NCBI GenBank assembly: GCA_013215295.1
Contig: JABSOZ010000019.1
Span: 1 to 64,000, forward strand
Length of the DNA stretch: 64,000 bases
Source: Colwellia sp.
GTDB taxonomy: Bacteria > Pseudomonadota > Gammaproteobacteria > Enterobacterales > Alteromonadaceae
Direction: 5' to 3'
In this document: positions 1 to 64,000 of the stretch, one piece after another
Numbering within the stretch: the first letter of the stretch is position 1
Layout: each line of letters opens with the position of its first letter
Translations under genes and position numbers: made by a program
Notes under the pieces: model-generated
What the model was told of the DNA's origin: nothing
What the model saw: the letters and a program-made list of their open reading frames with translations, nothing else
Database searches by the model: none

Positions 1-2229
1 GATGAAGAGTATGAAGATCAATTTACGTTAAGAGATGTGGGTAACTCGCTTGATCGTAATAATGCTAAACGTGGCGCTTTTGCTGCTGCACTGCAATATC
101 AGCCAACGGATAATCTCAACATAGTTGCAGATGTGCTTTATACCCGTAGCGAAAACTACAATAATCGCTCAGGTGCGAAATATGACGTCGATAGGGCTCT
201 TACTAGGACGATTCTTTTTGCTCCTGATGCGATGATACTTGAGGACGGTGGTTTAGAGGATGCTGATTATCATAATACCTATGTGAATTTAGCCGGTGCT
301 CGCTGTATAGACGATGACGTGCAGATTGAGGGCTTTGATTGTTTGGATAGGACTGGTCAATTAAAAGATTTGCGTGAAGAATACCGTAATAATTTCCAAG
401 AATCTTGGTTAGGCGGTCTGAACATTGAGTATAATGTCGGTGCTTGGCAGGTTACTGGTGATCTTTACTACAATAAAATGTCGACTGAAGTTACTGAGGT
501 AAATGTTGAAGCCTTCTCGAGGGATTGGGAGCATGCCGTAGCATTAGATACACGTGGTGGTGGTTATGCTGATTTCAGCTATGACGCCAGTGACGTTGAC
601 CTTGATAATTTGCAAATTGAAAAACTACGTCTTAAACAACGTGTCAATGAAGGTGAACAATGGGGTGCGCGTTTAGACTTTGCCTATGAATTAGGTAATG
701 GCAATTTAGAGTCAGTACAGTTTGGTGTACGTTATAATACCGCTGAGTTTGACTATATTGAATCACAGGCTCCAGATTGGGGTTATGAACAACATACGGA
801 TCCATATCATGCAGCCTACACACCTGAAGGCGCTGCTGCTTATTCTGACTCTGTAGATGCTTTCACTGATGGAGTAGAAATTGATGGTTATAAAGATGCA
901 GTTTTCGGACAATATGTTTTACCTAACTTAGGTTTACAATCTGCTATTGATTATCTTGATAAAATTAATCATGCAGGTACGAAGGAATGGCCAGAAGACT
1001 ATGGTCCATGTGAAAATATAGGCAATGTTGGTCAATATGTAAATCTTGATGGACGTCCTACTGGTAAGATGTTGACCGACAACTGTCTTGAGCTTCCAGA
1101 AACGTTTAATGTTAAAGAAGATACAATAAATCTTTATGTAGCAGGGGACTTTAATTTTGATATTGGAGGTAACGACGTATTTATAACCGCTGGTTTACGT
1201 TATGTTTATACGGAAAATACCTCTGCTGGTGTTGTTACCGAGACTGTGTTAGTGGCGACAGATGACGACGACGGTGTAATAGAATATACAGCTGAAGCAT
1301 ATGCAGATCCAAACAATATCACAATAACCAGTAGTAGTTTCAATGAATTATTGCCAAGTATAAACCTTACAACAGATTTAACTGATACTCTTCAGTTGCG
1401 CCTTTCAGCAGCTAGATCACTCAGTCGTCCTGACTTGTTTGACATCACACCTCGTAACTCGATTAAATTTCCTGATGGTGAAGACATAGAGGCAGATTGG
1501 GATCAAGAGGAAACTTGTGAGGAGGAAACTTGTTCGATTGACAAAGGTAATGCAAATCTTAAGCCGTATACAGCGTGGAATTATGACCTAACATTAATGT
1601 GGCAAATGCCAACTGATGGTTTCATAGCGGCTAGTATTTATCATAAAGATATTAAAGACTTTATCTTTGAGTATACTTATGATTCGACTGAGATAGCTGA
1701 TTATGAAGGCATCAAATTTGAAGTTACACAGCCTATAAACTCAGGCGAAGCGACTGTTGATGGCTTTGAAATTGCATGGCACCAACCATTTACTTTCCTT
1801 CCAGCTCCGTTTGATGGACTTGGCATGCAACTTAACTATTCCTATACAGACAGTTCATTTTCAGGATTATCTGAAAATGAAGAACAGCTGTTTGGTGATT
1901 ATGGCTTGCCAGGATCATCTAAAAACAATGCCAATGCTGTACTGTACTTTGAAACAGATAGATTTTCAGCACGTATAGCTTATGTTTATCGTGATGCTTA
2001 TTTCAATAATTATACCGGTGGCACCAGCGATACACCAAGCTTCTATGATGACCAAGAAAAATTATCTGCGAGCATTTCATACAAAATCACTGATATGATC
2101 AAGGTAAAAGTTCAAGGGAATAATCTAACAGAGGATGATACAAGAGAGTTCTCGACATATGATACTTTACTTACTCGTTACACAACTAAACCTAAGTCAT
2201 ATTCGGTTAGTATAACAGCGAAGTTTTAA
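1..2229 (+). CDS. TonB-dependent receptor, C-terminal part (5' end outside window)
   Basis: This is the outer-membrane beta-barrel part of a TonB-dependent receptor that imports oligosaccharides. The reading frame is open from base 1, so the signal peptide, TonB box and plug lie upstream of the window. The GTG at 37 is not the real start. About 742 codons are present. They align along their whole length with the 990-residue receptor at 8004-10976: shared blocks include PTDNLNIVADVLYT, LKPYTAWNYD and the C-terminal SYSVSI.AKF, which ends in the aromatic Phe typical of outer-membrane proteins. By that comparison roughly 250 residues are missing. A strong terminator follows. Its location beside GH28 genes suggests pectin-derived oligogalacturonides as substrate; that is inference. 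Confidence 0.93.
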   Translation, partial: DEEYEDQFTLRDVGNSLDRNNAKRGAFAAALQYQPTDNLNIVADVLYTRSENYNNRSGAKYDVDRALTRTILFAPDAMILEDGGLEDADYHNTYVNLAGARCIDDDVQIEGFDCLDRTGQLKDLREEYRNNFQESWLGGLNIEYNVGAWQVTGDLYYNKMSTEVTEVNVEAFSRDWEHAVALDTRGGGYADFSYDASDVDLDNLQIEKLRLKQRVNEGEQWGARLDFAYELGNGNLESVQFGVRYNTAEFDYIESQAPDWGYEQHTDPYHAAYTPEGAAAYSDSVDAFTDGVEIDGYKDAVFGQYVLPNLGLQSAIDYLDKINHAGTKEWPEDYGPCENIGNVGQYVNLDGRPTGKMLTDNCLELPETFNVKEDTINLYVAGDFNFDIGGNDVFITAGLRYVYTENTSAGVVTETVLVATDDDDGVIEYTAEAYADPNNITITSSSFNELLPSINLTTDLTDTLQLRLSAARSLSRPDLFDITPRNSIKFPDGEDIEADWDQEETCEEETCSIDKGNANLKPYTAWNYDLTLMWQMPTDGFIAASIYHKDIKDFIFEYTYDSTEIADYEGIKFEVTQPINSGEATVDGFEIAWHQPFTFLPAPFDGLGMQLNYSYTDSSFSGLSENEEQLFGDYGLPGSSKNNANAVLYFETDRFSARIAYVYRDAYFNNYTGGTSDTPSFYDDQEKLSASISYKITDMIKVKVQGNNLTEDDTREFSTYDTLLTRYTTKPKSYSVSITAKF

Positions 2230-2285
2230 TCTGAAATTAGGTTAAAACAGTGTTTTCCTGATATAGGTTGACACTTATTTACTAG

Positions 2286-2318
2286 AACGCCTGATGAATT
2301 TCATCAGGCGTTTTTTAT
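2286..2318 (+). terminator. Rho-independent terminator of the TonB receptor gene
   Basis: Perfect 13-bp inverted repeat (2286-2298 and 2300-2312) containing CGCCTGATGA/TCATCAGGCG, followed by a T-rich run, 57 bases after the receptor stop codon. A second small hairpin (AAGGCC/GGCCTT) follows at 2322-2339. Confidence 0.9.
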
Positions 2319-2388
2319 TTTAAGGCCATATGCGGCCTTCGTGATCGATTAGCACAGGCAACAATCAATGCATCGAATATGATGGCTT

Positions 2389-2553
2389 ATAATACCAAAT
2401 GCATTAAATAAGTGATCTTTTTAAGGCGGTCTAAATATCCAACAACTGCGTTGCTTTCAATCACAATAGCCCGCTATTGCTCAATCAAGCGCCTTGTTGT
2501 TGAAAATTTATCCACGCTTAAAACTGATCACTAACTTAATGCAGTTGGTATAA
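2389..2553. repeat. MITE-like imperfect palindromic repeat element (~165 bp)
   Basis: The ends are inverted repeats of about 28 bp: TACCAAATGCATTAAATAAG near 2393-2412 against CTAACTTAATGCAGTTGGTA at 2531-2550. The inner arms also pair imperfectly (CAACAACTGCGTTGC against CGCCTTGTTGTTG), so the whole unit can fold into one long hairpin. It has no coding capacity. The TTATACCAA...TTGGTATAA termini look like small dispersed repeats of Alteromonadales genomes; that is from memory. It fills most of the gap between the receptor and the GH28 gene. Confidence 0.7.
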
Positions 2554-2624
2554 GTAAAATACACAACCAGATAAGATGATCGAGTCTAACTCCCTATGTT
2601 GTGAACTATTTGACAGGAATTAAT

Positions 2625-4202
2625 ATGGATACCAAATATTCAAGAAGAACTTTTCTCACCTCCGCCGGCGTGCTGGCTGCAGGATCACTCTTTACGGCAC
2701 CTTTAAGAGCCGCACTAGGTAGTGCTGAAAAAAATATAATTGTAGCGCTAGACCCAAGCAATGGCTATTCAGGCTGGCAGCCAGGGCAAGCGATCCCAGA
2801 AAAAATTGCGCCGATCAAGGCGCCTTTTGCCATGCCACAGCTTTCAAGGCCAACATTCAAAAATGTTGACTTTAACATTGTCGACTATGGTGCGGTAAAA
2901 TCTACGTGGGGCGCTAAGGATCAAATACTATGCAGCGAAGCGATCAGTAAAGCGATTGACGCCTGCCATAAAAGCGGTGGCGGCCGGGTAGTGGTCCCCA
3001 AAGGGGATTGGGTTACCGGCGCGGTGCACCTAAAAAGTAACGTCAATTTTCATTTGCAAGCGGGCGCCACCCTTCATTTTAGCGACAACCCACAGGATTA
3101 TCTGCCCATGGTGCATGTGAGATGGGATGGGGTAGAGTGTTTCAACTATTCTCCGCTCATTTATGCAGCAAACTGTGAAAACATTGGCATTACCGGTAGT
3201 GGTACGCTAAATGGTCATGGTGACAAGTGGTGGCCGTGGAAGTATAAAAAAGACCATGATCGTGAAATGGCGGCAAGCCAGCCTCTTGATAAACGCGAAT
3301 TTGGGCTAAAGGGCGGTGTTACCTCTCAGCGCCCAGTACTACTGTGTCCGTGGAAGTCAAAAAACGTATTGATAGAAGGTGTTACTTTGATTGATCCACC
3401 TCACTGGACAGTGCAACCGGTCTACTGTGAAAATGTGATCATTCGCGGCATTAGCATTAATAGCCGCCGCGGCCATAACGGCGATGGCATCGATGTTGAT
3501 TCGTGTAAAAATGTACTGATTGAATATAACGACCTGCAAACCAACGATGACGCCGTTTGCTTGAAGTCTGGCCTTAATCAAGATGGCATTGAAATCGGTA
3601 TCCCCTGTGAAAATGTAGTGGTACGCCACTTTGTGGCTCGCAACGTGATCACCGGCAGTGGCGGCATTGTCATCGGTAGTGAGATGTCTGGTGGTGTACG
3701 CAATATTTATGTACACGAAGCATTGTTTGAAGATTGCGATCGAGGCATCCGCATGAAGAGCACCCGTGGCCGAGGTGGGATTGTAGAAAACATCTATTTT
3801 GAAAATCTAATCTTGACCAGGATCCGCGATGAAGCGTTTAATTTGAATACAGCATACGGAGGTGGCAACGTTGGCCCCGCGCCACTGTTCCGTAATATTG
3901 AGTTAAAAAACATTCAAGCGCATGATGTAAACTGTCCGATCAGCTTGATCGGTTTGGCAGATGTTAATTTAGAGGCACTCTCCGTCAAAGATTGCACCTT
4001 TACTCACTGCGCAACGACTGCAGTGATCCAGCATGCAAAAGACCTTAATTTTGAAAACGTGACGATTTCTAGCGCTGATAAAATGACTCAGTCACTGCAA
4101 CTAAACAATGTGTCCAACTCGACATTCACCGGTATGAAACTTAATCAAGATGTCATCATGGCAGAATGCTCAAACATCCAGTTTGAATCTTCGATAGCAT
4201 AA
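2625..4202 (+). CDS. GH28 family exo-polygalacturonase-like enzyme, Tat-exported
   Basis: Secreted right-handed beta-helix glycoside hydrolase of family 28 (525 aa), expected to hydrolyse polygalacturonate or related pectin chains in the periplasm. I chose the ATG at 2625 over the GTG at 2601 because ACAGGA lies 8 bases before it and the protein then opens with a clean twin-arginine signal (SRRTFL, residues 6-11). GH28 landmarks: NGDGID at 285-290, NDDAVCLKSG from 307, GSEMSGG from 351 and RMKSTRGRGG from 375. The usual G-H-G before the GSE block reads SGG (345-347) here, so the conserved His is replaced by Ser. Base composition is visibly more GC-rich than that of the receptors around it, which may reflect separate acquisition. 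Confidence 0.92.
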   Translation: MDTKYSRRTFLTSAGVLAAGSLFTAPLRAALGSAEKNIIVALDPSNGYSGWQPGQAIPEKIAPIKAPFAMPQLSRPTFKNVDFNIVDYGAVKSTWGAKDQILCSEAISKAIDACHKSGGGRVVVPKGDWVTGAVHLKSNVNFHLQAGATLHFSDNPQDYLPMVHVRWDGVECFNYSPLIYAANCENIGITGSGTLNGHGDKWWPWKYKKDHDREMAASQPLDKREFGLKGGVTSQRPVLLCPWKSKNVLIEGVTLIDPPHWTVQPVYCENVIIRGISINSRRGHNGDGIDVDSCKNVLIEYNDLQTNDDAVCLKSGLNQDGIEIGIPCENVVVRHFVARNVITGSGGIVIGSEMSGGVRNIYVHEALFEDCDRGIRMKSTRGRGGIVENIYFENLILTRIRDEAFNLNTAYGGGNVGPAPLFRNIELKNIQAHDVNCPISLIGLADVNLEALSVKDCTFTHCATTAVIQHAKDLNFENVTISSADKMTQSLQLNNVSNSTFTGMKLNQDVIMAECSNIQFESSIA

Positions 4203-4228
4203 ATAATTTAAAAACGTACTAGAAAAAT

Positions 4229-4252
4229 CCCGGTTAGTTATCACTAGCCGGG
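4229..4252. terminator. Hairpin after GH28 gene, possible terminator
   Basis: CCCGGTTAGT (4229-4238) pairs with ACTAGCCGGG (4243-4252), 27 bases after the GH28 stop. There is no T-run on the + strand, while the minus strand has ATTTTTC after the stem, so its direction is unclear. Confidence 0.4.
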
Positions 4253-4308
4253 AATCGGGTTTGCTCCATTGCGAGGCAAAAATTTTGATTGAAATCGAGG
4301 GGGATTTC

Positions 4309-5385
4309 GTGAATAAATACTTTTATTGCCTTATTGGGGGCGTATGCGCACTGACACTTGTTGCTTGTGGCGGAGATGGCGGAGGGACACCACCGACACC
4401 AGCGGCTAATCAAACGCCGACTGCTAATGCTGGTGCTGACCAAGAAGTTAATAGTCAAGTATTGGTCACTTTATCGGGTAGTGGAGCAGATACCGATGGC
4501 AGCATCACCAGTTATATCTGGACGCAAACGAGTGGAACATCGGTAACAATAAACAATGCCAGTACTGCAACAGCCAATTTCACTTCGCCAACTTTAACAA
4601 GCTCAGAGTCGTTAATTTTTAAGTTAACGGTTAGTGATAATGACGGTGCAAGCCAAAGTGATAGTGTTAGCATAATCGTAAATGCAGAAACAGAAGATAT
4701 AAATAGCTACGTTCAGTGGCGATATGATGCCCAAAGTTGTGCATCTGTATCATGGGTGGACTGCCAAATAGATTTTTCTAGTGCAATTCAATTAGACGAT
4801 TTTGAATCTTGGGTTATCGCATTTAGGACAGGAGGAAGCAAAGATGATGATAATAATGATGGGTTTACAATTTCAGACATTGGTAATAGCCAGGCTCTTA
4901 TCGCTACTCAAACGGATACAAGGGATCCAGGTGGTAGCCGCAGAACATAAGCCAAAATAGCTTTAATTCCTGTAGGTGATTACAGAGTATCATTTAAACT
5001 TTTTATCGAAACACTACCTGACGGTTTTGATACGACTATATCGCAAATAAAATGTGGTTCAGGAAAGCCACCGATAAACGTTAAATTAACAGCTGGAGGA
5101 GGTGTTCGTATTAAAAGTGGAGGGAATACTCCACTTTCAGATACCCCTGGCTATTTACTGGAAGGCTGGCACGATATTGAATATACCATTGAAAATTCAC
5201 GACAACATCTATCGCTTAATATAGATGGAAATATTCTGGACATAGATAATAGTCAATCGGTCACTGATTGTAGTCTTATTGATGACGCTGGCCCTGATTA
5301 TTACCTAAAAATAGGTTTGTACGAGTCCGATGTTCCTCCTGGATATCGCATTGGTTATCAGAACTTAACACTCAAACAACTATAA
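4309..5385 (+). pseudogene. Nonsense-interrupted lipoprotein with PKD/REJ-like domain and polysaccharide-lyase-like domain
   Basis: The first part (GTG at 4309, preceded by GAGGGGGA) encodes a lipoprotein signal ending in LVACGG and then one PKD/REJ-like Ig domain (TPTANAGADQEV...LTVSDNDGA). A TAA at 4948-4950 stops it. The same frame then stays open for another 144 codons to 5385, and those codons encode a continuous, well-formed domain: GDYRVSFKLFIETLPDGFD, GWHDIEYTIENS, LNIDGNILDID and DYYLKIGLYES. This resembles the jelly-roll of heparin-lyase-type polysaccharide lyases (PF14099-like). The reading frame never shifts, so one substitution explains the break. It could also be a sequencing error or a very recent loss. 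The original role was probably a surface polysaccharide lyase for the pectin locus. Confidence 0.8.
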
Positions 5386-5431
5386 ACACCATCGTCTGCC
5401 ATCGTATAAGTTGGCAAAGCTATTTATCTGA

Positions 5432-5474
5432 TGTATTTTCTATTATTAATGTTTTTGGATGTCCCATCTATTTC
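5432..5474 (+). repeat. Right-end remnant of RAYT-type element
   Basis: TCTATTATTAATGTTTTTGG followed by ATGTCCCATCTATTT matches the right ends at 11289-11326 and 13256-13290. A partial second copy (TTTGGATGTCCGATCTATTT) follows at 5477-5496. The left end and gene are missing here. The sequence sits directly before the operator-promoter at 5509. Confidence 0.6.
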
Positions 5475-5508
5475 TATTTGGATGTCCGATCTATTTCTTT
5501 ATCTAATC

Positions 5509-5539
5509 ATTGACACCGGTGTCAATTGTTGGGTAGTAT
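5509..5539 (+). promoter_or_regulatory. Palindromic operator overlapping promoter -35 (copy 1)
   Basis: ATTGACACCGGTGTCAAT (5509-5526) is a perfect 18-bp palindrome. Its TTGACA (5510-5515) is a consensus -35 box, and TAGTAT (5534-5539) follows after exactly 18 bp as the -10 box. A dimeric repressor bound here would cover the -35. The outer arms are not palindromic in this copy. It drives the binding-protein gene at 5637. Confidence 0.75.
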
Positions 5540-5636
5540 TAGAAAATAGAGACTGTACTGATAAAACGGTTTTAACTATGGAAGGCTATTTAATTAAATA
5601 TCAATAACATTTTAAATTTTATGAGGAACAGGCAAT

Positions 5637-6545
5637 ATGTTTAATATCTATAGTACTTACCATTCGAAGACAACATGCTTTAGTAGCCAAACACATATAA
5701 TCAACCTTTTATTGATGTTAATTCTTATCTTACCATCGGTTAGTTTTGCTAAGACAATAAATTTTTACATCGAAGAAGCCTCACTTGAAAAATACAATAA
5801 AGATATTCTTTCAATGGCATTGCGTAATGTTGATTCAGCAAAGTTCACCCTGAATCAAATATCAGGGAAACTAACGCGTGCACAAGCTTTTAATAAAATG
5901 GAAAGTGGTGAAATTGATTTGATGTGGCTTAGCACTAACGAAGAATTAGAAGAAAGGTTTATCCCTATTCGAGTGCCAATGCTTAAAGGCTTAATGAGCT
6001 ATCGTACCTTGATGATAAGGGAGGGCAGCGAAAACAAATTTTATGGCGTTAATAACTTAGAGCAGCTTAAATCATTAAAAGCCGGTGTTGGCCGCTTTTG
6101 GACCACAACGAAAGTATTTAATGCTGAACGTTTAAATACGGTATTAACAACGAAACCAGCCAATTTATACCCAATGCTCGAAGGAGGACGTTTTGACTAT
6201 ATTCCTCGTGGTTTGATGGAGATTTTACCAGAACTAAAAACATATGCAGAATATCCGCTTAAGTTACAAACCGATATTTTACTACACCTGCCCACTGTAA
6301 TTTATCCTTTTGTTAGTAAAGAAAATCCTGCATTAGCAAAAATAATTGAAACGGGTATGCTAAAAGCAATTGATAATGGCGAGTTTGATCAGGTTTTTGA
6401 AACTACGACAGTCTATAAAGATTCAATGAATCTAATTAGCATGCATAAGTGGAATGTTATTCCTATAAAAAACAATTTATTACCTAATAAAACCCCTCTG
6501 TCAGAAAAAAAGTTATGGCTAGATTTGGGTGAATATATTCAATAA
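5637..6545 (+). CDS. Periplasmic solute-binding protein (type 2, family 3-like)
   Basis: Secreted protein of 302 aa, preceded by the ribosome site GAGGAACAGG. An unusually long N-terminus (about 20 residues) precedes the hydrophobic core, with likely cleavage after SFA near residue 38. The rest reads like a two-lobed periplasmic binding fold: an early FYIEEAS strand, ...MESGEIDLMWLSTNEE (the usual G..D......T..R region) and LKAGVGRFW...LEGGRFDYIPRG in the hinge and second lobe. No transporter genes are nearby, so it may capture a pectin breakdown product or present a ligand to one of the sCache chemoreceptors that share its operator type; both roles are guesses. It has its own promoter and operator at 5509-5539. 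Confidence 0.75.
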   Translation: MFNIYSTYHSKTTCFSSQTHIINLLLMLILILPSVSFAKTINFYIEEASLEKYNKDILSMALRNVDSAKFTLNQISGKLTRAQAFNKMESGEIDLMWLSTNEELEERFIPIRVPMLKGLMSYRTLMIREGSENKFYGVNNLEQLKSLKAGVGRFWTTTKVFNAERLNTVLTTKPANLYPMLEGGRFDYIPRGLMEILPELKTYAEYPLKLQTDILLHLPTVIYPFVSKENPALAKIIETGMLKAIDNGEFDQVFETTTVYKDSMNLISMHKWNVIPIKNNLLPNKTPLSEKKLWLDLGEYIQ

Positions 6546-6562
6546 TTAATGTTAACAACCTT

Positions 6563-6580
6563 GGGATGTATCAACATCCC
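6563..6580. other. Small intergenic hairpin
   Basis: GGGATGT (6563-6569) pairs with ACATCCC (6574-6580) in the 138-bp gap after the binding-protein gene. There is no T-run, so at most it is a weak terminator. It carries the GGATGTCCC-type core of the nearby RAYT ends and could be a relic of one. Confidence 0.35.
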
Positions 6581-6683
6581 ACACCTCTATATAGAAGGTG
6601 CTAAGAGGAAGAAGGTACAACAAAATAGTTACAAGACACAATATCGAATCAAGTAACTAATCATTGGCTAAATAAGTAATAGC

Positions 6684-7577
6684 ATGAAATTATTACCCCT
6701 TATATCACTCATTACAATAGCAATGTGCCAGGTGGCGTGTCAGCACATTGCCGCAGACACCAACGCCGCAGACACCACGGACACCAGGATCCATGTGGTG
6801 AAACACCCAGATGGCGTGTGGATCATGGAAGGTGAGCGTAAGGTTTTCTTTTATCGTACAGACGGCACCACAGGTCCGGCAAAACGCGCAGGACGCAATC
6901 ATTACATTCATCCCTTGATGGCACCGGATGGAAAAACTGTGATCACCGCAGATTCACCTGGCGATCACCTTCATCAGCGCGGTATTTTTTGGGGATGGAG
7001 CGAGGTGTTCGCACACGGTATAAAGGTTGCCGATGGATGGAAGCAGGTTGATATAAGTTGGCAGATAAAATCGGTCACTTTCGACGAACAAAGCGATACC
7101 CTTGATATAAAAGTTAATTGGCTGACTGGCAAGGCAGAACAAGCGATTGTAGCTGAGCATATGCGCATTGGTATTTCAAAAACCGTTGGCGGTGAGCAGA
7201 AATTGACATTTGACGTTAGCTTGAAAGCCCTGGTCGACGGTGTCTCTATTGCTGGTGTGCAAAATAAAAAGCAATACGGTGGGTTTTCAGCGCGGCTGAT
7301 CAATGCGCGTTACATGACTTTTTCAAGTGACGGTAATACATTAAAACCAACCACTGCTTTTATCGAAGCAGGCACATCGATGAATATTGAATATAGTGGC
7401 TCTAGTGGGTTGCCTGGTGTGAAGATCAGCTGTGAAGCCGAAGGTAAGCCGATTAATAACTGGATCATCCGCAATATTGAGAGCATGCAAAATTGCGTAT
7501 GGCCCGGGCGCGAACATAAGGCTCTTGTAAAAGGTGAGGTGACGCACCTACGTGCGTCCCTTACATTATCCCAGTAA
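6684..7577 (+). CDS. DUF6807 (PmoA-like) family lipoprotein
   Basis: Lipoprotein of 297 aa (lipobox QVAC, Cys19). It has the family signature DSPGDHLHQRGIFWGW (residues about 91-106), equivalent to the P.DH.H.RGL..W block of the PmoA/DUF6807 family, and a C-terminal NCVWPGREHKAL. These proteins are common in polysaccharide-utilisation loci of marine bacteria and Planctomycetes, but I know no proven activity, so the function is left open. A low-complexity A-rich stretch follows the stop. The gene is more GC-rich than the receptors beside it, like the GH28 gene at 2625, which hints at a shared origin of these two. Confidence 0.8.
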   Translation: MKLLPLISLITIAMCQVACQHIAADTNAADTTDTRIHVVKHPDGVWIMEGERKVFFYRTDGTTGPAKRAGRNHYIHPLMAPDGKTVITADSPGDHLHQRGIFWGWSEVFAHGIKVADGWKQVDISWQIKSVTFDEQSDTLDIKVNWLTGKAEQAIVAEHMRIGISKTVGGEQKLTFDVSLKALVDGVSIAGVQNKKQYGGFSARLINARYMTFSSDGNTLKPTTAFIEAGTSMNIEYSGSSGLPGVKISCEAEGKPINNWIIRNIESMQNCVWPGREHKALVKGEVTHLRASLTLSQ

Positions 7578-7621
7578 AAAATAAGTAAAGAAAAAAATAA
7601 AAATAAGAAATAAAAATAAGG

Positions 7622-7933
7622 CAAAAATAAGGGACATTCATAAACTTTTGATTAAACCACTCCTTTTTACTATTGTTAATTACCACCAACAAAAAGGTGT
7701 TCAACATGACTCAAGCGCGCAGCAAACAAGTTTCCCTTCAAGATACCCGTTATTACCACTTAATCTCTCGTTGTGTACGTCGCGCCTATCTCTGCGGCGA
7801 AGACAATCACAGCAAATAAAGTTATGAACACCGTCGGCAATGGATGGTAGACCGCATTCGTTTTTTAAGTTTAATTGACACCGTGTCTTGGTTGTTAGCT
7901 GATACGACTTGCAATCAAATAATGAATGGATAA
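7622..7933 (+). pseudogene. RAYT (REP-associated tyrosine transposase) remnant
   Basis: The left end AATAAGGGACATTCATAAAC (7627-7646) is followed by a coding remnant from ATG 7706 with the typical start of Y1/HUH transposases of this family ([37 protein letters not shown]). An in-frame TAA occurs at codon 38 (7817-7819). Similarity is lost after RIRFLSL near 7870, before the His-hydrophobic-His motif and the catalytic Tyr. It is non-functional debris filling the 426-bp gap upstream of the TonB receptor gene. A second copy is at 11057-11327. Confidence 0.75.
7875..7904 (+). promoter_or_regulatory. Possible degenerate copy of the TTGACACCGGTGTCAA operator-promoter
   Basis: TTGACACCGTGTC (7875-7887) equals the operator core of this locus with one central G missing; CTGATA at 7899-7904 lies 18 bp after TTGACA. 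It begins where RAYT similarity ends, 100 bp before the receptor start. It may be the receptor promoter with an altered operator, or chance. Confidence 0.35.
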
Positions 7934-8003
7934 AAAGCCTTAGTGTTGGAAAATTACAAGTTTAACTATAAGTAATTAATATAAATCCAAGGGGAAGAGT
8001 AGA

Positions 8004-10976
8004 ATGAATTCATTCAAAGTAAATAATTTAACTGCTGCTATGTTGTTGTCATTTCCATTAATGTCAACTTCTTTATATGCTGCAGATGCCACAGAAAATA
8101 ATGCCCAAGAAGATCAAGTTGAGGTTATTGAAGTAACCGGCATTGTCGGAAGTCTACGTCGAGCAGAAGCCATTAAACTTTCAGCTAAAAGTATTGTTGA
8201 AGTAATTAGCGCAGAAGATTTAGGTCAGTTTTCAGATGATAGTATTGCACAAGCACTGCAAAGGTTGCCTGGTGTGCAAGTGGAAGAAGACACGTCAGGG
8301 TCAGCTGGTGACAAGGTGAGTATTCGTGGTTTGGGTTCACAATTTGTTGTTGCTACGATAAATGGTCGACCGGCTTGGGGATCAGGTGACGGTGAAGGTA
8401 AGGATTTACGAAGCTTTAACTTTAACGTTATTCCCGGTGAAGTGGTGAGTCAGGTTGTTGTTATTAAAACCCCTGTTGCAGACACCGTAGAATCTGGCAT
8501 TGGTGGCAGTGTGGATATGCAAACCTTACGCCCTTTAGACGCTAATTTTAAAGATAAAAATTGGATTGGGCAATTAGAAGCTCGAATTGTCAAAACAGAT
8601 ATTGGTGAGGCTAATTGGGGAGAACGATTTAGTGGCGCATATATAGCTAAAAATGCAGAAGAAACTTTTGGTGGTTATGTTGCCTTTAATTGGAGTGATA
8701 CTGAGACTGGCAAAGACCGTATGTCAGCACGCTTTAGAGAAAAACATCCATTTTACATTGACCACAACAATAACTTTCTTCCCGATGATAATGAACTATA
8801 TGATGGCGTAACGCATTTCAGAGATTTGGAATACTCGCCTGATCGTTATAAAACAGAGAAGGGCGCAGTTAATGTTGCACTACAATGGATGCCAACTGAT
8901 AATCTCAACATAGTTGCAGATGTTCTTTACACCAAATCAGAAAACATAAATCATCGTCCGAATGCGCGATTTGATATCGATAGAGTTCTTGATAAGGATA
9001 ATATAAACGGAGACGATAATCTAACGCTTTTTGCACCTGATGGGATACAGCTTGAAGACGGTGGTCTAGGTGGTTCAGATGACGCACCATATCATACTAC
9101 CTTTATGGATGGAGGCCAGGTTCGATGTACAAATGAGGATACCTTTGAACGGTTTACAGGCACTGATTGTACGGAATCAAATGGTCGGCTGCTTACTTTG
9201 CGTGACCAATACCGCAATAATTTCCAGGATTCTTGGATAGGCGGTCTGAATGTTAAATATGATAATGGTCCATGGCAGATTAGTGGTGATATCTTCTACA
9301 ATAGAATGGAGACTGAAGTTAATGAGATATCAATAGAAGCCAACACGTATAATTTTGAGAATGCCATAGCATTAGATATTCGTGGCTCTAGTGCAATTCC
9401 AGCTATGCATACATCATCTGAATTGGTCGCTCAAAACTTTGAGGCTCGTCGTATACGTGTTCGTCAACGTACCAATGAAGGTGAACAAATAGGTGTGCGT
9501 TTAGACTTTACGTATGAATTAGATAATGACTTGGTAGAGTCAGTACAGTTTGGTGGACGTTATAATACCAGTGAGTTTGATTATGTTAAGTCACAGCGTG
9601 CGGAGTGGGCTTGTGATGAAGATGAATGTCAAGATGGTTTAGATGCTGCGATGCGTACAACAGGCTTTAATGAACCAGCTTACGGTATGATTTTACCTGC
9701 TTTTGATTTAGGTGCTGCTCGTGATTATCTTGAGGGACTTGGCGGCAGGTCTGCTATGGATGGCGGAACTGATGAGTTTGGCCCATGTGTGGCAGGAACA
9801 GTTGGTCCATATATAAATCTTAATGGACGTGCTGATACAATGTTGACCGACGAATGTAAGGATCTTCAAGATACTTTTGCTGTCGATGAAGATACATATA
9901 ATGCCTATGTATCAGCGGATCTGGCTTTCGATATCGGCGATTTTCCAGTATATGCAAACATTGGTTTACGGTATGTTAAAACGGAAAATACTGCTGCTGG
10001 TGTTATTGCGGTACAGGATCCGGACGATGACGATGACTTCATTATCCTAGATCCAATCGAACTAACAGTAACCAAAAGTAGTTTCACTGAAGTATTGCCA
10101 AGTTTAAACGTTCAGGTAGATTTGACTGAGACACTTCAGTTGCGCCTTGCAGCAAGTAAATCACTAAGTCGCCCTGACTTGTATGACTTATCACCTCGTT
10201 ATAAACTTTCAATCAATGATGGAGAAGATGATATCTTTGATCCTCAGGAAGATTGTGTTGAGATTAGTGATGACTGTAAAGTTAAACAAGGTAATCCAGA
10301 TCTTAAACCGTATACAGCGTGGAATTATGACGCAACCATCATGTGGACAATGCCAACTGATGGTTTCTTAGCAGCTAGCATATATTATAAAGATATTAAA
10401 GACTTTATCTTTGAAAATAAGTCTGCATCATATGATGTACCTGGGCACGTAGGATCGGCTTTTACTATTGAACGCCCTGAAAATGCCAGTTCTGCCACTG
10501 TTGAAGGCTTTGAAATTGCATTGCACCAGCCATTTACTTTTCTTCCTGCACCGTTTGATGGATTTGGCATCCAAGCTAACTATTCATATACAGACAGTCA
10601 GTTTGCATCAGACTTACCTGAAGATATAGAAAAATTGTTTGGTCAGTTTGCATTGCCGGGAGCATCTAAAAATAATGCCAATGGAGTACTGTACTTTGAA
10701 ACAGATAATTTTTCAGCACGTATAGCTTATGTTTATCGTGATGCTTATTTCTCTTCTTTCACCGGAGGCTCCAGCAGTACACCAAGGTTCTTCGCTGAAT
10801 CGGAAAAAGTATCTGCGAGTATATCCTACAAAATCAATGACCATTTAAAGATAAAAGTTCAAGGGTCTAATCTAACAGAGGATGATAAAAGAGAGTTCAC
10901 GTCATATGACACACTGACTACTCGCTACACATCTAGTCCTAAATCATATTCTGTTAGTTTAACAGGAAAGTTTTAG
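8004..10976 (+). CDS. TonB-dependent receptor (full length)
   Basis: Outer-membrane TonB-dependent receptor of 990 aa, with ribosome site AAGGGGAAGAG before the ATG. It has a signal peptide (cleavage about SLYA|AD), a TonB-box/plug start EVIEVTGIVGSLRRA, a plug with IAQALQRLPGVQVEED and VSIRGLG, and a C-terminal barrel ending in SVSLTGKF. It belongs to the long proteobacterial receptor type (TIGR01782-like) that replaces Sus-type uptake in Alteromonadales and brings oligosaccharides into the periplasm. It is a close paralogue of the truncated receptor at 1-2229, and the long barrels differ mainly in extracellular loops, suggesting two related pectic substrates. A terminator follows. Confidence 0.95.
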   Translation: MNSFKVNNLTAAMLLSFPLMSTSLYAADATENNAQEDQVEVIEVTGIVGSLRRAEAIKLSAKSIVEVISAEDLGQFSDDSIAQALQRLPGVQVEEDTSGSAGDKVSIRGLGSQFVVATINGRPAWGSGDGEGKDLRSFNFNVIPGEVVSQVVVIKTPVADTVESGIGGSVDMQTLRPLDANFKDKNWIGQLEARIVKTDIGEANWGERFSGAYIAKNAEETFGGYVAFNWSDTETGKDRMSARFREKHPFYIDHNNNFLPDDNELYDGVTHFRDLEYSPDRYKTEKGAVNVALQWMPTDNLNIVADVLYTKSENINHRPNARFDIDRVLDKDNINGDDNLTLFAPDGIQLEDGGLGGSDDAPYHTTFMDGGQVRCTNEDTFERFTGTDCTESNGRLLTLRDQYRNNFQDSWIGGLNVKYDNGPWQISGDIFYNRMETEVNEISIEANTYNFENAIALDIRGSSAIPAMHTSSELVAQNFEARRIRVRQRTNEGEQIGVRLDFTYELDNDLVESVQFGGRYNTSEFDYVKSQRAEWACDEDECQDGLDAAMRTTGFNEPAYGMILPAFDLGAARDYLEGLGGRSAMDGGTDEFGPCVAGTVGPYINLNGRADTMLTDECKDLQDTFAVDEDTYNAYVSADLAFDIGDFPVYANIGLRYVKTENTAAGVIAVQDPDDDDDFIILDPIELTVTKSSFTEVLPSLNVQVDLTETLQLRLAASKSLSRPDLYDLSPRYKLSINDGEDDIFDPQEDCVEISDDCKVKQGNPDLKPYTAWNYDATIMWTMPTDGFLAASIYYKDIKDFIFENKSASYDVPGHVGSAFTIERPENASSATVEGFEIALHQPFTFLPAPFDGFGIQANYSYTDSQFASDLPEDIEKLFGQFALPGASKNNANGVLYFETDNFSARIAYVYRDAYFSSFTGGSSSTPRFFAESEKVSASISYKINDHLKIKVQGSNLTEDDKREFTSYDTLTTRYTSSPKSYSVSLTGKF

Positions 10977-11003
10977 CCTGCAATTAGGTTAAGACAGAAA
11001 AGG

Positions 11004-11037
11004 AAAGTGAATCTATAGTAGCTTCACTTTTTTTATC
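11004..11037 (+). terminator. Terminator of TonB receptor gene
   Basis: AAAGTGAA (11004-11011) pairs with TTCACTTT (11023-11030), followed by TTTTAT, 28 bases after the receptor stop. Confidence 0.75.
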
Positions 11038-11056
11038 TTTTATATCTACCGGTTAC

Positions 11057-11327
11057 AAAAATAAGGGGCATCCATAAACTTTTGATTAAACCACACCTTT
11101 TTACTATGGTTAAATTACCACCAATAAAAAGGTGTTCAACATGACTCAGGCGCGCAGTAAACAAGTTTCTCTTCAAGATACCCGTTATTACCACTTCACT
11201 TGCATTACATTTTCTCTTTTTTAAATTTAAAGAAAGCATAATGTTTAGAAGGGGGAAGATGTTAGGCGTGGTTGTTTATCTGATGTATTGTCTATTATTA
11301 AAGTTTTTGGATGTCCCATCTATTTCT
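11057..11327 (+). mobile_element. Internally deleted RAYT element
   Basis: Left end AAATAAGGGGCATCCATAAA, then a CACCTTTTTA/TAAAAAGGTG stem around 11093-11136, ATG 11141 and 18 codons of the RAYT gene ([18 protein letters not shown]). The sequence then jumps to unrelated bases and ends with the right terminus GTTTTTGGATGTCCCATCTA (11302-11321). Compared with 7622-7933, this copy kept both ends and lost nearly all of the gene. It directly abuts the operator-promoter of the chemoreceptor gene. Confidence 0.7.
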
Positions 11328-11328
11328 T

Positions 11329-11368
11329 TACCCAATTATTGACACCGGTGTCAATAATTGGGTAGTAT
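11329..11368 (+). promoter_or_regulatory. 36-bp perfect palindromic operator with promoter (copy 2)
   Basis: Bases 11329-11364 form a perfect 36-bp palindrome centred on CACCGGTG. TTGACA (11339-11344) and TAGTAT (11363-11368) are separated by 18 bp and form the promoter of the chemoreceptor gene, whose ATG lies 31 bases after the -10. The operator core is the same as at 5509, 21119 and 23438. Confidence 0.8.
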
Positions 11369-11399
11369 TAGAAAATAATTTTTCATTGAGGTTTGATTA

Positions 11400-13082
11400 A
11401 TGCTGCTAACTAAATTAATGCTAAAAACAAAGTTGCTATTTGTTTGTTTTCTACCATTAGTAATTGTCGTCGCCGTTATACTTTACTTAACTTGGCAAGA
11501 GCTTAACGAGTTAAAAGAAGCGCAAATTACTGAAGCGCGCAGCTCGTTAATGGAGAAAAAACGCAACGAATTATCTTCCATGGTAGCGCTGGCCATATCG
11601 TCACTTGATGTGCTTTTACAGCAACCAGACACCGAAGAAAATAAGATGGCCATTGTAAACCATGTTAATAAGTTAAGTTATGCTGGCGGTGGTTATTTCT
11701 TTATGGGCACATATGAAGGCATTAATTTGGCTAATGGTAGTAAACCCCACGTGTATGGTAAGGATGGGTTCAAAGGGAAAACTGAAGAAAAATCAAAACC
11801 TTTGCGTCAAGCAATCAATAACGCTAAAGCAGGCGGAGGCTTCCGCCTTGGTAACTATGCAAAAAAGGGAACTCAAATAAAAGTCCCTAAGCTTTCTTAT
11901 ACTAACGCAGTACCCGGCCGCCCTTGGTTTATAGGTACGGGATTTTATATTGATGATATCGATGAAGAAGTTACCAAAAATACCCTTTACTTTGAACAAG
12001 CAGTGCGAACCATACTGACACAAAACGCTCTCACCAGCTTAACCTTACTGCTTATTTCTGTCGTTATATGTTTTGTCTCTGTGCGTAAAGCCTTTACTCC
12101 GTTAGACAATATGAACCTTGCACTAAAAGATATTTCTCATGGTGATGGCGACTTAACCCGAAAACTCACTATTAAAAATAATGATGAAGTTGGGGTTTGC
12201 GCACGCTCATTTAATGACTTTTCCGAAAAAATTCGCACCATGGTACAGCTGGTTATGCAAGAGTGCACTACCATTACCCATTCGGTTGATTCGCTGGATA
12301 CTTCTTCTAAAGCCAGCTTCGAGCGCATTCAAATACAGCGTCAACAAGCCGAGCTACTCAGCGCTGCGATCAATGAAATGCTGTCTTCATCACAAGAAAT
12401 TGCGCGCAATGCCAATGAAGCATCAGTGTCGGCAAGTCAGGCCAACGAAGCCTCTACCGTCACGTCAAATTCTTTACAAAGTGCGGTAGAAAAACTGTTG
12501 AAGCTTGGTGACAATATTAACGACTCATCAACCGCCATTAATGAGTTAGCAGGCGAGACTAAGGCAATAGGCTCGGTATTAGAAGTTATTCAAAGCATTG
12601 CTGAACAAACCAATTTGCTGGCGTTAAACGCCGCGATAGAAGCAGCCCGTGCCGGAGAGCAAGGGCGTGGTTTTGCCGTGGTGGCCGATGAAGTGAGAAC
12701 CTTGGCCAGTCGTACCCAAAGCAGCACAGAAGAAATCAGAGCCATGATTGATCGTTTGCAATCTGGGGCGGAACGCGCAGTGACTTCAATGGAGGTAAAT
12801 CTGACATCGAGCCAAGAAACAATCCAAGAAGCTGAAAACTCTAAGTCTTCCTTAGACATAATGACTCAGGCAGTAATGACTATATCGGATGTGATAATGC
12901 AAACCGCCTCAGCGGCAGAGCAGCAAGAGCGGGTTACGGAAGACTTAAATAAAAATGTACATGAATTATTTGAAACCACTGAAGACGCTGAAAAGGCACT
13001 ACAAGGTATCGTTAAAATAGGAGACGATCTGAACCGTAATATAGAGTCTTTGAGCTCAGAAATGGGCAATTTTACCGTTTGA
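11400..13082 (+). CDS. Methyl-accepting chemotaxis protein with periplasmic sCache domain (paralogue 1)
   Basis: Chemoreceptor of 560 aa. A first membrane helix (residues about 10-30) is followed by a periplasmic single Cache_2 domain (about 40-190; [38 protein letters not shown]). A second membrane helix lies around 205-225, then HAMP ([20 protein letters not shown]) and a cytoplasmic signalling coiled coil with the hairpin tip [20 protein letters not shown] and [17 protein letters not shown]. It senses a small ligand and signals to CheA/CheW. Cache_2 receptors often bind small carboxylates, so a galacturonate-derived acid is plausible but not shown. Its promoter carries the same operator as the pectin enzymes, so motility toward the substrate should be co-induced with degradation. 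Confidence 0.95.
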
Positions 13083-13224
13083 CGTTAGGATACTTCATTT
13101 ATCCCTATACCAATTAAAATAATGAATCTATCTTCTAGTAGCTGACTTTTCTTTTACGCATAAACTGGTCGTAAACATTGATATCAGTGTGACCAATATT
13201 GTTAACCTGAGCTCGGGATAAGAA

Positions 13225-13290
13225 AAAAAATAAGGGACACCCATAAACTTTTTTGTCTATTATTAAAGTTTTTGGGTGTCCCATCTATTT
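13225..13290. repeat. REPIN-like minimal hairpin of the RAYT element
   Basis: GGGACACCCATAAAC (13234-13248) is inverted against GTTTTTGGGTGTCCC (13268-13282), with only about 19 bp between. These are the two RAYT ends (see 7622 and 11057) with the gene entirely absent. Both arms changed together relative to the other copies (ACACC/GGTGT instead of ACATC/GATGT), so pairing was kept. Apart from this element, the 306-bp gap 13083-13388 holds nothing I recognise. Confidence 0.65.
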
Positions 13291-13388
13291 TTGCTATTTA
13301 ATTCATCCGTTTTTTTCATCTATGTGCCAATGGTTGTCATTTATTCTTAGGGATCCCATCAGCATCTGTAGCAGAGCCAGCTATCGCG

Positions 13389-15116
13389 CTAATGTAATTG
13401 ACGTCTTCGCTTGCAGTAAAAACATGTTAATACTAACAACAAAAATAGGTCAAAGGAGCCACTGTTGGTGGCATCTTTTTTTGCATTGGGCTTATTGATT
13501 CGGTCGCTATCCAATGGGGCCGGGTTAGTGCCGGTCTCGTTCCAAAAAAAATCGATAGTATCCTGCTTAACTTGCGAGGACAGGACGAGTTGCGATGATG
13601 CCAGATCGTGCCATTTTCTCCCGCATACGGTGACATTTTCAAACGTTATATCAACAATATCGCCATTAAGATCTCCGTCTATTCCACAGTCTTTTATGGT
13701 GACGTTTTTGACGACTACTTTAGATATTTTACCGCCTTGTTTTATCTGAAAATTGATGGGGTCGCCTAACTCACCATTCACCTCGTTTTTGATTATTTCA
13801 TCGACGGTAACATTTTCTATTAAAATGTCATGCCAGTGGCCATTGCCATAATTGTGCTTTAAGTCGATACCGTCTCGGGTTGAGATAATATCTATGTTTC
13901 TAAAGACCACATCATACATGTCTTCTTCACCTTGCATGCCGAAGGTAATGCCCCTAGTAAGGGTATAGATGACATTATTTTCAAACAGAAGATTATAGAC
14001 GTCACCATCTCCGCTGGTGGCTTTGGCACTTAATCCATCATCACCGCCATAATAGAAGCTATTTATCACCTTGCTGTCTCTACAACCCCAGAAATTAAAG
14101 CCTCCGCTGTTTTTCAGGTGCAGGTAATTCATGGTAAGTGAATTACTTATGGTAACGAAGTTACAGCCCTTACTCGGCAGCGATTGCGAGCCGGCTTCCT
14201 GAATCAGCAGGCCGTCAAAATTAATATTATCGCTATCTTCGACGGTTATGCCTCTGATCTTCATGGTTGAGTCACCGATATTATGAATTGGCTCGCCGTT
14301 ATTCAGGCTCAAATGCACCTTAGTGCCCTGGGCATCTACCGTGCCTCGCCCGCTAAAGCTGACGTTTTTAGAATCCAAGATATGGATAAAGTGATCAATT
14401 TTTTTATCGCCGGCTTGTAATGAGGAACTCCACTGATTAAAGTCTTTGCCGTCACCTGTGCCTTTGATAACCGCGCCGGGGGCCATATATACATCAAGGC
14501 CATCTACGTCCTTAAGGATCAACTGTTTGAGCTTATAAATGCCTGCTGGAAAATACAGAGTGTTACCCGATTGCTCGGCGTCAATCATCGCCTGGATTAT
14601 TTTTTGGGTGCTATCTTGGTTGCCTGTAGCATCAACAACATAGTCCATGATATTTTTGACTAAAGGGCTTGCTAGGTTAGGGATGTCTGTTTCCAGGGGC
14701 ACGGCCAGCAGAAAAAGGATCTGCTTGTCATTGATGTAATAAGCCAAATATTCAGGTTTTAAAAGCGTATGCTGCAGTGTTTTACCTGATACAGCTGTCG
14801 AGAAGTTGTGCCTTAAAGGTCTTATTTCATGAGAGTTAATATTTTCATCAGCAGTAACTTTCACCGTTACTGTACCTTCAAAATCAACCCGAGCATAGTG
14901 AGCTTGAATATTGCCATAAATAACGAAATCGGTTACCGGAACGGCTACCGCAATACCATCATCGCCTATCATTTCTAGCTGAAAATCCGAGCTAACCGGG
15001 TAGAACGACGGGACATCAACCACCTTGATTGTTGCACCAAATGCCGAATTTAAATACAAGGTACAGATTAACACCATTATTTTTCCAATAAAGGTATGTA
15101 TTTGTTTGTTCTTCAT
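13389..15116 (-). CDS. Secreted beta-helix glycoside hydrolase (GH28/GH49-like) with C-terminal sorting tail
   Basis: Protein of 575 aa: signal peptide (LNSAFG|AT), an N-terminal beta-sandwich of about 150 residues (VVDVPSFYPVSSDF..., VTVKVTADENINSHEIRPLR) and a right-handed parallel beta-helix (about 175-520) with repeated N-x-x-F/I turns and a GGDDGLSAK block. An N-terminal sandwich before a pectinase-like helix is typical of GH49 dextranase/isopullulanase and some GH28 relatives, so family and substrate stay uncertain. The last 24 residues (SGSFDLFLLLVLTCFYCKRRR...) are a short hydrophobic helix after a small-residue motif and before basic residues, as in GlyGly-CTERM signals processed by rhombosortase. 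The gene is more GC-rich than the AT-rich gene upstream. Confidence 0.75.
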   Translation of the reverse strand: MKNKQIHTFIGKIMVLICTLYLNSAFGATIKVVDVPSFYPVSSDFQLEMIGDDGIAVAVPVTDFVIYGNIQAHYARVDFEGTVTVKVTADENINSHEIRPLRHNFSTAVSGKTLQHTLLKPEYLAYYINDKQILFLLAVPLETDIPNLASPLVKNIMDYVVDATGNQDSTQKIIQAMIDAEQSGNTLYFPAGIYKLKQLILKDVDGLDVYMAPGAVIKGTGDGKDFNQWSSSLQAGDKKIDHFIHILDSKNVSFSGRGTVDAQGTKVHLSLNNGEPIHNIGDSTMKIRGITVEDSDNINFDGLLIQEAGSQSLPSKGCNFVTISNSLTMNYLHLKNSGGFNFWGCRDSKVINSFYYGGDDGLSAKATSGDGDVYNLLFENNVIYTLTRGITFGMQGEEDMYDVVFRNIDIISTRDGIDLKHNYGNGHWHDILIENVTVDEIIKNEVNGELGDPINFQIKQGGKISKVVVKNVTIKDCGIDGDLNGDIVDITFENVTVCGRKWHDLASSQLVLSSQVKQDTIDFFWNETGTNPAPLDSDRINKPNAKKDATNSGSFDLFLLLVLTCFYCKRRRQLH

Positions 15117-15543
15117 TGCATCATTCTCTTATTGAGTGTTTTTTTGTAATGTTCACGGTTGCATAAAATACCTGCATGGATGTTAAGGCGAATAGCGATT
15201 CGGCTCAAACCTCGGGCTCGATCTCATTCTGTAATTCCCCGCCCAGAGCGAGTAGCTCACACAAGGACAATAATAACAAAAAAGTTAAATCTATCTTTCA
15301 GTGACTAACAAAAAGCCCCGCGATACAGGGCTTTAAAAATAAATTTTTTATAGAACATGTCTAAAGTGTGGGGCAGAGCGGTTATCTTTACCTCCAGAAA
15401 ATAAAAAACACTTAAATATCAGTACGGGTATAAGTAGAACAAACGCGGTTTTTCATAAAATCCAAAGGTTGCTTTCCATCTTTTTTTCATAACTATCAGC
15501 ATTTCTCATTTTTTTCTCTCTATTACCAACAAAATTTAGCCGC
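15117..15543. other. Intergenic region between two minus-strand beta-helix genes
   Basis: A gap of 427 bp with no open frame that resembles a protein and no copy of the TTGACACC operator. The only clear signal is the terminator at 15308-15334. The GC-rich patch around 15181-15260 has no match I recognise. Confidence 0.5.
15308..15334 (-). terminator. Terminator for the minus-strand GH28 gene
   Basis: AAAGCCC (15312-15318) pairs with GGGCTTT (15328-15334). Read on the minus strand the stem is followed by a T-run, about 210 bases after the GH28 stop codon at 15544. Confidence 0.65.
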
Positions 15544-17235
15544 TTACTGCTTAAAACTGACCGTGCCTTTTTTAACGTATTCGCCAACTTTAACATCGAC
15601 ATTTTTCTTAGAAAACACGATGTTTTTATTGTCAGAACCCTCAACTTTTACATGATGATTGTTACCGATTTCAAACTGTTCAAAGTTAACATTCTGAACA
15701 TTACGCAAGAGCAGTGAATTTTCTTCTTCTGTATGCAAGGTTACGTTATTAAATTTAATACCATCTGCATCGGTAATTTGTATGCCTTTTTTCGACTTGA
15801 AGTAAGAATTTTTAATTTCGACATTACTCAACTTCATTTCAGGTAGCCCTTGTAAAAAAGCAGCAGTACCGACATTTATCGCGCGTACATTGTTGATAGA
15901 AATATTTTTAAATGAAGGTGTTGTTTCGTCTACTTTAGGTAGCTGATTAGCGCCTCGGCTTTTAGGGTTCCATGTTTCATTGTTTGAGTAGTACAAATTA
16001 AAGTTAATAGCACTTTTAACAATATCAAACATATCTATATCTGATATCCAAATATTTTCAACCACACCGCCGCGACCACGGGTACTTTTAAATCTTATGC
16101 CAATGTCGGTACCAATAAAGGTCGCATTAGAAAACAATACGTTTTTCACACCACCAGACATTTCACTACCTAAAACTAAGCCGCCATGTGCGTGGTAAAC
16201 AACATTATTTTTAATTATCAGGTTTTCACTAGGCATGCCGCGGTTTCGTCCATCTTCATTTCTCCCCGATTTAATGCATATGGCATCATCGCCAACATCA
16301 AAGCTATTGTTGTATACCAAGACATTTTTTACAGATTCTAAATCAAGTCCATCGCCATTTTGAGAAAACCAAGGGTTTCTTATCACCAAATTTCTAAGCA
16401 CAATATTTTTACTCATTAGCATATGTAAATTCCATGCCGGCGAGTTTTGAAAAGTAGGGCCGTCTAATAAAATACGATTACTATTAACTAACGCGACCAT
16501 TACCGGGCGTAGCCAGTGCTTAATGTTATTAGCCTGCTCTTTATTGTAAAGAAAAATTTTGTTATCTTTGTCGGTATAGTGACCCTTTTGTATATCGTGA
16601 CCCAGTTGTGATTGTTCTGACGGAAACCATAACTTGCCATTTTTTGAAACCACGCCGCCGCTAGCGGTTAATTTTTTCCATTGACTTACGGTTAATTTAT
16701 ATTTTTTAACCAAGCGCCATTCTCCACCAGAGCCGTCAATAATGCCTTTACCTGTAATGGCTATATCAGTTAAATTTTTGCCATATATTGGGCTAATAGA
16801 GCGCCAAGCATCTAAGCCTTCAAAGCTTGTTTTGATCAAAGGGTATAAGTCTTTATTGGCATCAAATTTTATTAACGCACCGCGCTCAACATGCAATTCA
16901 ATATAACTTTGTAATTTTATCGGACCGGTTAGCCATATTCCTTTTGGTATGATTAAACGACCACCGCCTTTTTTCGCAAGGTGATTAATAGCGTCATTAA
17001 ACGCTTTACTGTTGTCGGTAATACCATCACCAACACCACCAAATTTTTCTATAGAAACTTGATAATTGGGGATGTTAGGCAATTCAACTTTTGGCATATC
17101 AAAAGGTACATTGTGATAAAGAGCTTCAAGTTCTTTATCTACAGCTATAGAAGCAACGGTAGATGAAGAAGTTAGTGGCAATATCGCCACTAGGCACATA
17201 ATAAAAAAAGAGAACGTTTTACGATTTAGATTCAT
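15544..17235 (-). CDS. GH28 family exo-polygalacturonase-like enzyme, Sec-exported
   Basis: Beta-helix pectinase of 563 aa with a Sec signal peptide (hydrophobic core 8-28), unlike the Tat-exported GH28 at 2625. It has all GH28 landmarks: NGDGLD at 293-298, GDDAICIKSGRN from 315, AHGG at 349-352 followed by LVLGSEMSGG, and RFKSTRGRGG from 381. The three catalytic-site aspartates and the G-H-G histidine are present, so it should be active. The N-terminal FGGVGDGITDNSKAFNDAI is the usual opening of the helix. Long inserts around 165-245 are typical of exo-acting members. No copy of the pectin operator lies before its start. It is likely periplasmic or secreted and acts on oligogalacturonides or modified pectin. 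Confidence 0.92.
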   Translation of the reverse strand: MNLNRKTFSFFIMCLVAILPLTSSSTVASIAVDKELEALYHNVPFDMPKVELPNIPNYQVSIEKFGGVGDGITDNSKAFNDAINHLAKKGGGRLIIPKGIWLTGPIKLQSYIELHVERGALIKFDANKDLYPLIKTSFEGLDAWRSISPIYGKNLTDIAITGKGIIDGSGGEWRLVKKYKLTVSQWKKLTASGGVVSKNGKLWFPSEQSQLGHDIQKGHYTDKDNKIFLYNKEQANNIKHWLRPVMVALVNSNRILLDGPTFQNSPAWNLHMLMSKNIVLRNLVIRNPWFSQNGDGLDLESVKNVLVYNNSFDVGDDAICIKSGRNEDGRNRGMPSENLIIKNNVVYHAHGGLVLGSEMSGGVKNVLFSNATFIGTDIGIRFKSTRGRGGVVENIWISDIDMFDIVKSAINFNLYYSNNETWNPKSRGANQLPKVDETTPSFKNISINNVRAINVGTAAFLQGLPEMKLSNVEIKNSYFKSKKGIQITDADGIKFNNVTLHTEEENSLLLRNVQNVNFEQFEIGNNHHVKVEGSDNKNIVFSKKNVDVKVGEYVKKGTVSFKQ

Positions 17236-17312
17236 TTTATTTATCCGAATTATGATTGTTATGCTATTTTTTGACTAATTTAAAGCATGACTATTCTAAT
17301 TTATAGGCATTC

Positions 17313-17579
17313 TTAACCAATCCATAGGTGTTGCGCAAGGTTTGGTTTTAGCTGACTTGCCCATGTTATTTTCTGATCTTGCACTGCCGATATAGGCAAG
17401 CTGCATGATCGAGTTGCACTGCCATTTTAATGAACAGTACAGGCTCCACATTGAGCGATACCACAGCGGAATTTCGTTCCTGTCATGCCGAGAGTATCTC
17501 GGATCACCCAAAGTAGAGGAGTGCTAGGTTCAACATCTGCTTGGATATCTTGATCGTTTAATTTGAATTTAATTGTCAT
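17313..17579 (-). pseudogene. Fragment of a 2Fe-2S small subunit of a xanthine dehydrogenase-family oxidoreductase
   Basis: Reading from ATG 17579, the protein opens as an isoquinoline 1-oxidoreductase/xanthine dehydrogenase-type ferredoxin subunit: [13 protein letters not shown], then [17 protein letters not shown] and the cluster motif CGIAQCGAC (Cys39, 44, 47). Codon 51 is TAA where the family has Leu (TVH-stop-NG). The same frame continues with GSATRSCSLPISAVQ and then runs into unrelated sequence, ending at 17313. Large-subunit genes are absent. It is a broken remnant 7 bp after the phosphoesterase gene, with no link to pectin degradation, and suggests a rearrangement joint here. Confidence 0.8.
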
Positions 17580-17586
17580 AAATATC

Positions 17587-18456
17587 CTATTCACTCATTT
17601 TATAAGGCATACAAAACTGTGAGTTTGCATCGGTTTCAAAAATCTCATGGGTGGTATTCCATGTGAAGGCACATATTTCATTTTTTTGGGGCTTGAATGT
17701 ATACCTGCGAATGGTGGCGCCTTTGTCTTTATATATGTTGCCAGCCTGATAATCTGTCATCACATTATGTTGGATACTGCCATTGGCAGACTTGGTGGTC
17801 CAATATTCTTCGCGACCTTTTTTTATTATTTTATCTCTATGGCCAGAAAGTGACATAAAAATGTTATTGTTTTGCGTAATAATATCTGTTTCATAGGGGG
17901 TTCCTTGATCAATAAGGTGTGCAACAAAAATACCGCGTTTAGATGGATTAGCGTTAAAAATACCATTGGCCCAATTTTTTACCGCTTGGTCGCCTTCCCA
18001 TTGTGCTTGCAATAATAAGAACTCCATTCCCTCTGCTGTAAATTCATAAAAGGCGTTTTCAATTTTGTTATTGAATGAGCCCCCCCAAGTGGGTGATTTT
18101 TCAAAATCGCTGACCGGAAACCACTTGTTGATACTCTTTGTAGCATCATGATTGCCTTGACTAGGTGCATAAGCAATGCCGGCATCAGCTAATTGCTGAT
18201 AAGCAAACTTTACCCGTTGCCATTCGCTGTCGGAATTTTTATGTTGTGTCATATCACCAAGCGAGGCAATGAAAACCACATTAAGTGCTTCTTTGTTATC
18301 AACAAAATATTTGATCATCTTAGTGATTTTTTTAGCTTCTTTGTCACTTTCAGACATAAATTGGGTATCTGGGATCACACCAATAGTAAAATCTGCAAAG
18401 GAAGAAACATGAAAGAACAATAGCAGTCCAATAATTAAAACATTTACTTTTTTCAT
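17587..18456 (-). CDS. Secreted calcineurin-like metallophosphoesterase
   Basis: Protein of 289 aa with a signal peptide (cleaved after SSFA). It shows the ordered metallophosphoesterase motifs: IPDTQ (D-x-x/Q metal site), SLGDMTQ (GD), QGNHD (GNHD), VAHLIDQ and SLSGHRD (GH). It probably hydrolyses a phosphate ester outside the cytoplasm. Relatives of this secreted subfamily occur in polysaccharide-utilisation loci, but the substrate is unknown. It lies between the GH105 and GH28 genes on the same strand, with a hairpin before it and a 2Fe-2S subunit fragment directly after it. Confidence 0.85.
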
Positions 18457-18586
18457 TTTTTACTTTTTCTCAATTAGCACACTTTATTTTGATTGAAATA
18501 ATGATGTTTACTTCTCAACAAAGTTAATTTTTTGTAATATGTATGCAGTGGTCAACTAACTCTAGAATCGAGTTGTATATTTTTGT

Positions 18587-18621
18587 AGTAGAGCCCTAGA
18601 TAAAATGGGCTCTACTTTTTG
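18587..18621. terminator. Strong hairpin between GH105 and phosphoesterase genes
   Basis: AGTAGAGCCC (18587-18596) pairs perfectly with GGGCTCTACT (18607-18616), 19 bases after the end of the minus-strand GH105 gene. The T-run lies on the + strand side, so on the minus strand it may act as a weak terminator or as a 3'-end stabiliser. Confidence 0.55.
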
Positions 18622-18634
18622 TTGATATGAATTT

Positions 18635-21070
18635 TTATTTATCAAATAGTTGGCTAACTTGCACTCCAGCCATGACAAATGGCCCTAAGCCTTTTGGATC
18701 ATTATTTACTACAGGCTCGGTCATATAATAATTGTAACTGCCATCTCGACCATTGCCTAACCCTGATACGCGGTTGATGTTAGTGATTGATATCGACCCA
18801 TCATAACCAATATTAACAAATTCATTGATCATACCTTGATAGGCGTTGATCGCGATATTTTTGTACTCTTTTCCTAAATAGCCTTTATTAACGGCTTTAG
18901 CGAGCATATAAACAAACATACTACTGCCACTTGCTTCAAGGTAATTACCGATGCTGTCCGGCTTATTGGGTACTTGATACCAAACGCCGCTATTAGCTTG
19001 GAACTTAATAAGTGCGGGCGCTAGTTCTTGAATAAGATTGATGAGTGGCTCTCTTAAATCGGTACGCTCTAGCGGGATAAAATCGAGTACATCAACCAAT
19101 GCCATGGTATACCAACCCAAGCCGCGAGACCAAAAGTTAGCGGATAAACCTGTTTTAGGGTTTGCCCATGGTTGAACCTTTTTTTCATCCCAACCGTGGA
19201 AGTAGAGCCCTGTTTGTTGATCAAACAGCCTTTTGCGGGCAACTAAAAACTCATTTGTTGCTTCTTCAAAGCCATGGCTGTCATTTTGTAATAAGGCATT
19301 GTGCGCTAAAAATGGTATGCCCATATATATACCGTCTAGCCATAATTGCCATGGATAGATTGTTTTGTGCCAAAAGGCGCCTTCACTGGTTCGTGGATGA
19401 TGTTTAAGTTGATTAACTAACCGGTTAATGGCTATTCGGTATTTTTCTTCACCTGTGCGTTCAAAAAGTCGTAATAGCATTTTTCCGGCATTAATATGAT
19501 CAATATTATACTCCTTTTCTCTATAGGTCTTGATTTCACCTTTTTCCGTAATATATGAATCTATCGTGCGTTTGGCGTAATTTGAAATCTCGGTATTACC
19601 TGTTATTAACGCTACATCATCAAAAGACTGCATTAGCAGGCCAGTGGTATATGCCCACTTTACTTGTTTTCCTTTGTACATGTCGAAGCCACCAAAAGAA
19701 AGGTTATTATCTAAGCGCTTAATTTCTGATTTAACCAACTGAGTAGTAAAGTCTAGTATGCTTTTTTTATTTAACGGTTTGGGCAGGTTTGTTGCGGTTA
19801 ACGTTGTTTTTAGTTTAACACGCAGTGGCTTTGATAACTTTTCAACTTCTTGTTCAACGTATTCAACAAATTGTTCTTTAGTGTTTATGCCATCAACCTC
19901 TTTACCCCACGTTGCGCCAAAGTAGTAGTCAAGTTTACCATCGGCGAGATTAAATACCGAGACGATACTGTTCTTGTCTTCGGTTAACGTTTTATGGGGT
20001 TTTCTCTTAAACAGCAAAAACATACCAAGGTTTTCACCTTCAACCGATTGAGGCCCCCAAGTTGCTATATAGCTCCAGGCATGAACTGAAATGTCGAGGC
20101 TACCTGTTAACAACTCTGCTTTAGGGTGCTTAACGATTGAGGCGGTTAAATTACGCAACTTCTTCTGTGAAGATGATAGTTCAACATGTACCAAACGAGA
20201 GCCCGCTTGCATAGTGAGTTTCGCATCTAGATCAGTTTGTAAATCAGCTACTTTCCAGTTTTTGTAGTTTAGCGTTAGTGATGATTGTAATGCGCCATTG
20301 CTATTGACCTTTACTGAACGTTCTTCTACATCAGCAACACCATGAATTTTTTTACCATCCCAATAGCCATAACCACCTAACCCTGGTGATTTGCCAACTT
20401 TTAGGATATCCATACCCCAGTCTGCAGGCTGGTGATAGCTTTGGTAACCATCTAACCCTATATTATGAAGTGCTAAATTGTGTTGAGTTTTGCCAAAAAT
20501 ATCAAAACCATTACGCCAATCTAAATATACACGATAACCAATTTTATCGGATTCAATACCTGGGCCTTCATAACGGATAAATTTAGAATGGTCAGTATAT
20601 TGCGGCGGGGTAGTTAGTTCATTTACATTAATAAACTCACCGCCAATATATTCTTTACCTTGCCAGTTGCCAGCTGTTTTAATCGCTACTTCGGCTTGAG
20701 AGCGTTTTTTCAGAGCGGTATTTTTTGTTGTCGATTGACTAATTGTAAGCTGTTTAGACTCTGCCGCTGCAAAATCAGCCATCAATAATATTGCATCATT
20801 AACACCATCTGAATCTTGGTCTATAAGTTGTGAATCAATGATGGTTGAATTATGGTTAACTACAAGGTTTTTTACGGAATTTTCTGAAACTCCAAGCTCG
20901 TTGAAGCTAAATACTACAGTCTCATCTATTCGCTTAAAATTAGAGGGGTTGGTTAAGTTAACCGAAGCTAAAATTTTCGTTTCGCTTTTAATTGATTTAG
21001 CAGCAGCATTGCAACCAAATAAAGTGAGACAGTAAATGATAGCCGATACCATTTTTATATTAGACTTCAT
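18635..21070 (-). CDS. DUF4861-GH105 fusion lipoprotein (unsaturated rhamnogalacturonyl/galacturonyl hydrolase)
   Basis: Start taken at ATG 21070, preceded by AAAAGGAAAA; the longer frame to 21100 has no ribosome site. Lipoprotein of 811 aa (lipobox LFGC, Cys20). Residues about 30-410 are a DUF4861 domain (NPSNFKRIDETVVFSFNELG, DQDSDGVNDAILLMADF, GYGYWDGKKIHG). Residues about 440-810 are a GH105 (alpha/alpha)6 barrel (WAYTTGLLMQSFD, WLDGIYMGIPFL, GLSANFWSRGLGWYTMALVDVL, LEASGSSMFVYMLA). GH105 removes the unsaturated uronic acid left by pectate or rhamnogalacturonan lyases. Having both domains in one chain suggests that they act together on the same oligosaccharide end. It is driven leftward by the bidirectional palindromic promoter at 21119-21166. 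A truncated copy of its 5' end exists at 23222-23437. Confidence 0.92.
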   Translation of the reverse strand: MKSNIKMVSAIIYCLTLFGCNAAAKSIKSETKILASVNLTNPSNFKRIDETVVFSFNELGVSENSVKNLVVNHNSTIIDSQLIDQDSDGVNDAILLMADFAAAESKQLTISQSTTKNTALKKRSQAEVAIKTAGNWQGKEYIGGEFINVNELTTPPQYTDHSKFIRYEGPGIESDKIGYRVYLDWRNGFDIFGKTQHNLALHNIGLDGYQSYHQPADWGMDILKVGKSPGLGGYGYWDGKKIHGVADVEERSVKVNSNGALQSSLTLNYKNWKVADLQTDLDAKLTMQAGSRLVHVELSSSQKKLRNLTASIVKHPKAELLTGSLDISVHAWSYIATWGPQSVEGENLGMFLLFKRKPHKTLTEDKNSIVSVFNLADGKLDYYFGATWGKEVDGINTKEQFVEYVEQEVEKLSKPLRVKLKTTLTATNLPKPLNKKSILDFTTQLVKSEIKRLDNNLSFGGFDMYKGKQVKWAYTTGLLMQSFDDVALITGNTEISNYAKRTIDSYITEKGEIKTYREKEYNIDHINAGKMLLRLFERTGEEKYRIAINRLVNQLKHHPRTSEGAFWHKTIYPWQLWLDGIYMGIPFLAHNALLQNDSHGFEEATNEFLVARKRLFDQQTGLYFHGWDEKKVQPWANPKTGLSANFWSRGLGWYTMALVDVLDFIPLERTDLREPLINLIQELAPALIKFQANSGVWYQVPNKPDSIGNYLEASGSSMFVYMLAKAVNKGYLGKEYKNIAINAYQGMINEFVNIGYDGSISITNINRVSGLGNGRDGSYNYYMTEPVVNNDPKGLGPFVMAGVQVSQLFDK

Positions 21071-21118
21071 TATTAATTTTCCTTTTTTCGAAACTAGCAT
21101 TGATATAATTGTATGCTT

Positions 21119-21166
21119 TTATACTACCCAATCATTGACACCGGTGTCAATGATTGGGTAGTATAA
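21119..21166. promoter_or_regulatory. 48-bp perfect palindrome acting as bidirectional operator-promoter (copy 3)
   Basis: Bases 21119-21142 are the exact reverse complement of 21143-21166, centred on CACCGGTG. Each strand carries TTGACA, an 18-bp spacer and TAGTAT: + strand boxes at 21135-21140 and 21159-21164, minus strand boxes at 21150-21145 and 21126-21121. One repressor site therefore controls both directions: GH105 to the left, and the GH28 fragment with the second chemoreceptor to the right. Confidence 0.85.
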
Positions 21167-21217
21167 GAAAAGATTTAATGTTTATTAACTAACAATCAGC
21201 TATTCGTGGAGAGTCTC

Positions 21218-21370
21218 TTGAGTAAAAATAACTTCTCAAACGAAAGTATCATGATGGAACGCCGTAAATTTTTAGGAGGTACAGCTGCCGTAGTTGCGGG
21301 TGCGAGTATTTTTACTCTTACTGGCTGTGTACTGCAATCTAAAAGTGTCTCTGATCCATGTGTTAAGTGA
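21218..21370 (+). pseudogene. Truncated 5' copy of the GH28 gene at 23535
   Basis: Bases 21181-21360 are nearly identical to 23483-23676. They include the ribosome site GGAGAG, a TTG start, the Tat motif ERRKFLGG and the lipobox TLTGC. The frame diverges after SVSDP and stops at 21370, giving 50 residues. It is a promoter-plus-signal-peptide fragment left by a duplication. It could still be translated as a tiny Tat lipoprotein and serve as the leader of the chemoreceptor transcript. Confidence 0.85.
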
Positions 21371-21514
21371 TGTTGATCTAGTATTGGCATATTGAAATTG
21401 CAGGTTGTTTTTTTGGGAGATTAATTATCGCAAATTTCAGCGCTTTTCTGCTCAGGTTTCTTTTTCAACTGGTACACACTTTGATTGGTGCCTTACTAAT
21501 AATTCGGAGATTAT

Positions 21515-23206
21515 ATGTTTACTAATAGCCTTCCCTTAAAGTTAAAATTACTGTTAATTTGCAGTGTATTGTTGCTTATTGTTTCCTTTAGTTTGGTTTT
21601 TCAATCATTACAAAAATTAAATACCTTAAAAATCTCTCAAGTCGCTGAAACCAGGGAGACCTTAGTTTTACAAAAACAAAAAGAATTAAAAGCATTAATT
21701 AAAATGGCTCTATCTTCAATAGAGCCGATATTAAATTTACCGGCATCAGAAGAGCGAGATAGAGCGGTTGCAGATCATGTGAATCTACTTAGATATTCAA
21801 AAGGTGGTTATTTTTTTATCAATTCATTTGATGGATTTGGTATTGCGAATGGAAATAACCCAGCGGTATGGGGAAGGGACTTAATGACAGGGAAAAAGGA
21901 AGAGAGTCAACAGTCTAAACGAACTATGACCGCAAATAGTAAAGCTGGAGGCGGTTATTTAGAGTATGAAGCGAAGAAAAAACATATTAAAGGTGATGAT
22001 AACTTATACCCTAAACTTTCATATACTGAACAAGTTCCGGGTTATGAGTGGTATGTAGGTACAGGGTTTTATATTGATGATATTGATGTCGTTGTAGCCA
22101 AGAAAATAAAGAGTTTTGATGAAACCTTTAACAATATTCTTTATAGCAGTTTGTTGATTGCCATCATGCTTTTTGGCATTTCTGTAATCGTTTTATTCTT
22201 ATCCATTAAAAAAGCATTTAAACCTCTTGATAATATGCATGTTGCGCTAACCGATATTGCTCATGGTAATGGTGATTTAACCAAAAAACTCATCGTTGAA
22301 AATAATGATGAAATTGGTGTTTGTGCGGTCTCATTCAATGATTTTACCGACAAAATCCGTCAGGTAGTATCAACGGTTTCAAAAGAATGTGAAACCATAA
22401 CTGAATATAGTAGCCGTTTAGATTTAAGTGCTAAAGATGGGCATGAACGCATTCATTTACAGCGCAATAAAACAGACTCTGTAGCCACCGCAATTAATGA
22501 AATGCTAGCGTCAGCAAATGAAATATCGAACAATGCCAATATTGCGTCTACATCAGCAACAGAAGCAAACGACGGAATTAATACAACATTAAGGTCAATG
22601 CAGCTTTCGTCAGAAGAGTTAAAATCGCTCGCAAATGATATTAATAACTCTTCTGATGCCATGCATGAGTTAGAAAAAGAAACTAATGCCATCGGTTCTG
22701 TGCTTGAAGTTATTAAACAAATTGCTGATCAGACCAACCTTCTTGCATTAAATGCAGCCATTGAAGCGGCTCGAGCAGGTGAACAAGGACGAGGTTTTGC
22801 TGTTGTTGCTGATGAGGTTAGAACATTAGCTAGTCGTACTCAAGCAAGTACAGAAGAGATTAATTCAATGATTGGCCGACTACAATCAGGGGCGAAGAAA
22901 GCGGTTGCCTTAATGACCGCCAATCAAACATCTAGTCAAGAAACGGTTAAAGCCACAAATGCTTCAATGCAATCGTTAGAACGAGTTACCGGCGTTGTTG
23001 ATTCCATTCAAAATATGAACTTTCAAATAGCCACAGCTTCAGAACAACAAAAAAGGGTAACAGAGGAATTAAACCAAAATGTTCTCGATTTATCTCACAT
23101 GACCGAACTTGCTGAAAAAGAGTTAAAAGTGATTGTAAAAATTGGTGAAGAGTTAACCGATAATGTAGATGCGCTGAATTCTGAAATGAGCTATTTTACT
23201 ATCTAA
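21515..23206 (+). CDS. Methyl-accepting chemotaxis protein with sCache domain (paralogue 2)
   Basis: Chemoreceptor of 563 aa, colinear with the one at 11400. A membrane helix (8-28) is followed by the sCache_2 domain ([36 protein letters not shown]), a second membrane helix near 205-225, HAMP ([20 protein letters not shown]) and the signalling tip [20 protein letters not shown]. The cytoplasmic parts are closer to each other than the ligand domains, so the pair probably recognise related but different ligands. No operator lies directly before it. The nearest promoter is the palindrome at 21119, reading through the truncated GH28 leader. It is flanked on both sides by copies of that promoter module. 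Confidence 0.95.
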
Positions 23207-23221
23207 AATAACTTATACCAA

Positions 23222-23437
23222 TCTGACTACAAGGTATTTACTGAATTTTCTGAAACTCCAAGTTCGTTGAAGCTAAATATTACAGTCTCATCTAATCGCT
23301 TAAATTAGAGGGGTTGGTTAAGTTAACCGAAGCTAAAATTTTCGTTTCGCTTTTAATTGATTTATTAGCAGCATTGCAACCAAATAAAGTGAGACAGTAA
23401 ATGATAGCCGCTAGCATTGATATAATTGTATGCTTTT
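23222..23437 (-). pseudogene. Truncated 5' copy of the DUF4861-GH105 gene
   Basis: Bases 23226-23437 match 20859-21120 (for example TTTTCTGAAACTCCAAG and GAGGGGTTGGTTAAGTTAAC), which is the N-terminal coding region and upstream leader of the fusion gene at 18635-21070. About 47 bp containing the start codon and ribosome site are missing (a jump after ATGATAGCCG), and small indels break the frame. It is the left flank of the second promoter module and cannot be expressed as protein. Confidence 0.85.
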
Positions 23438-23481
23438 ATACTACTGAATCATTGATACCGGTGTCAATAATTCAGTAGTAT
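23438..23481. promoter_or_regulatory. Near-perfect palindromic bidirectional operator-promoter (copy 4)
   Basis: A 44-bp palindrome with two mismatched pairs. + strand boxes are TTGATA (23452-23457), an 18-bp spacer and TAGTAT (23476-23481). Relative to copy 3 both outer arms changed together (CCCAAT/ATTGGG became CTGAAT/ATTCAG), which keeps the dyad. It drives the intact GH28 gene; the leftward side faces the dead GH105 fragment. Confidence 0.8.
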
Positions 23482-23534
23482 TAGAAAAAAATTAATGCTT
23501 ATTAACTAACAATCAGCTATTCGTGGAGAGTCTC

Positions 23535-24959
23535 TTGAATAAAAACAACTTCTCAAATGAAAGTATCATGCTAGAACGCCGTAAATTTTTAGGAGGTACA
23601 GCTGCCTTAGTTGCTGGTGCGAGTCTTTTTACTTTTACTGGCTGTGTACTGCAATCTAAAAATGTCTCTGACCCATGGCAATATGTCGCTGATTTAAGAA
23701 CGCGCATTAAAATACCTGTTTTTCCAGAACGTGATTTTGATATAGCATCTTTTGGTGCTGTGGGTGATGGAGAAAAAGATTGTACAACTAGCATAAATGA
23801 TGCTGTTCGCGCTTGTTCTAAAGCTGGTGGTGGAAGGGTTGTTGTAGCGGCTGGTACATATAAAACAGGCCCGATTCATTTACTAAGTAATGTAAACTTG
23901 CATCTTAAAGACGGGGCAACACTAAGTTTCTATAATGAACCTGAACGTTATTTGCCCACAGTGTTTACTCGCTGGGAAGGAACCGAGTTAATGAACTACT
24001 CGCCATTAATTTACGCTTATAAGCAAGTTAATATTGCGGTTACAGGTAAAGGGACACTTGATGGTGGAGGCGATAAAACCCATTGGTGGCCTTGGAAAGG
24101 CAAAAAGTATGGTCATAAAAATGATGAGCAAAACCGTGATGCTCTCATCGCTATGTCTGATAAAGGTGTCCCGCCAGAGCAACGGATAATTGAAGGGAAA
24201 AGTTACTTACGTCCAAGTTTTATACAACCCTATGATTGTCATAATGTATTGATTGAGGGGATTAAAGTAAGAAAAGGCCCTTTCTGGAATATACACCCGG
24301 TTTTGTGTACCAATGTCACCGTTAGAAACTTAGATATTAACACTCATGGTCCAAATAATGATGGTTGTAACCCTGAATCTTGTAAAGGGGTACTTATTGA
24401 GAACTGTACTTTTGATGTAGGTGATGATTGTATTGCGATTAAATCTGGTAGAAATACCGATGGCCGTCGATTGGCAACACCATGTGAAGATATTATTATT
24501 GCCAATTGTCATATGAAAGATGGTCATGGCGGAGTAGTTGTTGGTAGTGAAATGTCGGGTGGTGTGCGCAATGTATTTGCTGAAGATTGCATTATGGATA
24601 GCCCTGATCTTTGGTATGCACTTCGAATAAAAACAAACTCGTTAAGAGGTGGTTTTGTTGAAGGTATTCATATGCGAAATGTTGAAATTGGTACAATTGG
24701 TAAAGCGGCATTTAGAATTAACTTCCATTACCAAAAAGGTGATGTGGGTAATTTTGTTCCACGTGTGTCTAATGTGACTGTAAGTAACGTTACGGGTAAA
24801 AATGTAAAACAAGTACTGTCAATGCGTGGTTATGAAAGAAGCCCGATTAATGGTGTTAAGATCACTGACTGTAAGTTTAGCAATGTACAAAAAGCTGACG
24901 TCGTAGAGAACGTTAAAAACCTAGTTATGGATAATGTTAGTAGTGACTTTTATTCATAA
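23535..24959 (+). CDS. GH28 family exo-polygalacturonase-like Tat lipoprotein
   Basis: Beta-helix pectinase of 474 aa. I favour the TTG at 23535 because GGAGAG (23524-23529) precedes it; GTG 23523 would contain that ribosome site, and ATG 23568 would cut into the region before the Tat motif. Tat motif ERRKFLGG (14-21), then a lipobox ending at Cys37, so it is a membrane-anchored lipoprotein. GH28 landmarks: NNDGCNPESC from 274, GDDCIAIKSGRN from 296, GHGGVVVGSEMSGG from 330 and RIKTNSLRGG from 364. The G-H-G histidine (331) is present. WPWKGKKYGH and similar inserts match the exo-acting clade of the enzyme at 2625. It is regulated by the palindrome at 23438, and its 5' end is duplicated at 21218. 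Confidence 0.93.
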   Translation: MNKNNFSNESIMLERRKFLGGTAALVAGASLFTFTGCVLQSKNVSDPWQYVADLRTRIKIPVFPERDFDIASFGAVGDGEKDCTTSINDAVRACSKAGGGRVVVAAGTYKTGPIHLLSNVNLHLKDGATLSFYNEPERYLPTVFTRWEGTELMNYSPLIYAYKQVNIAVTGKGTLDGGGDKTHWWPWKGKKYGHKNDEQNRDALIAMSDKGVPPEQRIIEGKSYLRPSFIQPYDCHNVLIEGIKVRKGPFWNIHPVLCTNVTVRNLDINTHGPNNDGCNPESCKGVLIENCTFDVGDDCIAIKSGRNTDGRRLATPCEDIIIANCHMKDGHGGVVVGSEMSGGVRNVFAEDCIMDSPDLWYALRIKTNSLRGGFVEGIHMRNVEIGTIGKAAFRINFHYQKGDVGNFVPRVSNVTVSNVTGKNVKQVLSMRGYERSPINGVKITDCKFSNVQKADVVENVKNLVMDNVSSDFYS

Positions 24960-24991
24960 ACTTCAACCATTTTTTAACTAAAGTGTGTGTT

Positions 24992-25018
24992 AGGAATATC
25001 ATCTAAGGTGATATTCCT
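24992..25018. terminator. Hairpin after GH28 gene, weak terminator
   Basis: AGGAATATCA (24992-25001) pairs with TGATATTCCT (25009-25018), 32 bases after the stop, with no strong T-run. It separates the pectin locus from the efflux operon. Confidence 0.5.
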
Positions 25019-25125
25019 TAAATGGCAATAGTTGTTGTTTACCTTGCTTTAGATTACTTTGGTTACTTGAAAATATAGCGATTCTTTTATAGTGCTCAAC
25101 AGAGGTTAATTAACAAATCAATTTT

Positions 25126-26523
25126 ATGAAATTTATCCTTTTACTCTCTACTTTATTTTTGTCAGCCTGTACTCAAACCAGTGATCTTACAATTGATAAC
25201 ATTGAGCATACCAATCCCTTTATCAAGCAAGGTGATAGTAAGCTTGATATCAGTTGGTGGCATAGTTTCAACAACGACGAATTATCTCAATTAGTTTCCC
25301 GAGGACTTAAAGATAACCTCTCTTTAAAAGCTCAAGATCTTCGATTAAAAAACAGTGCAATCAATGCCAATATTGCCGAAGCTGATTTTTATCCGAGCCT
25401 AAATGTAAACTCAAGTGCTTCTTCTCGCTTTGGTGATTCTAATGATTTTGGAAATATTGAAAACGCGTCTTTTGGATTGAGTTCAAGTTGGGAGTTAGAT
25501 TTATGGGGTGGTATTGCCGCCGCTGAAAACAAAGCCATTTGGGAGTATAAAGCGCAAGAAGCGTTGTACCGCGCACGTGCAAACCTTGTTGCCGGTAATA
25601 TCACTAATGCTTGGCTTGGTTTAGTGACAGAGCAACAGAAAAAAATTGTCTTAGCCAGTCAATTTCAACGCACACAAGATGCGTTAACCATCATTCACCG
25701 ACGTTTTTCTATGGGTAAAAATTCCGTCACTAATATTTGGCAGCAACAAAATCTATTAAAAAGCATTGAAGTACAGCAAGAAAAAAACATTGCAGCACTT
25801 TATATTAATCAACAAGTACTCGCGCTATGGCTTGGCATAACAACCGATAAACTGACCACTATAGACTTAACTATGTTACCCGCGTTACCTGAACTGCCGG
25901 CCATGGGCATCCCAATGGAGGTGCTAAAATATCGCCCTGATATTGAACAAGCCTTTGCTAAAATTCAAGCGGCTAATGAACATTTAGCAGTTGCCATTAC
26001 TGATCAATATCCTCGTCTTACCCTCCGGGCTAATTATTCAACCTCAAAAACGTCGGTAAAAGGTTTATTGGATGATTGGTCAGGCAATTTAATCGCTTCA
26101 CTGACTTTGCCAATATTTGATGCTGGAGTAAAAAAGTCGATAGTTGAACAACGAAAACTAAGTTTAAGGGCACTGGTATTAGATTACCAACAAGTGTGGT
26201 TAGAAGCGATTGCTAAAGTTAATCAAGTGCTTGTAAACGAAACGCAATTGTCGAAAGTCGCTAAGAACTTAGTCTCTCAGTTAGATTTAGCACAGCGAAC
26301 AGAAAAATTAACCACCATTAAATATTTAAATGGCAAAACGAATTATTTAAACCTGCTAAAAGCACAAGAGAGTATTTTGTTATTGGAAAGACAAATTATT
26401 GATGCGAATAAAAAAGTGATGGTGAATCGAGTCTTATTATATCGAGAATTAAGCCATGGTGATTTCTCGATTGAAATACAATCAAAAGATAATAAAAATA
26501 TTGATATAGGAAAACAGTCTTAA
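25126..26523 (+). CDS. Outer membrane efflux lipoprotein (OprM/NodT-type)
   Basis: TolC-family outer-membrane channel of 465 aa, made as a lipoprotein (LFLSAC, Cys15). It has the duplicated OEP repeat with SWWHSFNNDELSQLVSRGLKDNLSLKAQDLRL near the N-terminus and the second-repeat signature YRPDIEQAFAKIQAANEHLAVAI near residue 270. The start is weakly supported by a ribosome site but coincides with the signal peptide. Its TAA overlaps the ATG of the adaptor gene by one base (TAATG), so the tripartite pump is translationally coupled. The substrate is not indicated. Confidence 0.93.
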   Translation: MKFILLLSTLFLSACTQTSDLTIDNIEHTNPFIKQGDSKLDISWWHSFNNDELSQLVSRGLKDNLSLKAQDLRLKNSAINANIAEADFYPSLNVNSSASSRFGDSNDFGNIENASFGLSSSWELDLWGGIAAAENKAIWEYKAQEALYRARANLVAGNITNAWLGLVTEQQKKIVLASQFQRTQDALTIIHRRFSMGKNSVTNIWQQQNLLKSIEVQQEKNIAALYINQQVLALWLGITTDKLTTIDLTMLPALPELPAMGIPMEVLKYRPDIEQAFAKIQAANEHLAVAITDQYPRLTLRANYSTSKTSVKGLLDDWSGNLIASLTLPIFDAGVKKSIVEQRKLSLRALVLDYQQVWLEAIAKVNQVLVNETQLSKVAKNLVSQLDLAQRTEKLTTIKYLNGKTNYLNLLKAQESILLLERQIIDANKKVMVNRVLLYRELSHGDFSIEIQSKDNKNIDIGKQS

Positions 26524-27791
26524 TGCGCTTTTTAGTTGTTAACAATAAATTACTGCCGATATTTATTCTACTGCTTGGCGCGCTATTGGGGTGTTTTATT
26601 TTGTTTGCCGGCGAGCAAAAACCGGCTGACTACAAAAAAAATAAAGCTAATCGTATACGTATTGTGCAAACCAGTGAGTTGGTTAATGGCTCGGTGGTTC
26701 CTTTTTGGAAAACCTCGGGTTTTGTCATTCCAGCCGAGGCAGTAAAAATATATGCGCGGGTATCGGGTAATATTGAAGCCATTAACCCTTTAGCTATGCC
26801 GGGTGGGCAACTCAAAAAAGGGCAGTGGTTAGCCCAACTTGAAGCGGTCGATTTTGAAATAGCGCTACGATCTCAACAAGCTCAGTTAGCACAAGCACAG
26901 GCAAATTTTTCACTTGAAGAAGCTGATCAAATTATAGCGAAAGAAGAGTTAGCATTACTGAGTCATCATAACTATTTGGGCATAGACCAGTCTTTAGTAC
27001 TGCGCGAGCCACAATTAACGGTTGCTAAAGCGAAAGTATCGGTAGCGATAAATAACCTTGAAAAAGCAGCGTTGAACTTACAACGCACCAGAGTTTTGAT
27101 GCCTTTTGATGGCGCTATTATGAGTAAGTCGGTTGGGCTTGCCAGTAAAGTATCAAGTAATACCTTATTATTCGAGGTAATTAATACCGATACTTATTGG
27201 ATAGAAGTTAAAATACCACATAAATTTTTATCTTTGCTTGATCAAGCGCAAACGGCTGAAATGTCTCAAAGCCGTTTATGGGGAAAAGGTAAAAAACGCC
27301 AAGCTCGCTTTATTTCAATTTTACCTGAGTTAGACAGTAAAGACAGGCAAGTAAAAGTATTGCTGGCCATCGATTCCCCCAACGTTACCAACGACAATAG
27401 CCCTCAAGTATTTATTAATGATTTTTTAAATGTAGAGCTAAAAGGTAAAGCGATTAAAGATGCTTGGGTGATTAAACATCCTTGGTTATTACCCGACAAT
27501 ACTATTTGGGTGGTAGACAAAAATAGTACTTTGCAAAAAAGAGCGGTTGAGGTGTTATTTAAAGGGCGTGATCTTATTTATATTCAATCAACGTTTGAAA
27601 AAGGAGATAGAGCGTTAGCTGAAAAACCCGGTATTGCAGCGGTGGGTTTACAAGTTAAAACAAGAAAAAGCAGAGTAAAGAAAGTATCTACCAACCAAGA
27701 GAGCCAAAGTAACGCGCTAAATAAGCCCGAGAATAAATCGCGTAAAGATAAAAATAAAGAGAGTAAAAATAGTAAAGGACTTAACCGATGA
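26523..27791 (+). CDS. RND efflux periplasmic adaptor (membrane fusion protein)
   Basis: Adaptor of 422 aa with an N-terminal membrane anchor (LLPIFILLLGALLGCFILFAG; the Cys is not in a convincing lipobox). A biotinyl-lipoyl-like half motif (VSGNIEAINPLAMPGGQLKKGQWLAQLEAVDFEIAL), a coiled-coil hairpin (about 115-185) and the second half (RTRVLMPFDGAIMSKSVGLASKVSSNT) follow, then the beta-barrel. The last about 45 residues are an unusual Lys/Ser/Asn-rich basic tail not needed for the fold. It links the outer-membrane channel to the pump and overlaps the pump gene by four bases (ATGA). Confidence 0.92.
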   Translation: MRFLVVNNKLLPIFILLLGALLGCFILFAGEQKPADYKKNKANRIRIVQTSELVNGSVVPFWKTSGFVIPAEAVKIYARVSGNIEAINPLAMPGGQLKKGQWLAQLEAVDFEIALRSQQAQLAQAQANFSLEEADQIIAKEELALLSHHNYLGIDQSLVLREPQLTVAKAKVSVAINNLEKAALNLQRTRVLMPFDGAIMSKSVGLASKVSSNTLLFEVINTDTYWIEVKIPHKFLSLLDQAQTAEMSQSRLWGKGKKRQARFISILPELDSKDRQVKVLLAIDSPNVTNDNSPQVFINDFLNVELKGKAIKDAWVIKHPWLLPDNTIWVVDKNSTLQKRAVEVLFKGRDLIYIQSTFEKGDRALAEKPGIAAVGLQVKTRKSRVKKVSTNQESQSNALNKPENKSRKDKNKESKNSKGLNR

Positions 27792-30700
27792 GCGTTAATC
27801 CGATAACGTGGATGATCCACCATAAAGTAGCGCCGCATTTATTAATGCTGGCGTTAATCTTTGGTGGTTTGGTGATGTCTTTTATGATCAGAAAAGAATA
27901 CATGCCAGAAACGTCTCGTGACACTGTTTCGGTCAGAGTTTCTTACCCAGGTGCTGCGCCTAGTGAAATAGAAATGGGTATAGCTGCCCCAGTAGAGTCG
28001 GCTCTGCAAAATATTGATGGTATTAGTCGAGTAGATACCTTCATTGGTACTGGGTGGATGAAAGTTAAGGCCGAATTAGAAGCTGGCGCGACACCACAAA
28101 AAATTTATCAAGATGCACAGCAAGCGGTAAACCGAATATCTTCTTTTCCTTCGGGAATGGAACGACCTCGGGTGAAATTAGATACACGAATTCAGGATGT
28201 AATGGAGCTTATTGTCCATGCCGATTTAGATCGTTTTGCCTTAAAACGTCTGGCTGAACAAGTGCGTGACCGTATTTTACAATCGCCCTATATTTCACAA
28301 GTAAAATTGAAAGGTATTCCAAAAGAAGAGATCCATGTAGAGATTGCTCAAACTGATTTACAAGCTTATGACTTAACTTTAAATCAGATTGCTTCGATAC
28401 TAAAAAACAATGTTGTCGAGCAGTCAGCCGGTAAAATTAAAGGCAATAGTGGAGATATTCTTGTCTCTGTTGATCAACGTGTATTCTGGGCGGAAGATTT
28501 AGCGAAAGTGCCGATTATTTCAGATAAGTCGGGCGATCAAGTAACGCTGGGTGAAATAGCTAATGTTACCGAAGGGTTTGCCGATATTCGTGATTTAGTG
28601 ACCTACAATGGTCAGTTGTCGGTACAATTAAATATCTATCGTATGGGTGATCAAACCCCCTCGCAAATTGCCGACGCTATAGAAAATATGTGGCCACAGA
28701 TATTGGCGATGTTACCGCCTAATGCTGGTGTCTCTATAGTTGATGACGATGCAAAGAACTATCAAAAAAGGTTAAGTTTATTATTAAGTAATGCGTTTTT
28801 AGGGCTGTTATTAATTTTGATTATTATGAGCCTATTCTTACAATTTAAACTCGCCTTTTGGGTGGTCACCGGTATTCCAACTGCCTTTTTAGGTGCGATG
28901 TTATTTCTCCCCATGTTTGATGTTTCAATCAATATGGTGTCAATGTTTGGTTTTATTGTTGCATTAGGCATTGTTGTTGATGATGCGATTATTGCCGGAG
29001 AAAATATTTATTCGCATATACAAGAGGGCATGACATTTGAGCAAGCCGCCATAAAAGGAGCAAATGAGGTTGCTAAGCCGCTTACCTATGCCATTTTAAC
29101 CAACATTGTTGCCTTTTTACCTTTACTGTTACTGCCGGGCAGTATGAAGCTATTATTTGGCGCAATCCCTATTGTGGTTGTGCTTTGCTTTGTGGTTTCA
29201 TGGGTGGAGGCGTTATTTATTTTACCATCACACTTAGCCAGTATTAAGGAAAAAACGCCGAATAAATTTGAGCGATGGTTTAATGGTATTCAACAACGCT
29301 GTAACGGTAAATTAAATGATTTCATTGAAAATATTTATTTTCCATTGCTTAACAAATGTTTAAATTGGCCAAGCTTGGTGTTGTCCATTGCCAGTTTTAT
29401 TTTCTGTATCGTTATTGCTTATGCGCTTAGCGGAAAAATGGGTTTTAGTTTATACCCCAAATTAGATGGCCGTTGGGTAAAAGCCAGTTATGTAATATCA
29501 GAAACAAGCACAGAGCAAGAAACTTTTTTATTAAGAGACGCCTTAGAAAAAAGTGCCGAATCGATGATTAAAGCTAAAGCACTTGAAAACAGTGTTGTTA
29601 GTACACGAAGTATTATCCGCGATAATAGTGTTGAAGTGGCTTTATTGTTGGTAGAAAGTGAAGAGCGTGAATACTCAACAGATGAGATAAAAGAATTTTG
29701 GCGTGAACATGCTAAGTCGTTAGGTAAACTGGGTAAATTAAGATTTGGCGGCGCAAGGCGTGGCTCTAGTGCAGTCGCAACTGCCTCCTTAACCATTGAA
29801 CTGCGCCATAGTGATAGCAATGTACTTGCACTTGCCGCTCAAGACGCGGTGGACTTCCTCGATGCCAATGAATATGTGGTTGCCACCGTTAACTCTATGG
29901 AAGAAGGTAAACCCCAATGGAAGTTAACACTTAACGAAAATGGCAGAGCGCTAGGTTTAGATGCTGCTTATTTGTCGTCTCAGCTGCGTGCTTCTTTATA
30001 CGGCGCAAAAGCACAAAGGCAACACCGTTTGCGTAATGAAGTCACTACGTTAGTGAGGTTACCTGAGCATGAACGTACCGATGTTAATAAAATAGAGTCA
30101 ATGTTAGTGCGCACTAAAGCAGGTGGTTATGCGCCGCTTAGCAGCGTAGCCACCATAAACAAGGTCTTAGCACCGGCTTATATTATCAGACGAAAAGGTC
30201 AGCGCATTGAAAAAGTGGGCGCTGAAATACTGCCTGAAAAAAACATACCTGCAGTATCAAAAATGGTAAAAAACCACTTGGTGCCTGAGCTTGAAGGGCT
30301 ATACCCCGGCATTAAAGTTGTATTTGGCGGCGACCAAGAAGAAATCGCCAATAGTGTTTCTCGATTACAGCTGGGTACCTGGTTTGCTTTAGCTGCTATA
30401 TATATTCTTTTAGCCATTGCTTTTAGAAGTTATTCTCAACCGTTAATTATTATGGCTATTATTCCTTTTGGTGCCGTGGGTGCTATTTTAGGACACATGG
30501 TACTAGGATTTGGTTTAAGTGTAGTCAGTTTGATGGGCATGTTAGCGCTGGCAGGCGTGGTGGTTAACGATAGTTTGATTTTAGTGGAATATGCCAACAA
30601 AAAAATGGAGCAGGGCAGTTCTACGTTAGAGGCGATTAAAGAAGCGTGCAGAAGACGTATCCGACCCATTTTATTAACCACTATTACCACCTTTTTTGGT

Positions 30701-30895
30701 TTAGCGCCGATGGTTTTTGAAACATCACGACAAGCACAATTTGTTGTTCCTATGGCGGTGTCATTAGGTTTTGGTATTTTATTTACGACACTGGTCTGTT
30801 TATTAGTTTTACCATCTTTGTATATTGTCATTAACAAAAGGGTTGAAGAAGGTCAATCTGATGTATCAATTACTTTATTAAGTAAAGAAATGTAA
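27788..30895 (+). CDS. RND family efflux pump, inner-membrane permease
   Basis: Proton-driven permease of 1035 aa with the standard 12-helix RND architecture: helix 1 (VAPHLLMLALIFGGLVMSF), a large periplasmic loop, a helix 2-6 block with the proton-relay VALGIVVDDAIIAGENI in helix 4, helix 7, a second loop, and a helix 8-12 block ending VSLGFGILFTTLVCLLVLPSLYIV. The periplasmic start (EYMPETSRDTVSVRVSYPGAAPSEIE) is like the AcrB/MexF-related 'efflux RND permease' group rather than the heavy-metal group. Export of toxic small molecules or lipophilic compounds is likely. Confidence 0.95.
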   Translation: MSVNPITWMIHHKVAPHLLMLALIFGGLVMSFMIRKEYMPETSRDTVSVRVSYPGAAPSEIEMGIAAPVESALQNIDGISRVDTFIGTGWMKVKAELEAGATPQKIYQDAQQAVNRISSFPSGMERPRVKLDTRIQDVMELIVHADLDRFALKRLAEQVRDRILQSPYISQVKLKGIPKEEIHVEIAQTDLQAYDLTLNQIASILKNNVVEQSAGKIKGNSGDILVSVDQRVFWAEDLAKVPIISDKSGDQVTLGEIANVTEGFADIRDLVTYNGQLSVQLNIYRMGDQTPSQIADAIENMWPQILAMLPPNAGVSIVDDDAKNYQKRLSLLLSNAFLGLLLILIIMSLFLQFKLAFWVVTGIPTAFLGAMLFLPMFDVSINMVSMFGFIVALGIVVDDAIIAGENIYSHIQEGMTFEQAAIKGANEVAKPLTYAILTNIVAFLPLLLLPGSMKLLFGAIPIVVVLCFVVSWVEALFILPSHLASIKEKTPNKFERWFNGIQQRCNGKLNDFIENIYFPLLNKCLNWPSLVLSIASFIFCIVIAYALSGKMGFSLYPKLDGRWVKASYVISETSTEQETFLLRDALEKSAESMIKAKALENSVVSTRSIIRDNSVEVALLLVESEEREYSTDEIKEFWREHAKSLGKLGKLRFGGARRGSSAVATASLTIELRHSDSNVLALAAQDAVDFLDANEYVVATVNSMEEGKPQWKLTLNENGRALGLDAAYLSSQLRASLYGAKAQRQHRLRNEVTTLVRLPEHERTDVNKIESMLVRTKAGGYAPLSSVATINKVLAPAYIIRRKGQRIEKVGAEILPEKNIPAVSKMVKNHLVPELEGLYPGIKVVFGGDQEEIANSVSRLQLGTWFALAAIYILLAIAFRSYSQPLIIMAIIPFGAVGAILGHMVLGFGLSVVSLMGMLALAGVVVNDSLILVEYANKKMEQGSSTLEAIKEACRRRIRPILLTTITTFFGLAPMVFETSRQAQFVVPMAVSLGFGILFTTLVCLLVLPSLYIVINKRVEEGQSDVSITLLSKEM

Positions 30896-30979
30896 ATAGA
30901 TTGTCGTAAGTTAATCAATAACTTTATATTGATGATGTTGTTTTGAAGTTACTTGAATTTGTATAGCTATAGGTGAAAT

Positions 30980-32362
30980 ATGTCTGAAAACTCAATGTCA
31001 TCAACGATTATAAGTAGGGCTAATATCGCGGTTAATCGTTTTGGTTATGGTGCACGTGGTGATGAACTAGCACAAGCCGAAAAAGATCCAAAGCAATGGG
31101 TGGAGTCTCAATTAAAGCCGATAAAGTTTAATGGCGACTTTCCCCATTCCAACACTATTTTGATTGAGCATGCAAAATATCAAAAAGAAAAGAAACGACA
31201 GAAAAAGCAACAAAGAAAGAATAGTCAGTCTCGCAATATGCAAGATAAGAAAAAGGCTAAAAATTTCTCTCGCATCGCTTTGCGCAATATGTCAGCCGAT
31301 ACCATTAATCAAGCAATAGCCTCATCCAATAGTGTCAGTTGGCGACTACTCGATTTTTTCTCCAATCATTTCAGTGTTACCGCTCATGGCCAGTTAATGG
31401 TAGGGCTTAGTGCGACACTTGAAAGAGAAGCCATCGCGCCACACTTGCTTGGTAACTTTGAAGACATGTTGATGGCAGTTGAGCCGCACCCGGGAATGCT
31501 GATTTATCTTAATAATGAAAAATCGTTTGGTCCTAATTCTAGGATGGCAAAAAAGCGTAAAAAGGGCCTAAACGAAAATCTTGCTCGAGAAATAATGGAG
31601 CTGCATACCTTAGGTGTAGATGGTGGTTATAGCCAAGCAGATGTAATTGAATTAGCGAAAGGCATTACTGGTTGGAGTGTGAAACGTCCGGGCAAAGAAC
31701 GTGGCGAGGGTTTTGTTTTTCGTGCTTATGGCCATGAACCGGGAGCAAGAAAATTGCTCGGTAAAACATATAGCCAAAAAGGTATAGCACAAGGCAGTCA
31801 AATGTTACGTGATTTAGCCATGCATCCTGCTACAGCCAAACATGTGTGTTATAAACTTGCCCATCATTTTGTCGCCCAAAATCCACCTGCATCACTACTA
31901 AAAGAAATGCAAGCTACTTGGCTGAAAACCCACGGCAATATTAACGCCGTAATGCGTTGTCTCTTTGATGCCGATGATGCTTGGCTTAACAGTACGCAAA
32001 AATATAAAGCACCCAGAGAATTTGTTATTTCAACGCTGCGAGCGTTATCGCTGAAAAAATATAATGACAAGGCTTTACTTTCTACATTAATCAATCTGGG
32101 ACAACAACCTTTTAATGCTGGCTCACCGGCGGGTTATAGTGATGACGAACTAGACTGGTTAGGAGCAAGTGCTCTGATGGCCCGTATTGATTGGTCAACC
32201 AAGGTCTCTGGCTATAGCAAAAGAGTAAATACAGAAAAAGTGATGAGTCGTGCCTTGGGTAGTAGTGTCAGTGAACTAACTTATCGCTCAGTATTGAGAG
32301 CTGAAAGTCGTCAACAGGCATTGACCTTATTATTAATGAGCCCAGAGTTTCAACGGAGATAA
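30980..32362 (+). CDS. DUF1800 family protein
   Basis: Protein of 460 aa matching the DUF1800 family: AVNRFGYGARGDELAQ at the N-terminus, LLDFFSNHFSV, LNENLAREIMELHTLGVDGGYSQADVIELAKGITGW, and the C-terminal region with FNAGSPAGYSDDELDWLGASALMARI. A very basic stretch (about 72-97, KKRQKKQQRKNSQSRNMQDK) is inserted near the N-terminus. The biochemical function of the family is unknown. It almost always stands next to a DUF1501 gene, as here, where the stop and next start overlap (TAATG). It is 84 bp downstream of the RND pump and probably in the same transcript. Confidence 0.88.
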   Translation: MSENSMSSTIISRANIAVNRFGYGARGDELAQAEKDPKQWVESQLKPIKFNGDFPHSNTILIEHAKYQKEKKRQKKQQRKNSQSRNMQDKKKAKNFSRIALRNMSADTINQAIASSNSVSWRLLDFFSNHFSVTAHGQLMVGLSATLEREAIAPHLLGNFEDMLMAVEPHPGMLIYLNNEKSFGPNSRMAKKRKKGLNENLAREIMELHTLGVDGGYSQADVIELAKGITGWSVKRPGKERGEGFVFRAYGHEPGARKLLGKTYSQKGIAQGSQMLRDLAMHPATAKHVCYKLAHHFVAQNPPASLLKEMQATWLKTHGNINAVMRCLFDADDAWLNSTQKYKAPREFVISTLRALSLKKYNDKALLSTLINLGQQPFNAGSPAGYSDDELDWLGASALMARIDWSTKVSGYSKRVNTEKVMSRALGSSVSELTYRSVLRAESRQQALTLLLMSPEFQRR

Positions 32363-33570
32363 TGATGAAAAAACCTAAAATAATCAATAATTCGGATGAT
32401 TTACCGACATCGGCTTTATCTCGACGTAAATTTATTACTATGACGGGTGCAGGCTTAGCGGTTTTATCTTTCCCAATGAGTTCAGCGTTTGCATTTGAGG
32501 GAAAAAAACAACTTGCTAGCCCTAAAATTGTTTGGCTATTGTTACGAGGAGCATTGGACTCTTTACACACTATAGTGCCGACCTTTGATCAACAATATAA
32601 AACCCTGAGACCTAAATTATCAACCAGTTTTAAGTCGCCGCTGTTACCCTTGGAAAAAGGTTTCGCTTTACATCCGTCATTAAAGAATTTGCATCAGTGG
32701 TATCAGGAAAAATCACTGCTCCCCGTTGTTGCTGTGTATTCAGGTTACCCAAAGCGTTCTCATTTTGATGGTCAGGATTATTTAGAAAGTGGCAAAGGTG
32801 AAATTGATCATGATTCAGGCTGGTTAGCTCGAGCGATTGAGGTTAAAAATAAACGTGCGTTGGCTGTTTCTCGTTCCACACCAATTAGTTTACGTAGCAG
32901 TGACCAGGTAAATACCTGGTATCCATCAAACCTTAAAGATGCCGATGAAGATATTTATGCTGCGCTGGACAAGTTATATCAAAATGATGAGTCTTTAAGA
33001 GCAAGTCTGGAAAGTGGTTTGCAAGTACGTGGTTTAGTGGGTGATAAAAAAGGAAAAAAGAAAAAACGTCAGGGTAAGTTTATCGATCTAAGTAAAGCCT
33101 GTGCTAAATTAATGGTGGGCGAACAAGGTGTCGATTGTGCGATGTTAGAGTTAGGCGGCTGGGATACGCATAATAATCAAGGTACTCGGTTAGAGAGAAA
33201 TTTAGCTGAATTAGATCAAGGATTAGCAGCGCTAAAATCTGGTTTAGGCGAAGAATGGCGTAACACTGTGGTGATTGTTGGTACTGAATTTGGTCGCACC
33301 GCAAAAGAAAATGGCACCGGCGGAACCGATCACGGTACCGGCAGTGCTTTATTTTTAGCGGGAGGTGCCGTAAATGGTGGCAAAGTTCAGGGTAACTGGC
33401 CAGGATTAAAAGCGGAAGAATTATTTCAACAGCGTGATTTAATGCCGACAACTAATAGTTTTAGTTGGATTGCTAACGTATTATCACAACATTGGCACTT
33501 CACTGAACAAGAGTTAAAACAGGTTTTTCCTCATGTAAAACCGTATGAGCAAGCAATAATACGGAGTTAA
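32362..33570 (+). CDS. DUF1501 family Tat-exported protein
   Basis: Protein of 402 aa with a twin-arginine signal (LSRRKFITMTGAGLAVLSF). It has the family blocks IVWLLLRGALDSLHTIVP, HPSLKNLHQWY, GYPKRSHFDGQDYLESG, CAMLELGGWDTHNNQG and VVIVGTEFGRTAKENGTGGTDHGTG. The fold is related to alkaline phosphatase/sulfatase-like enzymes, and the metal-binding type D/H residues (GWDTH, TEFGR, DHGTG) are present, but no activity is established that I know of. It is translated together with DUF1800. A second start three bases downstream (ATGATG) is equally possible. Confidence 0.88.
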   Translation: MMKKPKIINNSDDLPTSALSRRKFITMTGAGLAVLSFPMSSAFAFEGKKQLASPKIVWLLLRGALDSLHTIVPTFDQQYKTLRPKLSTSFKSPLLPLEKGFALHPSLKNLHQWYQEKSLLPVVAVYSGYPKRSHFDGQDYLESGKGEIDHDSGWLARAIEVKNKRALAVSRSTPISLRSSDQVNTWYPSNLKDADEDIYAALDKLYQNDESLRASLESGLQVRGLVGDKKGKKKKRQGKFIDLSKACAKLMVGEQGVDCAMLELGGWDTHNNQGTRLERNLAELDQGLAALKSGLGEEWRNTVVIVGTEFGRTAKENGTGGTDHGTGSALFLAGGAVNGGKVQGNWPGLKAEELFQQRDLMPTTNSFSWIANVLSQHWHFTEQELKQVFPHVKPYEQAIIRS

Positions 33571-33589
33571 TTAATATGCTGAGCTCTTT

Positions 33590-33645
33590 AGTTATATAGT
33601 TATATAGTTATATAGTTATATAGTTATATAGTTATATAGTTATTT
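33590..33645. repeat. AGTTATAT tandem repeat (8 bp, about 6.8 copies)
   Basis: Perfect tandem array of the octamer AGTTATAT directly after the DUF1501 stop codon and before the cytochrome-like pseudogene. It is a short variable-number repeat likely to change by slippage. I see no function. Confidence 0.9.
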
Positions 33646-33662
33646 TAAGGTAAATTTGAATT

Positions 33663-34317
33663 TTGAAGTTTTTATATACTATTAGTATTTTTTGCACTTT
33701 TCTTTTTACAAATTTATCTGTGCAAGGCACTGAAGTAGCGGCACATCAGTTCCAAAAAGAGCAACCGATCAGCAATCAACAGTGCATTTCTTGTCATCAG
33801 CAGTCACAACATGATTGGCAGCAGTCTGTCATGCCAACGCCATGGCATTTCTGATAAGGACTCAGTGTTAGCTGATTTTGATAATAAACAGGTTGAGCAT
33901 TACGGGCAAAAAGCCTATTTTTTTATTAAAGATGGTCGCTATCAAGTCACCATTTCTTATGATGATAATACTGACACTTATCCCATTAAATATACTTTTG
34001 GTCATTTTTCGCTACAACAATATTTAGTGGCAACAGAGCAAGGGAAGTTACAAGTATTACCTTTTGCCTGGGATAGTAGGAACAAGGCAGAGGGTGGACA
34101 ACGTTGGTATCATAATTATAGTCATGAGTTGATTAATAACTTGTTTACTCATCCCTACACCAAGGTAGAATTTATTACTCAAGACCTAAATGTACACCGT
34201 AATACTGCTAGCAAATACTTGAACCAACTGGTTGAAATTGGCCTGTTATCTAAACATAAGCTAGGCAAAGACAACTATTATCTGAGTAGTGAATTTTACG
34301 AGCTTTTATCAAATTAA
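33663..34317 (+). pseudogene. Chimeric pseudogene: cytochrome-like 5' part fused to Fic-type winged-helix 3' part
   Basis: The first frame (33663 on) encodes a signal peptide and a heme-type CISCHQQSQHDWQQS, then stops at 33852-33854. The following frame (from about 33835) continues the same family: ISDKDSVLADF, YFFIKDGRYQVTI, YPIKYTFGHFSLQQYLV and WDSRNKAEGGQRWYH, the usual sequence of large secreted multiheme/TPR cytochrome-like proteins. So one frameshift separates the two parts. Right after WYH the chain switches to YSHELINNLFTHPYTKVEFI...NTASKYLNQLVEIGLLS, which reads like the C-terminal winged helix of Fic-family AMP-transferases, and ends at 34317. Two unrelated gene ends were therefore joined by a deletion. 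I infer a non-functional relic. Confidence 0.78.
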
Positions 34318-34338
34318 CAATCAAATATTTCATACTTC

Positions 34339-34369
34339 TATGGCACTCAGGGGGCGTTAGCGCCATAGA
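34339..34369. other. Intergenic hairpin
   Basis: CTATGGC (34339-34345) pairs with GCCATAG (34363-34369) with an inner GGCGTTAGCGCC around 34355-34366 that can form an alternative stem. It lies between the chimeric pseudogene and the convergent beta-lactamase-like gene. There is no T-run. Confidence 0.4.
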
Positions 34370-34448
34370 TTATATAGTCAAAAAATTATTTTATCAGGCG
34401 GTCTGGTGTATATTAATTTAGGTGTATAATCTAATTTGAAAGAAGCTC

Positions 34449-35654
34449 TTATTCTTGCAAGCTCGGTAAAATGTAATTTTCCAATATCATGCGATAACTA
34501 CGTTGCTCTTTTTCAGTATCTTCATATGCGGAGCCATTAAAGGCGACTACCGAATTGAGCGCTGGAAATACAAAAACATGCTGCCCACCTAAACCGTCGG
34601 CATAAAAAGTTTCATAGACAATACCGTTGGCTGTAAATGACGTCATCCACCATTGATACCCATAGCCCCAGCTATCGTTATCAACTCTCTTTTGTGTTGC
34701 TTGCTCAATCCAGCTTTGGGAAACAATACGCTCGCCATTCCATAAACCCTTATCCAAAAATAGCTGCCCAAGTTTTGCTAAGTCACGAGTCGACAAATAA
34801 AGTGCGCTACCCATGTGAGGCATTCCATCTAAAGCCCAGTAGGTATAATTATCAATAGACAAAGGCTCAAATAAATTGGTTTCCATAAAGTTTACCAAAC
34901 TTTGTCCTGACGCTCGTTCAACCAACCGGCCTAAAGCAAAAGAAACACCCGTTGAATACGCAAAAACATTAGCTGGCGTTTCTGCCATTGGCCGGTCTAA
35001 CAAAAACTGCATTGGGTCATTAGAGTTATTCATTTGAGCATTAAGGTTATTCGAATCAAAATAAGATGAATCCCATTCGTCCCACTCATAACCATGGCGC
35101 ATCGTTAACCAGTTTTGTAAGGTAATATTAGCCTTGCTTTCATTCCAATTAGCAATAGGTTGTTTGTGCTGAAAATAATCATGAACTAAAACATTAATAT
35201 CGGGAATAATTTGTTGGTCTATGGCAATCCCTATTAATGTTGAAGCAAAACTCTTACTCACAGAATTTAAAATATGTAGATCTAAATCTTGGTTATTAGC
35301 CCAGTCATCGGTAAAATCCAGTTCGGTCTTAAATTGCTCATTAAGCAATAATCGTCCATTTTTAGAGACTAGTACGGCGTCAACATAACGAAATTGGTCG
35401 ATGTTATTTTGAATATTGTTGACCAGATCGGTAAGAAGGTATTCGTCAACATTTTGATTGCTAACGTGGTCAACTTGCCATCCGTCGTTTAAATTAATGG
35501 GCGTTTGGTAAACATAAGGCGCTTGGTCAGTTTCGGTTGATTCGGTGGTGTCAGATTCTGAATTGTTGCAGCCGACAAGAAGTGTTGTTGCAATCAAAGC
35601 TATAAATAAAAACTGTAATGCAGGCTTTGACTTTACATTCCATGATTTTTCCAA
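34449..35654 (-). CDS. Serine beta-lactamase-like lipoprotein (class C/esterase superfamily)
   Basis: Lipoprotein of 401 aa (lipobox LLVGC, Cys29). It has the penicillin-binding/beta-lactamase fold: the catalytic SVSK tetrad (S131-x-x-K134) in HILNSVSKSFASTLIGIA, a second motif at YST (233-235) where class C enzymes have YxN, and a C-terminal GLGGQHVFVFP strand in place of KTG. Such proteins are usually peptidases or esterases (EstB/6-aminohexanoate-dimer hydrolase-like) rather than true antibiotic beta-lactamases. It stands alone between decayed sequences with no operon partner. Confidence 0.88.
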   Translation of the reverse strand: MEKSWNVKSKPALQFLFIALIATTLLVGCNNSESDTTESTETDQAPYVYQTPINLNDGWQVDHVSNQNVDEYLLTDLVNNIQNNIDQFRYVDAVLVSKNGRLLLNEQFKTELDFTDDWANNQDLDLHILNSVSKSFASTLIGIAIDQQIIPDINVLVHDYFQHKQPIANWNESKANITLQNWLTMRHGYEWDEWDSSYFDSNNLNAQMNNSNDPMQFLLDRPMAETPANVFAYSTGVSFALGRLVERASGQSLVNFMETNLFEPLSIDNYTYWALDGMPHMGSALYLSTRDLAKLGQLFLDKGLWNGERIVSQSWIEQATQKRVDNDSWGYGYQWWMTSFTANGIVYETFYADGLGGQHVFVFPALNSVVAFNGSAYEDTEKEQRSYRMILENYILPSLQE

Positions 35655-35820
35655 GACTATCGCCTACTAAAATTATATATTGATTGTTTATTTACTGTAC
35701 ATTAGCAAAGATTTTAAGTCACTGTACTTTCTAATATAGATAAAGAATTTTCTATTTGAACACTTAAATATTTAATTATGTTTTGAAACTTTGAATGTCC
35801 AATGTAAACTGAATTACTCT

Positions 35821-36233
35821 TTAGTTTTTAGCGTTTGTGTAAATTAGTGATTCTTTAGGTCGGCAAAGAGAATATCTTCTATATTGAGTTATATCTAAAC
35901 CTAGAATGGATGCCCAGTGTTTCACTATAATTGCATAATAGTGATAGCAAATATGTTCTCCTGATTTCCTTAAACTTAGAAATATGAAGTCCAGTGAAGA
36001 TAAGGTTTTCGAGTATATCCATAGACTCAAGCATTGCTGAATTTTGGTGTTATTAAGTATTGAACTTTTCTATGAGTTTTTTTCTGCTCTATCTTCGCTC
36101 GAGATTCAACAAGTGATGAGGAGGATATTTCACGAATTTTTAGGTTTATTAAATCACAAGTTCTCAGTTTACTATCAATAGCTAAATTAAATAAAACGGG
36201 TTGTTCAAGTTTGAATGTACTTTCTGACCAACG
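35821..36233 (-). pseudogene. Tyrosine recombinase (phage integrase family) remnant
   Basis: On the minus strand 36233-36033 encodes a degraded catalytic domain (PVLFNLAIDSKLRTCDLINL.. followed by REI, then RAKIEQKKTHRKVQY). After a stop and a one-base frame change, 36030-35821 continues it (LWIYSKTLSSLDFIFLS, IVKHWASILGLDITQYRRYSL). The family normally has THSLRRTK at the end; here it reads RYSLCRPK, so the catalytic His and Arg of the HxxR box are both lost. The C-terminal part with the Tyr nucleophile is missing. It marks an old mobile element or integration event next to the xylose locus. Confidence 0.75.
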
Positions 36234-37174
36234 AGTTACCTTTAATTTCTGAATTAGAAGTTAAGATTGAAGATGGTGATTTATGAATAAAGTAGACAAA
36301 AAGTTGATGGTTATTTCCGGTTAAACTCATCTCGTTATGGAGCACACAGCGTTTAGGTTTTATGGTAATTTGATGCGATAAGCTGAAACGCGCAACTCAT
36401 TTACCCTAACGTCCACTTAAAGGCTCATTGTTGCCAATTAGAGTTCGTCTCAGAATGCTAACTCCTGCCACTTTTTCTCCTTTATCAACAGTTAATTTGA
36501 AGGTTTTTTTGGTCACTGTTGATACGAAAACGGACTTTAATAACAATTCTGTTTTTATACCTAATTTGTTCTGTTGGCATAAATAATTAGATGCAAAGAG
36601 GGGCAGCTTTCTGATCATACAACGGACATAAAATTTATAATTCAATGTGGGTTTAGCACACATAGCGTGATAGATTTAATGGAAAAGTTATTTATATTGA
36701 TAAATAACTAATCTAAACGACTTAATGTCATCCTCCTATGTAAAGTCATACTTTTAAAATGAATCATTTATCTCCTAAACTTTATGAGCAATGAAAATCT
36801 GAATACATTACTGAAATATGATCTATAAATGGAGTGGTTGCAGTTCGCTTTGATGTGAAGCCTTTTCACTACTTGGAGATATTGAATTTAATGTTTTGTG
36901 CTAAAAGTTAATTCGAATTGTATTATTTATTAATAGTAATACCATTAACTTGATAATATCTATTAAATATATTTTCGGTCTATTCGTTAGTCAGAAAATA
37001 CATCATCAAAATTATCCTGTAAACATTCCCGTATTACAGTTTATATAATCATTTAACGCTATGAGTATATTCATACTTAATTATCACATCGAACATTTTT
37101 CATTTAGCCACATTAAATAGTGAACCAATTCCGTTTATTTCTAATCTTTTTCACAGGAATGTTATAAAATAAAA
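36234..37174. other. Decayed intergenic region without recognisable genes
   Basis: About 940 bp of AT-rich sequence upstream of the LacI gene, part of a 1.6-kb stretch without intact genes (35655-37264). An 85-codon minus-strand frame (36406-36663) has no family features that I recognise and no ribosome site. With the recombinase remnant beside it, this looks like eroded accessory DNA. Confidence 0.5.
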
Positions 37175-37188
37175 TGATATCGCTAACA
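37175..37188. promoter_or_regulatory. LacI-type operator before the first regulator gene
   Basis: TGATATCGCTAACA, 77 bp before the ATG of the LacI gene, differs by one base from the TGATAGCGCTAACA site at 63418. It suggests autoregulation. Confidence 0.6.
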
Positions 37189-37264
37189 ATCCTTGTTAAA
37201 GTGTTCTAAATTAAGGTATTTAATCTCAAATAATTAAGTGTATAACAGGAAAGTAATTTACAAT

Positions 37265-38296
37265 ATGGCAAAAGCAAAAAGAGCTCGAATTCAAGACGTT
37301 GCTGAAAAAGCTGGCGTATCAACAATGACTGTCTCAAGAGTTATGAGTAAAGATACTAAAGTTAGCGCGGCAAAAACAGCCTTAGTGATGGAGGCTGTCA
37401 AAGCACTTAATTATCGTCCTAATGTAGCTGCACGGAGATTGGCAGGAAGCCAGTCTTTTCTTATAGGTTTGTTATATTTTGATTTAGATACATCTTACGT
37501 GAGTAAGTTTTTGTTACGCGGCTTAAAAAGCTGCCGAGCTACCGGCCATCATTTAGTCGCAGATGAAGTTGATGACGATATCGAAAAGTCGATAGTTGCG
37601 GTTAAAGACCTTATTGAAGTTACTCAAGTTGATGGCATTATACTATTGCCTCCTGTTTGCGATATTCCTGAAGTATTAACGGCGTTAAAAGAAGCCAATA
37701 TTCCTTTTGTCCGAATAGCACCTGACTCACAGCTTAATTTGTCTCCGTATATTTGCATGGATGATTATCAAGCTGGCTTTGATATAACTGAGTTGCTCAT
37801 TAAACAAGGGCATAGCAAAATAGGCCATATTATTGGTAACCCTAATCAAGGTGCTAGTCGATTACGTTATCAGGGATATTTAGATGCGCTTCGTTCTAAT
37901 CAAATAAATGTACCGCCTGCATATATAGAACAAGGAATGTTTACCTATAATTCGGGTTTAGATGCAGCTAAAAAGATGCTGGCACTTAAAGATAAGCCTA
38001 CAGCAATATTTGCTGCTAATGATGAAATGGCTGCTGCGGTAATTTCAGCCGCTCACATGAATCAGTTAATGGTGCCAGAGCAACTGTCTGTCGCTGGTTT
38101 TGATGATGGTCATTTAGCCACCACGGTAACCCCTCATTTAACTACCATTAGACAGCCTATCCAAGAGATGGCCGCGTTAGCCATTGAACTGTTAGCGTCG
38201 AAAAAATTTGCTGACGCATCAAAAGTGAATAGTCGAGAATTCAGGCATGTGCTTGATTTTGAAATTGTTGAACGAGATTCTAGCCAAGTTATTTAG
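37265..38296 (+). CDS. LacI-family transcriptional regulator of the xylose/xylan locus (paralogue 1)
   Basis: DNA-binding repressor of 343 aa. ATG 37265 is chosen over GTG 37238 because CAGGAAAG lies between them. N-terminal helix-turn-helix (RIQDVAEKAGVSTMTVSRV), hinge helix YRPNVAARRLA and a periplasmic-binding-like effector domain (IILLPPVCDIPEVL, ANDEMAAAVISAAH, VAGFDDGHLATTVTP, TTIRQPIQEMA). It is a close paralogue of the regulator at 56705, with the same recognition-helix residues TVSRV and nearly the same effector pocket, so both probably read the TAGCGCTA operators found throughout 37175-63431. Xylose or a xylo-oligosaccharide is the likely effector (XylR-like of Alteromonadales). It overlaps the end of the convergent epimerase gene by 8 bp. 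Confidence 0.92.
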   Translation: MAKAKRARIQDVAEKAGVSTMTVSRVMSKDTKVSAAKTALVMEAVKALNYRPNVAARRLAGSQSFLIGLLYFDLDTSYVSKFLLRGLKSCRATGHHLVADEVDDDIEKSIVAVKDLIEVTQVDGIILLPPVCDIPEVLTALKEANIPFVRIAPDSQLNLSPYICMDDYQAGFDITELLIKQGHSKIGHIIGNPNQGASRLRYQGYLDALRSNQINVPPAYIEQGMFTYNSGLDAAKKMLALKDKPTAIFAANDEMAAAVISAAHMNQLMVPEQLSVAGFDDGHLATTVTPHLTTIRQPIQEMAALAIELLASKKFADASKVNSREFRHVLDFEIVERDSSQVI

Positions 38297-39266
38297 CTTT
38301 AACTAAACGATACTCGATGGTGACATTAAGCGGTTTATCCGGCGTGGTTAACTCAAAAGTAAAATTTGGCTGGTTTGGGCTATTGGGCGCAAATTGTGGT
38401 TCTAAACAGACCCCTTGATGTGGGATAAATGGCGTCGACAAATGTTCGCCGGTATAAACTTGCAAACAAGGATAGTTTGAAAAAACCTGAAGCTGTATAT
38501 CGTTGGTAGGGCTTGATAATACAGCATGTGCTACGGTATGGTCATTGAATAACGATTGAATAATAAAATTGTCATCAAGTTTTTGTGTTTCTCCTTTTGT
38601 GCCTAGTGTTTTCTTCTCTTTGAAATTGAATGTTTTAGTGTTATTTACTTCAATAATATTTCCAGTAGCGATATTACTATGGTCTAACTCAGTAAAAGTA
38701 TCAGCGTGTAATTGTAAACTGTGTTTATTTACGTTTTCGCTAGTGCCAGAGAGATTAAAATATGGGTGTGTTGTTGGCCCAGCAATGGTTGTTTTTTCAC
38801 TCGTTACTCGAATATTGATCAGTAAACTAACATCACCTTTGGCCATTTCTTGTAGTTTATAAGTTACCACACAATGAATAGGGCCTGGATAGCCATTGAA
38901 TTTATCCTCAAGCCGACAAGACAAAGAAAGTGTATTCTTTGTAGTCGATAAAACATGCCAATATTGTTCACTAAGTGCTGTAGGGCCACCATGTAATTGA
39001 TGTGGGCCTTCATTATTCACTAAATTGATGGCCGAATATTCCTCAGTAACGTTATCTATTCTGGCGTTTTTGATGCGATTTGCATAAGGACCGACTATCG
39101 CACCAAGGTAGCTTTCATCGGTTAAGTAGTCGGAAATATTCTGGTGACCTAGGATAATATTTCGTTGTTCACCACCGACTTGAGTAAACCACTTCATCAA
39201 TCTGGCACCGTAATTGGTAATATGAACTTCATCACCAAAGCCACTTGTTAAAACAAAGGTCTTCAT
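38289..39266 (-). CDS. galM: Aldose 1-epimerase
   Basis: Mutarotase of 325 aa interconverting alpha and beta anomers of aldoses, here most likely xylose before isomerisation. Blocks: NYGARLMKWFTQVGG, YLGAIVGPYANRIKNARI (NRI active-site region), HQLHGGPTALSEQYW (catalytic HGG), THPYFNLSG (catalytic H) and CLEPQFAPNSPNQP (catalytic Glu). ATG 39266 follows AGG with proper spacing; TTG 39269 is less likely. It is the last gene of the xylB-xylA-tal-tkt-pgi operon, 9 bp after pgi. Confidence 0.9.
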   Translation of the reverse strand: MKTFVLTSGFGDEVHITNYGARLMKWFTQVGGEQRNIILGHQNISDYLTDESYLGAIVGPYANRIKNARIDNVTEEYSAINLVNNEGPHQLHGGPTALSEQYWHVLSTTKNTLSLSCRLEDKFNGYPGPIHCVVTYKLQEMAKGDVSLLINIRVTSEKTTIAGPTTHPYFNLSGTSENVNKHSLQLHADTFTELDHSNIATGNIIEVNNTKTFNFKEKKTLGTKGETQKLDDNFIIQSLFNDHTVAHAVLSSPTNDIQLQVFSNYPCLQVYTGEHLSTPFIPHQGVCLEPQFAPNSPNQPNFTFELTTPDKPLNVTIEYRLVKAK

Positions 39267-39275
39267 CAACTTAAC

Positions 39276-40919
39276 CTACTTTATTTTCGTTTGATAAAAG
39301 GTGATCAAACCTAAGGTTGAGCTGTCGTGCTCAGTGTTGATGGTGTTTTTAGTGAGCTCTTTTTGAATTTTATTTGCTAGGCCCTTGCCTAGTTCTACAC
39401 CCCATTGATCAAATGAGCATACCTGTAGCACAATGCCTTGTACAAAAATTTTATGTTCATAAAGAGCAATTAAACTACCTAAGGATCGGGGTGATATTTG
39501 ATTAAGTAATATCGTGTTAGTTGGTCTGTTGCCTTTATGAACCTTATGAGGAGCTACTTTATCAATATAATCTTTAGTGCGTCCTTTGGCGGCTAAATCA
39601 GCTCTTACTTGTTCTTCATTAACCCCTTGCATTAAGGCTTGAGTTTGCGCAAAAAAGTTCGCCATTAAGGTTTCATGGTGCCCTTGTACTGGGGTAACAC
39701 TCTCAACTGAGCCAATAAAGTCAGCCGGTACTATATTGTTACTTTGATGTAAGTATTGATAAAAGGCGTGTTGACCATTGATACCTAACTCACCCCAAAT
39801 AGAAGGCACCGTTGGGTATGATATTTCCTCTCCATCCCAAGTAACCGACTTACCGTTACTTTCCATTTCTGCTTGCTGTAAGTAAGCACTGAGCATATGC
39901 AGAGACTGATCATAGGGCAGAATAGCCTGAGACTGGGCGCCTAAAAAGGTGCAATTCCAAATGCTCAACAATGCCAAAATAACGGGGGCATTTTGTTCGA
40001 GTGGCGCGTCTTTGAAATGATTATCTAGTTCATGGGCCCCTTCAAGTAATTCTATAAAGCGTTCAAAGCCCAAATCGATAGCGATGGGTAGGCCGATAGC
40101 CGACCATAAGGAGAACCTACCGCCAACCCAATCCCACATATCAAAAATATTCTCTTTAGCAATTCCAAAGTTAATAGCATTTTTTTTGTTGGCAGAAACT
40201 GCGACAAAGTGCTTGGCAATAGCCGACGAGTCAAAAGACGATGCGACTAACCACTTCATTGCGGTATTAGCATTCGTCATAGTTTCCGTGGTGGTGAAGG
40301 TTTTACTGGAAACAATAAAGAGTACTTTTTCAGGGTTTAGCGGACGAAGGACATTGGCGATTTGGGTGCCGTCTACATTGGAAACATAGTGAACATTGAC
40401 ACTGTTATCACTGTATTGCTTTAAAGCTTCGGTGACCATTTGTGGGCCAAGATTTGAGCCGCCAACGCCAATGTTAACCACATCGGTTATGCGTTTGCCA
40501 GAATAGCCTTTCCATCGGCCTTGTCTTACTTTTTCACTGAACTCTTTCATTTGATTCAGCGCTTGTTGAATATCATCAGTAATATTTTTACTGTCCAACA
40601 TTATCGGGGTTAAAGAGCGGTTACGCAGCGCGGTATGTAATACCGCTCTGTCTTCGGTCTTGTTGATACGCGCTCCAGAAAACATTTTTTCTCGCCAAGC
40701 TTCAATTTCGCATTCTTTGGCAAGATCAAACAAAAGTTCCATGGTTTGTTGATTGATTAAATTCTTGGAATAATCCAGCAAAAATGGCGGTAAATTAAGA
40801 GAGAAATCGTTAAAACGTTTGCTGTTTTCGGAAAATAGTTCACTCATATGAGCTTTTTTCATCTCTTGAGCGTGAGCTGTTAATTTTTGCCAACTGGCAA
40901 GTGAAGTTCTGGAAGTCAT
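39276..40919 (-). CDS. pgi: Glucose-6-phosphate isomerase
   Basis: Cytoplasmic enzyme of 547 aa converting fructose-6-phosphate and glucose-6-phosphate, of the usual length for the bacterial family. Signatures: VNIGVGGSNLGPQMVTEAL, SSKTFTTTETMTNA (phosphate binding), WVGGRFSLWSAIGLPIAI, GINGQHAFYQYLHQS and FDQWGVELGKGLA. It sits inside the xylose operon, 44 bp after transketolase, which is unusual for pgi. It suggests that the F6P formed from pentoses is sent toward glucose-6-phosphate, perhaps because this organism uses the Entner-Doudoroff route for hexoses (inference). Confidence 0.97.
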   Translation of the reverse strand: MTSRTSLASWQKLTAHAQEMKKAHMSELFSENSKRFNDFSLNLPPFLLDYSKNLINQQTMELLFDLAKECEIEAWREKMFSGARINKTEDRAVLHTALRNRSLTPIMLDSKNITDDIQQALNQMKEFSEKVRQGRWKGYSGKRITDVVNIGVGGSNLGPQMVTEALKQYSDNSVNVHYVSNVDGTQIANVLRPLNPEKVLFIVSSKTFTTTETMTNANTAMKWLVASSFDSSAIAKHFVAVSANKKNAINFGIAKENIFDMWDWVGGRFSLWSAIGLPIAIDLGFERFIELLEGAHELDNHFKDAPLEQNAPVILALLSIWNCTFLGAQSQAILPYDQSLHMLSAYLQQAEMESNGKSVTWDGEEISYPTVPSIWGELGINGQHAFYQYLHQSNNIVPADFIGSVESVTPVQGHHETLMANFFAQTQALMQGVNEEQVRADLAAKGRTKDYIDKVAPHKVHKGNRPTNTILLNQISPRSLGSLIALYEHKIFVQGIVLQVCSFDQWGVELGKGLANKIQKELTKNTINTEHDSSTLGLITFYQTKIK

Positions 40920-40963
40920 TTTTATACCTGATTATTTTTACTGATATGAGCAGTTAATTGAAA

Positions 40964-42976
40964 TTAACGATTAACTGACAGCAAGGTTAATGCAACATCA
41001 ACAACTTTTTCAACAGTAAAGCCAAAGTGTTCTAATAGTTGATTACCTGGCGCAGATTCACCAAAAGTTGTCATACCAATGACCTTGCCATGGCGACCCA
41101 CATACTTGTACCAAAAATCTACATGTGCAGTTTCAATGGCAATCACAGATTTTACTGCTGGCGGTAATAGGCTGGCTTTATATCGCTCACTTTGTTGGTC
41201 AAACACAGTGGTTGATGGCATAGAAATAACTTGAATGTTTTTACCTGTTTTAACCAGTTCCTCGGCAGCACTCATTGCTAAACTGACTTCAGAACCGGTT
41301 GCTATTAGTATTAAGTCGGGTGTTCCTGCACAAGCTCTTAAAATATAGCCGCCTTTTGCGATAGCGGCTACTTGCTCATCATTTCTCACCTGATGAGCTA
41401 AATTTTGACGACTAAAGATCAATGCCGAAGGGCCATGTTGTTTTTGAATAGCGGCTTTCCAGGCAACTGCAGATTCTACGGCATCGCAAGGTCGCCATGT
41501 ATCAAGGTTGGGTGTCATTCTAAGGTTGGCAATTTGCTCTATGGGTTGATGAGTAGGTCCATCTTCTCCCTGGCCAATAGAGTCATGGGTATAAACGAAA
41601 ATATTCTGAATGCCCATTAAGGCCGACATTCTTACCGCATTTCGTGCGTATTCCATAAACATTAAAAAGGTGGCGCCGTAATTGATAAAACCACTGTGCA
41701 ATGAAATGCCGTTCATAATGCCACTCATGCCAAATTCTCGAACACCATAATAGAGATAATTACCATCGGCATTTTCAGCACTAATGCCTTTACTGCCAGA
41801 CCAAAGGGTTAAATTTGAACCGGCTAAATCAGCTGACCCACCTAATAATTCAGGTAAAACGGCAGCAAAGGTTTCAATAGTATTCTGTGACGCTTTGCGA
41901 GAGGCGATGTGGCTGCCGGCTTGTTGACATCTATTTATATAATCATTAGCAATAGAATCAAATGATTCAGGGAGCTGTCTATCTATAACTCGACGATTAA
42001 ATTCATAAGCAAGTTCAGGATATTGTTCCTGATACCCAGAGAATAACCTTGTCCATTGTTGTTCTTTTTGCGCGCCAGATTCTTTCGCATCCCAGCGAGC
42101 ATAAACATCTTCAGGTATCTCAAAAGGGCCATGGGGCCAATTTAAAAAGGCTCTCGCCGCCGCAATTTCTTCATCACCTAATGGCGAACCATGACAAGCG
42201 TGACTGCCTGATTTATTGGGTGAGCCAAAACCAATAGTCGTTTTACAACAAATCATTGTTGGTTTATCGGTGATTGATTTCGCTTGCTCAATCGCAGCAT
42301 TGATGGCTATTGGGTCGTGACCATCAACATCACTGATCACATGCCAGCCGTAGGCTTCAAAACGAGCCGGGGTGTTATCGGTAAACCAGCCTTCAACATG
42401 ACCATCAATGGAAATACCGTTATCATCCCAAAAGGTAATTAACTTACCTAAGCCTAAGGTGCCGGCTAACGAGCAAACTTCATGAGAAATGCCTTCCATC
42501 AGACAACCATCGCCTAAAAAGCAGTAAGTATAATGATCAACAATATCAAAACTTGGTCGATTAAAATGTGCCGCTAAGGTTTTTTCCGCAATGGCCATGC
42601 CGACAGCATTTGAAAGGCCAGCTCCCAATGGACCTGTTGTGGTTTCAACACCAGGTGTGTAGCCATATTCTGGATGGCCTGGTGTTTTAGAATCTAGTTG
42701 TCTAAAACGTTTTAATTCATCAATGGGTAAATCATAACCACTTAAGTGCAGCAATGAATAGATTAACATTGAGCCATGACCATTACTTAAGACAAAACGG
42801 TCTCTATCGGCCCAATTAGGGTTTGTTGGGTTGTGTTTTAAATGATCATTCCACAATACTTCAGCAATATCTGCCATACCCATAGGAGCGCCGGGATGCC
42901 CTGATTTTGCTTGTTGTACTGCATCCATGGTTAAAGCGCGGATTGCATTCGCGAGAGGCTGCCTTAAAGACGTCAT
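40964..42976 (-). CDS. tkt: Transketolase
   Basis: Thiamine-diphosphate enzyme of 670 aa that transfers two-carbon units between pentose and triose/tetrose phosphates. It has [20 protein letters not shown], the [35 protein letters not shown]/Mg motif (positions about 154-187), [15 protein letters not shown] and [15 protein letters not shown]. It is probably an operon-specific copy for xylose flux, with the housekeeping copy elsewhere. It is 96 bp after the transaldolase, separated from it by a strong stem-loop. Confidence 0.97.
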
Positions 42977-43012
42977 GATGTTTCCTTTGGTCTTGAAAAT
43001 TAATTGCTTGTC

Positions 43013-43045
43013 TAGCTCAATGACAAGTAATTTGTCATTGAGCTA
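43013..43045 (-). other. Intercistronic stem-loop between tal and tkt
   Basis: Perfect 14-bp stem TAGCTCAATGACAA (43013-43026) with TTGTCATTGAGCTA (43032-43045) and a 5-base loop. Without a T-run on the minus strand it is more likely an mRNA processing or stabilising structure within the operon than a terminator. Confidence 0.6.
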
Positions 43046-43072
43046 TAGGTTGATTCTTTAATGATTGATCAT

Positions 43073-44041
43073 TTAGCTTCGAATTTTCTCGGCAACCATT
43101 TTCTCCAAGATGCCTTGATCTTTAGCAAAGTTGCGGATCCCTTCAGACAATTTTTCAACGGCCATGGCATCTTCATTATGTTGCCAGGCAAAACTAGCTG
43201 GAGATAAAGGGATTAGTTGCTCACGAGATTTAACCTTGACCTGCTCAGCAGAGAGCTTAGTTTTGAGACATCCTTCACTATTTTGTAATTCGGTTAATAA
43301 AGCCGGAGAGATAGTTAACAAATCACAACCAGCTAACTCTATAATTTCTGAAGTGTTTCTAAAGCTTGCCCCCATCACTACCGTATTATAATCGTAGGTT
43401 TTATAGTATTGATAAATTTTGGTGACTGACTGCACTCCGGGGTCATTGGCACCGTTTAAATCTTTACCTGTTTTGGTTTTTTCTTCCATAGCACGGTGCC
43501 AATCTAAAATACGACCGACGAATGGTGAAATAAGTGTCACCTTAGCTTCTGCACAGGCGATTGCTTGTGCCATTGAAAATAATAGCGTTAAGTTACAAGC
43601 TATACCTTCTTGTTCCAGCTGTTCGGCTGCTTTTATGCCTTGCCAAGTCGCGGCGAGTTTAATTAATACCCGTTCTTTTTTAATGCCTGCTTCTTGATAA
43701 AGAGCAATGAGTTGACGACCTTTTGCAACACTTGCTTGGGTGTCAAAAGATAGGCGTGCGTCTACTTCTGAAGAAATACGACCAGGGACATGTTTCAGTA
43801 TTTCACAACCAAAATTAACGATTAATTGATCACAGACATGGTCAATATCTACTTGACCATTGGTGCTATATTTAGCAATGGCCTGATCAATTAAATGTTG
43901 GTATTGCGGCAGTTTGGCCGCTTGTAATATCAGTGACGGGTTTGTGGTGGCGTCTACGGGATTTAACGCTTTGATGGAGTCTACATCACCACTATCGGCA
44001 ACGACCGTAGTTACCTGTTTCAGTTGTTCTAATAAATTCAT
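43073..44041 (-). CDS. tal: Transaldolase
   Basis: Pentose-phosphate enzyme of 322 aa (TalB-type length) moving a dihydroxyacetone unit. Signatures: [55 protein letters not shown] (Schiff-base Lys), [33 protein letters not shown] and [25 protein letters not shown]. It lies between xylA and tkt in the xylose operon. Confidence 0.97.
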
Positions 44042-44052
44042 GTTAATTTTTG

Positions 44053-44076
44053 CCAGTGATACCTTAGTATCACTGG
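44053..44076 (-). other. Stem-loop just before the transaldolase start
   Basis: CCAGTGATAC (44053-44062) pairs with GTATCACTGG (44067-44076); on the mRNA it ends 11 bases before the tal ATG, where a ribosome site should be, so it may modulate tal translation. Next to it, AGTTAAGTCAGTTAAG-type short repeats occupy 44089-44118. Confidence 0.45.
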
Positions 44077-44124
44077 TAATCCTGCTAGTCAGTTAAGTCA
44101 GTTAAGTTAGTTAAGTCAGATGAA

Positions 44125-45441
44125 TTACAAGTAACGATTGACGATGTTTTCAAGTAATTCTTGGCGACCAGAAACCTGTTTAGGGTTGATGTTATTTTCA
44201 AGCACCAGCTTCGATAAACTTTCTAAGCTGTGATCACCCGTTAAGATACTTTGACCTAAGTTTTCTTGCCATCCGGCATAACGATTAGCAACAAAATCGG
44301 TTAGCGGAGCATCTTCCATCAGTTTAGCTGCATTGAGTAATGATTTAGCCATCGTATCCATACCACCAACATGTCCAATAAATAAGTCATCACGTTCACA
44401 TGACTGACGGCGTAATTTGGTATCAAAATTAAAGCCACCTGTGGTTAAACCACCTGATTTTAATATTTCGTACATCACTAAAGTACATTCAGCGACATCA
44501 TTAGGAAATTGATCGGTATCCCAACCATTTTGCATGTCACCACGGTTAGCATCAATGCTGCCCATAATGCCTTCAGCACAAGCAGTAGCAATTTCATGAT
44601 GGAAGCTGTGGCCAGCCAAAGTGGCATGGTTAGCTTCAATATTCACTTTTACTTCATCATGAATACCGTGCTTATGTAAAAAACCAGAAACCGTTGCTGT
44701 GTCATAATCATATTGATGTTTAGTTGGCTCTTGCGGCTTAGGTTCAATCAGTAATGTGCCTTTAAAGCCGATTTTATGTTTGTGTTCGATAACCATTTTC
44801 AAGAAACGCGCATATTGCTCACCTTCTTGTTTAAGGTTGGTATTTAATAAAGTGTCGTATCCTTCACGACCACCCCATAACACATAATTTTCACCACCTA
44901 GTCGGTGGGTAACATCCATGGCGTGTTTAACTTGTGCTGCAGCATAGGCAAATAACTCAGGATTTGGGTTAGTTGAACCGCCTGCAGAAAAACGTGCGTT
45001 AGAAAATAAATTTGCCGTTCCCCATAATAACTTAACACCGGTACGCGACATTTCTTGTTCAAAAATATCAGCAATATGGTCTACGTTGGCATGACTCTCT
45101 TTTAAGCTTGCGCCTTCCGGTGCAATGTCGGTATCATGAAAACAAAAGTACGGCACACCGAGTTTTTCAAAGAATTCGAAAGCCACTTTGGCCTTTTGCT
45201 CTGCTAATTCTAGTTGATTGCCAGCCGCTTTGATCCACGGACGGTCAAAAGTGCCAGCACCGAAGATGTCTGAGCCAGTCCAACAAAAGTTATGCCAATA
45301 ACAAGCGGCAAATCTTAGATGCTCTTTCATGGATTTGCCAAGCACCATTTGATTTTCATCATAATAACGAAAGGCCAATGGATTGGTTGAGTTTTCACCT
45401 TCAAATTTAATTTTGCTTACGTTTTCAAAAAACTGACTCAT
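44125..45441 (-). CDS. xylA: Xylose isomerase
   Basis: Enzyme of 438 aa (class II, long type) converting D-xylose to D-xylulose with two divalent metals. ATG 45441 is preceded by AAAGGAAACACC; the longer frame to 45465 lacks a site. Signatures: [13 protein letters not shown] (catalytic His), [38 protein letters not shown] (metal Glu), [17 protein letters not shown] and [21 protein letters not shown] (metal Asp). It follows xylB by 61 bp. Confidence 0.98.
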
Positions 45442-45502
45442 GGTGTTTCCTTTTAAAATATTCAAGTAAATTTATCTGTACTGGTTATTAGTTACGGACA
45501 AG

Positions 45503-46960
45503 TTAAAAGCAGTCTTTTAAGTTGCTATATATTTTTTTGTAGCTTTGATGTTTTTCTTGATAGTAATCCGACATCTTGGCATCGGCTGCTATGGTTGATT
45601 TTATTTTTCCTGGCTGGCAAACTTGTGCCGGAGATTCATCGGTTACCGATAATCTTGCTAATCTAGCTGCACCAAAGGCAGGACCAAGCTCAGCCCCTTC
45701 ACGATAAATCAAGGGTTGTTGTAATACACTGGCAAGAATTTTTCCCCAAAGGCTGCTTCTAGAGCCGCCACCAATCACCGACACTTGTTCGATTTTTGTA
45801 CCTGAGTCGAGTAGAGCTTGTTGGCCATCGGCAAAAGCAAAAGCAACGCCTTCAAGCACGGCCCTACCAAGTTCAGCTTTGCTGGTGTTATGCGTTAGAC
45901 CAAAGAAAACACCTTTAGCATTGGGATTGTTATGTGGAGTACGCTCGCCCGATAGGTAGGGCAAAAAGAGCAAGTCACAAGGTTGGCTGAAATCTTCTTT
46001 CGCGACTTCATCTAGCAACGCTTGTTCATTTGCACAGCCAGTTAGTTTAGTGACCCAAGTCAAACAACTGGCGGCGCTTAAAATTACCGACATCTGGTGC
46101 CAGGTATTTGGCAGGCAATGACAAAAAGTATGTACTGCACCATCAGGATTTGGTTGATAACGCTCATTAGCAACAAAATAAACCCCAGATGTACCTAAGG
46201 ATAAAAAGGCCTCGTTGGGAGTGATCACCCCAATACCTACAGCTCCTGCGGCATTATCGCCACCACCGGCAGCAACAGGCACTCTGTTCATCCCCCAGTT
46301 ATTGGCAACATCGCTGGTTAGAGTACCGGTAATTTCAGACCCTTCAAAAAGTTCAGGCATCTGCTGTTCGGTTAATTCGGTGGCTGCCAACATTTTGGAA
46401 GACCACTGCCTTTTAGCAACATCTAACCAAAGTGTTCCTGAGCTATCTGACATATCCGAGGCGTATTCACCCGTCATCAATAATCTGAGATAGTCTTTTG
46501 GTAATAGCACTTTGTGGATCTTTTTGAATATCGAATTCTCAAATTTATTTACCCAAGCTAACTTAGGCGCAGTAAATCCTGGCATGGCAATATTGCCAGT
46601 AATGTGTCTACTATTTTTAACTTTTTGTTCTATTTCAAGACATTCTGTAAAGCTTCTACCGTCATTCCATAATATAGCTGGGCGAATAACCTGACCTTGT
46701 TTATCTAATAAGGTAGCACCATGCATTTGCCCTGATAAGCCGATGGCTTTAACCGCTGACAATTCAGAACTATGACTTTGCTTTAATTGCGCCATGGCTA
46801 AATTAGTTGCATGCCACCAATCGCTAGGGTTTTGCTCAGACCATAAATCAGCGGGCCGTGAAACGCTTAATGGTGAGGATGCCTGAGCGACAAGTTGTTC
46901 TTGGTCATTCAACAGAACAACTTTTACACTGGATGTGCCTAAATCAATGCCTAAATACAT
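45503..46960 (-). CDS. xylB: Xylulokinase
   Basis: FGGY-family kinase of 485 aa that phosphorylates D-xylulose. ATG 46960 is chosen because it opens with the phosphate-1 motif MYLGIDLGTSSVKVVL. The upstream frame to 47005 overlaps the operator at 46985-46998, so starting there would put the operator in the coding region. Other blocks: GLSGQMHGATLLD, AILWNDGRSFTECLEIE, GGGDNAAGAVGIG, YLSGERTPHNNPNAKGVFFGL and VIGGGSRSSLWGKILASVLQQP. It is the first gene of the operon xylB-xylA-tal-tkt-pgi-galM and the direct target of the LacI operator. Confidence 0.96.
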   Translation of the reverse strand: MYLGIDLGTSSVKVVLLNDQEQLVAQASSPLSVSRPADLWSEQNPSDWWHATNLAMAQLKQSHSSELSAVKAIGLSGQMHGATLLDKQGQVIRPAILWNDGRSFTECLEIEQKVKNSRHITGNIAMPGFTAPKLAWVNKFENSIFKKIHKVLLPKDYLRLLMTGEYASDMSDSSGTLWLDVAKRQWSSKMLAATELTEQQMPELFEGSEITGTLTSDVANNWGMNRVPVAAGGGDNAAGAVGIGVITPNEAFLSLGTSGVYFVANERYQPNPDGAVHTFCHCLPNTWHQMSVILSAASCLTWVTKLTGCANEQALLDEVAKEDFSQPCDLLFLPYLSGERTPHNNPNAKGVFFGLTHNTSKAELGRAVLEGVAFAFADGQQALLDSGTKIEQVSVIGGGSRSSLWGKILASVLQQPLIYREGAELGPAFGAARLARLSVTDESPAQVCQPGKIKSTIAADAKMSDYYQEKHQSYKKIYSNLKDCF

Positions 46961-46984
46961 AAAGAGTCGTTTCTTGTGATTACG

Positions 46985-46998
46985 TGTTAGCGCTAACA
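46985..46998. promoter_or_regulatory. LacI-type operator upstream of xylB
   Basis: TGTTAGCGCTAACA is a perfect 14-bp palindrome 25 bp before the xylB start. It is the best consensus copy of the nine TAGCGCTA sites in this locus. Confidence 0.85.
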
Positions 46999-47218
46999 TT
47001 AGCATTGGTTTTGTTGATTGACAATAGTATTTACGGATAAATATGGTTAAATGATAACTACAAAATTAATGCAGTATGTAAGTAAGTTAGTAAAAACAAG
47101 GTGTTGCCAGTCATTTTGTTGCTGGTAGCTTTGTGGGTTAAGGAAGGGGAGGAGTGAATAGGTGAGTTTAAAAAGCCTTAGAGCTAAATTAATTATCAAA
47201 ACACTCTGGGAAAACTTG

Positions 47219-47232
47219 TGTTAGCGTTAACA
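47219..47232. promoter_or_regulatory. LacI-type operator upstream of the xylose symporter gene
   Basis: TGTTAGCGTTAACA lies 47 bp before the symporter start in the divergent xylB/symporter region. The rest of this roughly 320-bp region shows no other clear signal. Confidence 0.75.
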
Positions 47233-47278
47233 ATATGTTCTATTGTTGGCATAGTTAAATAATAATAAAAGTAGAAAT

Positions 47279-48874
47279 ATGTCAAATTCAATATCTACCA
47301 GTGTTTTTTATGCTGTTGTTGTCGCCTTAGGTGGTTTTATCTTTGGCTTTGATGCTTCGGTGATTTCCGGTGTAGTGGGTTTTGTCACTACTGAGTTTCA
47401 GCTAAACGAATGGCAACAAGGCTTTGTGGTGAGTGCTCCGACTTTAGGGGCAGTGATTGGTTCGCTGTTTGCTGGGCCTTTGTCTGACTTATATGGTCGG
47501 AAAAAAATTCTTATCGCTATTGCTGCTTTATATGTAATCTCTGCGATACTTTCTGCTTTTGCGGTTAGTTACACTATGCTGGTTGCAGCGAGGATGATCG
47601 GCGGCTTAGCTTTTGCCTCTTTGGTCTTAGCCCCTATGTATATTGCCGAAATTTCACCGGCGAAATATAGAGGCAAGATGATTTCAATTAACCAATTCAA
47701 TATTGTCGTTGGTTTTTCAGTGGCTTATTTTGCTAATTACTACTTGTTACAAATGAGTGGCGGTGCAAGTGAGCTTGCGACCACGTTAGGCATCACAGAA
47801 AATGTTTGGCGTTGGATGCTAGGTTTGGAAATTTTTCCTGCGCTAATTTATTTTATTTTATTATTCATGATCCCAGAAAGTCCACGTTGGTTAATTTGTA
47901 ATGGACAACAACAAAAAGCAAAACCTATACTCAAAAAGCTTTTTCCAGATCAAGATACACAACAACTGGTGACAGAAATTGAACAGCAACATGGTGATGT
48001 ACTACCGCCACTAATGTCCCGGTTAAAACAGCTGTTTTCTAAGAATATGCGCTTAATCTTAGTGATTGGTTTAGTGGTCGGTATATGTCAACAAATTACG
48101 GGTGTTAACGCTGTCTATTTCTATGCACCGAGTATTTTTGAGCAAAGTGGTATTGGCCAGGATGCTGCTTTTTCACAAGCAATATGGGTAGGTATTATCA
48201 ATGTTGTCTTTACGATTATTGCGATCTTGTTAATTGATCGCTTGGGTAGAAGACCTTTGATGTTAATAGGCTTAGCGGGTGTTGTTATTAGTATGTCTAT
48301 CGCTGCCTATGGTTTTCACCAAGCCAGTTATCAACTAACCAATGAATCTGTTGCAAAATTAACTAGTGAGCAAGTCAGAGAAAATGTTGCCCCAATTATC
48401 GGTGTTACTTACCCATCTGATTTAGCCTTTAAAAAAGCCCTTAATGACAACTTAGGCAAAGAGGTTGCTCGTCAATACCAAGCTGAACTGATTCAAGCGG
48501 CAGCGAATATCAACCCGTTATTGATCATGATTGGCATTCTTGGTTTTGTGGCATCATTTGCTGTTTCTTTAGGTCCGGTGATGTGGGTGCTATTGGCTGA
48601 AATATTTCCAAATCATCTCCGTGGTGTCGGTATAGCTTTTACTGGGTTGGTTAATAGCGCGGTTAGTTTTACTGTGCAATTATTGTTTCCTTGGCAGTTG
48701 GCGACAATAGGTACCGCTTTAACATTTTTAATCTATGGGGTGTTTGCTGTTATTGGCTTTGTCTTGGTTTATAAATTACTACCTGAGACCAAAGGGAAGT
48801 CTTTAGAGGAGTTAGAGCAGGTTTTTCATTCCGATAACAAAGTTAAGCAGGGTCAACCACTGGCAGTGTCGTAA
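47279..48874 (+). CDS. MFS sugar:proton symporter, XylE-like
   Basis: Inner-membrane sugar porter of 531 aa with 12 predicted helices. Motifs: GGFIFGFDASVISG in helix 1, GPLSDLYGRKKILI (loop 2-3), PESPRWLICNG before the central loop, QQITGVNAVYFYAPSIFEQSG in helix 7, DRLGRRPLMLIG (loop 8-9) and PETKGKSLEELE after helix 12. The helix 7 QQITG..N signature is that of D-xylose/glucose permeases. An unusually long insertion (about 360-410) lies between helices 9 and 10. Divergent from xylB and under the same operator type, so xylose import is the most likely role. Confidence 0.92.
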   Translation: MSNSISTSVFYAVVVALGGFIFGFDASVISGVVGFVTTEFQLNEWQQGFVVSAPTLGAVIGSLFAGPLSDLYGRKKILIAIAALYVISAILSAFAVSYTMLVAARMIGGLAFASLVLAPMYIAEISPAKYRGKMISINQFNIVVGFSVAYFANYYLLQMSGGASELATTLGITENVWRWMLGLEIFPALIYFILLFMIPESPRWLICNGQQQKAKPILKKLFPDQDTQQLVTEIEQQHGDVLPPLMSRLKQLFSKNMRLILVIGLVVGICQQITGVNAVYFYAPSIFEQSGIGQDAAFSQAIWVGIINVVFTIIAILLIDRLGRRPLMLIGLAGVVISMSIAAYGFHQASYQLTNESVAKLTSEQVRENVAPIIGVTYPSDLAFKKALNDNLGKEVARQYQAELIQAAANINPLLIMIGILGFVASFAVSLGPVMWVLLAEIFPNHLRGVGIAFTGLVNSAVSFTVQLLFPWQLATIGTALTFLIYGVFAVIGFVLVYKLLPETKGKSLEELEQVFHSDNKVKQGQPLAVS

Positions 48875-48924
48875 CATGCTACTTGCAATTAATTTATTCA
48901 GCTAAATATAAAGAGGGAGTGATA

Positions 48925-49881
48925 ATGAAACAGTTGAATTGGGGAATTATCAGTACCGGTGTTATTGCTGAGCAATTTTGCCAAGACATGAAGTATGTTG
49001 GTAATGGGCAAATATTAGCGGTTGCTGCTCGTCAATTAGCGAGTGCTCAACTGTTTGCTAAAAAACATAGCATTGCAAAGACTTACCAAGGCTATCAACA
49101 GTTATTCGATGACCCCGAGATAGATGTGGTCTATATTGCTACGCCGCATAATCTGCACTTTCAACAGGTTCATGATGCCTTAATGGCTGGGAAATCTGTG
49201 CTTTGCGAAAAGCCGTTCACCGTTAGCTCGAGAGAGTGTCGGCAATTATCTTTGCTAGCAAAAGAAAAAGGCCTGTTTTTAATGGAAGCGATGTGGACTT
49301 ATTTTCTTCCAGCGATGAAAAAAGCGAAACGTTGGGTTGATAGTGGCCGTATTGGCAAAATTAAACATATCAAAGCTGATTTTGGCTATCCATTACCCTA
49401 TGACTCAGAGCGTCGAGAGTGGCATGCTGAACTTGCTGGTGGTTGCTTACTGGAAATGGGTATTTACCCGATTGCGCTCGCGCAATTATTTCTAGGGCAG
49501 CCGATGGAATCTTTAACTGTCAATGCTCAAATGGCGCCAAATGGTGTAGAAAAAGATGTAATCATCATGGCTGAGGTGAATGAAGTGAGGTTAACCTTAG
49601 CCAGTTCTTTCCAATGCAAACTGCAAAATTGGGCCTATATCATTGGAGAGGAAGGCTATATCGCTATCCCTAATTTTTGGCGAGCCGACCAATGCACATT
49701 ATATAAACTTGATGAACAAATCGATCATTTTACCGATGCTCGTCAAAGCCTAGGTTTTAATTATGAAGCCGAAGCGGTTGGTGAGGCGATTTTAAATGGT
49801 CAAATTGAGCATCCGCTGATGCCGCTTGAATTAAGTTATTCATTGCAGCTGCAGATGGAACAGATCAAAGACAAGTTCTAA
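48925..49881 (+). CDS. Gfo/Idh/MocA family oxidoreductase
   Basis: NAD(P)-dependent sugar oxidoreductase of 318 aa. ATG 48925 follows GAGGGAG; the frame from 48883 is too long. Rossmann fold with WGIISTGVIAEQFC, the CEKPFTV motif (catalytic Lys) and a C-terminal alpha/beta domain with GGCLLEMGIYPIALAQLFLG. This architecture matches the dimeric dihydrodiol/D-xylose dehydrogenase group, so oxidation of xylose or a related pentose is possible but unproven. It is located between two sugar porters. Confidence 0.88.
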   Translation: MKQLNWGIISTGVIAEQFCQDMKYVGNGQILAVAARQLASAQLFAKKHSIAKTYQGYQQLFDDPEIDVVYIATPHNLHFQQVHDALMAGKSVLCEKPFTVSSRECRQLSLLAKEKGLFLMEAMWTYFLPAMKKAKRWVDSGRIGKIKHIKADFGYPLPYDSERREWHAELAGGCLLEMGIYPIALAQLFLGQPMESLTVNAQMAPNGVEKDVIIMAEVNEVRLTLASSFQCKLQNWAYIIGEEGYIAIPNFWRADQCTLYKLDEQIDHFTDARQSLGFNYEAEAVGEAILNGQIEHPLMPLELSYSLQLQMEQIKDKF

Positions 49882-49931
49882 CTTAGAGTAGAAAGAGAAA
49901 TAAACAAAACAATAAAAACAGAGATTTTCCT

Positions 49932-51323
49932 ATGAATAAAAATAACCTATTTATTATACTTATTGCCTGTGTTGCTACCATTGGTGGCTTTTTGTTTGGC
50001 TTCGATAGCGGTGTTATTAATGGCACTGTTGATGGATTAAGGCTTGCTTTTAATTCTGATAGCGTAGGGACAGGTTTTAATGTCGCCAGTATGTTACTTG
50101 GCTGCGCTGTCGGTGCTTTTGCTGCCGGTAGGTTGGCAGATAAATTTGGTCGGAAAAACATCTTACTCCTTAGCGCCGTGTTGTTCATCATAAGCGCCTG
50201 GGGAAGCGGTATCTCGGTTACGTCACTTGAGTTTGTTCTTTTTCGAATCATTGGCGGTTTAGCCGTCGGTGCCGCATCGGTCATTGCACCCGCTTACATC
50301 AGCGAAATTGCACCTGCGCAATACCGAGGTATGCTCACTTCTATTCAGCAAGTCGCAATTATTTCAGGTTTATTTTCCGCATTTATTAGTAACTATTTTC
50401 TTGCCGATATTGCAGGCGCTTCGGTAGCTACACTATGGATGGGGTTTGAAGCGTGGCGTTGGATGTTTTGGATTGAATTATTTCCAGCCATTTTGTTTCT
50501 TATCGCCTTGTGCTTTATTCCTGAGAGTCCTAGATATCTGGTGATGAAGCAAGATTTGACTGAGGCTAGTCTTGTTCTTAATCGTTTATTTGGCGAACAA
50601 CAGGGCCAAGAAAAATTAAACGAAATACAAAACTCATTGGCTGCAGATAAACATCAGCCTCAGTTCAGTGATTTAATTGATAAAAGAACCAAAAAGGTGA
50701 GGACTATCGTTTGGCTCGGTATTGGCTTAGCGACATTTCAACAGTTAGTGGGTATAAATGTTGTCTTTTACTATGGCGCAGTGTTATGGCAAGCGGTAGG
50801 TTTTTCCGAATCTGACGCTTTAATGATCAATATCATTAGTGGTGCGGTCAGCCTAATAGCCTGCTTTATCACGCTGTTTTTTATCGATAAAGTTGGTCGA
50901 AAACCATTTTTAATCCTTGGCTCTGTTGGTATGGCGATAACCTTATCGGTATTGGTCATTGCTTTTGTAAAGGCTGATGTTGATATCGATGGGGTGCTTG
51001 ATTTAGGTGCATTGGATACTGTTGCACTTATTGCCGCTAATGCCTACGTTTTCTTTTTTAACTTGTCTTGGGGACCGGTAATGTGGGTGATGTTGGCGGA
51101 AATGTTCCCCAATCAAATCCGCGGTTCTGGTCTTGCTGTTAGTGGTTTTGCCCAATGGTTTGCAAATTTTGTTGTCACCATAACTTTTCCTATCATGCTG
51201 AGTTCGATTGGCTTGGCAGCGGCCTATGGAGCTTATACCGTGTGCGCTTTTCTGTCGATAGTGTTTGTGGTCAAATATGTACATGAGACTAAAGGGATCG
51301 AACTAGAAGAAATGACCGGGTGA
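49932..51323 (+). CDS. MFS sugar:proton symporter (second copy)
   Basis: Twelve-helix sugar porter of 463 aa, shorter than the one at 47279: GGFLFGFDSGVINGT, GRLADKFGRKNILL, PESPRYLVMKQ, FQQLVGINVVFYYGAVLWQAVG, DKVGRKPFLILG and HETKGIELEEM. The helix 7 QQLVGINVVFYYG motif is typical of hexose/pentose porters. With the other porter this gives two carriers in one locus, which may serve xylose and a second sugar such as xylobiose or glucose (inference). The gene ends convergently with the glycosidase gene at 51411. Confidence 0.92.
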   Translation: MNKNNLFIILIACVATIGGFLFGFDSGVINGTVDGLRLAFNSDSVGTGFNVASMLLGCAVGAFAAGRLADKFGRKNILLLSAVLFIISAWGSGISVTSLEFVLFRIIGGLAVGAASVIAPAYISEIAPAQYRGMLTSIQQVAIISGLFSAFISNYFLADIAGASVATLWMGFEAWRWMFWIELFPAILFLIALCFIPESPRYLVMKQDLTEASLVLNRLFGEQQGQEKLNEIQNSLAADKHQPQFSDLIDKRTKKVRTIVWLGIGLATFQQLVGINVVFYYGAVLWQAVGFSESDALMINIISGAVSLIACFITLFFIDKVGRKPFLILGSVGMAITLSVLVIAFVKADVDIDGVLDLGALDTVALIAANAYVFFFNLSWGPVMWVMLAEMFPNQIRGSGLAVSGFAQWFANFVVTITFPIMLSSIGLAAAYGAYTVCAFLSIVFVVKYVHETKGIELEEMTG

Positions 51324-51410
51324 TTACATACCTGCAGCATATCTTTTGTGTTGGTATTTACTGGGGCAGTAAACTAGCGCTCTAGGATTTTATTGAAAAA
51401 GCAACTCAAG

Positions 51411-52754
51411 CTATTTTCCTTTTACATAAAAAGGAAAATTAGCATTGCCTACTTTCCCCTGATCATCATAAACATAGACAAACAAACGGTAGGCTCCTTC
51501 TGTATCTGGCACTTTAAAGCTAATATTGTTCAATCGTTCTTGTTTGGGGGCTGTGGTCATTTTAAGTGGAGTAACTTCTGGCTCTTGCTCAAACGCACCG
51601 CCTTCACTTACTTTTACTACTTCTTTTAATATTTTCCATTGGTAAGTTAACCTGGAGTTTTCTGGATTCGTGACGACTACATTTGCTTTCGCTTGGCTAC
51701 TAGACTTTAGGTAAACACTGTCTTTTGCTGAAAGGCTATTGATGGTTATGGCTTCAGTCATAGGGGCTCTATGTTGAGGATAATGTCCGGTCCAAAAGCG
51801 AGTCATCTCATCAACGCGAGCGTTGGCTTTACCATCTTTATTGAACATGCCGTACCAAGTAGGTGTACGTTCCTGTTTTTGTCCCCATTCAAAGGCAAAA
51901 GCACCAATAATTAAACCCGTGCTATTGTCAGCTAAGCCTAATTGCATTCGCTTTGCCATCGATTTGGCTTTGATGGCGCTGGGTTCTTCTATCGGTTGAC
52001 CCCAGCTTGTGCTTGGCACTTCCCAATGGCCCATTGGACCAAACTCTGTGATCATCACGGGTTTAATGATGTTCGCTGCGATAATTTGTTGTTTTACTTC
52101 TGCTAAATCACCATAGACTTGTACCGAAACAAAATCGACATTCGGCGTTCTAGCGAGCCCATCCGCTAGATGAGACTTTATCACCCCTGCATAGGTATAG
52201 GTTACTGGGTGATGTGGATCTACTTGATGAATATAATCGATAATATCACTAATAGCGTCATAAACTTTGGGGTTAACTGGAATAAGTTGGCCGGACTGAT
52301 CAAATAATAAGTTAGGTTCATTAGCGACCACCCAAACTAGTAGGTTAGGGTGGTCTTTGTATTTATTTACTTGTTCTTTAACCCATTGGAATTGTGCAGC
52401 GACGGCTGCGCTATCATTATAATCAAAGCCATGTAACTGTTTCTTCAGGTCAATACCCATTGCCACCATTAAGCCTAACTCCTCGGCCGCAGCTAGCTCT
52501 TGTTCAGCGTAATCTGTTGACCAAGTTCTAAAACTATTACCTCCAGCAGCTTTTAAAGCTTCAAAATTATGACCATCGGGGTAATTTAGCCCCGCACCTT
52601 TAATGTGAAAAACAGAGCCGTTAAGCCGCAATTGGTATTGGTGGTTTTGTTTGTCAATGCTGACGTGACTGGGAACAGCGGCCTTATCTGTGCTTGCCAA
52701 TGAGCAAGTAGCATGGAAAAGGCAGTAAGCCGAAGTTAAAAATGGATGTTTCAA
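51411..52754 (-). CDS. Clan GH-A glycoside hydrolase-like enzyme (GH2 catalytic-domain type) with C-terminal beta domain
   Basis: Secreted protein of 447 aa. The N-terminal signal is weak (possible core LTSAYCLFHATCSLAS). The TIM barrel contains FHIKGAGLNYPDGHNFEALKAAGGNSFRTWSTD, a catalytic acid/base motif WVVANEPNLLF (Glu of NEP) and a nucleophile motif PVMITEFGPMGHWEV. Both glutamates are typical of clan GH-A; the layout is closest to GH2-like beta-glycosidases or beta-1,3-glucanosyltransferases. The last about 110 residues form a separate beta-sandwich (TYQWKILKEV..., GAYRLFVYVYDDQGKVGNANFPFYV). It is downstream of the GH26-GH43-PhyH genes. A role on beta-1,3-xylan or laminarin is a guess. 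Confidence 0.8.
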   Translation of the reverse strand: MKHPFLTSAYCLFHATCSLASTDKAAVPSHVSIDKQNHQYQLRLNGSVFHIKGAGLNYPDGHNFEALKAAGGNSFRTWSTDYAEQELAAAEELGLMVAMGIDLKKQLHGFDYNDSAAVAAQFQWVKEQVNKYKDHPNLLVWVVANEPNLLFDQSGQLIPVNPKVYDAISDIIDYIHQVDPHHPVTYTYAGVIKSHLADGLARTPNVDFVSVQVYGDLAEVKQQIIAANIIKPVMITEFGPMGHWEVPSTSWGQPIEEPSAIKAKSMAKRMQLGLADNSTGLIIGAFAFEWGQKQERTPTWYGMFNKDGKANARVDEMTRFWTGHYPQHRAPMTEAITINSLSAKDSVYLKSSSQAKANVVVTNPENSRLTYQWKILKEVVKVSEGGAFEQEPEVTPLKMTTAPKQERLNNISFKVPDTEGAYRLFVYVYDDQGKVGNANFPFYVKGK

Positions 52755-52808
52755 GATAATGCCTTTGTTGATAATAGAATTGATGCTGTTATCACGAATT
52801 AAGGTTCG

Positions 52809-53519
52809 TTAGCTTCTTTCTTCTAGTACGCTTGCGGTAGAGAACTGATAAATCATATTTCTATAAATGCCAATATCAGTAATATTTTCGGGTGTGCCCT
52901 TTGGAGCCACTCGGTAGTTAGTTGATACGCGGTATTTACCGGTAACGGGCTTTACCATATGGTAGCAATGGCCATGAAGGAGCACTAAGCTGCCCTTTTT
53001 AGGACTTAATGTCACAGTTTTAGACAGGTCAAAATCTGCCGATAACGACGGTATTAACCCTTGTTTATGAGAGCCTGGTATAACCATGGTTTGCCCGCCA
53101 GTGGTCTCTTGGTCAATATCCATGGTATAAATCAATCGATTAATATTAAATTGTTTTGGGTCAGTTGGCGCACAATCTTGATGCCAGGCTTGCCCGACGG
53201 TGCCTTGTTTAGAAAACATCACCATTGAATATTGCTCATACCAGCCATCCCCTAAGATAGCTTGCGTTAAGGTGCGTAATGTTTCATCTTCACTGACAGT
53301 ATCAAAACAAGTAACCCCTTCGCGTTGAGGAAACCAAGGGATGACCTCAACGGCTGACTTTTCAATAAACTCATCGGTGTGAGCAAATTTAGGTGTCATA
53401 CCAAAGTGACCAATTATTTTTTCATTATATAAGTTTACTAATTCGGCAGGAAAAAAGTCCTCAATATGGATAAAACCATCCCGCCAAAACTGTTTTGCGT
53501 ATTTATGAACGTCTATCAT
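52809..53519 (-). CDS. Phytanoyl-CoA dioxygenase (PhyH) family protein
   Basis: Fe(II)/2-oxoglutarate-dependent oxygenase-like protein of 236 aa with no signal peptide, hence cytoplasmic. Metal-binding H-x-D in GQAWHQDCAPTDP and the distal His in GSLVLLHGHCYHMVKPVTGKYRVSTNYR, with an Arg for 2-oxoglutarate. An oxygenase is unexpected between a GH43 and a clan-A glycosidase. Relatives appear in marine carbohydrate loci, where they might modify or demethylate a sugar, but I cannot name a substrate. It is 22 bp after the GH43 stop and clearly co-transcribed. Confidence 0.88.
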   Translation of the reverse strand: MIDVHKYAKQFWRDGFIHIEDFFPAELVNLYNEKIIGHFGMTPKFAHTDEFIEKSAVEVIPWFPQREGVTCFDTVSEDETLRTLTQAILGDGWYEQYSMVMFSKQGTVGQAWHQDCAPTDPKQFNINRLIYTMDIDQETTGGQTMVIPGSHKQGLIPSLSADFDLSKTVTLSPKKGSLVLLHGHCYHMVKPVTGKYRVSTNYRVAPKGTPENITDIGIYRNMIYQFSTASVLEERS

Positions 53520-53541
53520 TTTGTTCTCTCCTTATTATTCT

Positions 53542-55152
53542 TTACTTATCTATTTCTTGATAATCAAAATATTCAAAATCTGCTTCGAGGTTTTGGCCAC
53601 TAAGATCTTGACAAGTAAGGCCATAAAAAGCACCGGTAAAACAAGGGTGGAAATGTCTTTCAGCATGTTCGACATAGTCATCAGATAAAATGCTACCATC
53701 AAGAATAGGTCCGATTTTTTGCCAATTACCTACAGTCAATGCATAGAAAAATTGTAATTTTTCGCCGTCAAAGTCAGCTTTCAAAAACACTTTATCTATA
53801 CTTGTTATTTCAATGGGTGTTGGATTAGCTTGAGTGGTTTTATGATCATCACAGCTTAAAATGGTCAAATATTTTTTACTTGAGTAGGCACCAAAATCAT
53901 CACCATAAATGTGTAAATAGTGATAATGAACCGTGTTGTAATAGCAGACCAACCCTGCCATTTGCTGAAAATTATCGGGGCTAAATTCTAGGCAAGTTTC
54001 AGCGCTGGTATGGTGGGCTTGAACCCTACGACCGATAAGACTTTGTGCAAAACACGAACTAAGGGACTCTCGACCATAGAGTCTGAGGTAACCAGGACGA
54101 TCGGTCTGATTAACCCAATCCTTGGTTAATGGCACCCTTAATGCCTGAAAGTTGATGTCTATCTCTGTATCGTTAAAGGTTAATCTATTGTTTGCTTGTA
54201 TAAATGGATATTCAGGTAACGCTGGCGCTTCGACTTCTCTACGGGCAGCACGACCACCACAAGCTAGGTATAGCCAATCATCTTCGCGCCATTCAACTTT
54301 TTCAATTGCTGTTTCTCTCCCCGTAATGCACCGGCCGAGTTTGGTTAACGGTCTGCCAGTAAGAAAAACCGCATACCATTCACCACTTTGTGTTTCGACA
54401 AGGTCACCATGCCCCGTTTTTTGCAGGTAGTTGTCGGGATCATTTTTAGCGGTAATGATTGGGTTTTCTGGATGAACCTCATAAGGGCCGGTAATCGACT
54501 TGGCACGCGCTAAGGTCATGCAGTGCTCGTAACTCGTGCCTCCTTCAGCGGTCATTAAGTAGTAATAACCATTGCGCTGGTATATATGCGGCCCTTCGGT
54601 GCGTCCATGCTCAGTACCTGCAAAAATATGATGGATTTTACCGACTAATTGTTTGGACTCTTTATCAAATTCTTGTAGAACCACTCCACCAAAAAATTTG
54701 CCATTGCGGTGATCCATCAGCATATTTAGAAAGTAAGACTTACCATCATCATCATGAAATAGTGATGCATCAAAGCCACTGGCATTTAGGAACGTGGGTT
54801 CAGACCAAGGTCCATTGATATTTTCGGCGGTAACTAAGAAATTAGGGGTATCTTTCCAATCACCATTAAAGCTTTTGACATTAGCATAAAGCAGGTAAAA
54901 AATTCCGTCATGGTGACTTATGCAGGGCGCCCAAACTCCACAAGAATCAGGAACACCTCTCATATCTAATTGTGAAACCCTGTTTAAAGGTTGACCAATG
55001 AGTTGCCAGTTTTTCAAGTCTTTTGAATGATGAATTTGACAACCCGGAAACCATTCAAAGGTAGAGGTAACAATATAATAATCGTCCTCAACTCGAAGGA
55101 TACTAGGGTCAGGATTAAACCCAGTCAAAATAGGATTAATGATTTTACTCAT
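53542..55152 (-). CDS. GH43 family beta-xylosidase-like enzyme
   Basis: Cytoplasmic five-bladed beta-propeller enzyme of 536 aa without signal peptide. Catalytic residues: base Asp15 (GFNPDPSIL), pKa-modulating Asp128 (SGFDASLFHDDDGKSYF) and acid Glu186 (HGRTEGPHI). The C-terminal half is the extra beta-sandwich of the GH43_11 (XynB-like) type (RQ...SLIGRRVQAHHTSAETCLEFSP). Such enzymes release xylose from short xylo-oligosaccharides, here probably those produced by the GH26 enzyme encoded 30 bp upstream. The product enters XylA/XylB directly. Confidence 0.93.
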   Translation of the reverse strand: MSKIINPILTGFNPDPSILRVEDDYYIVTSTFEWFPGCQIHHSKDLKNWQLIGQPLNRVSQLDMRGVPDSCGVWAPCISHHDGIFYLLYANVKSFNGDWKDTPNFLVTAENINGPWSEPTFLNASGFDASLFHDDDGKSYFLNMLMDHRNGKFFGGVVLQEFDKESKQLVGKIHHIFAGTEHGRTEGPHIYQRNGYYYLMTAEGGTSYEHCMTLARAKSITGPYEVHPENPIITAKNDPDNYLQKTGHGDLVETQSGEWYAVFLTGRPLTKLGRCITGRETAIEKVEWREDDWLYLACGGRAARREVEAPALPEYPFIQANNRLTFNDTEIDINFQALRVPLTKDWVNQTDRPGYLRLYGRESLSSCFAQSLIGRRVQAHHTSAETCLEFSPDNFQQMAGLVCYYNTVHYHYLHIYGDDFGAYSSKKYLTILSCDDHKTTQANPTPIEITSIDKVFLKADFDGEKLQFFYALTVGNWQKIGPILDGSILSDDYVEHAERHFHPCFTGAFYGLTCQDLSGQNLEADFEYFDYQEIDK

Positions 55153-55182
55153 AACAATAACTCATGCTCTAAAAGTATAGGA

Positions 55183-56373
55183 TCAGTAATCACTGGTTTG
55201 AATCCAGGTGTTACTATTAGTAATTTGCTCTAACCAACGCGCTTTTATCTCATCATTTGCTTGAATGCGACTATCGCCCCAATTCCCTTGCGAACAACCA
55301 GAGCTTCCCGCGGCAATTCCTTCAGTGCATTGCCACTTGCCTTGAGAATCCCAATGGGTATTGATATAGGCGACGGCTTTTATGACATCGTTATTGGCAT
55401 AAATAAAGTCGAAATAAGGTTGGTACCATGTTTGCCAAATTTGCTCTGCAGTAACAGGCTCTGGCTTGTTTTCTTGAATAACGCTATTGGTTAATTCGCT
55501 GATGCGAAATCCTTGCGGAGCTGATTCAGCAATCATCACCGGCTTTTGGTGCGCTTTCGCAAACACTAACATGGCTTCTTGTACTGCTTGAGGAGTACTC
55601 GGAGGCACATAGTTCCACTGTGATAGGTTACGATAGAAAACTGACATACCTATCCAGTCAACGTATTCATCACCTGGGTACCATGTATTTAGGTGACCGT
55701 CCAAGCTAGTGTCATAAATAGGGTTGCCGTAACTATCCGGCCATGAAGCTGATTGCCACACGGTAGCAATGTTGTCGGCATTTTGTTTGGTGATTGCCTT
55801 CGCTATCCTTTGAAAAGCCAGTTTGTAATCTTTCGGAGTATAACAATTCCAAGGGCCGTCAAACTCGTAACCTATTCGTAAGAATACCTTTCGTGGTGCT
55901 AATGATTTGAAATGCTTGACCATCACGTCAATGGTCTCGTTATATAATCCATTGGCAATATTAGCTTGATGATTTACTTGGTTACAGTTATCAAAAGCTA
56001 AACCGACTGCAATTGATGCATTAGGTGATTCAGCAAGAGTTTTAGTAAAATCCACTGAGCCTGATTGCCAAGAGCTAGGAAGAAAAATTGCTTTCAATGT
56101 TTCACTTGGTTGAGCACTTTTTACCTGGCTGTATAGCGTAACTCCTTCGATATTATCTTCAGGTACTGCCGCAATATAATTGCTGATGGTATCTGAATCT
56201 TGGCCAATAAAGAGCAATATTTTGTTATCAGGAGGCGTGAACTTTCCGGAAATATTGTTAGTTTCTATTTTCGAACTTGTGCTCTTTTGTGGTTGGTTTT
56301 GTTGTCTTTCACAAGCGGTTATCGATATAAAAAAAGATAATACGGTAAAAATAGCAAAGGTATTTTTCATCAT
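55183..56373 (-). CDS. GH26 family lipoprotein, beta-1,3-xylanase-like
   Basis: Lipoprotein of 396 aa (lipobox SITAC, Cys21). The (beta/alpha)8 barrel starts KILLFIGQDSDTISNYI. Acid/base Glu170 lies in LRIGYEFDGPWNCY and nucleophile Glu283 in KPVMIAESAPQG. The GYEFDG rather than WHEMNG form fits the beta-1,3-xylanase branch of GH26, not mannanases. The neighbours (GH43, xylose pathway) support xylan over mannan. The lipid anchor suggests an outer-membrane enzyme cutting imported or surface chains. It begins a four-gene run (GH26, GH43, PhyH, clan-A glycosidase) and is preceded by two operators. Confidence 0.85.
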   Translation of the reverse strand: MMKNTFAIFTVLSFFISITACERQQNQPQKSTSSKIETNNISGKFTPPDNKILLFIGQDSDTISNYIAAVPEDNIEGVTLYSQVKSAQPSETLKAIFLPSSWQSGSVDFTKTLAESPNASIAVGLAFDNCNQVNHQANIANGLYNETIDVMVKHFKSLAPRKVFLRIGYEFDGPWNCYTPKDYKLAFQRIAKAITKQNADNIATVWQSASWPDSYGNPIYDTSLDGHLNTWYPGDEYVDWIGMSVFYRNLSQWNYVPPSTPQAVQEAMLVFAKAHQKPVMIAESAPQGFRISELTNSVIQENKPEPVTAEQIWQTWYQPYFDFIYANNDVIKAVAYINTHWDSQGKWQCTEGIAAGSSGCSQGNWGDSRIQANDEIKARWLEQITNSNTWIQTSDY

Positions 56374-56408
56374 TTTTATGTGCCTTTGGATAATAAATTG
56401 AGCTTTTC

Positions 56409-56422
56409 TGTTAGCGCTATCA
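56409..56422. promoter_or_regulatory. LacI-type operator upstream of GH26 gene
   Basis: TGTTAGCGCTATCA, 36 bp before the GH26 start; one mismatch to the dyad. Confidence 0.75.
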
Positions 56423-56652
56423 TATTGTTCTTTGTTAAAGTGAAAGTCAACCTCATTTTTAGGAGAATAACAATTTACTTAACCAATATTAGTTAGCCTT
56501 GACATATTTATGATTGTCTATTGGTTTTATGCCTATAAACCCACTTCAGCGTAATTATTGGTGTTAAATTGTTGGCCAGATGCTAAGGATATCTTTAAAT
56601 AAATATTAGTTTCATTCTTTTTCGCTGCTAGCTTTGTTTATTGTGGTGCTAT

Positions 56653-56666
56653 TGGGAGCGCTAACA
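56653..56666. promoter_or_regulatory. Second LacI-type operator between GH26 and the regulator gene
   Basis: TGGGAGCGCTAACA at 56653-56666, 244 bp upstream of the first site. Paired sites at this distance would allow looping by a tetrameric regulator. Nothing else is recognisable in the 331-bp gap. Confidence 0.6.
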
Positions 56667-56704
56667 TATTTCTTTAATAGGTTTGCTATTGATTAGGAAA
56701 ATAT

Positions 56705-57739
56705 TCAACTTAATTCCGCACTGGATTCACGAAGAATAATTTCAAAATCCAAAACATGGCGTAAGTCTGATTTTTTAGTTTTAGTCGGATCATCAAATTT
56801 TCCAGAGACCAGCAATTCAACAGCTACTTTGGCCATTTCTTGAATAGGTTGCCGTACTGTTGATATATGAGGCCAAACGGTACTCGCTAGTTCAGTATCA
56901 TCAAAGCCGACAATCGATAGTTCAGTTGGTACATGGATATTATTCATATGGGCAGCAGAAATCGCCGCCGCGGCCATATCATCATTACTGGCAAAAATAG
57001 CACTAGGCCGATTTTCTAAGGATAACAAACTTATGGCAGCACTCAATCCTGACTTATAGGTAAAAAATCCTTGCTCAATATATTCGGGAGGAACAGAAAT
57101 TTTATTTGACCGCAATGCGTCAAGAAAACCCTGATAACGTAATCGACTTGCTCCAACATCTGGATGACCTATGATATGGGCTATATTAATATGTCCCTGA
57201 TGAATCAGTTGCTCTGTAATTTCAAAAGCCGCCTGATAGTCATCCATGCAAACATAGGGTGAAACGTTTAATTGGGAATCAGGAGAAACCCGAACAAATG
57301 GAATATTAGCAGTAATTAATTTATCTAGAACTTCAGGAATATCACAAACAGGAGGTAATAGTATCAAACCATCAACCTGTGTAATATTAATTAGCTCTTC
57401 GACAGAACCCAGCGTTTTTGCTAGGTCTTTATCGGCTTCATCAACAACGAGATGATATCCGTTGGCTCGACAAAGTTTAAGACTACCTAATAGAAATTGG
57501 CTTACATAGGAAGTACTAGGGTTATCATATAACAAGCCTAGAAAAAACGATTTACTACTTGCCAAACGACGTGCTGAGACATTAGGCCGGTAACTAAGTT
57601 CTTTTACCGCTGCTTGTACTTTCGCTCGTGTTTTATCACTCACCATCCCATTCTGATTAAGTACTCGTGATACTGTCATCATAGAAACACCGGAGTGTTT
57701 TGCCACGTCTTGTAAACGAGTTTTTTTGTCTTTACTCAT
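56705..57739 (-). CDS. LacI-family transcriptional regulator (paralogue 2)
   Basis: Repressor of 344 aa: helix-turn-helix RLQDVAKHSGVSMMTVSRVL, hinge YRPNVSARRLA and effector domain with ILLPPVCDIPEVLDKL, FASNDDMAAAAISAAH and IVGFDDTELASTVWP. It is colinear with and very similar to the regulator at 37265, and the blocks ANIPFVR.SPDSQLN.SPY.CMDDYQA and GASRLRYQG.LDALRSN are shared. An operator-like site lies 96 bp upstream (57835). Together the two regulators frame the locus at 37-58 kb. Either they co-regulate, or one has a modified effector such as xylobiose versus xylose. Confidence 0.93.
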   Translation of the reverse strand: MSKDKKTRLQDVAKHSGVSMMTVSRVLNQNGMVSDKTRAKVQAAVKELSYRPNVSARRLASSKSFFLGLLYDNPSTSYVSQFLLGSLKLCRANGYHLVVDEADKDLAKTLGSVEELINITQVDGLILLPPVCDIPEVLDKLITANIPFVRVSPDSQLNVSPYVCMDDYQAAFEITEQLIHQGHINIAHIIGHPDVGASRLRYQGFLDALRSNKISVPPEYIEQGFFTYKSGLSAAISLLSLENRPSAIFASNDDMAAAAISAAHMNNIHVPTELSIVGFDDTELASTVWPHISTVRQPIQEMAKVAVELLVSGKFDDPTKTKKSDLRHVLDFEIILRESSAELS

Positions 57740-57834
57740 AGATAATCCTGATCATTTTCATTGATTCCTTTTCGGAAGCTATAGATTGAGCATAACGTAC
57801 TTTTAATGAATAAAAAATGATTTGTTCGTATTTT

Positions 57835-57848
57835 TGTTAGCGCTACCT
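57835..57848. promoter_or_regulatory. LacI-type operator before the second regulator gene
   Basis: TGTTAGCGCTACCT, 96 bp before the regulator start. It lies in the 630-bp divergent region between regulator and TonB receptor genes, which otherwise holds no recognisable gene. Confidence 0.7.
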
Positions 57849-58055
57849 TTTTTGTCCTTTTGTTTTGTAATAATTCTACCAAGAAAGAAGGTTAAAACAG
57901 GAGCTACATGTAACTTGTTGTTATTTAGTTCTTTTAGTGTTTGTTACTTGCTAAATAACAGAGTTGTATGAAGGTATTTATCCACAGGGTCTATGGTGGA
58001 ATATAAAATATTTTAACCTTTGTGTTAAATATTACTGGAAACAAATAAACTTAAA

Positions 58056-58069
58056 TGTTAGCGTTAACT
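58056..58069. promoter_or_regulatory. LacI-type operator before the TonB receptor gene
   Basis: TGTTAGCGTTAACT, 301 bp upstream of the receptor start. The long distance implies a long leader between promoter and gene. Confidence 0.65.
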
Positions 58070-58369
58070 TGCTGGTTTTTTATTCTAAATACTCAATAGT
58101 TACAAATTACAAAAATGGGTGTTCGAATACATAAAAGAGGAAAGCCAACAACAATATAATTATATTGACGGACAAAAATACAATAAACAGTTAGTTTATC
58201 TAACTTAAATCGTCATTCAATGTAATTAATGCATATTGAAATTGAACGTACTGTTGATAAAACTAATAAAAGTTGATAGTACAACCTGATAGTACAATCT
58301 GTTATGTGATGGAAACGCAAATATTTTGGATTACTGCAACCATCACATTAATAATCAAGGGACAATCAC

Positions 58370-61252
58370 ATGAAATGTAGAAGATTTACTAAGACATATT
58401 TAGCTAAGAGCTTATCTCTTATTCTGGCTGCTGGTATAGTATCACCGGCCTTTGCGGAAGAAAGTAGTCAATCGGAAGATGATATCGAAGTTATTGAAGT
58501 AACCGGTATTCGAGCCAGTATGATCAAGGCAATGGATATCAAACGTGAAGCTAATGGAGTCGTTGACGCCATTTCTGCTGAAGATATTGGTAAATTTCCT
58601 GATACAAACCTAGCCGAATCATTACAACGTATATCCGGTGTATCCATTGATCGCTCAAATAACGAAGGTAGTAAAGTCACGGTTCGAGGTTTTGGCCCAA
58701 ACTTTAACCTAGTCACTTTAAACGGCCGTGAAATGCCAACAGCTGAGTTAGCAGGAACTTCAGCACCACAGTCACGCTCGTATGATTTTGCTAATATAGC
58801 CTCTGAAAGTATCAGTGGAGTAGAAATTCATAAAACGGGTAAAGCCACTAACCCGAGTGGTGGGATAGGCGCTACTATTAATATACTTACCGCAAAACCA
58901 CTTGATAGCTCAGGTATGCGCGCAACCTTAGGTGTAAAAGCGGTAATGGATACCACCAACGAAAATGGTGATGATGTAACTCCAGAATTATCAGGTTTGT
59001 ACAGCAACACCTTTGCAGATGATACCTTTGGGATTTTGGTTTCAGGTTCATTCCAAAAACGTGATAGTTTAGAGCAAAATGCAGAGGTTTCAGGCTGGGA
59101 TGAAGCAAGTAGCTCAGTATTCTTGGGAAATAATGTTAGCAATAATAGCTTAAACCCTGATGGAAATGTTTGGATCCCTCAAAACTATAAATACGATGTA
59201 GGTGATATTGAACGTGAACGTACTAATGGTTTAGTGGTATTACAATATAAGCCTATTGAAACACTGACAGCAACACTAGATTATACCTATGCAAAAAATG
59301 AAACCGTTTCTAACCGTAATCATTTTGGTGTTTGGTTCACGGGTGGTGGGGCGATAAATTCTGCGACTATTAATGAAAATGGTACAGTAGAGCAAATCGA
59401 AGAAAATGGTGGTTCTTATGACTTTTTCACTTATTTAAATAAAGCTGAAAGTGAAAATAAATCATTAGGTTTTAATCTTGAGTGGCAAGCAACAGATAAC
59501 TTAACCTTGAATTTTGATTTTCATGACTCTTCCGCAGAATCTTTTGGTGGTGATACCGGTAATAATACTTTCTTTATTATGTCAGCCCCAATTGACTCTA
59601 AGACATTTGATATAAGCCAAGGCACGGATATTCCAACACTAGATGTTAACTTTATTGACATCACTACCGATATTGCACCGAATCAAATCGTGGCCAACCA
59701 AGCGTTTGCCAACGAAGGAGGCTCAAGCAGCGACGTAACACAATCAAGGTTCGACGGTACGTGGGTGAATGAAGATGATGGTGGTTTAGCCAGTATTGAA
59801 TTTGGTGTTGGTTATGTTGAAAGAGAATCCCACGCTACATATGCCAAGACACAATATGTATTTACGCCTCAAAATGATACCTTCTTTGATAGCTCTATTT
59901 TTACTAAAACAGGTACAACAGGACTATTTACAGAATTTACTGGTGGTGTAATGCCATTTTTCTATGATTATGATGCCACTGAAGTCTTTAATCTAGCTCA
60001 AGCTGCCTTCCCTGATGGTATTCTTCCAGGAGCACTAGATCAAGACCATACCGTTATCGAAAAAACCAGCAGTGCTTATGTGCAATTTAACATCGATTCT
60101 GAATTCAACGGTATGGAAGTTAATATTGTTGCCGGTATGCGCTACGAACAAACTGACGTTGAAGCGAGTAGTTTAGCCGAAACTGCGTTATCAATTGAAT
60201 GGCAAAATCCAGTAGAATTTAAAACTAACTTTACATCAGATGGTACTAACTTTACTGATGTAGAAGCCGATTACTCATTATTTTTACCTAGCTTAGATGT
60301 GAGTATCGAAGTCGTCGAAGATGTATTAGCACGTTTTTCATACAGTAAAACGGTTACCCGTAATAGTTTACAAAATATGCGTGGCACTACAACTATCACA
60401 AGCACACCAAAATTAGGCAGCAGAACAGCATCGCGTGGTTCTCCTGAGTTATTACCGTATTCTTCGAATAATATTGATTTATCATTGGAATATTATTATG
60501 GCGAAGCTAGTTATGTTTCTCTTGGTTATTACAGTAAAGACGTTGATAACTTTCTGGTCACTTCTGAAGTTCAAGAAGAGCTATTAGACTTACGAGATCC
60601 GGCCAATGGCCAGCGTTCAGATGAAGCTATAGCACAGCTGAACGCTGAAGGTACCGACCCCTCACCAACTAATGTATGGGAACGTATCTTATTAAATATG
60701 GGGCAACCTACTGATGGCACTGTAACTATCCTTGCTGACGAAACCGATAGACCTATTGTTTGGACAACAACGGCATCGGTAAATGGTGAATCAGTAGCGA
60801 TAGAAGGTTTTGAGTTTGCTATTCAACATACCTTTGGTGACTCAGGCTTTGGTGCTTTATTTAACATGACGACTGTCACAGGTGATGTTTCGTTTGATAA
60901 TGCCACTGTTGGTACACAATTTACCTTACCAGGCTTAAGTGATTCAGCTAACCTTGTCGCTTTTTATGAAAAAGACGGTATTCAAGCACGTATCGCTTAC
61001 AACTGGCGTGATGACTTTTTATCAGCTATTGGTCAGTCAGAAGGTGAAGCAAATGGCCCACAATATACAGAAGCTTATGGTCAAGTTGATATTAGTGCGA
61101 GTTATAATGTGAATGATGATTTAACTGTGTTTGTTGAGGGCTTAAACATAACTGAAGAAACTCAACGAATTCATGGTCGCTACTCAGAGCAATTACTTCA
61201 TGCTCGTCAGTATGGTGCACGTTACAACATAGGCATGCGTTATAACTTCTAA
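58370..61252 (+). CDS. TonB-dependent receptor of the xylan locus
   Basis: Outer-membrane receptor of 960 aa, preceded by the ribosome site AAGGGAC. Signal peptide (SPAFA|EE), TonB-box/plug start IEVIEVTGIRASMIKAMDIKR, DIGKFPDTNLAESLQRISGVSI, VTVRGFGPNFNLVTLNGREMP and a barrel ending GARYNIGMRYNF. It fits the proteobacterial TIGR01782-like class. It differs clearly from the pectin-locus pair in its plug (FPDTNLAESLQRISGV). Located before the repeat lipoprotein and GH26 genes and under the xylose operator type, it probably imports xylo-oligosaccharides released at the surface. Confidence 0.95.
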   Translation: MKCRRFTKTYLAKSLSLILAAGIVSPAFAEESSQSEDDIEVIEVTGIRASMIKAMDIKREANGVVDAISAEDIGKFPDTNLAESLQRISGVSIDRSNNEGSKVTVRGFGPNFNLVTLNGREMPTAELAGTSAPQSRSYDFANIASESISGVEIHKTGKATNPSGGIGATINILTAKPLDSSGMRATLGVKAVMDTTNENGDDVTPELSGLYSNTFADDTFGILVSGSFQKRDSLEQNAEVSGWDEASSSVFLGNNVSNNSLNPDGNVWIPQNYKYDVGDIERERTNGLVVLQYKPIETLTATLDYTYAKNETVSNRNHFGVWFTGGGAINSATINENGTVEQIEENGGSYDFFTYLNKAESENKSLGFNLEWQATDNLTLNFDFHDSSAESFGGDTGNNTFFIMSAPIDSKTFDISQGTDIPTLDVNFIDITTDIAPNQIVANQAFANEGGSSSDVTQSRFDGTWVNEDDGGLASIEFGVGYVERESHATYAKTQYVFTPQNDTFFDSSIFTKTGTTGLFTEFTGGVMPFFYDYDATEVFNLAQAAFPDGILPGALDQDHTVIEKTSSAYVQFNIDSEFNGMEVNIVAGMRYEQTDVEASSLAETALSIEWQNPVEFKTNFTSDGTNFTDVEADYSLFLPSLDVSIEVVEDVLARFSYSKTVTRNSLQNMRGTTTITSTPKLGSRTASRGSPELLPYSSNNIDLSLEYYYGEASYVSLGYYSKDVDNFLVTSEVQEELLDLRDPANGQRSDEAIAQLNAEGTDPSPTNVWERILLNMGQPTDGTVTILADETDRPIVWTTTASVNGESVAIEGFEFAIQHTFGDSGFGALFNMTTVTGDVSFDNATVGTQFTLPGLSDSANLVAFYEKDGIQARIAYNWRDDFLSAIGQSEGEANGPQYTEAYGQVDISASYNVNDDLTVFVEGLNITEETQRIHGRYSEQLLHARQYGARYNIGMRYNF

Positions 61253-61309
61253 GCTTATTTTTTAACAAAAATAACGAAGAAGTCTTTAACATAAATAAGG
61301 AAAAAAATA

Positions 61310-63148
61310 ATGAATATAATAAATAAATTCAATCCACTAAATATAATATATATGGGTATGACGGCCCTAGTGTTAAGTGCCTGTGGTGGTAGTGATTCAA
61401 CACCAACACTAGAAACGCCTCCAGATCATATCCCAACAACGACAGTTATTTTGGTACAAGATGCTGAAGATGAGGATGATAAAGGTTACTTAATTGCAGG
61501 GAATACCTCTGCAGATAGAGAAGGTTTAACGCTTTATACCTTTGCTAGTGATACTCAAGGTGTTAGTACTTGTTATGAAGAATGTGCGCAAGTTTGGCTC
61601 CCTTATACAGTTCCAACTGAAGAGCATGCAGTTAATATTACTTCTGGTGCAATATCAGTAGCAGCCCGTATAGATGGTTCTTTACAAGTTACCGTTGTTC
61701 CTGCACTTGGTGAAGAACCAAAGCCACTCTATTTTTATATTAACGATATCGTGGAAGGAGAGATTTTAGGTGCAGACATTGAAGGCTGGAGAGTATCAAG
61801 CTTTAATCTAGACAAAGTACCGGATGTATTGGTTGCAAGTCTTAATTTTTCAGTTGACGGTTCTATTACAGAATTCTTCTCTAACGGTGAGGCTGAATGT
61901 TGTGATCAAGCAGGTGCGGTTATTGATGCTAACGGCCTTCTTGGTGGTTTATTCGGTGTAGGTGACGGTTTTAGTGTAACTGTTCCAGCTGCTGCTGATG
62001 GTGTTTCTAAAATGGGCTTTAACTATTTCCGTGGCGCTGATACTGATGGCTCCATGACAGTGTCAATTGACGGCGATACTGTCGGTCAGTTTGTTCTTGT
62101 TCCTAACTCTGCAGATTGGGCATCATTAAGTGAAAATGCTGCACCTACGGCGTTTTTGGAGTTAGATACTCCTTTAGCAGCGGGCGACGTTATTACAGTA
62201 ATGGTGGACAGTCAGTTCTCTGCGGGTAATGGTGAATCATTTGGTTTCTATAAACCAGGTGCAGCAACTATTACTTTGGCAACATTAGAAGTAGAAGATG
62301 GTATTTCCATTACAGAATTCTTCTCTAACGGTGAGGCAGAGTGCTGTGATCAAGTAGGTGCGGTTATCGATGAAAATGGCCTATTAGGCGGGCTATTTGG
62401 AGTAGGTGACGGGGTTGCTATTACCGTTCCTCCAGAGGCGGCTGGTGCTAACCAATTTGGTTTCACATACTTCCGTGGTGCTGATACAGATGGTTCTATG
62501 ACAGTATCTGTCGATGGTATCCCTGTAGGTAAGTTGGTACTTGTTCCTAACTCTGCAGATTGGGCATCATTAAGTGAAAATGCAGCTCCTACCGCGTTTA
62601 TTGATTTAGATACGCCTTTGGTTGCTGGACAAATTATTACGGTAATGGTTGATAGTCAATTCTCAGCAGGTAATGGTGATGCGTTTGTCTTCAATCTGAC
62701 ATCTAAACCTGCTCCAGTTCTAACTGATATTTTAGTTTTAGCTGACGAAGGTGTGGTTACTGAGTTTTTCTCTAATGGTGAAGCGGAATGTTGTGACCAG
62801 GTAGGTGCAGTAATCGATGATAACGGATTAATGGGTGGATTATTTGGTGTCGGTGATGGTTTCAGTGTAATGGTTCCTGCTGATTCAGACGGTGCAATAC
62901 GTTTTGGTTTTAGTTACTTCCGTGGCGCCGATACAGATGGCTCAATGACAGTACTTGTAGATGGTGTTGCAGCAGGCACATTAATTATTGCTCCTAATTC
63001 TGCAGATTGGGCTTCATTGTCTGAAAATGCTGCTCCCACTGCATTTATGAACTTAAGTACTCCTTTAATTGCGGGACAAATAGTTGCTGTAATGGTTGAT
63101 AGCCAGTTCTCTGCAGGTAACGGTGTTTCAGTAAGTTTCTATAAATAG
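61310..63148 (+). CDS. Lipoprotein with PF03640-like domain and three near-identical putative carbohydrate-binding repeats
   Basis: Protein of 612 aa. Lipobox LSAC, Cys25. Residues about 45-168 form a PF03640-like 'secreted repeat' domain (LTLYTFASDTQGVSTCYEEC with Cys88 and Cys92, and YINDIVEGEILG). Residues about 185-612 hold three repeats with a period of 148-149, each starting ITEFFSNGEAECCDQ (CC at 197-198, 345-346, 494-495), then GGLFGVGDG, YFRGADTDGSMTV, PNSADWASLSENAAPTAF and MVDSQFSAGNG. Each repeat has only those two adjacent cysteines. I suspect a beta-1,3-xylan-binding module related to CBM31 because GH26 beta-1,3-xylanase genes flank it. With the TonB receptor 57 bp upstream it may be a surface capture protein, in place of a SusD. 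Confidence 0.8.
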   Translation: MNIINKFNPLNIIYMGMTALVLSACGGSDSTPTLETPPDHIPTTTVILVQDAEDEDDKGYLIAGNTSADREGLTLYTFASDTQGVSTCYEECAQVWLPYTVPTEEHAVNITSGAISVAARIDGSLQVTVVPALGEEPKPLYFYINDIVEGEILGADIEGWRVSSFNLDKVPDVLVASLNFSVDGSITEFFSNGEAECCDQAGAVIDANGLLGGLFGVGDGFSVTVPAAADGVSKMGFNYFRGADTDGSMTVSIDGDTVGQFVLVPNSADWASLSENAAPTAFLELDTPLAAGDVITVMVDSQFSAGNGESFGFYKPGAATITLATLEVEDGISITEFFSNGEAECCDQVGAVIDENGLLGGLFGVGDGVAITVPPEAAGANQFGFTYFRGADTDGSMTVSVDGIPVGKLVLVPNSADWASLSENAAPTAFIDLDTPLVAGQIITVMVDSQFSAGNGDAFVFNLTSKPAPVLTDILVLADEGVVTEFFSNGEAECCDQVGAVIDDNGLMGGLFGVGDGFSVMVPADSDGAIRFGFSYFRGADTDGSMTVLVDGVAAGTLIIAPNSADWASLSENAAPTAFMNLSTPLIAGQIVAVMVDSQFSAGNGVSVSFYK

Positions 63149-63170
63149 ATAATTAACTTAACTGACGAAG

Positions 63171-63197
63171 AATGCCACTTAACAAGTGGCATTTTTA
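63171..63197 (+). terminator. Terminator of the receptor-lipoprotein operon
   Basis: AATGCCACTT (63171-63180) pairs with AAGTGGCATT (63184-63193), followed by TTTATAT. Confidence 0.88.
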
Positions 63198-63283
63198 TAT
63201 AAAGCTATTAACGGCGTTTGTTTATCATTGATAAATATCCCTAAAGTGTTAACAGTCATCTGATAACACTATTACTTGTCAAA

Positions 63284-63303
63284 CCACCTTCGCCTGAAGG
63301 TGG
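63284..63303. other. Intergenic hairpin before the second GH26 gene
   Basis: CCACCTTC (63284-63291) pairs with GAAGGTGG (63296-63303), loop GCCT. The T content after it is low (GGCTTTATT). Possibly a second terminator or a small REP-like repeat in the 450-bp gap. Confidence 0.4.
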
Positions 63304-63417
63304 GGCTTTATTGGACAACTTCATCTTTGTATTCAGACTTATATACTAAAAAATATGTTATTTATAGCTGATAAGCTCAGTTTAACTGTTGACATTAAGA
63401 TATAAAATCAGTAAAAA

Positions 63418-63431
63418 TGATAGCGCTAACA
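63418..63431. promoter_or_regulatory. LacI-type operator before the second GH26 gene
   Basis: TGATAGCGCTAACA, 168 bp before the GH26 start; one mismatch to the dyad. It ties this gene to the xylose regulon. Confidence 0.75.
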
Positions 63432-63598
63432 TTGATGTGTAAGTAGCTTTTTAGAACAACCGGTTAAAGGCATAAAATTATCTGCCACCTCACCATCAAT
63501 AAAAGGGATGAGCGAGTATAAGTAATACGCCATGGTTATGTTTTTATACAAATTAATAAATAAACCAATAAATATTTTCCCACAATAAGGTTAAATAA

Positions 63599-64000
63599 AT
63601 GATAAATGCTTCACGAGTAAAAGGTAAAATATCACTATTAGGGACGTTGAGTTTAGCCCTGGTAATTGTGACCGCACCTTTTTTATCAATTAAGACTAAC
63701 GCTGCAGACTTAGCACCAGAACAAGGTGTCTTGCTCAGCATTGGACAGGATGTTGATAGTATTAATGCTTATCATCAAAGTATCAGCGTTGTTGCGGGTG
63801 GCGTTACTAATTATCTTGGTATCAATTCGCTTGGCGGACTGACATCAAATGCAGAATCAGGTGCAGGTCGTAATAATATTGCAGAACTTGTAACCTTATA
63901 CCCCGATTCTACGCTTGTCGTCGGAGTATCTATGAACGGTGTTATCGACGATGTTGCTGCCGGTCATTACGATAATAATATTGATATTTTACTTAAGACC
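63599..64000 (+). CDS. GH26 family enzyme, beta-1,3-xylanase-like (3' end outside window)
   Basis: The frame is open from ATG 63599 to the window end (134 codons); AAGG lies 8 bases before the start. A signal peptide (LSLALVIVTAPFLSIKTNAA) without lipobox is followed by GVLLSIGQDVDSINAYHQSI, which aligns with KILLFIGQDSDTISNYIAAV of the GH26 lipoprotein at 55183, and later STLVVGVSMNGVIDDVAAGHYDNNIDIL aligns with its SIAVGLAFDN...IANGLYNETIDVM. It is therefore a second GH26, apparently freely secreted where the first is lipid-anchored. The catalytic part lies beyond the window. Confidence 0.85.
   Translation, partial: MINASRVKGKISLLGTLSLALVIVTAPFLSIKTNAADLAPEQGVLLSIGQDVDSINAYHQSISVVAGGVTNYLGINSLGGLTSNAESGAGRNNIAELVTLYPDSTLVVGVSMNGVIDDVAAGHYDNNIDILLKT

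What the first reader, a model, noticed from the sequence alone, without database searches (positions are those of the whole stretch)
61310..63148. Triple-repeat lipoprotein with conserved vicinal cysteine pair beside a TonB receptor
The three 148-residue repeats share nearly every residue. Each contains exactly two cysteines, adjacent to each other (CC in GEAECCDQ). A vicinal disulfide or a CC-dependent ligand or metal site would be unusual for a surface binding module. The fusion to a PF03640-like domain is also unusual. Given the GH26/xylose context it could be the beta-1,3-xylan capture protein of a SusD-less uptake system.
Basis: partly seen in the sequence, partly recalled or inferred. 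Interest (0 to 1): 0.75.

Follow-up and report, generated by a model that had tools for sequence, protein, structure and literature searches.

The report
Xylan-catching lipoprotein with twin-cysteine modules
A marine Colwellia-type bacterium makes a lipoprotein whose three sugar-binding-like modules each carry one pair of adjacent cysteines; it sits between an outer-membrane importer and an algal xylan-cutting enzyme and probably catches that xylan, a plausible new variant of a known kind of sugar-binding module.

Summary
In detail: ORF 61310-63148 (612 aa) encodes a lipoprotein with a PF03640 domain and three ~130-aa modules, each with one CC pair and no other cysteine. The modules are 74-75% identical, not "nearly every residue". 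The family was found in 4 of 196 sampled family genomes, own included, with 3, 3, 5 and 5 modules; CC is kept in 16 of 16 modules. In all four the gene lies between a TonB receptor and a GH26 enzyme, here a match to beta-1,3-xylanase XYL4 (E 5e-138). The module matches no Pfam CBM and is not CBM31, but model and profile place it near CBM6/CBM35. Its one invariant tryptophan falls on the CBM6 Trp92 ligand residue; the Tyr34 position is Leu/Ile in 10 of 16 modules. Best reading: a surface capture lipoprotein of a beta-1,3-xylan system without SusD_RagB, carrying a candidate new CBM family. A vicinal disulfide as part of the sugar platform is possible but untested; it may instead brace a loop or pack modules together. 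The CC and Trp loops are poorly modelled and no binding was measured.

The parts
58370..61252 (+). TonB-dependent receptor, 960 aa, first gene of the unit
   Evidence: Plug and TonB_dep_Rec_b-barrel over cut-off; TIGR01782 630.6 bits, cut-off 310
61310..63148 (+). CC-module lipoprotein, 612 aa
   Evidence: 95% identical ortholog in L004
61310..61384 (+). Signal peptide with lipobox LSAC; lipidated Cys25 (codon 61382-61384)
   Evidence: read from the translation, no signal-peptide program was run; Gly at +2 suggests outer membrane (recalled rule)
61511..61603 (+). PF03640 match (residues 68-98) inside what looks like a larger PF03640/COG4315-like domain, with Cys88 and Cys92
   Evidence: 37.6 bits; COG4315 likeness recalled
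61862..62251 (+). CC module 1 (residues 185-314)
62306..62695 (+). CC module 2 (residues 333-462)
62753..63142 (+). CC module 3 (residues 482-611)
61898..61903 (+). Cys197-Cys198 pair of module 1
62342..62347 (+). Cys345-Cys346 pair of module 2
62789..62794 (+). Cys494-Cys495 pair of module 3
62117..62119 (+). Trp270, module position 87, invariant in 16 of 16 modules, at the CBM6 Trp92 position (the same residue in modules 2 and 3 is Trp418 and Trp567)
   Evidence: residue roles from PMC10284105 (passages)
63168..63196 (+). Terminator-like hairpin with a U-rich 3' arm, after the receptor-lipoprotein unit
   Evidence: -15.6 kcal/mol, z -5.8; not among the sites of the pattern scan, whose 5 terminator-like sites are about the chance number (4.1)
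63599..64000 (+). Start of GH26 beta-1,3-xylanase (654 aa, runs on past the window; L005:8600-10564)
   Evidence: 2ddx/XYL4 E 5.1e-138
58056..58069 (+). Operator-like palindrome upstream of the TonB receptor
   Evidence: 2 mismatches
63418..63431 (+). Operator-like palindrome upstream of the GH26 gene
   Evidence: 1 mismatch
55183..56373 (-). Second GH26 enzyme, lipoprotein-like
   Evidence: 2ddx E 3.5e-43; PF02156 22.8 bits, cut-off 20.2
53542..55152 (-). GH43 beta-xylosidase-type enzyme
   Evidence: PF04616 336.7 bits, PF17851 199.1 bits
56705..57739 (-). LacI-family regulator
44125..47005 (-). Xylose isomerase and xylulokinase genes
   Evidence: TIGR02630 and TIGR01312 over cut-off

Best explanation
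The protein is most likely an outer-membrane capture lipoprotein that works with the TonB receptor encoded just before it. Its three tandem beta-sandwich modules, distantly related to CBM6/CBM35, would hold beta-1,3-xylan or its oligosaccharides near the XYL4-type GH26 enzyme and the receptor, the job that SusD-type proteins do in Bacteroidota. In each module the adjacent cysteines most likely form a vicinal disulfide in the first loop, perhaps near the invariant tryptophan that matches the CBM6 ligand-stacking Trp92. Shown: gene order, module anatomy, conservation, relationship by profile and model, no SusD_RagB match. Inferred: surface exposure, xylan binding, disulfide formation, and the place of the disulfide near the cleft. 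Sub-estimates: glycan-binding lipoprotein 0.7; ligand beta-1,3-xylan 0.6; disulfide touches the ligand 0.3 (lowered from 0.35 after reading of vicinal disulfides at a lectin's subunit interface).
For: 4 of 4 genomes with the module have receptor, CC lipoprotein and GH26 in that order. The GH26 matches XYL4 at E 5.1e-138; XYL4 is strict for continuous beta-1,3 links (PMC12706835, passages). Of 5 family genomes with such a GH26 at E < 1e-100, 4 carry the lipoprotein. Palindrome TGTTAGCGCTAACA: 12 matches against 3.3 expected, 8 of them beside genes of the xylose/xylan set. Model pLDDT 76, pTM 0.74; of 21 Foldseek PDB matches at E <= 0.001, 9 are titled CBM6 or CBM35. Profile against PDB sequences: 7 of 13 rows, the top 6 among them, are CBM35-bearing proteins, best E 0.0029 (three of the seven are titled CBM35, the other four are recalled). 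Profile hit on a GH26-linked CBM6 domain, E 6.8e-4 for one genome, 21.3 bits against at most 8.4 in shuffles (2000 made, 1824 scored). Beta-1,3-xylanases commonly carry CBM6 and CBM31 (PMC9638140, passages). CC and Trp87 16 of 16. No SusD_RagB match.
Against: No Pfam CBM model matches the modules. TM-scores to CBM6 are 0.55-0.61 among the matches at E <= 0.001 and 0.41-0.58 further down the list, where unrelated proteins (Cry1Aa, haemagglutinin, C1q-like) also appear. The best PDB profile hit is above E 0.001, and four nanobodies are in the same list. The CBM6 hit has an E-value for one genome, and 394 were searched. Model residues 84-92 (Trp87 loop) are below pLDDT 50 and block 11-20 (CC loop) averages 57, so their geometry is unknown. 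The Tyr34 position is Leu or Ile in 10 of 16 modules, and position 124, compared with Asn120, varies. The palindrome was chosen from sites in this window, so its excess here is inflated. G033, with an XYL4-type GH26, lacks the lipoprotein and has CBM31. The full-length model failed (pLDDT 39). No binding data.
Confidence: 0.55

Rival explanations
1. The modules bind xylan, but the CC pair is only a structural lock: a vicinal disulfide that rigidifies the long first loop and does not touch the sugar.
For: One Cys pair per module, so it is the only disulfide available inside a module; it sits in a long loop between strands 3-7 and 28-32. PMC12102755 (passages) names structure stabilisation among the roles of vicinal disulfides.
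Against: 7 of the 17 other invariant columns (N9, E13, G33, G35, D36, N83, W87) lie in loops that by strand order seem to share that end. The other 10 do not, and the loops are poorly modelled, so this is weak.
Confidence: 0.33
2. The CC pairs pack module against module, or lipoprotein against receptor, as hydrophobic patches, not against sugar.
For: In the sponge galectin CchG-1 pairs of vicinal disulfides pack at the dimer-of-dimers interface (PMC4557014 and PMC6272496, passages). The modules here are tandem and similar.
Against: CC is kept in every module whatever the number (3 or 5) or position, also before the PF03640 domain, where neighbours differ.
Confidence: 0.12
3. The lipoprotein is a glycan binder for another polymer of the same locus, such as mixed-linkage beta-1,3/1,4-xylan.
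For: The second GH26 (55183-56373) matches XYL4 only at E 3.5e-43 and the mixed-linkage enzyme AlXyn26A at 3.5e-23; mixed-linkage xylanases also cut pure beta-1,3 chains (PMC12706835, passages).
Against: The adjacent enzyme is far closer to the strictly beta-1,3 XYL4 (5.1e-138 against 1.9e-22 for AlXyn26A).
Confidence: 0.2
4. The CC pairs are reduced thiols or a redox or metal site that switches binding or senses redox state.
For: Vicinal disulfides can provide the switch for a conformational change (PMC12102755, passages).
Against: The protein is exported to an oxidising compartment (recalled); no His and no further Cys is among the invariant columns.
Confidence: 0.08
5. The lipoprotein is a scaffold or adhesin that binds the receptor or another protein, not a glycan.
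For: Against G048, receptor and lipoprotein are 66% and 42% identical while the GH26 is 82%; the same order does not hold for G040, where receptor and GH26 are alike (63% and 63%) and the lipoprotein is 40%.
Against: CBM-like fold and profile matches; variable module number (3 or 5) fits avidity for a polymer.
Confidence: 0.12

Closest known systems
CBM6 (PF03422) and CBM35 modules
   Same: Predicted beta-sandwich; Foldseek hits 1uxx, 1o8p, 1gmm, 2w47; profile matches over module positions ~24-131; Trp at the Trp92 ligand position.
   Different: No Pfam hit; invariant CC pair in the first loop; aliphatic residue at the Tyr34 position in 10 of 16 modules; found on a stand-alone lipoprotein, not on an enzyme.
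CBM31 (PF11606, module of XYL4-type enzymes)
   Same: Same enzyme context (XYL4 itself is GH26-CBM31-CBM31 in PMC9638140, passages) and possibly the same ligand.
   Different: No profile similarity; no CBM31 in this genome, while G033 and G040 have it. The cysteines of the two G033 CBM31 modules are Cys-x4-Cys, not adjacent.
SusD and surface glycan-binding proteins of Bacteroidota
   Same: Lipoprotein encoded next to a TonB-dependent receptor in a polysaccharide locus.
   Different: No SusD_RagB match in the genome; beta-sandwich modules instead of the helical SusD fold (fold recalled).
Vibrio sp. EA2 xul locus (PMC12125979; abstract, passages and section 22)
   Same: GH26 beta-1,3-xylanases, xylosidases, xylA and xylB for beta-1,3-xylan.
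   Different: EA2 imports oligomers mainly by an ABC transporter; this locus has a TonB receptor with the CC lipoprotein. The paper's Figure 7 legend lists TonB transporters among parts of other loci, so a receptor in such a locus is not new; its main text has 0 occurrences of 'Colwellia', 'lipoprotein' and 'CBM'.
Vicinal disulfides of arabinofuranosidase 1wd4 and of sponge galectin CchG-1 (passages)
   Same: Precedents for Cys-Cys disulfides in sugar-handling proteins: one packs on the undecorated face of a pentose ring, the other at a subunit interface.
   Different: Neither is described as a CBM6-like module; contact with sugar or protein is not shown here.

Membership tests
CBM31 | Match to AlcCBM31 profile PF11606 | tested here: not met
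   0 matches in this genome; rings in G033 and G040; the 14 control genomes do not ring; hhalign probability 0.7%
CBM6 | Match to PF03422 over its cut-off | tested here: not met
   Scan of 11 modules at E <= 10 gave no CBM family; the genome-wide CBM6 scan at E <= 0.01 does not list the modules
CBM6 | Beta-sandwich jelly-roll fold | tested here: met
   Model pTM 0.74; 1o8p TM 0.61, 1uxx TM 0.61/0.65, 1gmm TM 0.55; moderate scores, loops uncertain
CBM6 | Cleft A aromatic pair (Tyr34 and Trp92) plus Asn120 | tested here: inconclusive
   Trp92 position Trp in 16 of 16; Tyr34 position L/I in 10 and F/Y in 6 of 16; position 124, compared with Asn120, varies; residue roles from PMC10284105 (passages)
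SusD / SGBP | SusD_RagB domain | tested here: not met
   (PF07980 only), control positive in Bacteroides ihuae
SusD / SGBP | Lipoprotein gene adjacent to a TonB-dependent receptor in a glycan locus | tested here: met
SusD / SGBP | Glycan binding at the cell surface | not testable with these tools
   needs protein
Vicinal-disulfide sugar platform | Two adjacent cysteines with no other partner in the domain | tested here: met
   16 of 16 modules
Vicinal-disulfide sugar platform | Disulfide formed and in contact with ligand | not testable with these tools
   model coordinates were not in the Python box; CC loop pLDDT ~57
PF03640 (Lipoprotein_15) | Match over gathering score | tested here: met
   37.6 bits, cut-off 24.4

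The most novel reading that the evidence does not exclude
The CC modules form a new CBM family specific for beta-1,3-xylan, in which the sugar is held between one invariant tryptophan and a vicinal disulfide that replaces the second aromatic wall of the CBM6 cleft, on a capture lipoprotein that stands in for SusD in Colwelliaceae.
Probability: 0.24. Interest if true: 0.72.

Novelty: new variant of a known kind. Interest (0 to 1): 0.52.

Why it matters
Beta-1,3-xylan is called an overlooked pool of marine carbon, and the worked-out Vibrio route imports its oligomers mainly through an ABC transporter (PMC12125979, abstract). A TonB-linked capture lipoprotein that is not SusD would give a concrete partner for the receptor-type loci that the same paper only lists. 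A CBM whose platform is a disulfide would be a new binding chemistry for carbohydrate modules, as far as I could find, and a direct test case: one residue pair, three similar modules, and a reductant control.

Tried and rejected
Single-sequence PDB searches gave only weak hits: ribosomal S5 for the whole protein; five S5 entries and a nanobody for module 1; treated as chance. Weak Pfam and NCBIfam hits inside the repeats (YhfH, GNAT-phage-like, acyltransferase and others) are below cut-off and dropped. Hit G087 of the family scan (E 7.8e-4, three stops inside) was dropped, which leaves 4 of 196 genomes, not 5. The one locus from genome contigs, L004, has the same length and proteins as G101:C12, so they are counted once. 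Profile scans of order, class and phylum found 2 of 394, 1 of 369 and 1 of 398 genomes, own genome included; the extra one is the CBM6 domain. These samples evidently did not draw G040, G048 or G101, so they bound the spread only roughly. Viral contigs: 9 pattern matches, none a relative. Plasmids: 91 records; the 15 listed match query residues 3-206, mainly the PF03640 part; 76 were not listed. PHROGs gave nothing convincing. The viral structure library gave no match at E <= 0.001. The full-length model was unusable. hhalign of 11 modules against the mixed CBM6 set A4 was weak (18%); of 16 modules against the one clear CBM6 37%, E 3.6e-4. The CBM6-like tails of the Colwellia GH26 enzymes score only 1.4-2.8 bits with the module profile, so the modules are not simply copies of the neighbour's own domain. 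The promoter scan found fewer sites than chance (9 against 21.6). No Rfam family or tRNA in the window. In the module-pair dN/dS, pairs 1-3 and 2-3 were out of register and are not used.

Full report
What is there. The ORF at 61310-63148 encodes a 612-aa lipoprotein with lipobox LSAC, a PF03640-type domain (37.6 bits, cut-off 24.4) and three modules of about 130 residues joined by linkers of about 18. The modules are 74-75% identical pairwise. Each has exactly two cysteines, side by side; the only others in the protein are the lipid cysteine and Cys88/Cys92 of the PF03640-type domain.

Relatives. A scan of 196 genomes of the family with module 1 gave 5 with a match at E <= 0.001. One is a short piece with three stops and was dropped, so 4 remain: the window's own genome, a second genome of the genus and two of other genera. 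A profile scan of the 6 genomes of the genus finds the same 2. The named member is a Colwellia MAG, the same contig as the second genome's. Profile scans of 394, 369 and 398 genomes of order, class and phylum found no other member; these are samples that evidently did not draw the other three known carriers. The lipoproteins have 3, 3, 5 and 5 modules. In the five-module forms one module precedes the PF03640 domain.

Conservation. Over 16 modules, down to 38% identity to module 1, 19 columns are invariant, among them N9, E13, C14, C15, N83 and W87. W87 is the only invariant tryptophan. A tree splits the modules into groups of six and ten with 100/100 support; many inner forks are open. Position 31 is aliphatic (L/I) in the ten and aromatic (F/Y) in the six. 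The ortholog pair shows purifying selection, dN 0.022 and dS 0.101.

Context. In all four loci the order is TonB receptor, CC lipoprotein, GH26. Gaps are 57, 57, 172 and 43 bp before the lipoprotein and 450, 447, 402 and 419 bp after it. In the window a strong hairpin follows the lipoprotein gene at 63168-63196. The GH26 matches XYL4 (2ddx) at E 5.1e-138. XYL4 cuts only continuous beta-1,3 xylose chains (PMC12706835, passages). The window also holds a second GH26, a GH43, two sugar transporters, xylose isomerase, xylulokinase, transketolase and transaldolase. Of 196 family genomes 11 have a GH26 hit at E <= 1e-20; 5 are at E < 1e-100 and 4 of these 5 carry the lipoprotein. The fifth, G033, has a GH26 with CBM31 domains. 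None of the other six carries the module at E <= 0.001 in the scan.

Regulation. The palindrome TGTTAGCGCTAACA occurs 12 times with up to 3 mismatches against 3.3 expected, and no shuffle of 100 reaches 12. I chose it from sites seen in this window, so the excess here is inflated; three relatives, whose loci are homologous and so not independent, show 6 against 0.7, 10 against 0.8 and 9 against 1.1. By position, 8 of the 12 lie beside genes of this set: 37175 before a LacI gene, 46985 and 47219 by xylulokinase and a transporter, 56409 and 56653 between the second GH26 and LacI, 57835 and 58056 between LacI and the receptor, and 63418 before the GH26. The other four (13425, 30540, 32514, 59134) do not fit. 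That a LacI protein binds it is inferred.

Fold. AlphaFold on six modules (window and L004) gave pLDDT 76.3 and pTM 0.74, nearly all beta. Of 21 PDB matches at E <= 0.001, 9 are titled CBM6 or CBM35; the other 12 are larger enzymes (GH87, a glucanotransferase, a GH43), whose matching part I did not see. TM-scores to CBM6 in that set are 0.55-0.61, moderate; further down unrelated beta proteins join the list. Independently, the 16-module profile against PDB sequences lists 13 rows at E <= 10. Seven are CBM35-bearing proteins: 2w47, 2w1w and 2vzp are titled so, the other four by recall. They include the top six; the best has E 0.0029. The other six rows are four nanobodies and two other proteins. 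In the order scan the only foreign hit, E 6.8e-4 for one genome of 394 searched, is in a GH26 protein, on a stretch inside its CBM6 domain (67 bits). That domain scores 21.3 bits with the module profile against at most 8.4 for its shuffles, and hhalign aligns 101 columns at E 3.6e-4, probability 37%. No Pfam CBM model matches the 11 modules scanned (of 16).

Binding site. The alignment puts module position 31 opposite the Trp of VVGW and W87 opposite the Trp of KSW in that CBM6. The same CBM6 aligns with CtXyn5A. Counting by hand along the printed chain with an offset of 33, these are its Trp424 and Phe478, which correspond to Tyr34 and Trp92, the two aromatic ligand residues of a CBM6 (PMC10284105, passages). 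So one ligand aromatic is kept in 16 of 16 modules, and the other is aliphatic in 10 of 16, including all three here. That paper also notes that Glu20 of another CBM6 touches the ligand; by its number it lies before the Tyr34 position, roughly in the loop where CC sits. Strand order in the model suggests that the CC loop, the 33-36 turn and the W87 loop share one end, but block 11-20 averages pLDDT 57 and 84-92 is below 50, so this is weak.

Mechanism. Most likely the lipoprotein holds beta-1,3-xylan at the surface beside the enzyme and receptor. The genome has no SusD_RagB match and no CBM31 match, so other parts must do these jobs. G040, however, has both CBM31 proteins, on another contig, and the CC lipoprotein, so it does not simply replace CBM31. 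The cysteines have no partner but each other within a module, so a vicinal disulfide is the simplest state; links between modules are not excluded. Vicinal disulfides can pack on the undecorated side of a sugar ring, as in 1wd4 (PMC12102755, passages), and xylose, lacking C6, has little decoration (recalled). But in a sponge galectin they pack at a subunit interface (PMC4557014 and PMC6272496, passages).

Literature. I searched for vicinal disulfides with carbohydrate-binding and lectin terms, beta-1,3-xylan, CBM6 cleft residues, Colwellia polysaccharide loci, surface glycan-binding proteins and PF03640. None of the 10 papers listed of 519 holds the words vicinal disulfide, which does not prove absence. 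I saw passages only of PMC12102755, PMC9638140, PMC10284105, PMC12706835, PMC4557014 and PMC6272496; passages and section 22 of PMC12125979; and a word search without any hit in PMC8517272. All others were listings. None of what I saw describes this module. The 2017 review on vicinal disulfides (PMC5500257) is not held, and the library lacks most subscription journals.

Noticed in passing
window 46985, 47219, 56409, 56653, 57835, 58056, 63418: Shared palindrome TGTTAGCGCTAACA marks a possible LacI-type regulon covering xylose and xylan genes; the same excess is seen in three relatives.
   Followed up: partly
window 37238-38296 and 56705-57739: Two LacI regulators, 64% identical over 343 aligned residues, lie at the two sides of the xylose genes.
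   Followed up: no
L005:8600-10564: The GH26 carries Big_7, a sub-threshold CBM6-like domain (19.8 bits, cut-off 28.9) and a Gly/Ser-rich C-terminal hydrophobic tail like a GlyGly-CTERM anchor (recalled label; NCBIfam gave no hit).
   Followed up: partly
window 58370-63148 and L021, L022: The lipoprotein diverges fastest of the three genes: 42% to G048 and 40% to G040, against 66% and 63% for the receptor and 82% and 63% for the GH26.
   Followed up: partly
L051 (G040:C89) 7862-13721: G040 has, on another contig, a second GH26-GH43-like locus with two large ORFs that hold four CBM31 domains.
   Followed up: no
L005:11252-12811: Tryptophan-halogenase-family protein near the locus (PF04820); similar-looking ORFs lie near the G048 and G040 loci.
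   Followed up: no
window 61511-61603: The PF03640 domain of unknown function with a Cys-x3-Cys pair is kept in the lipoproteins; in two of four a CC module precedes it.
   Followed up: no
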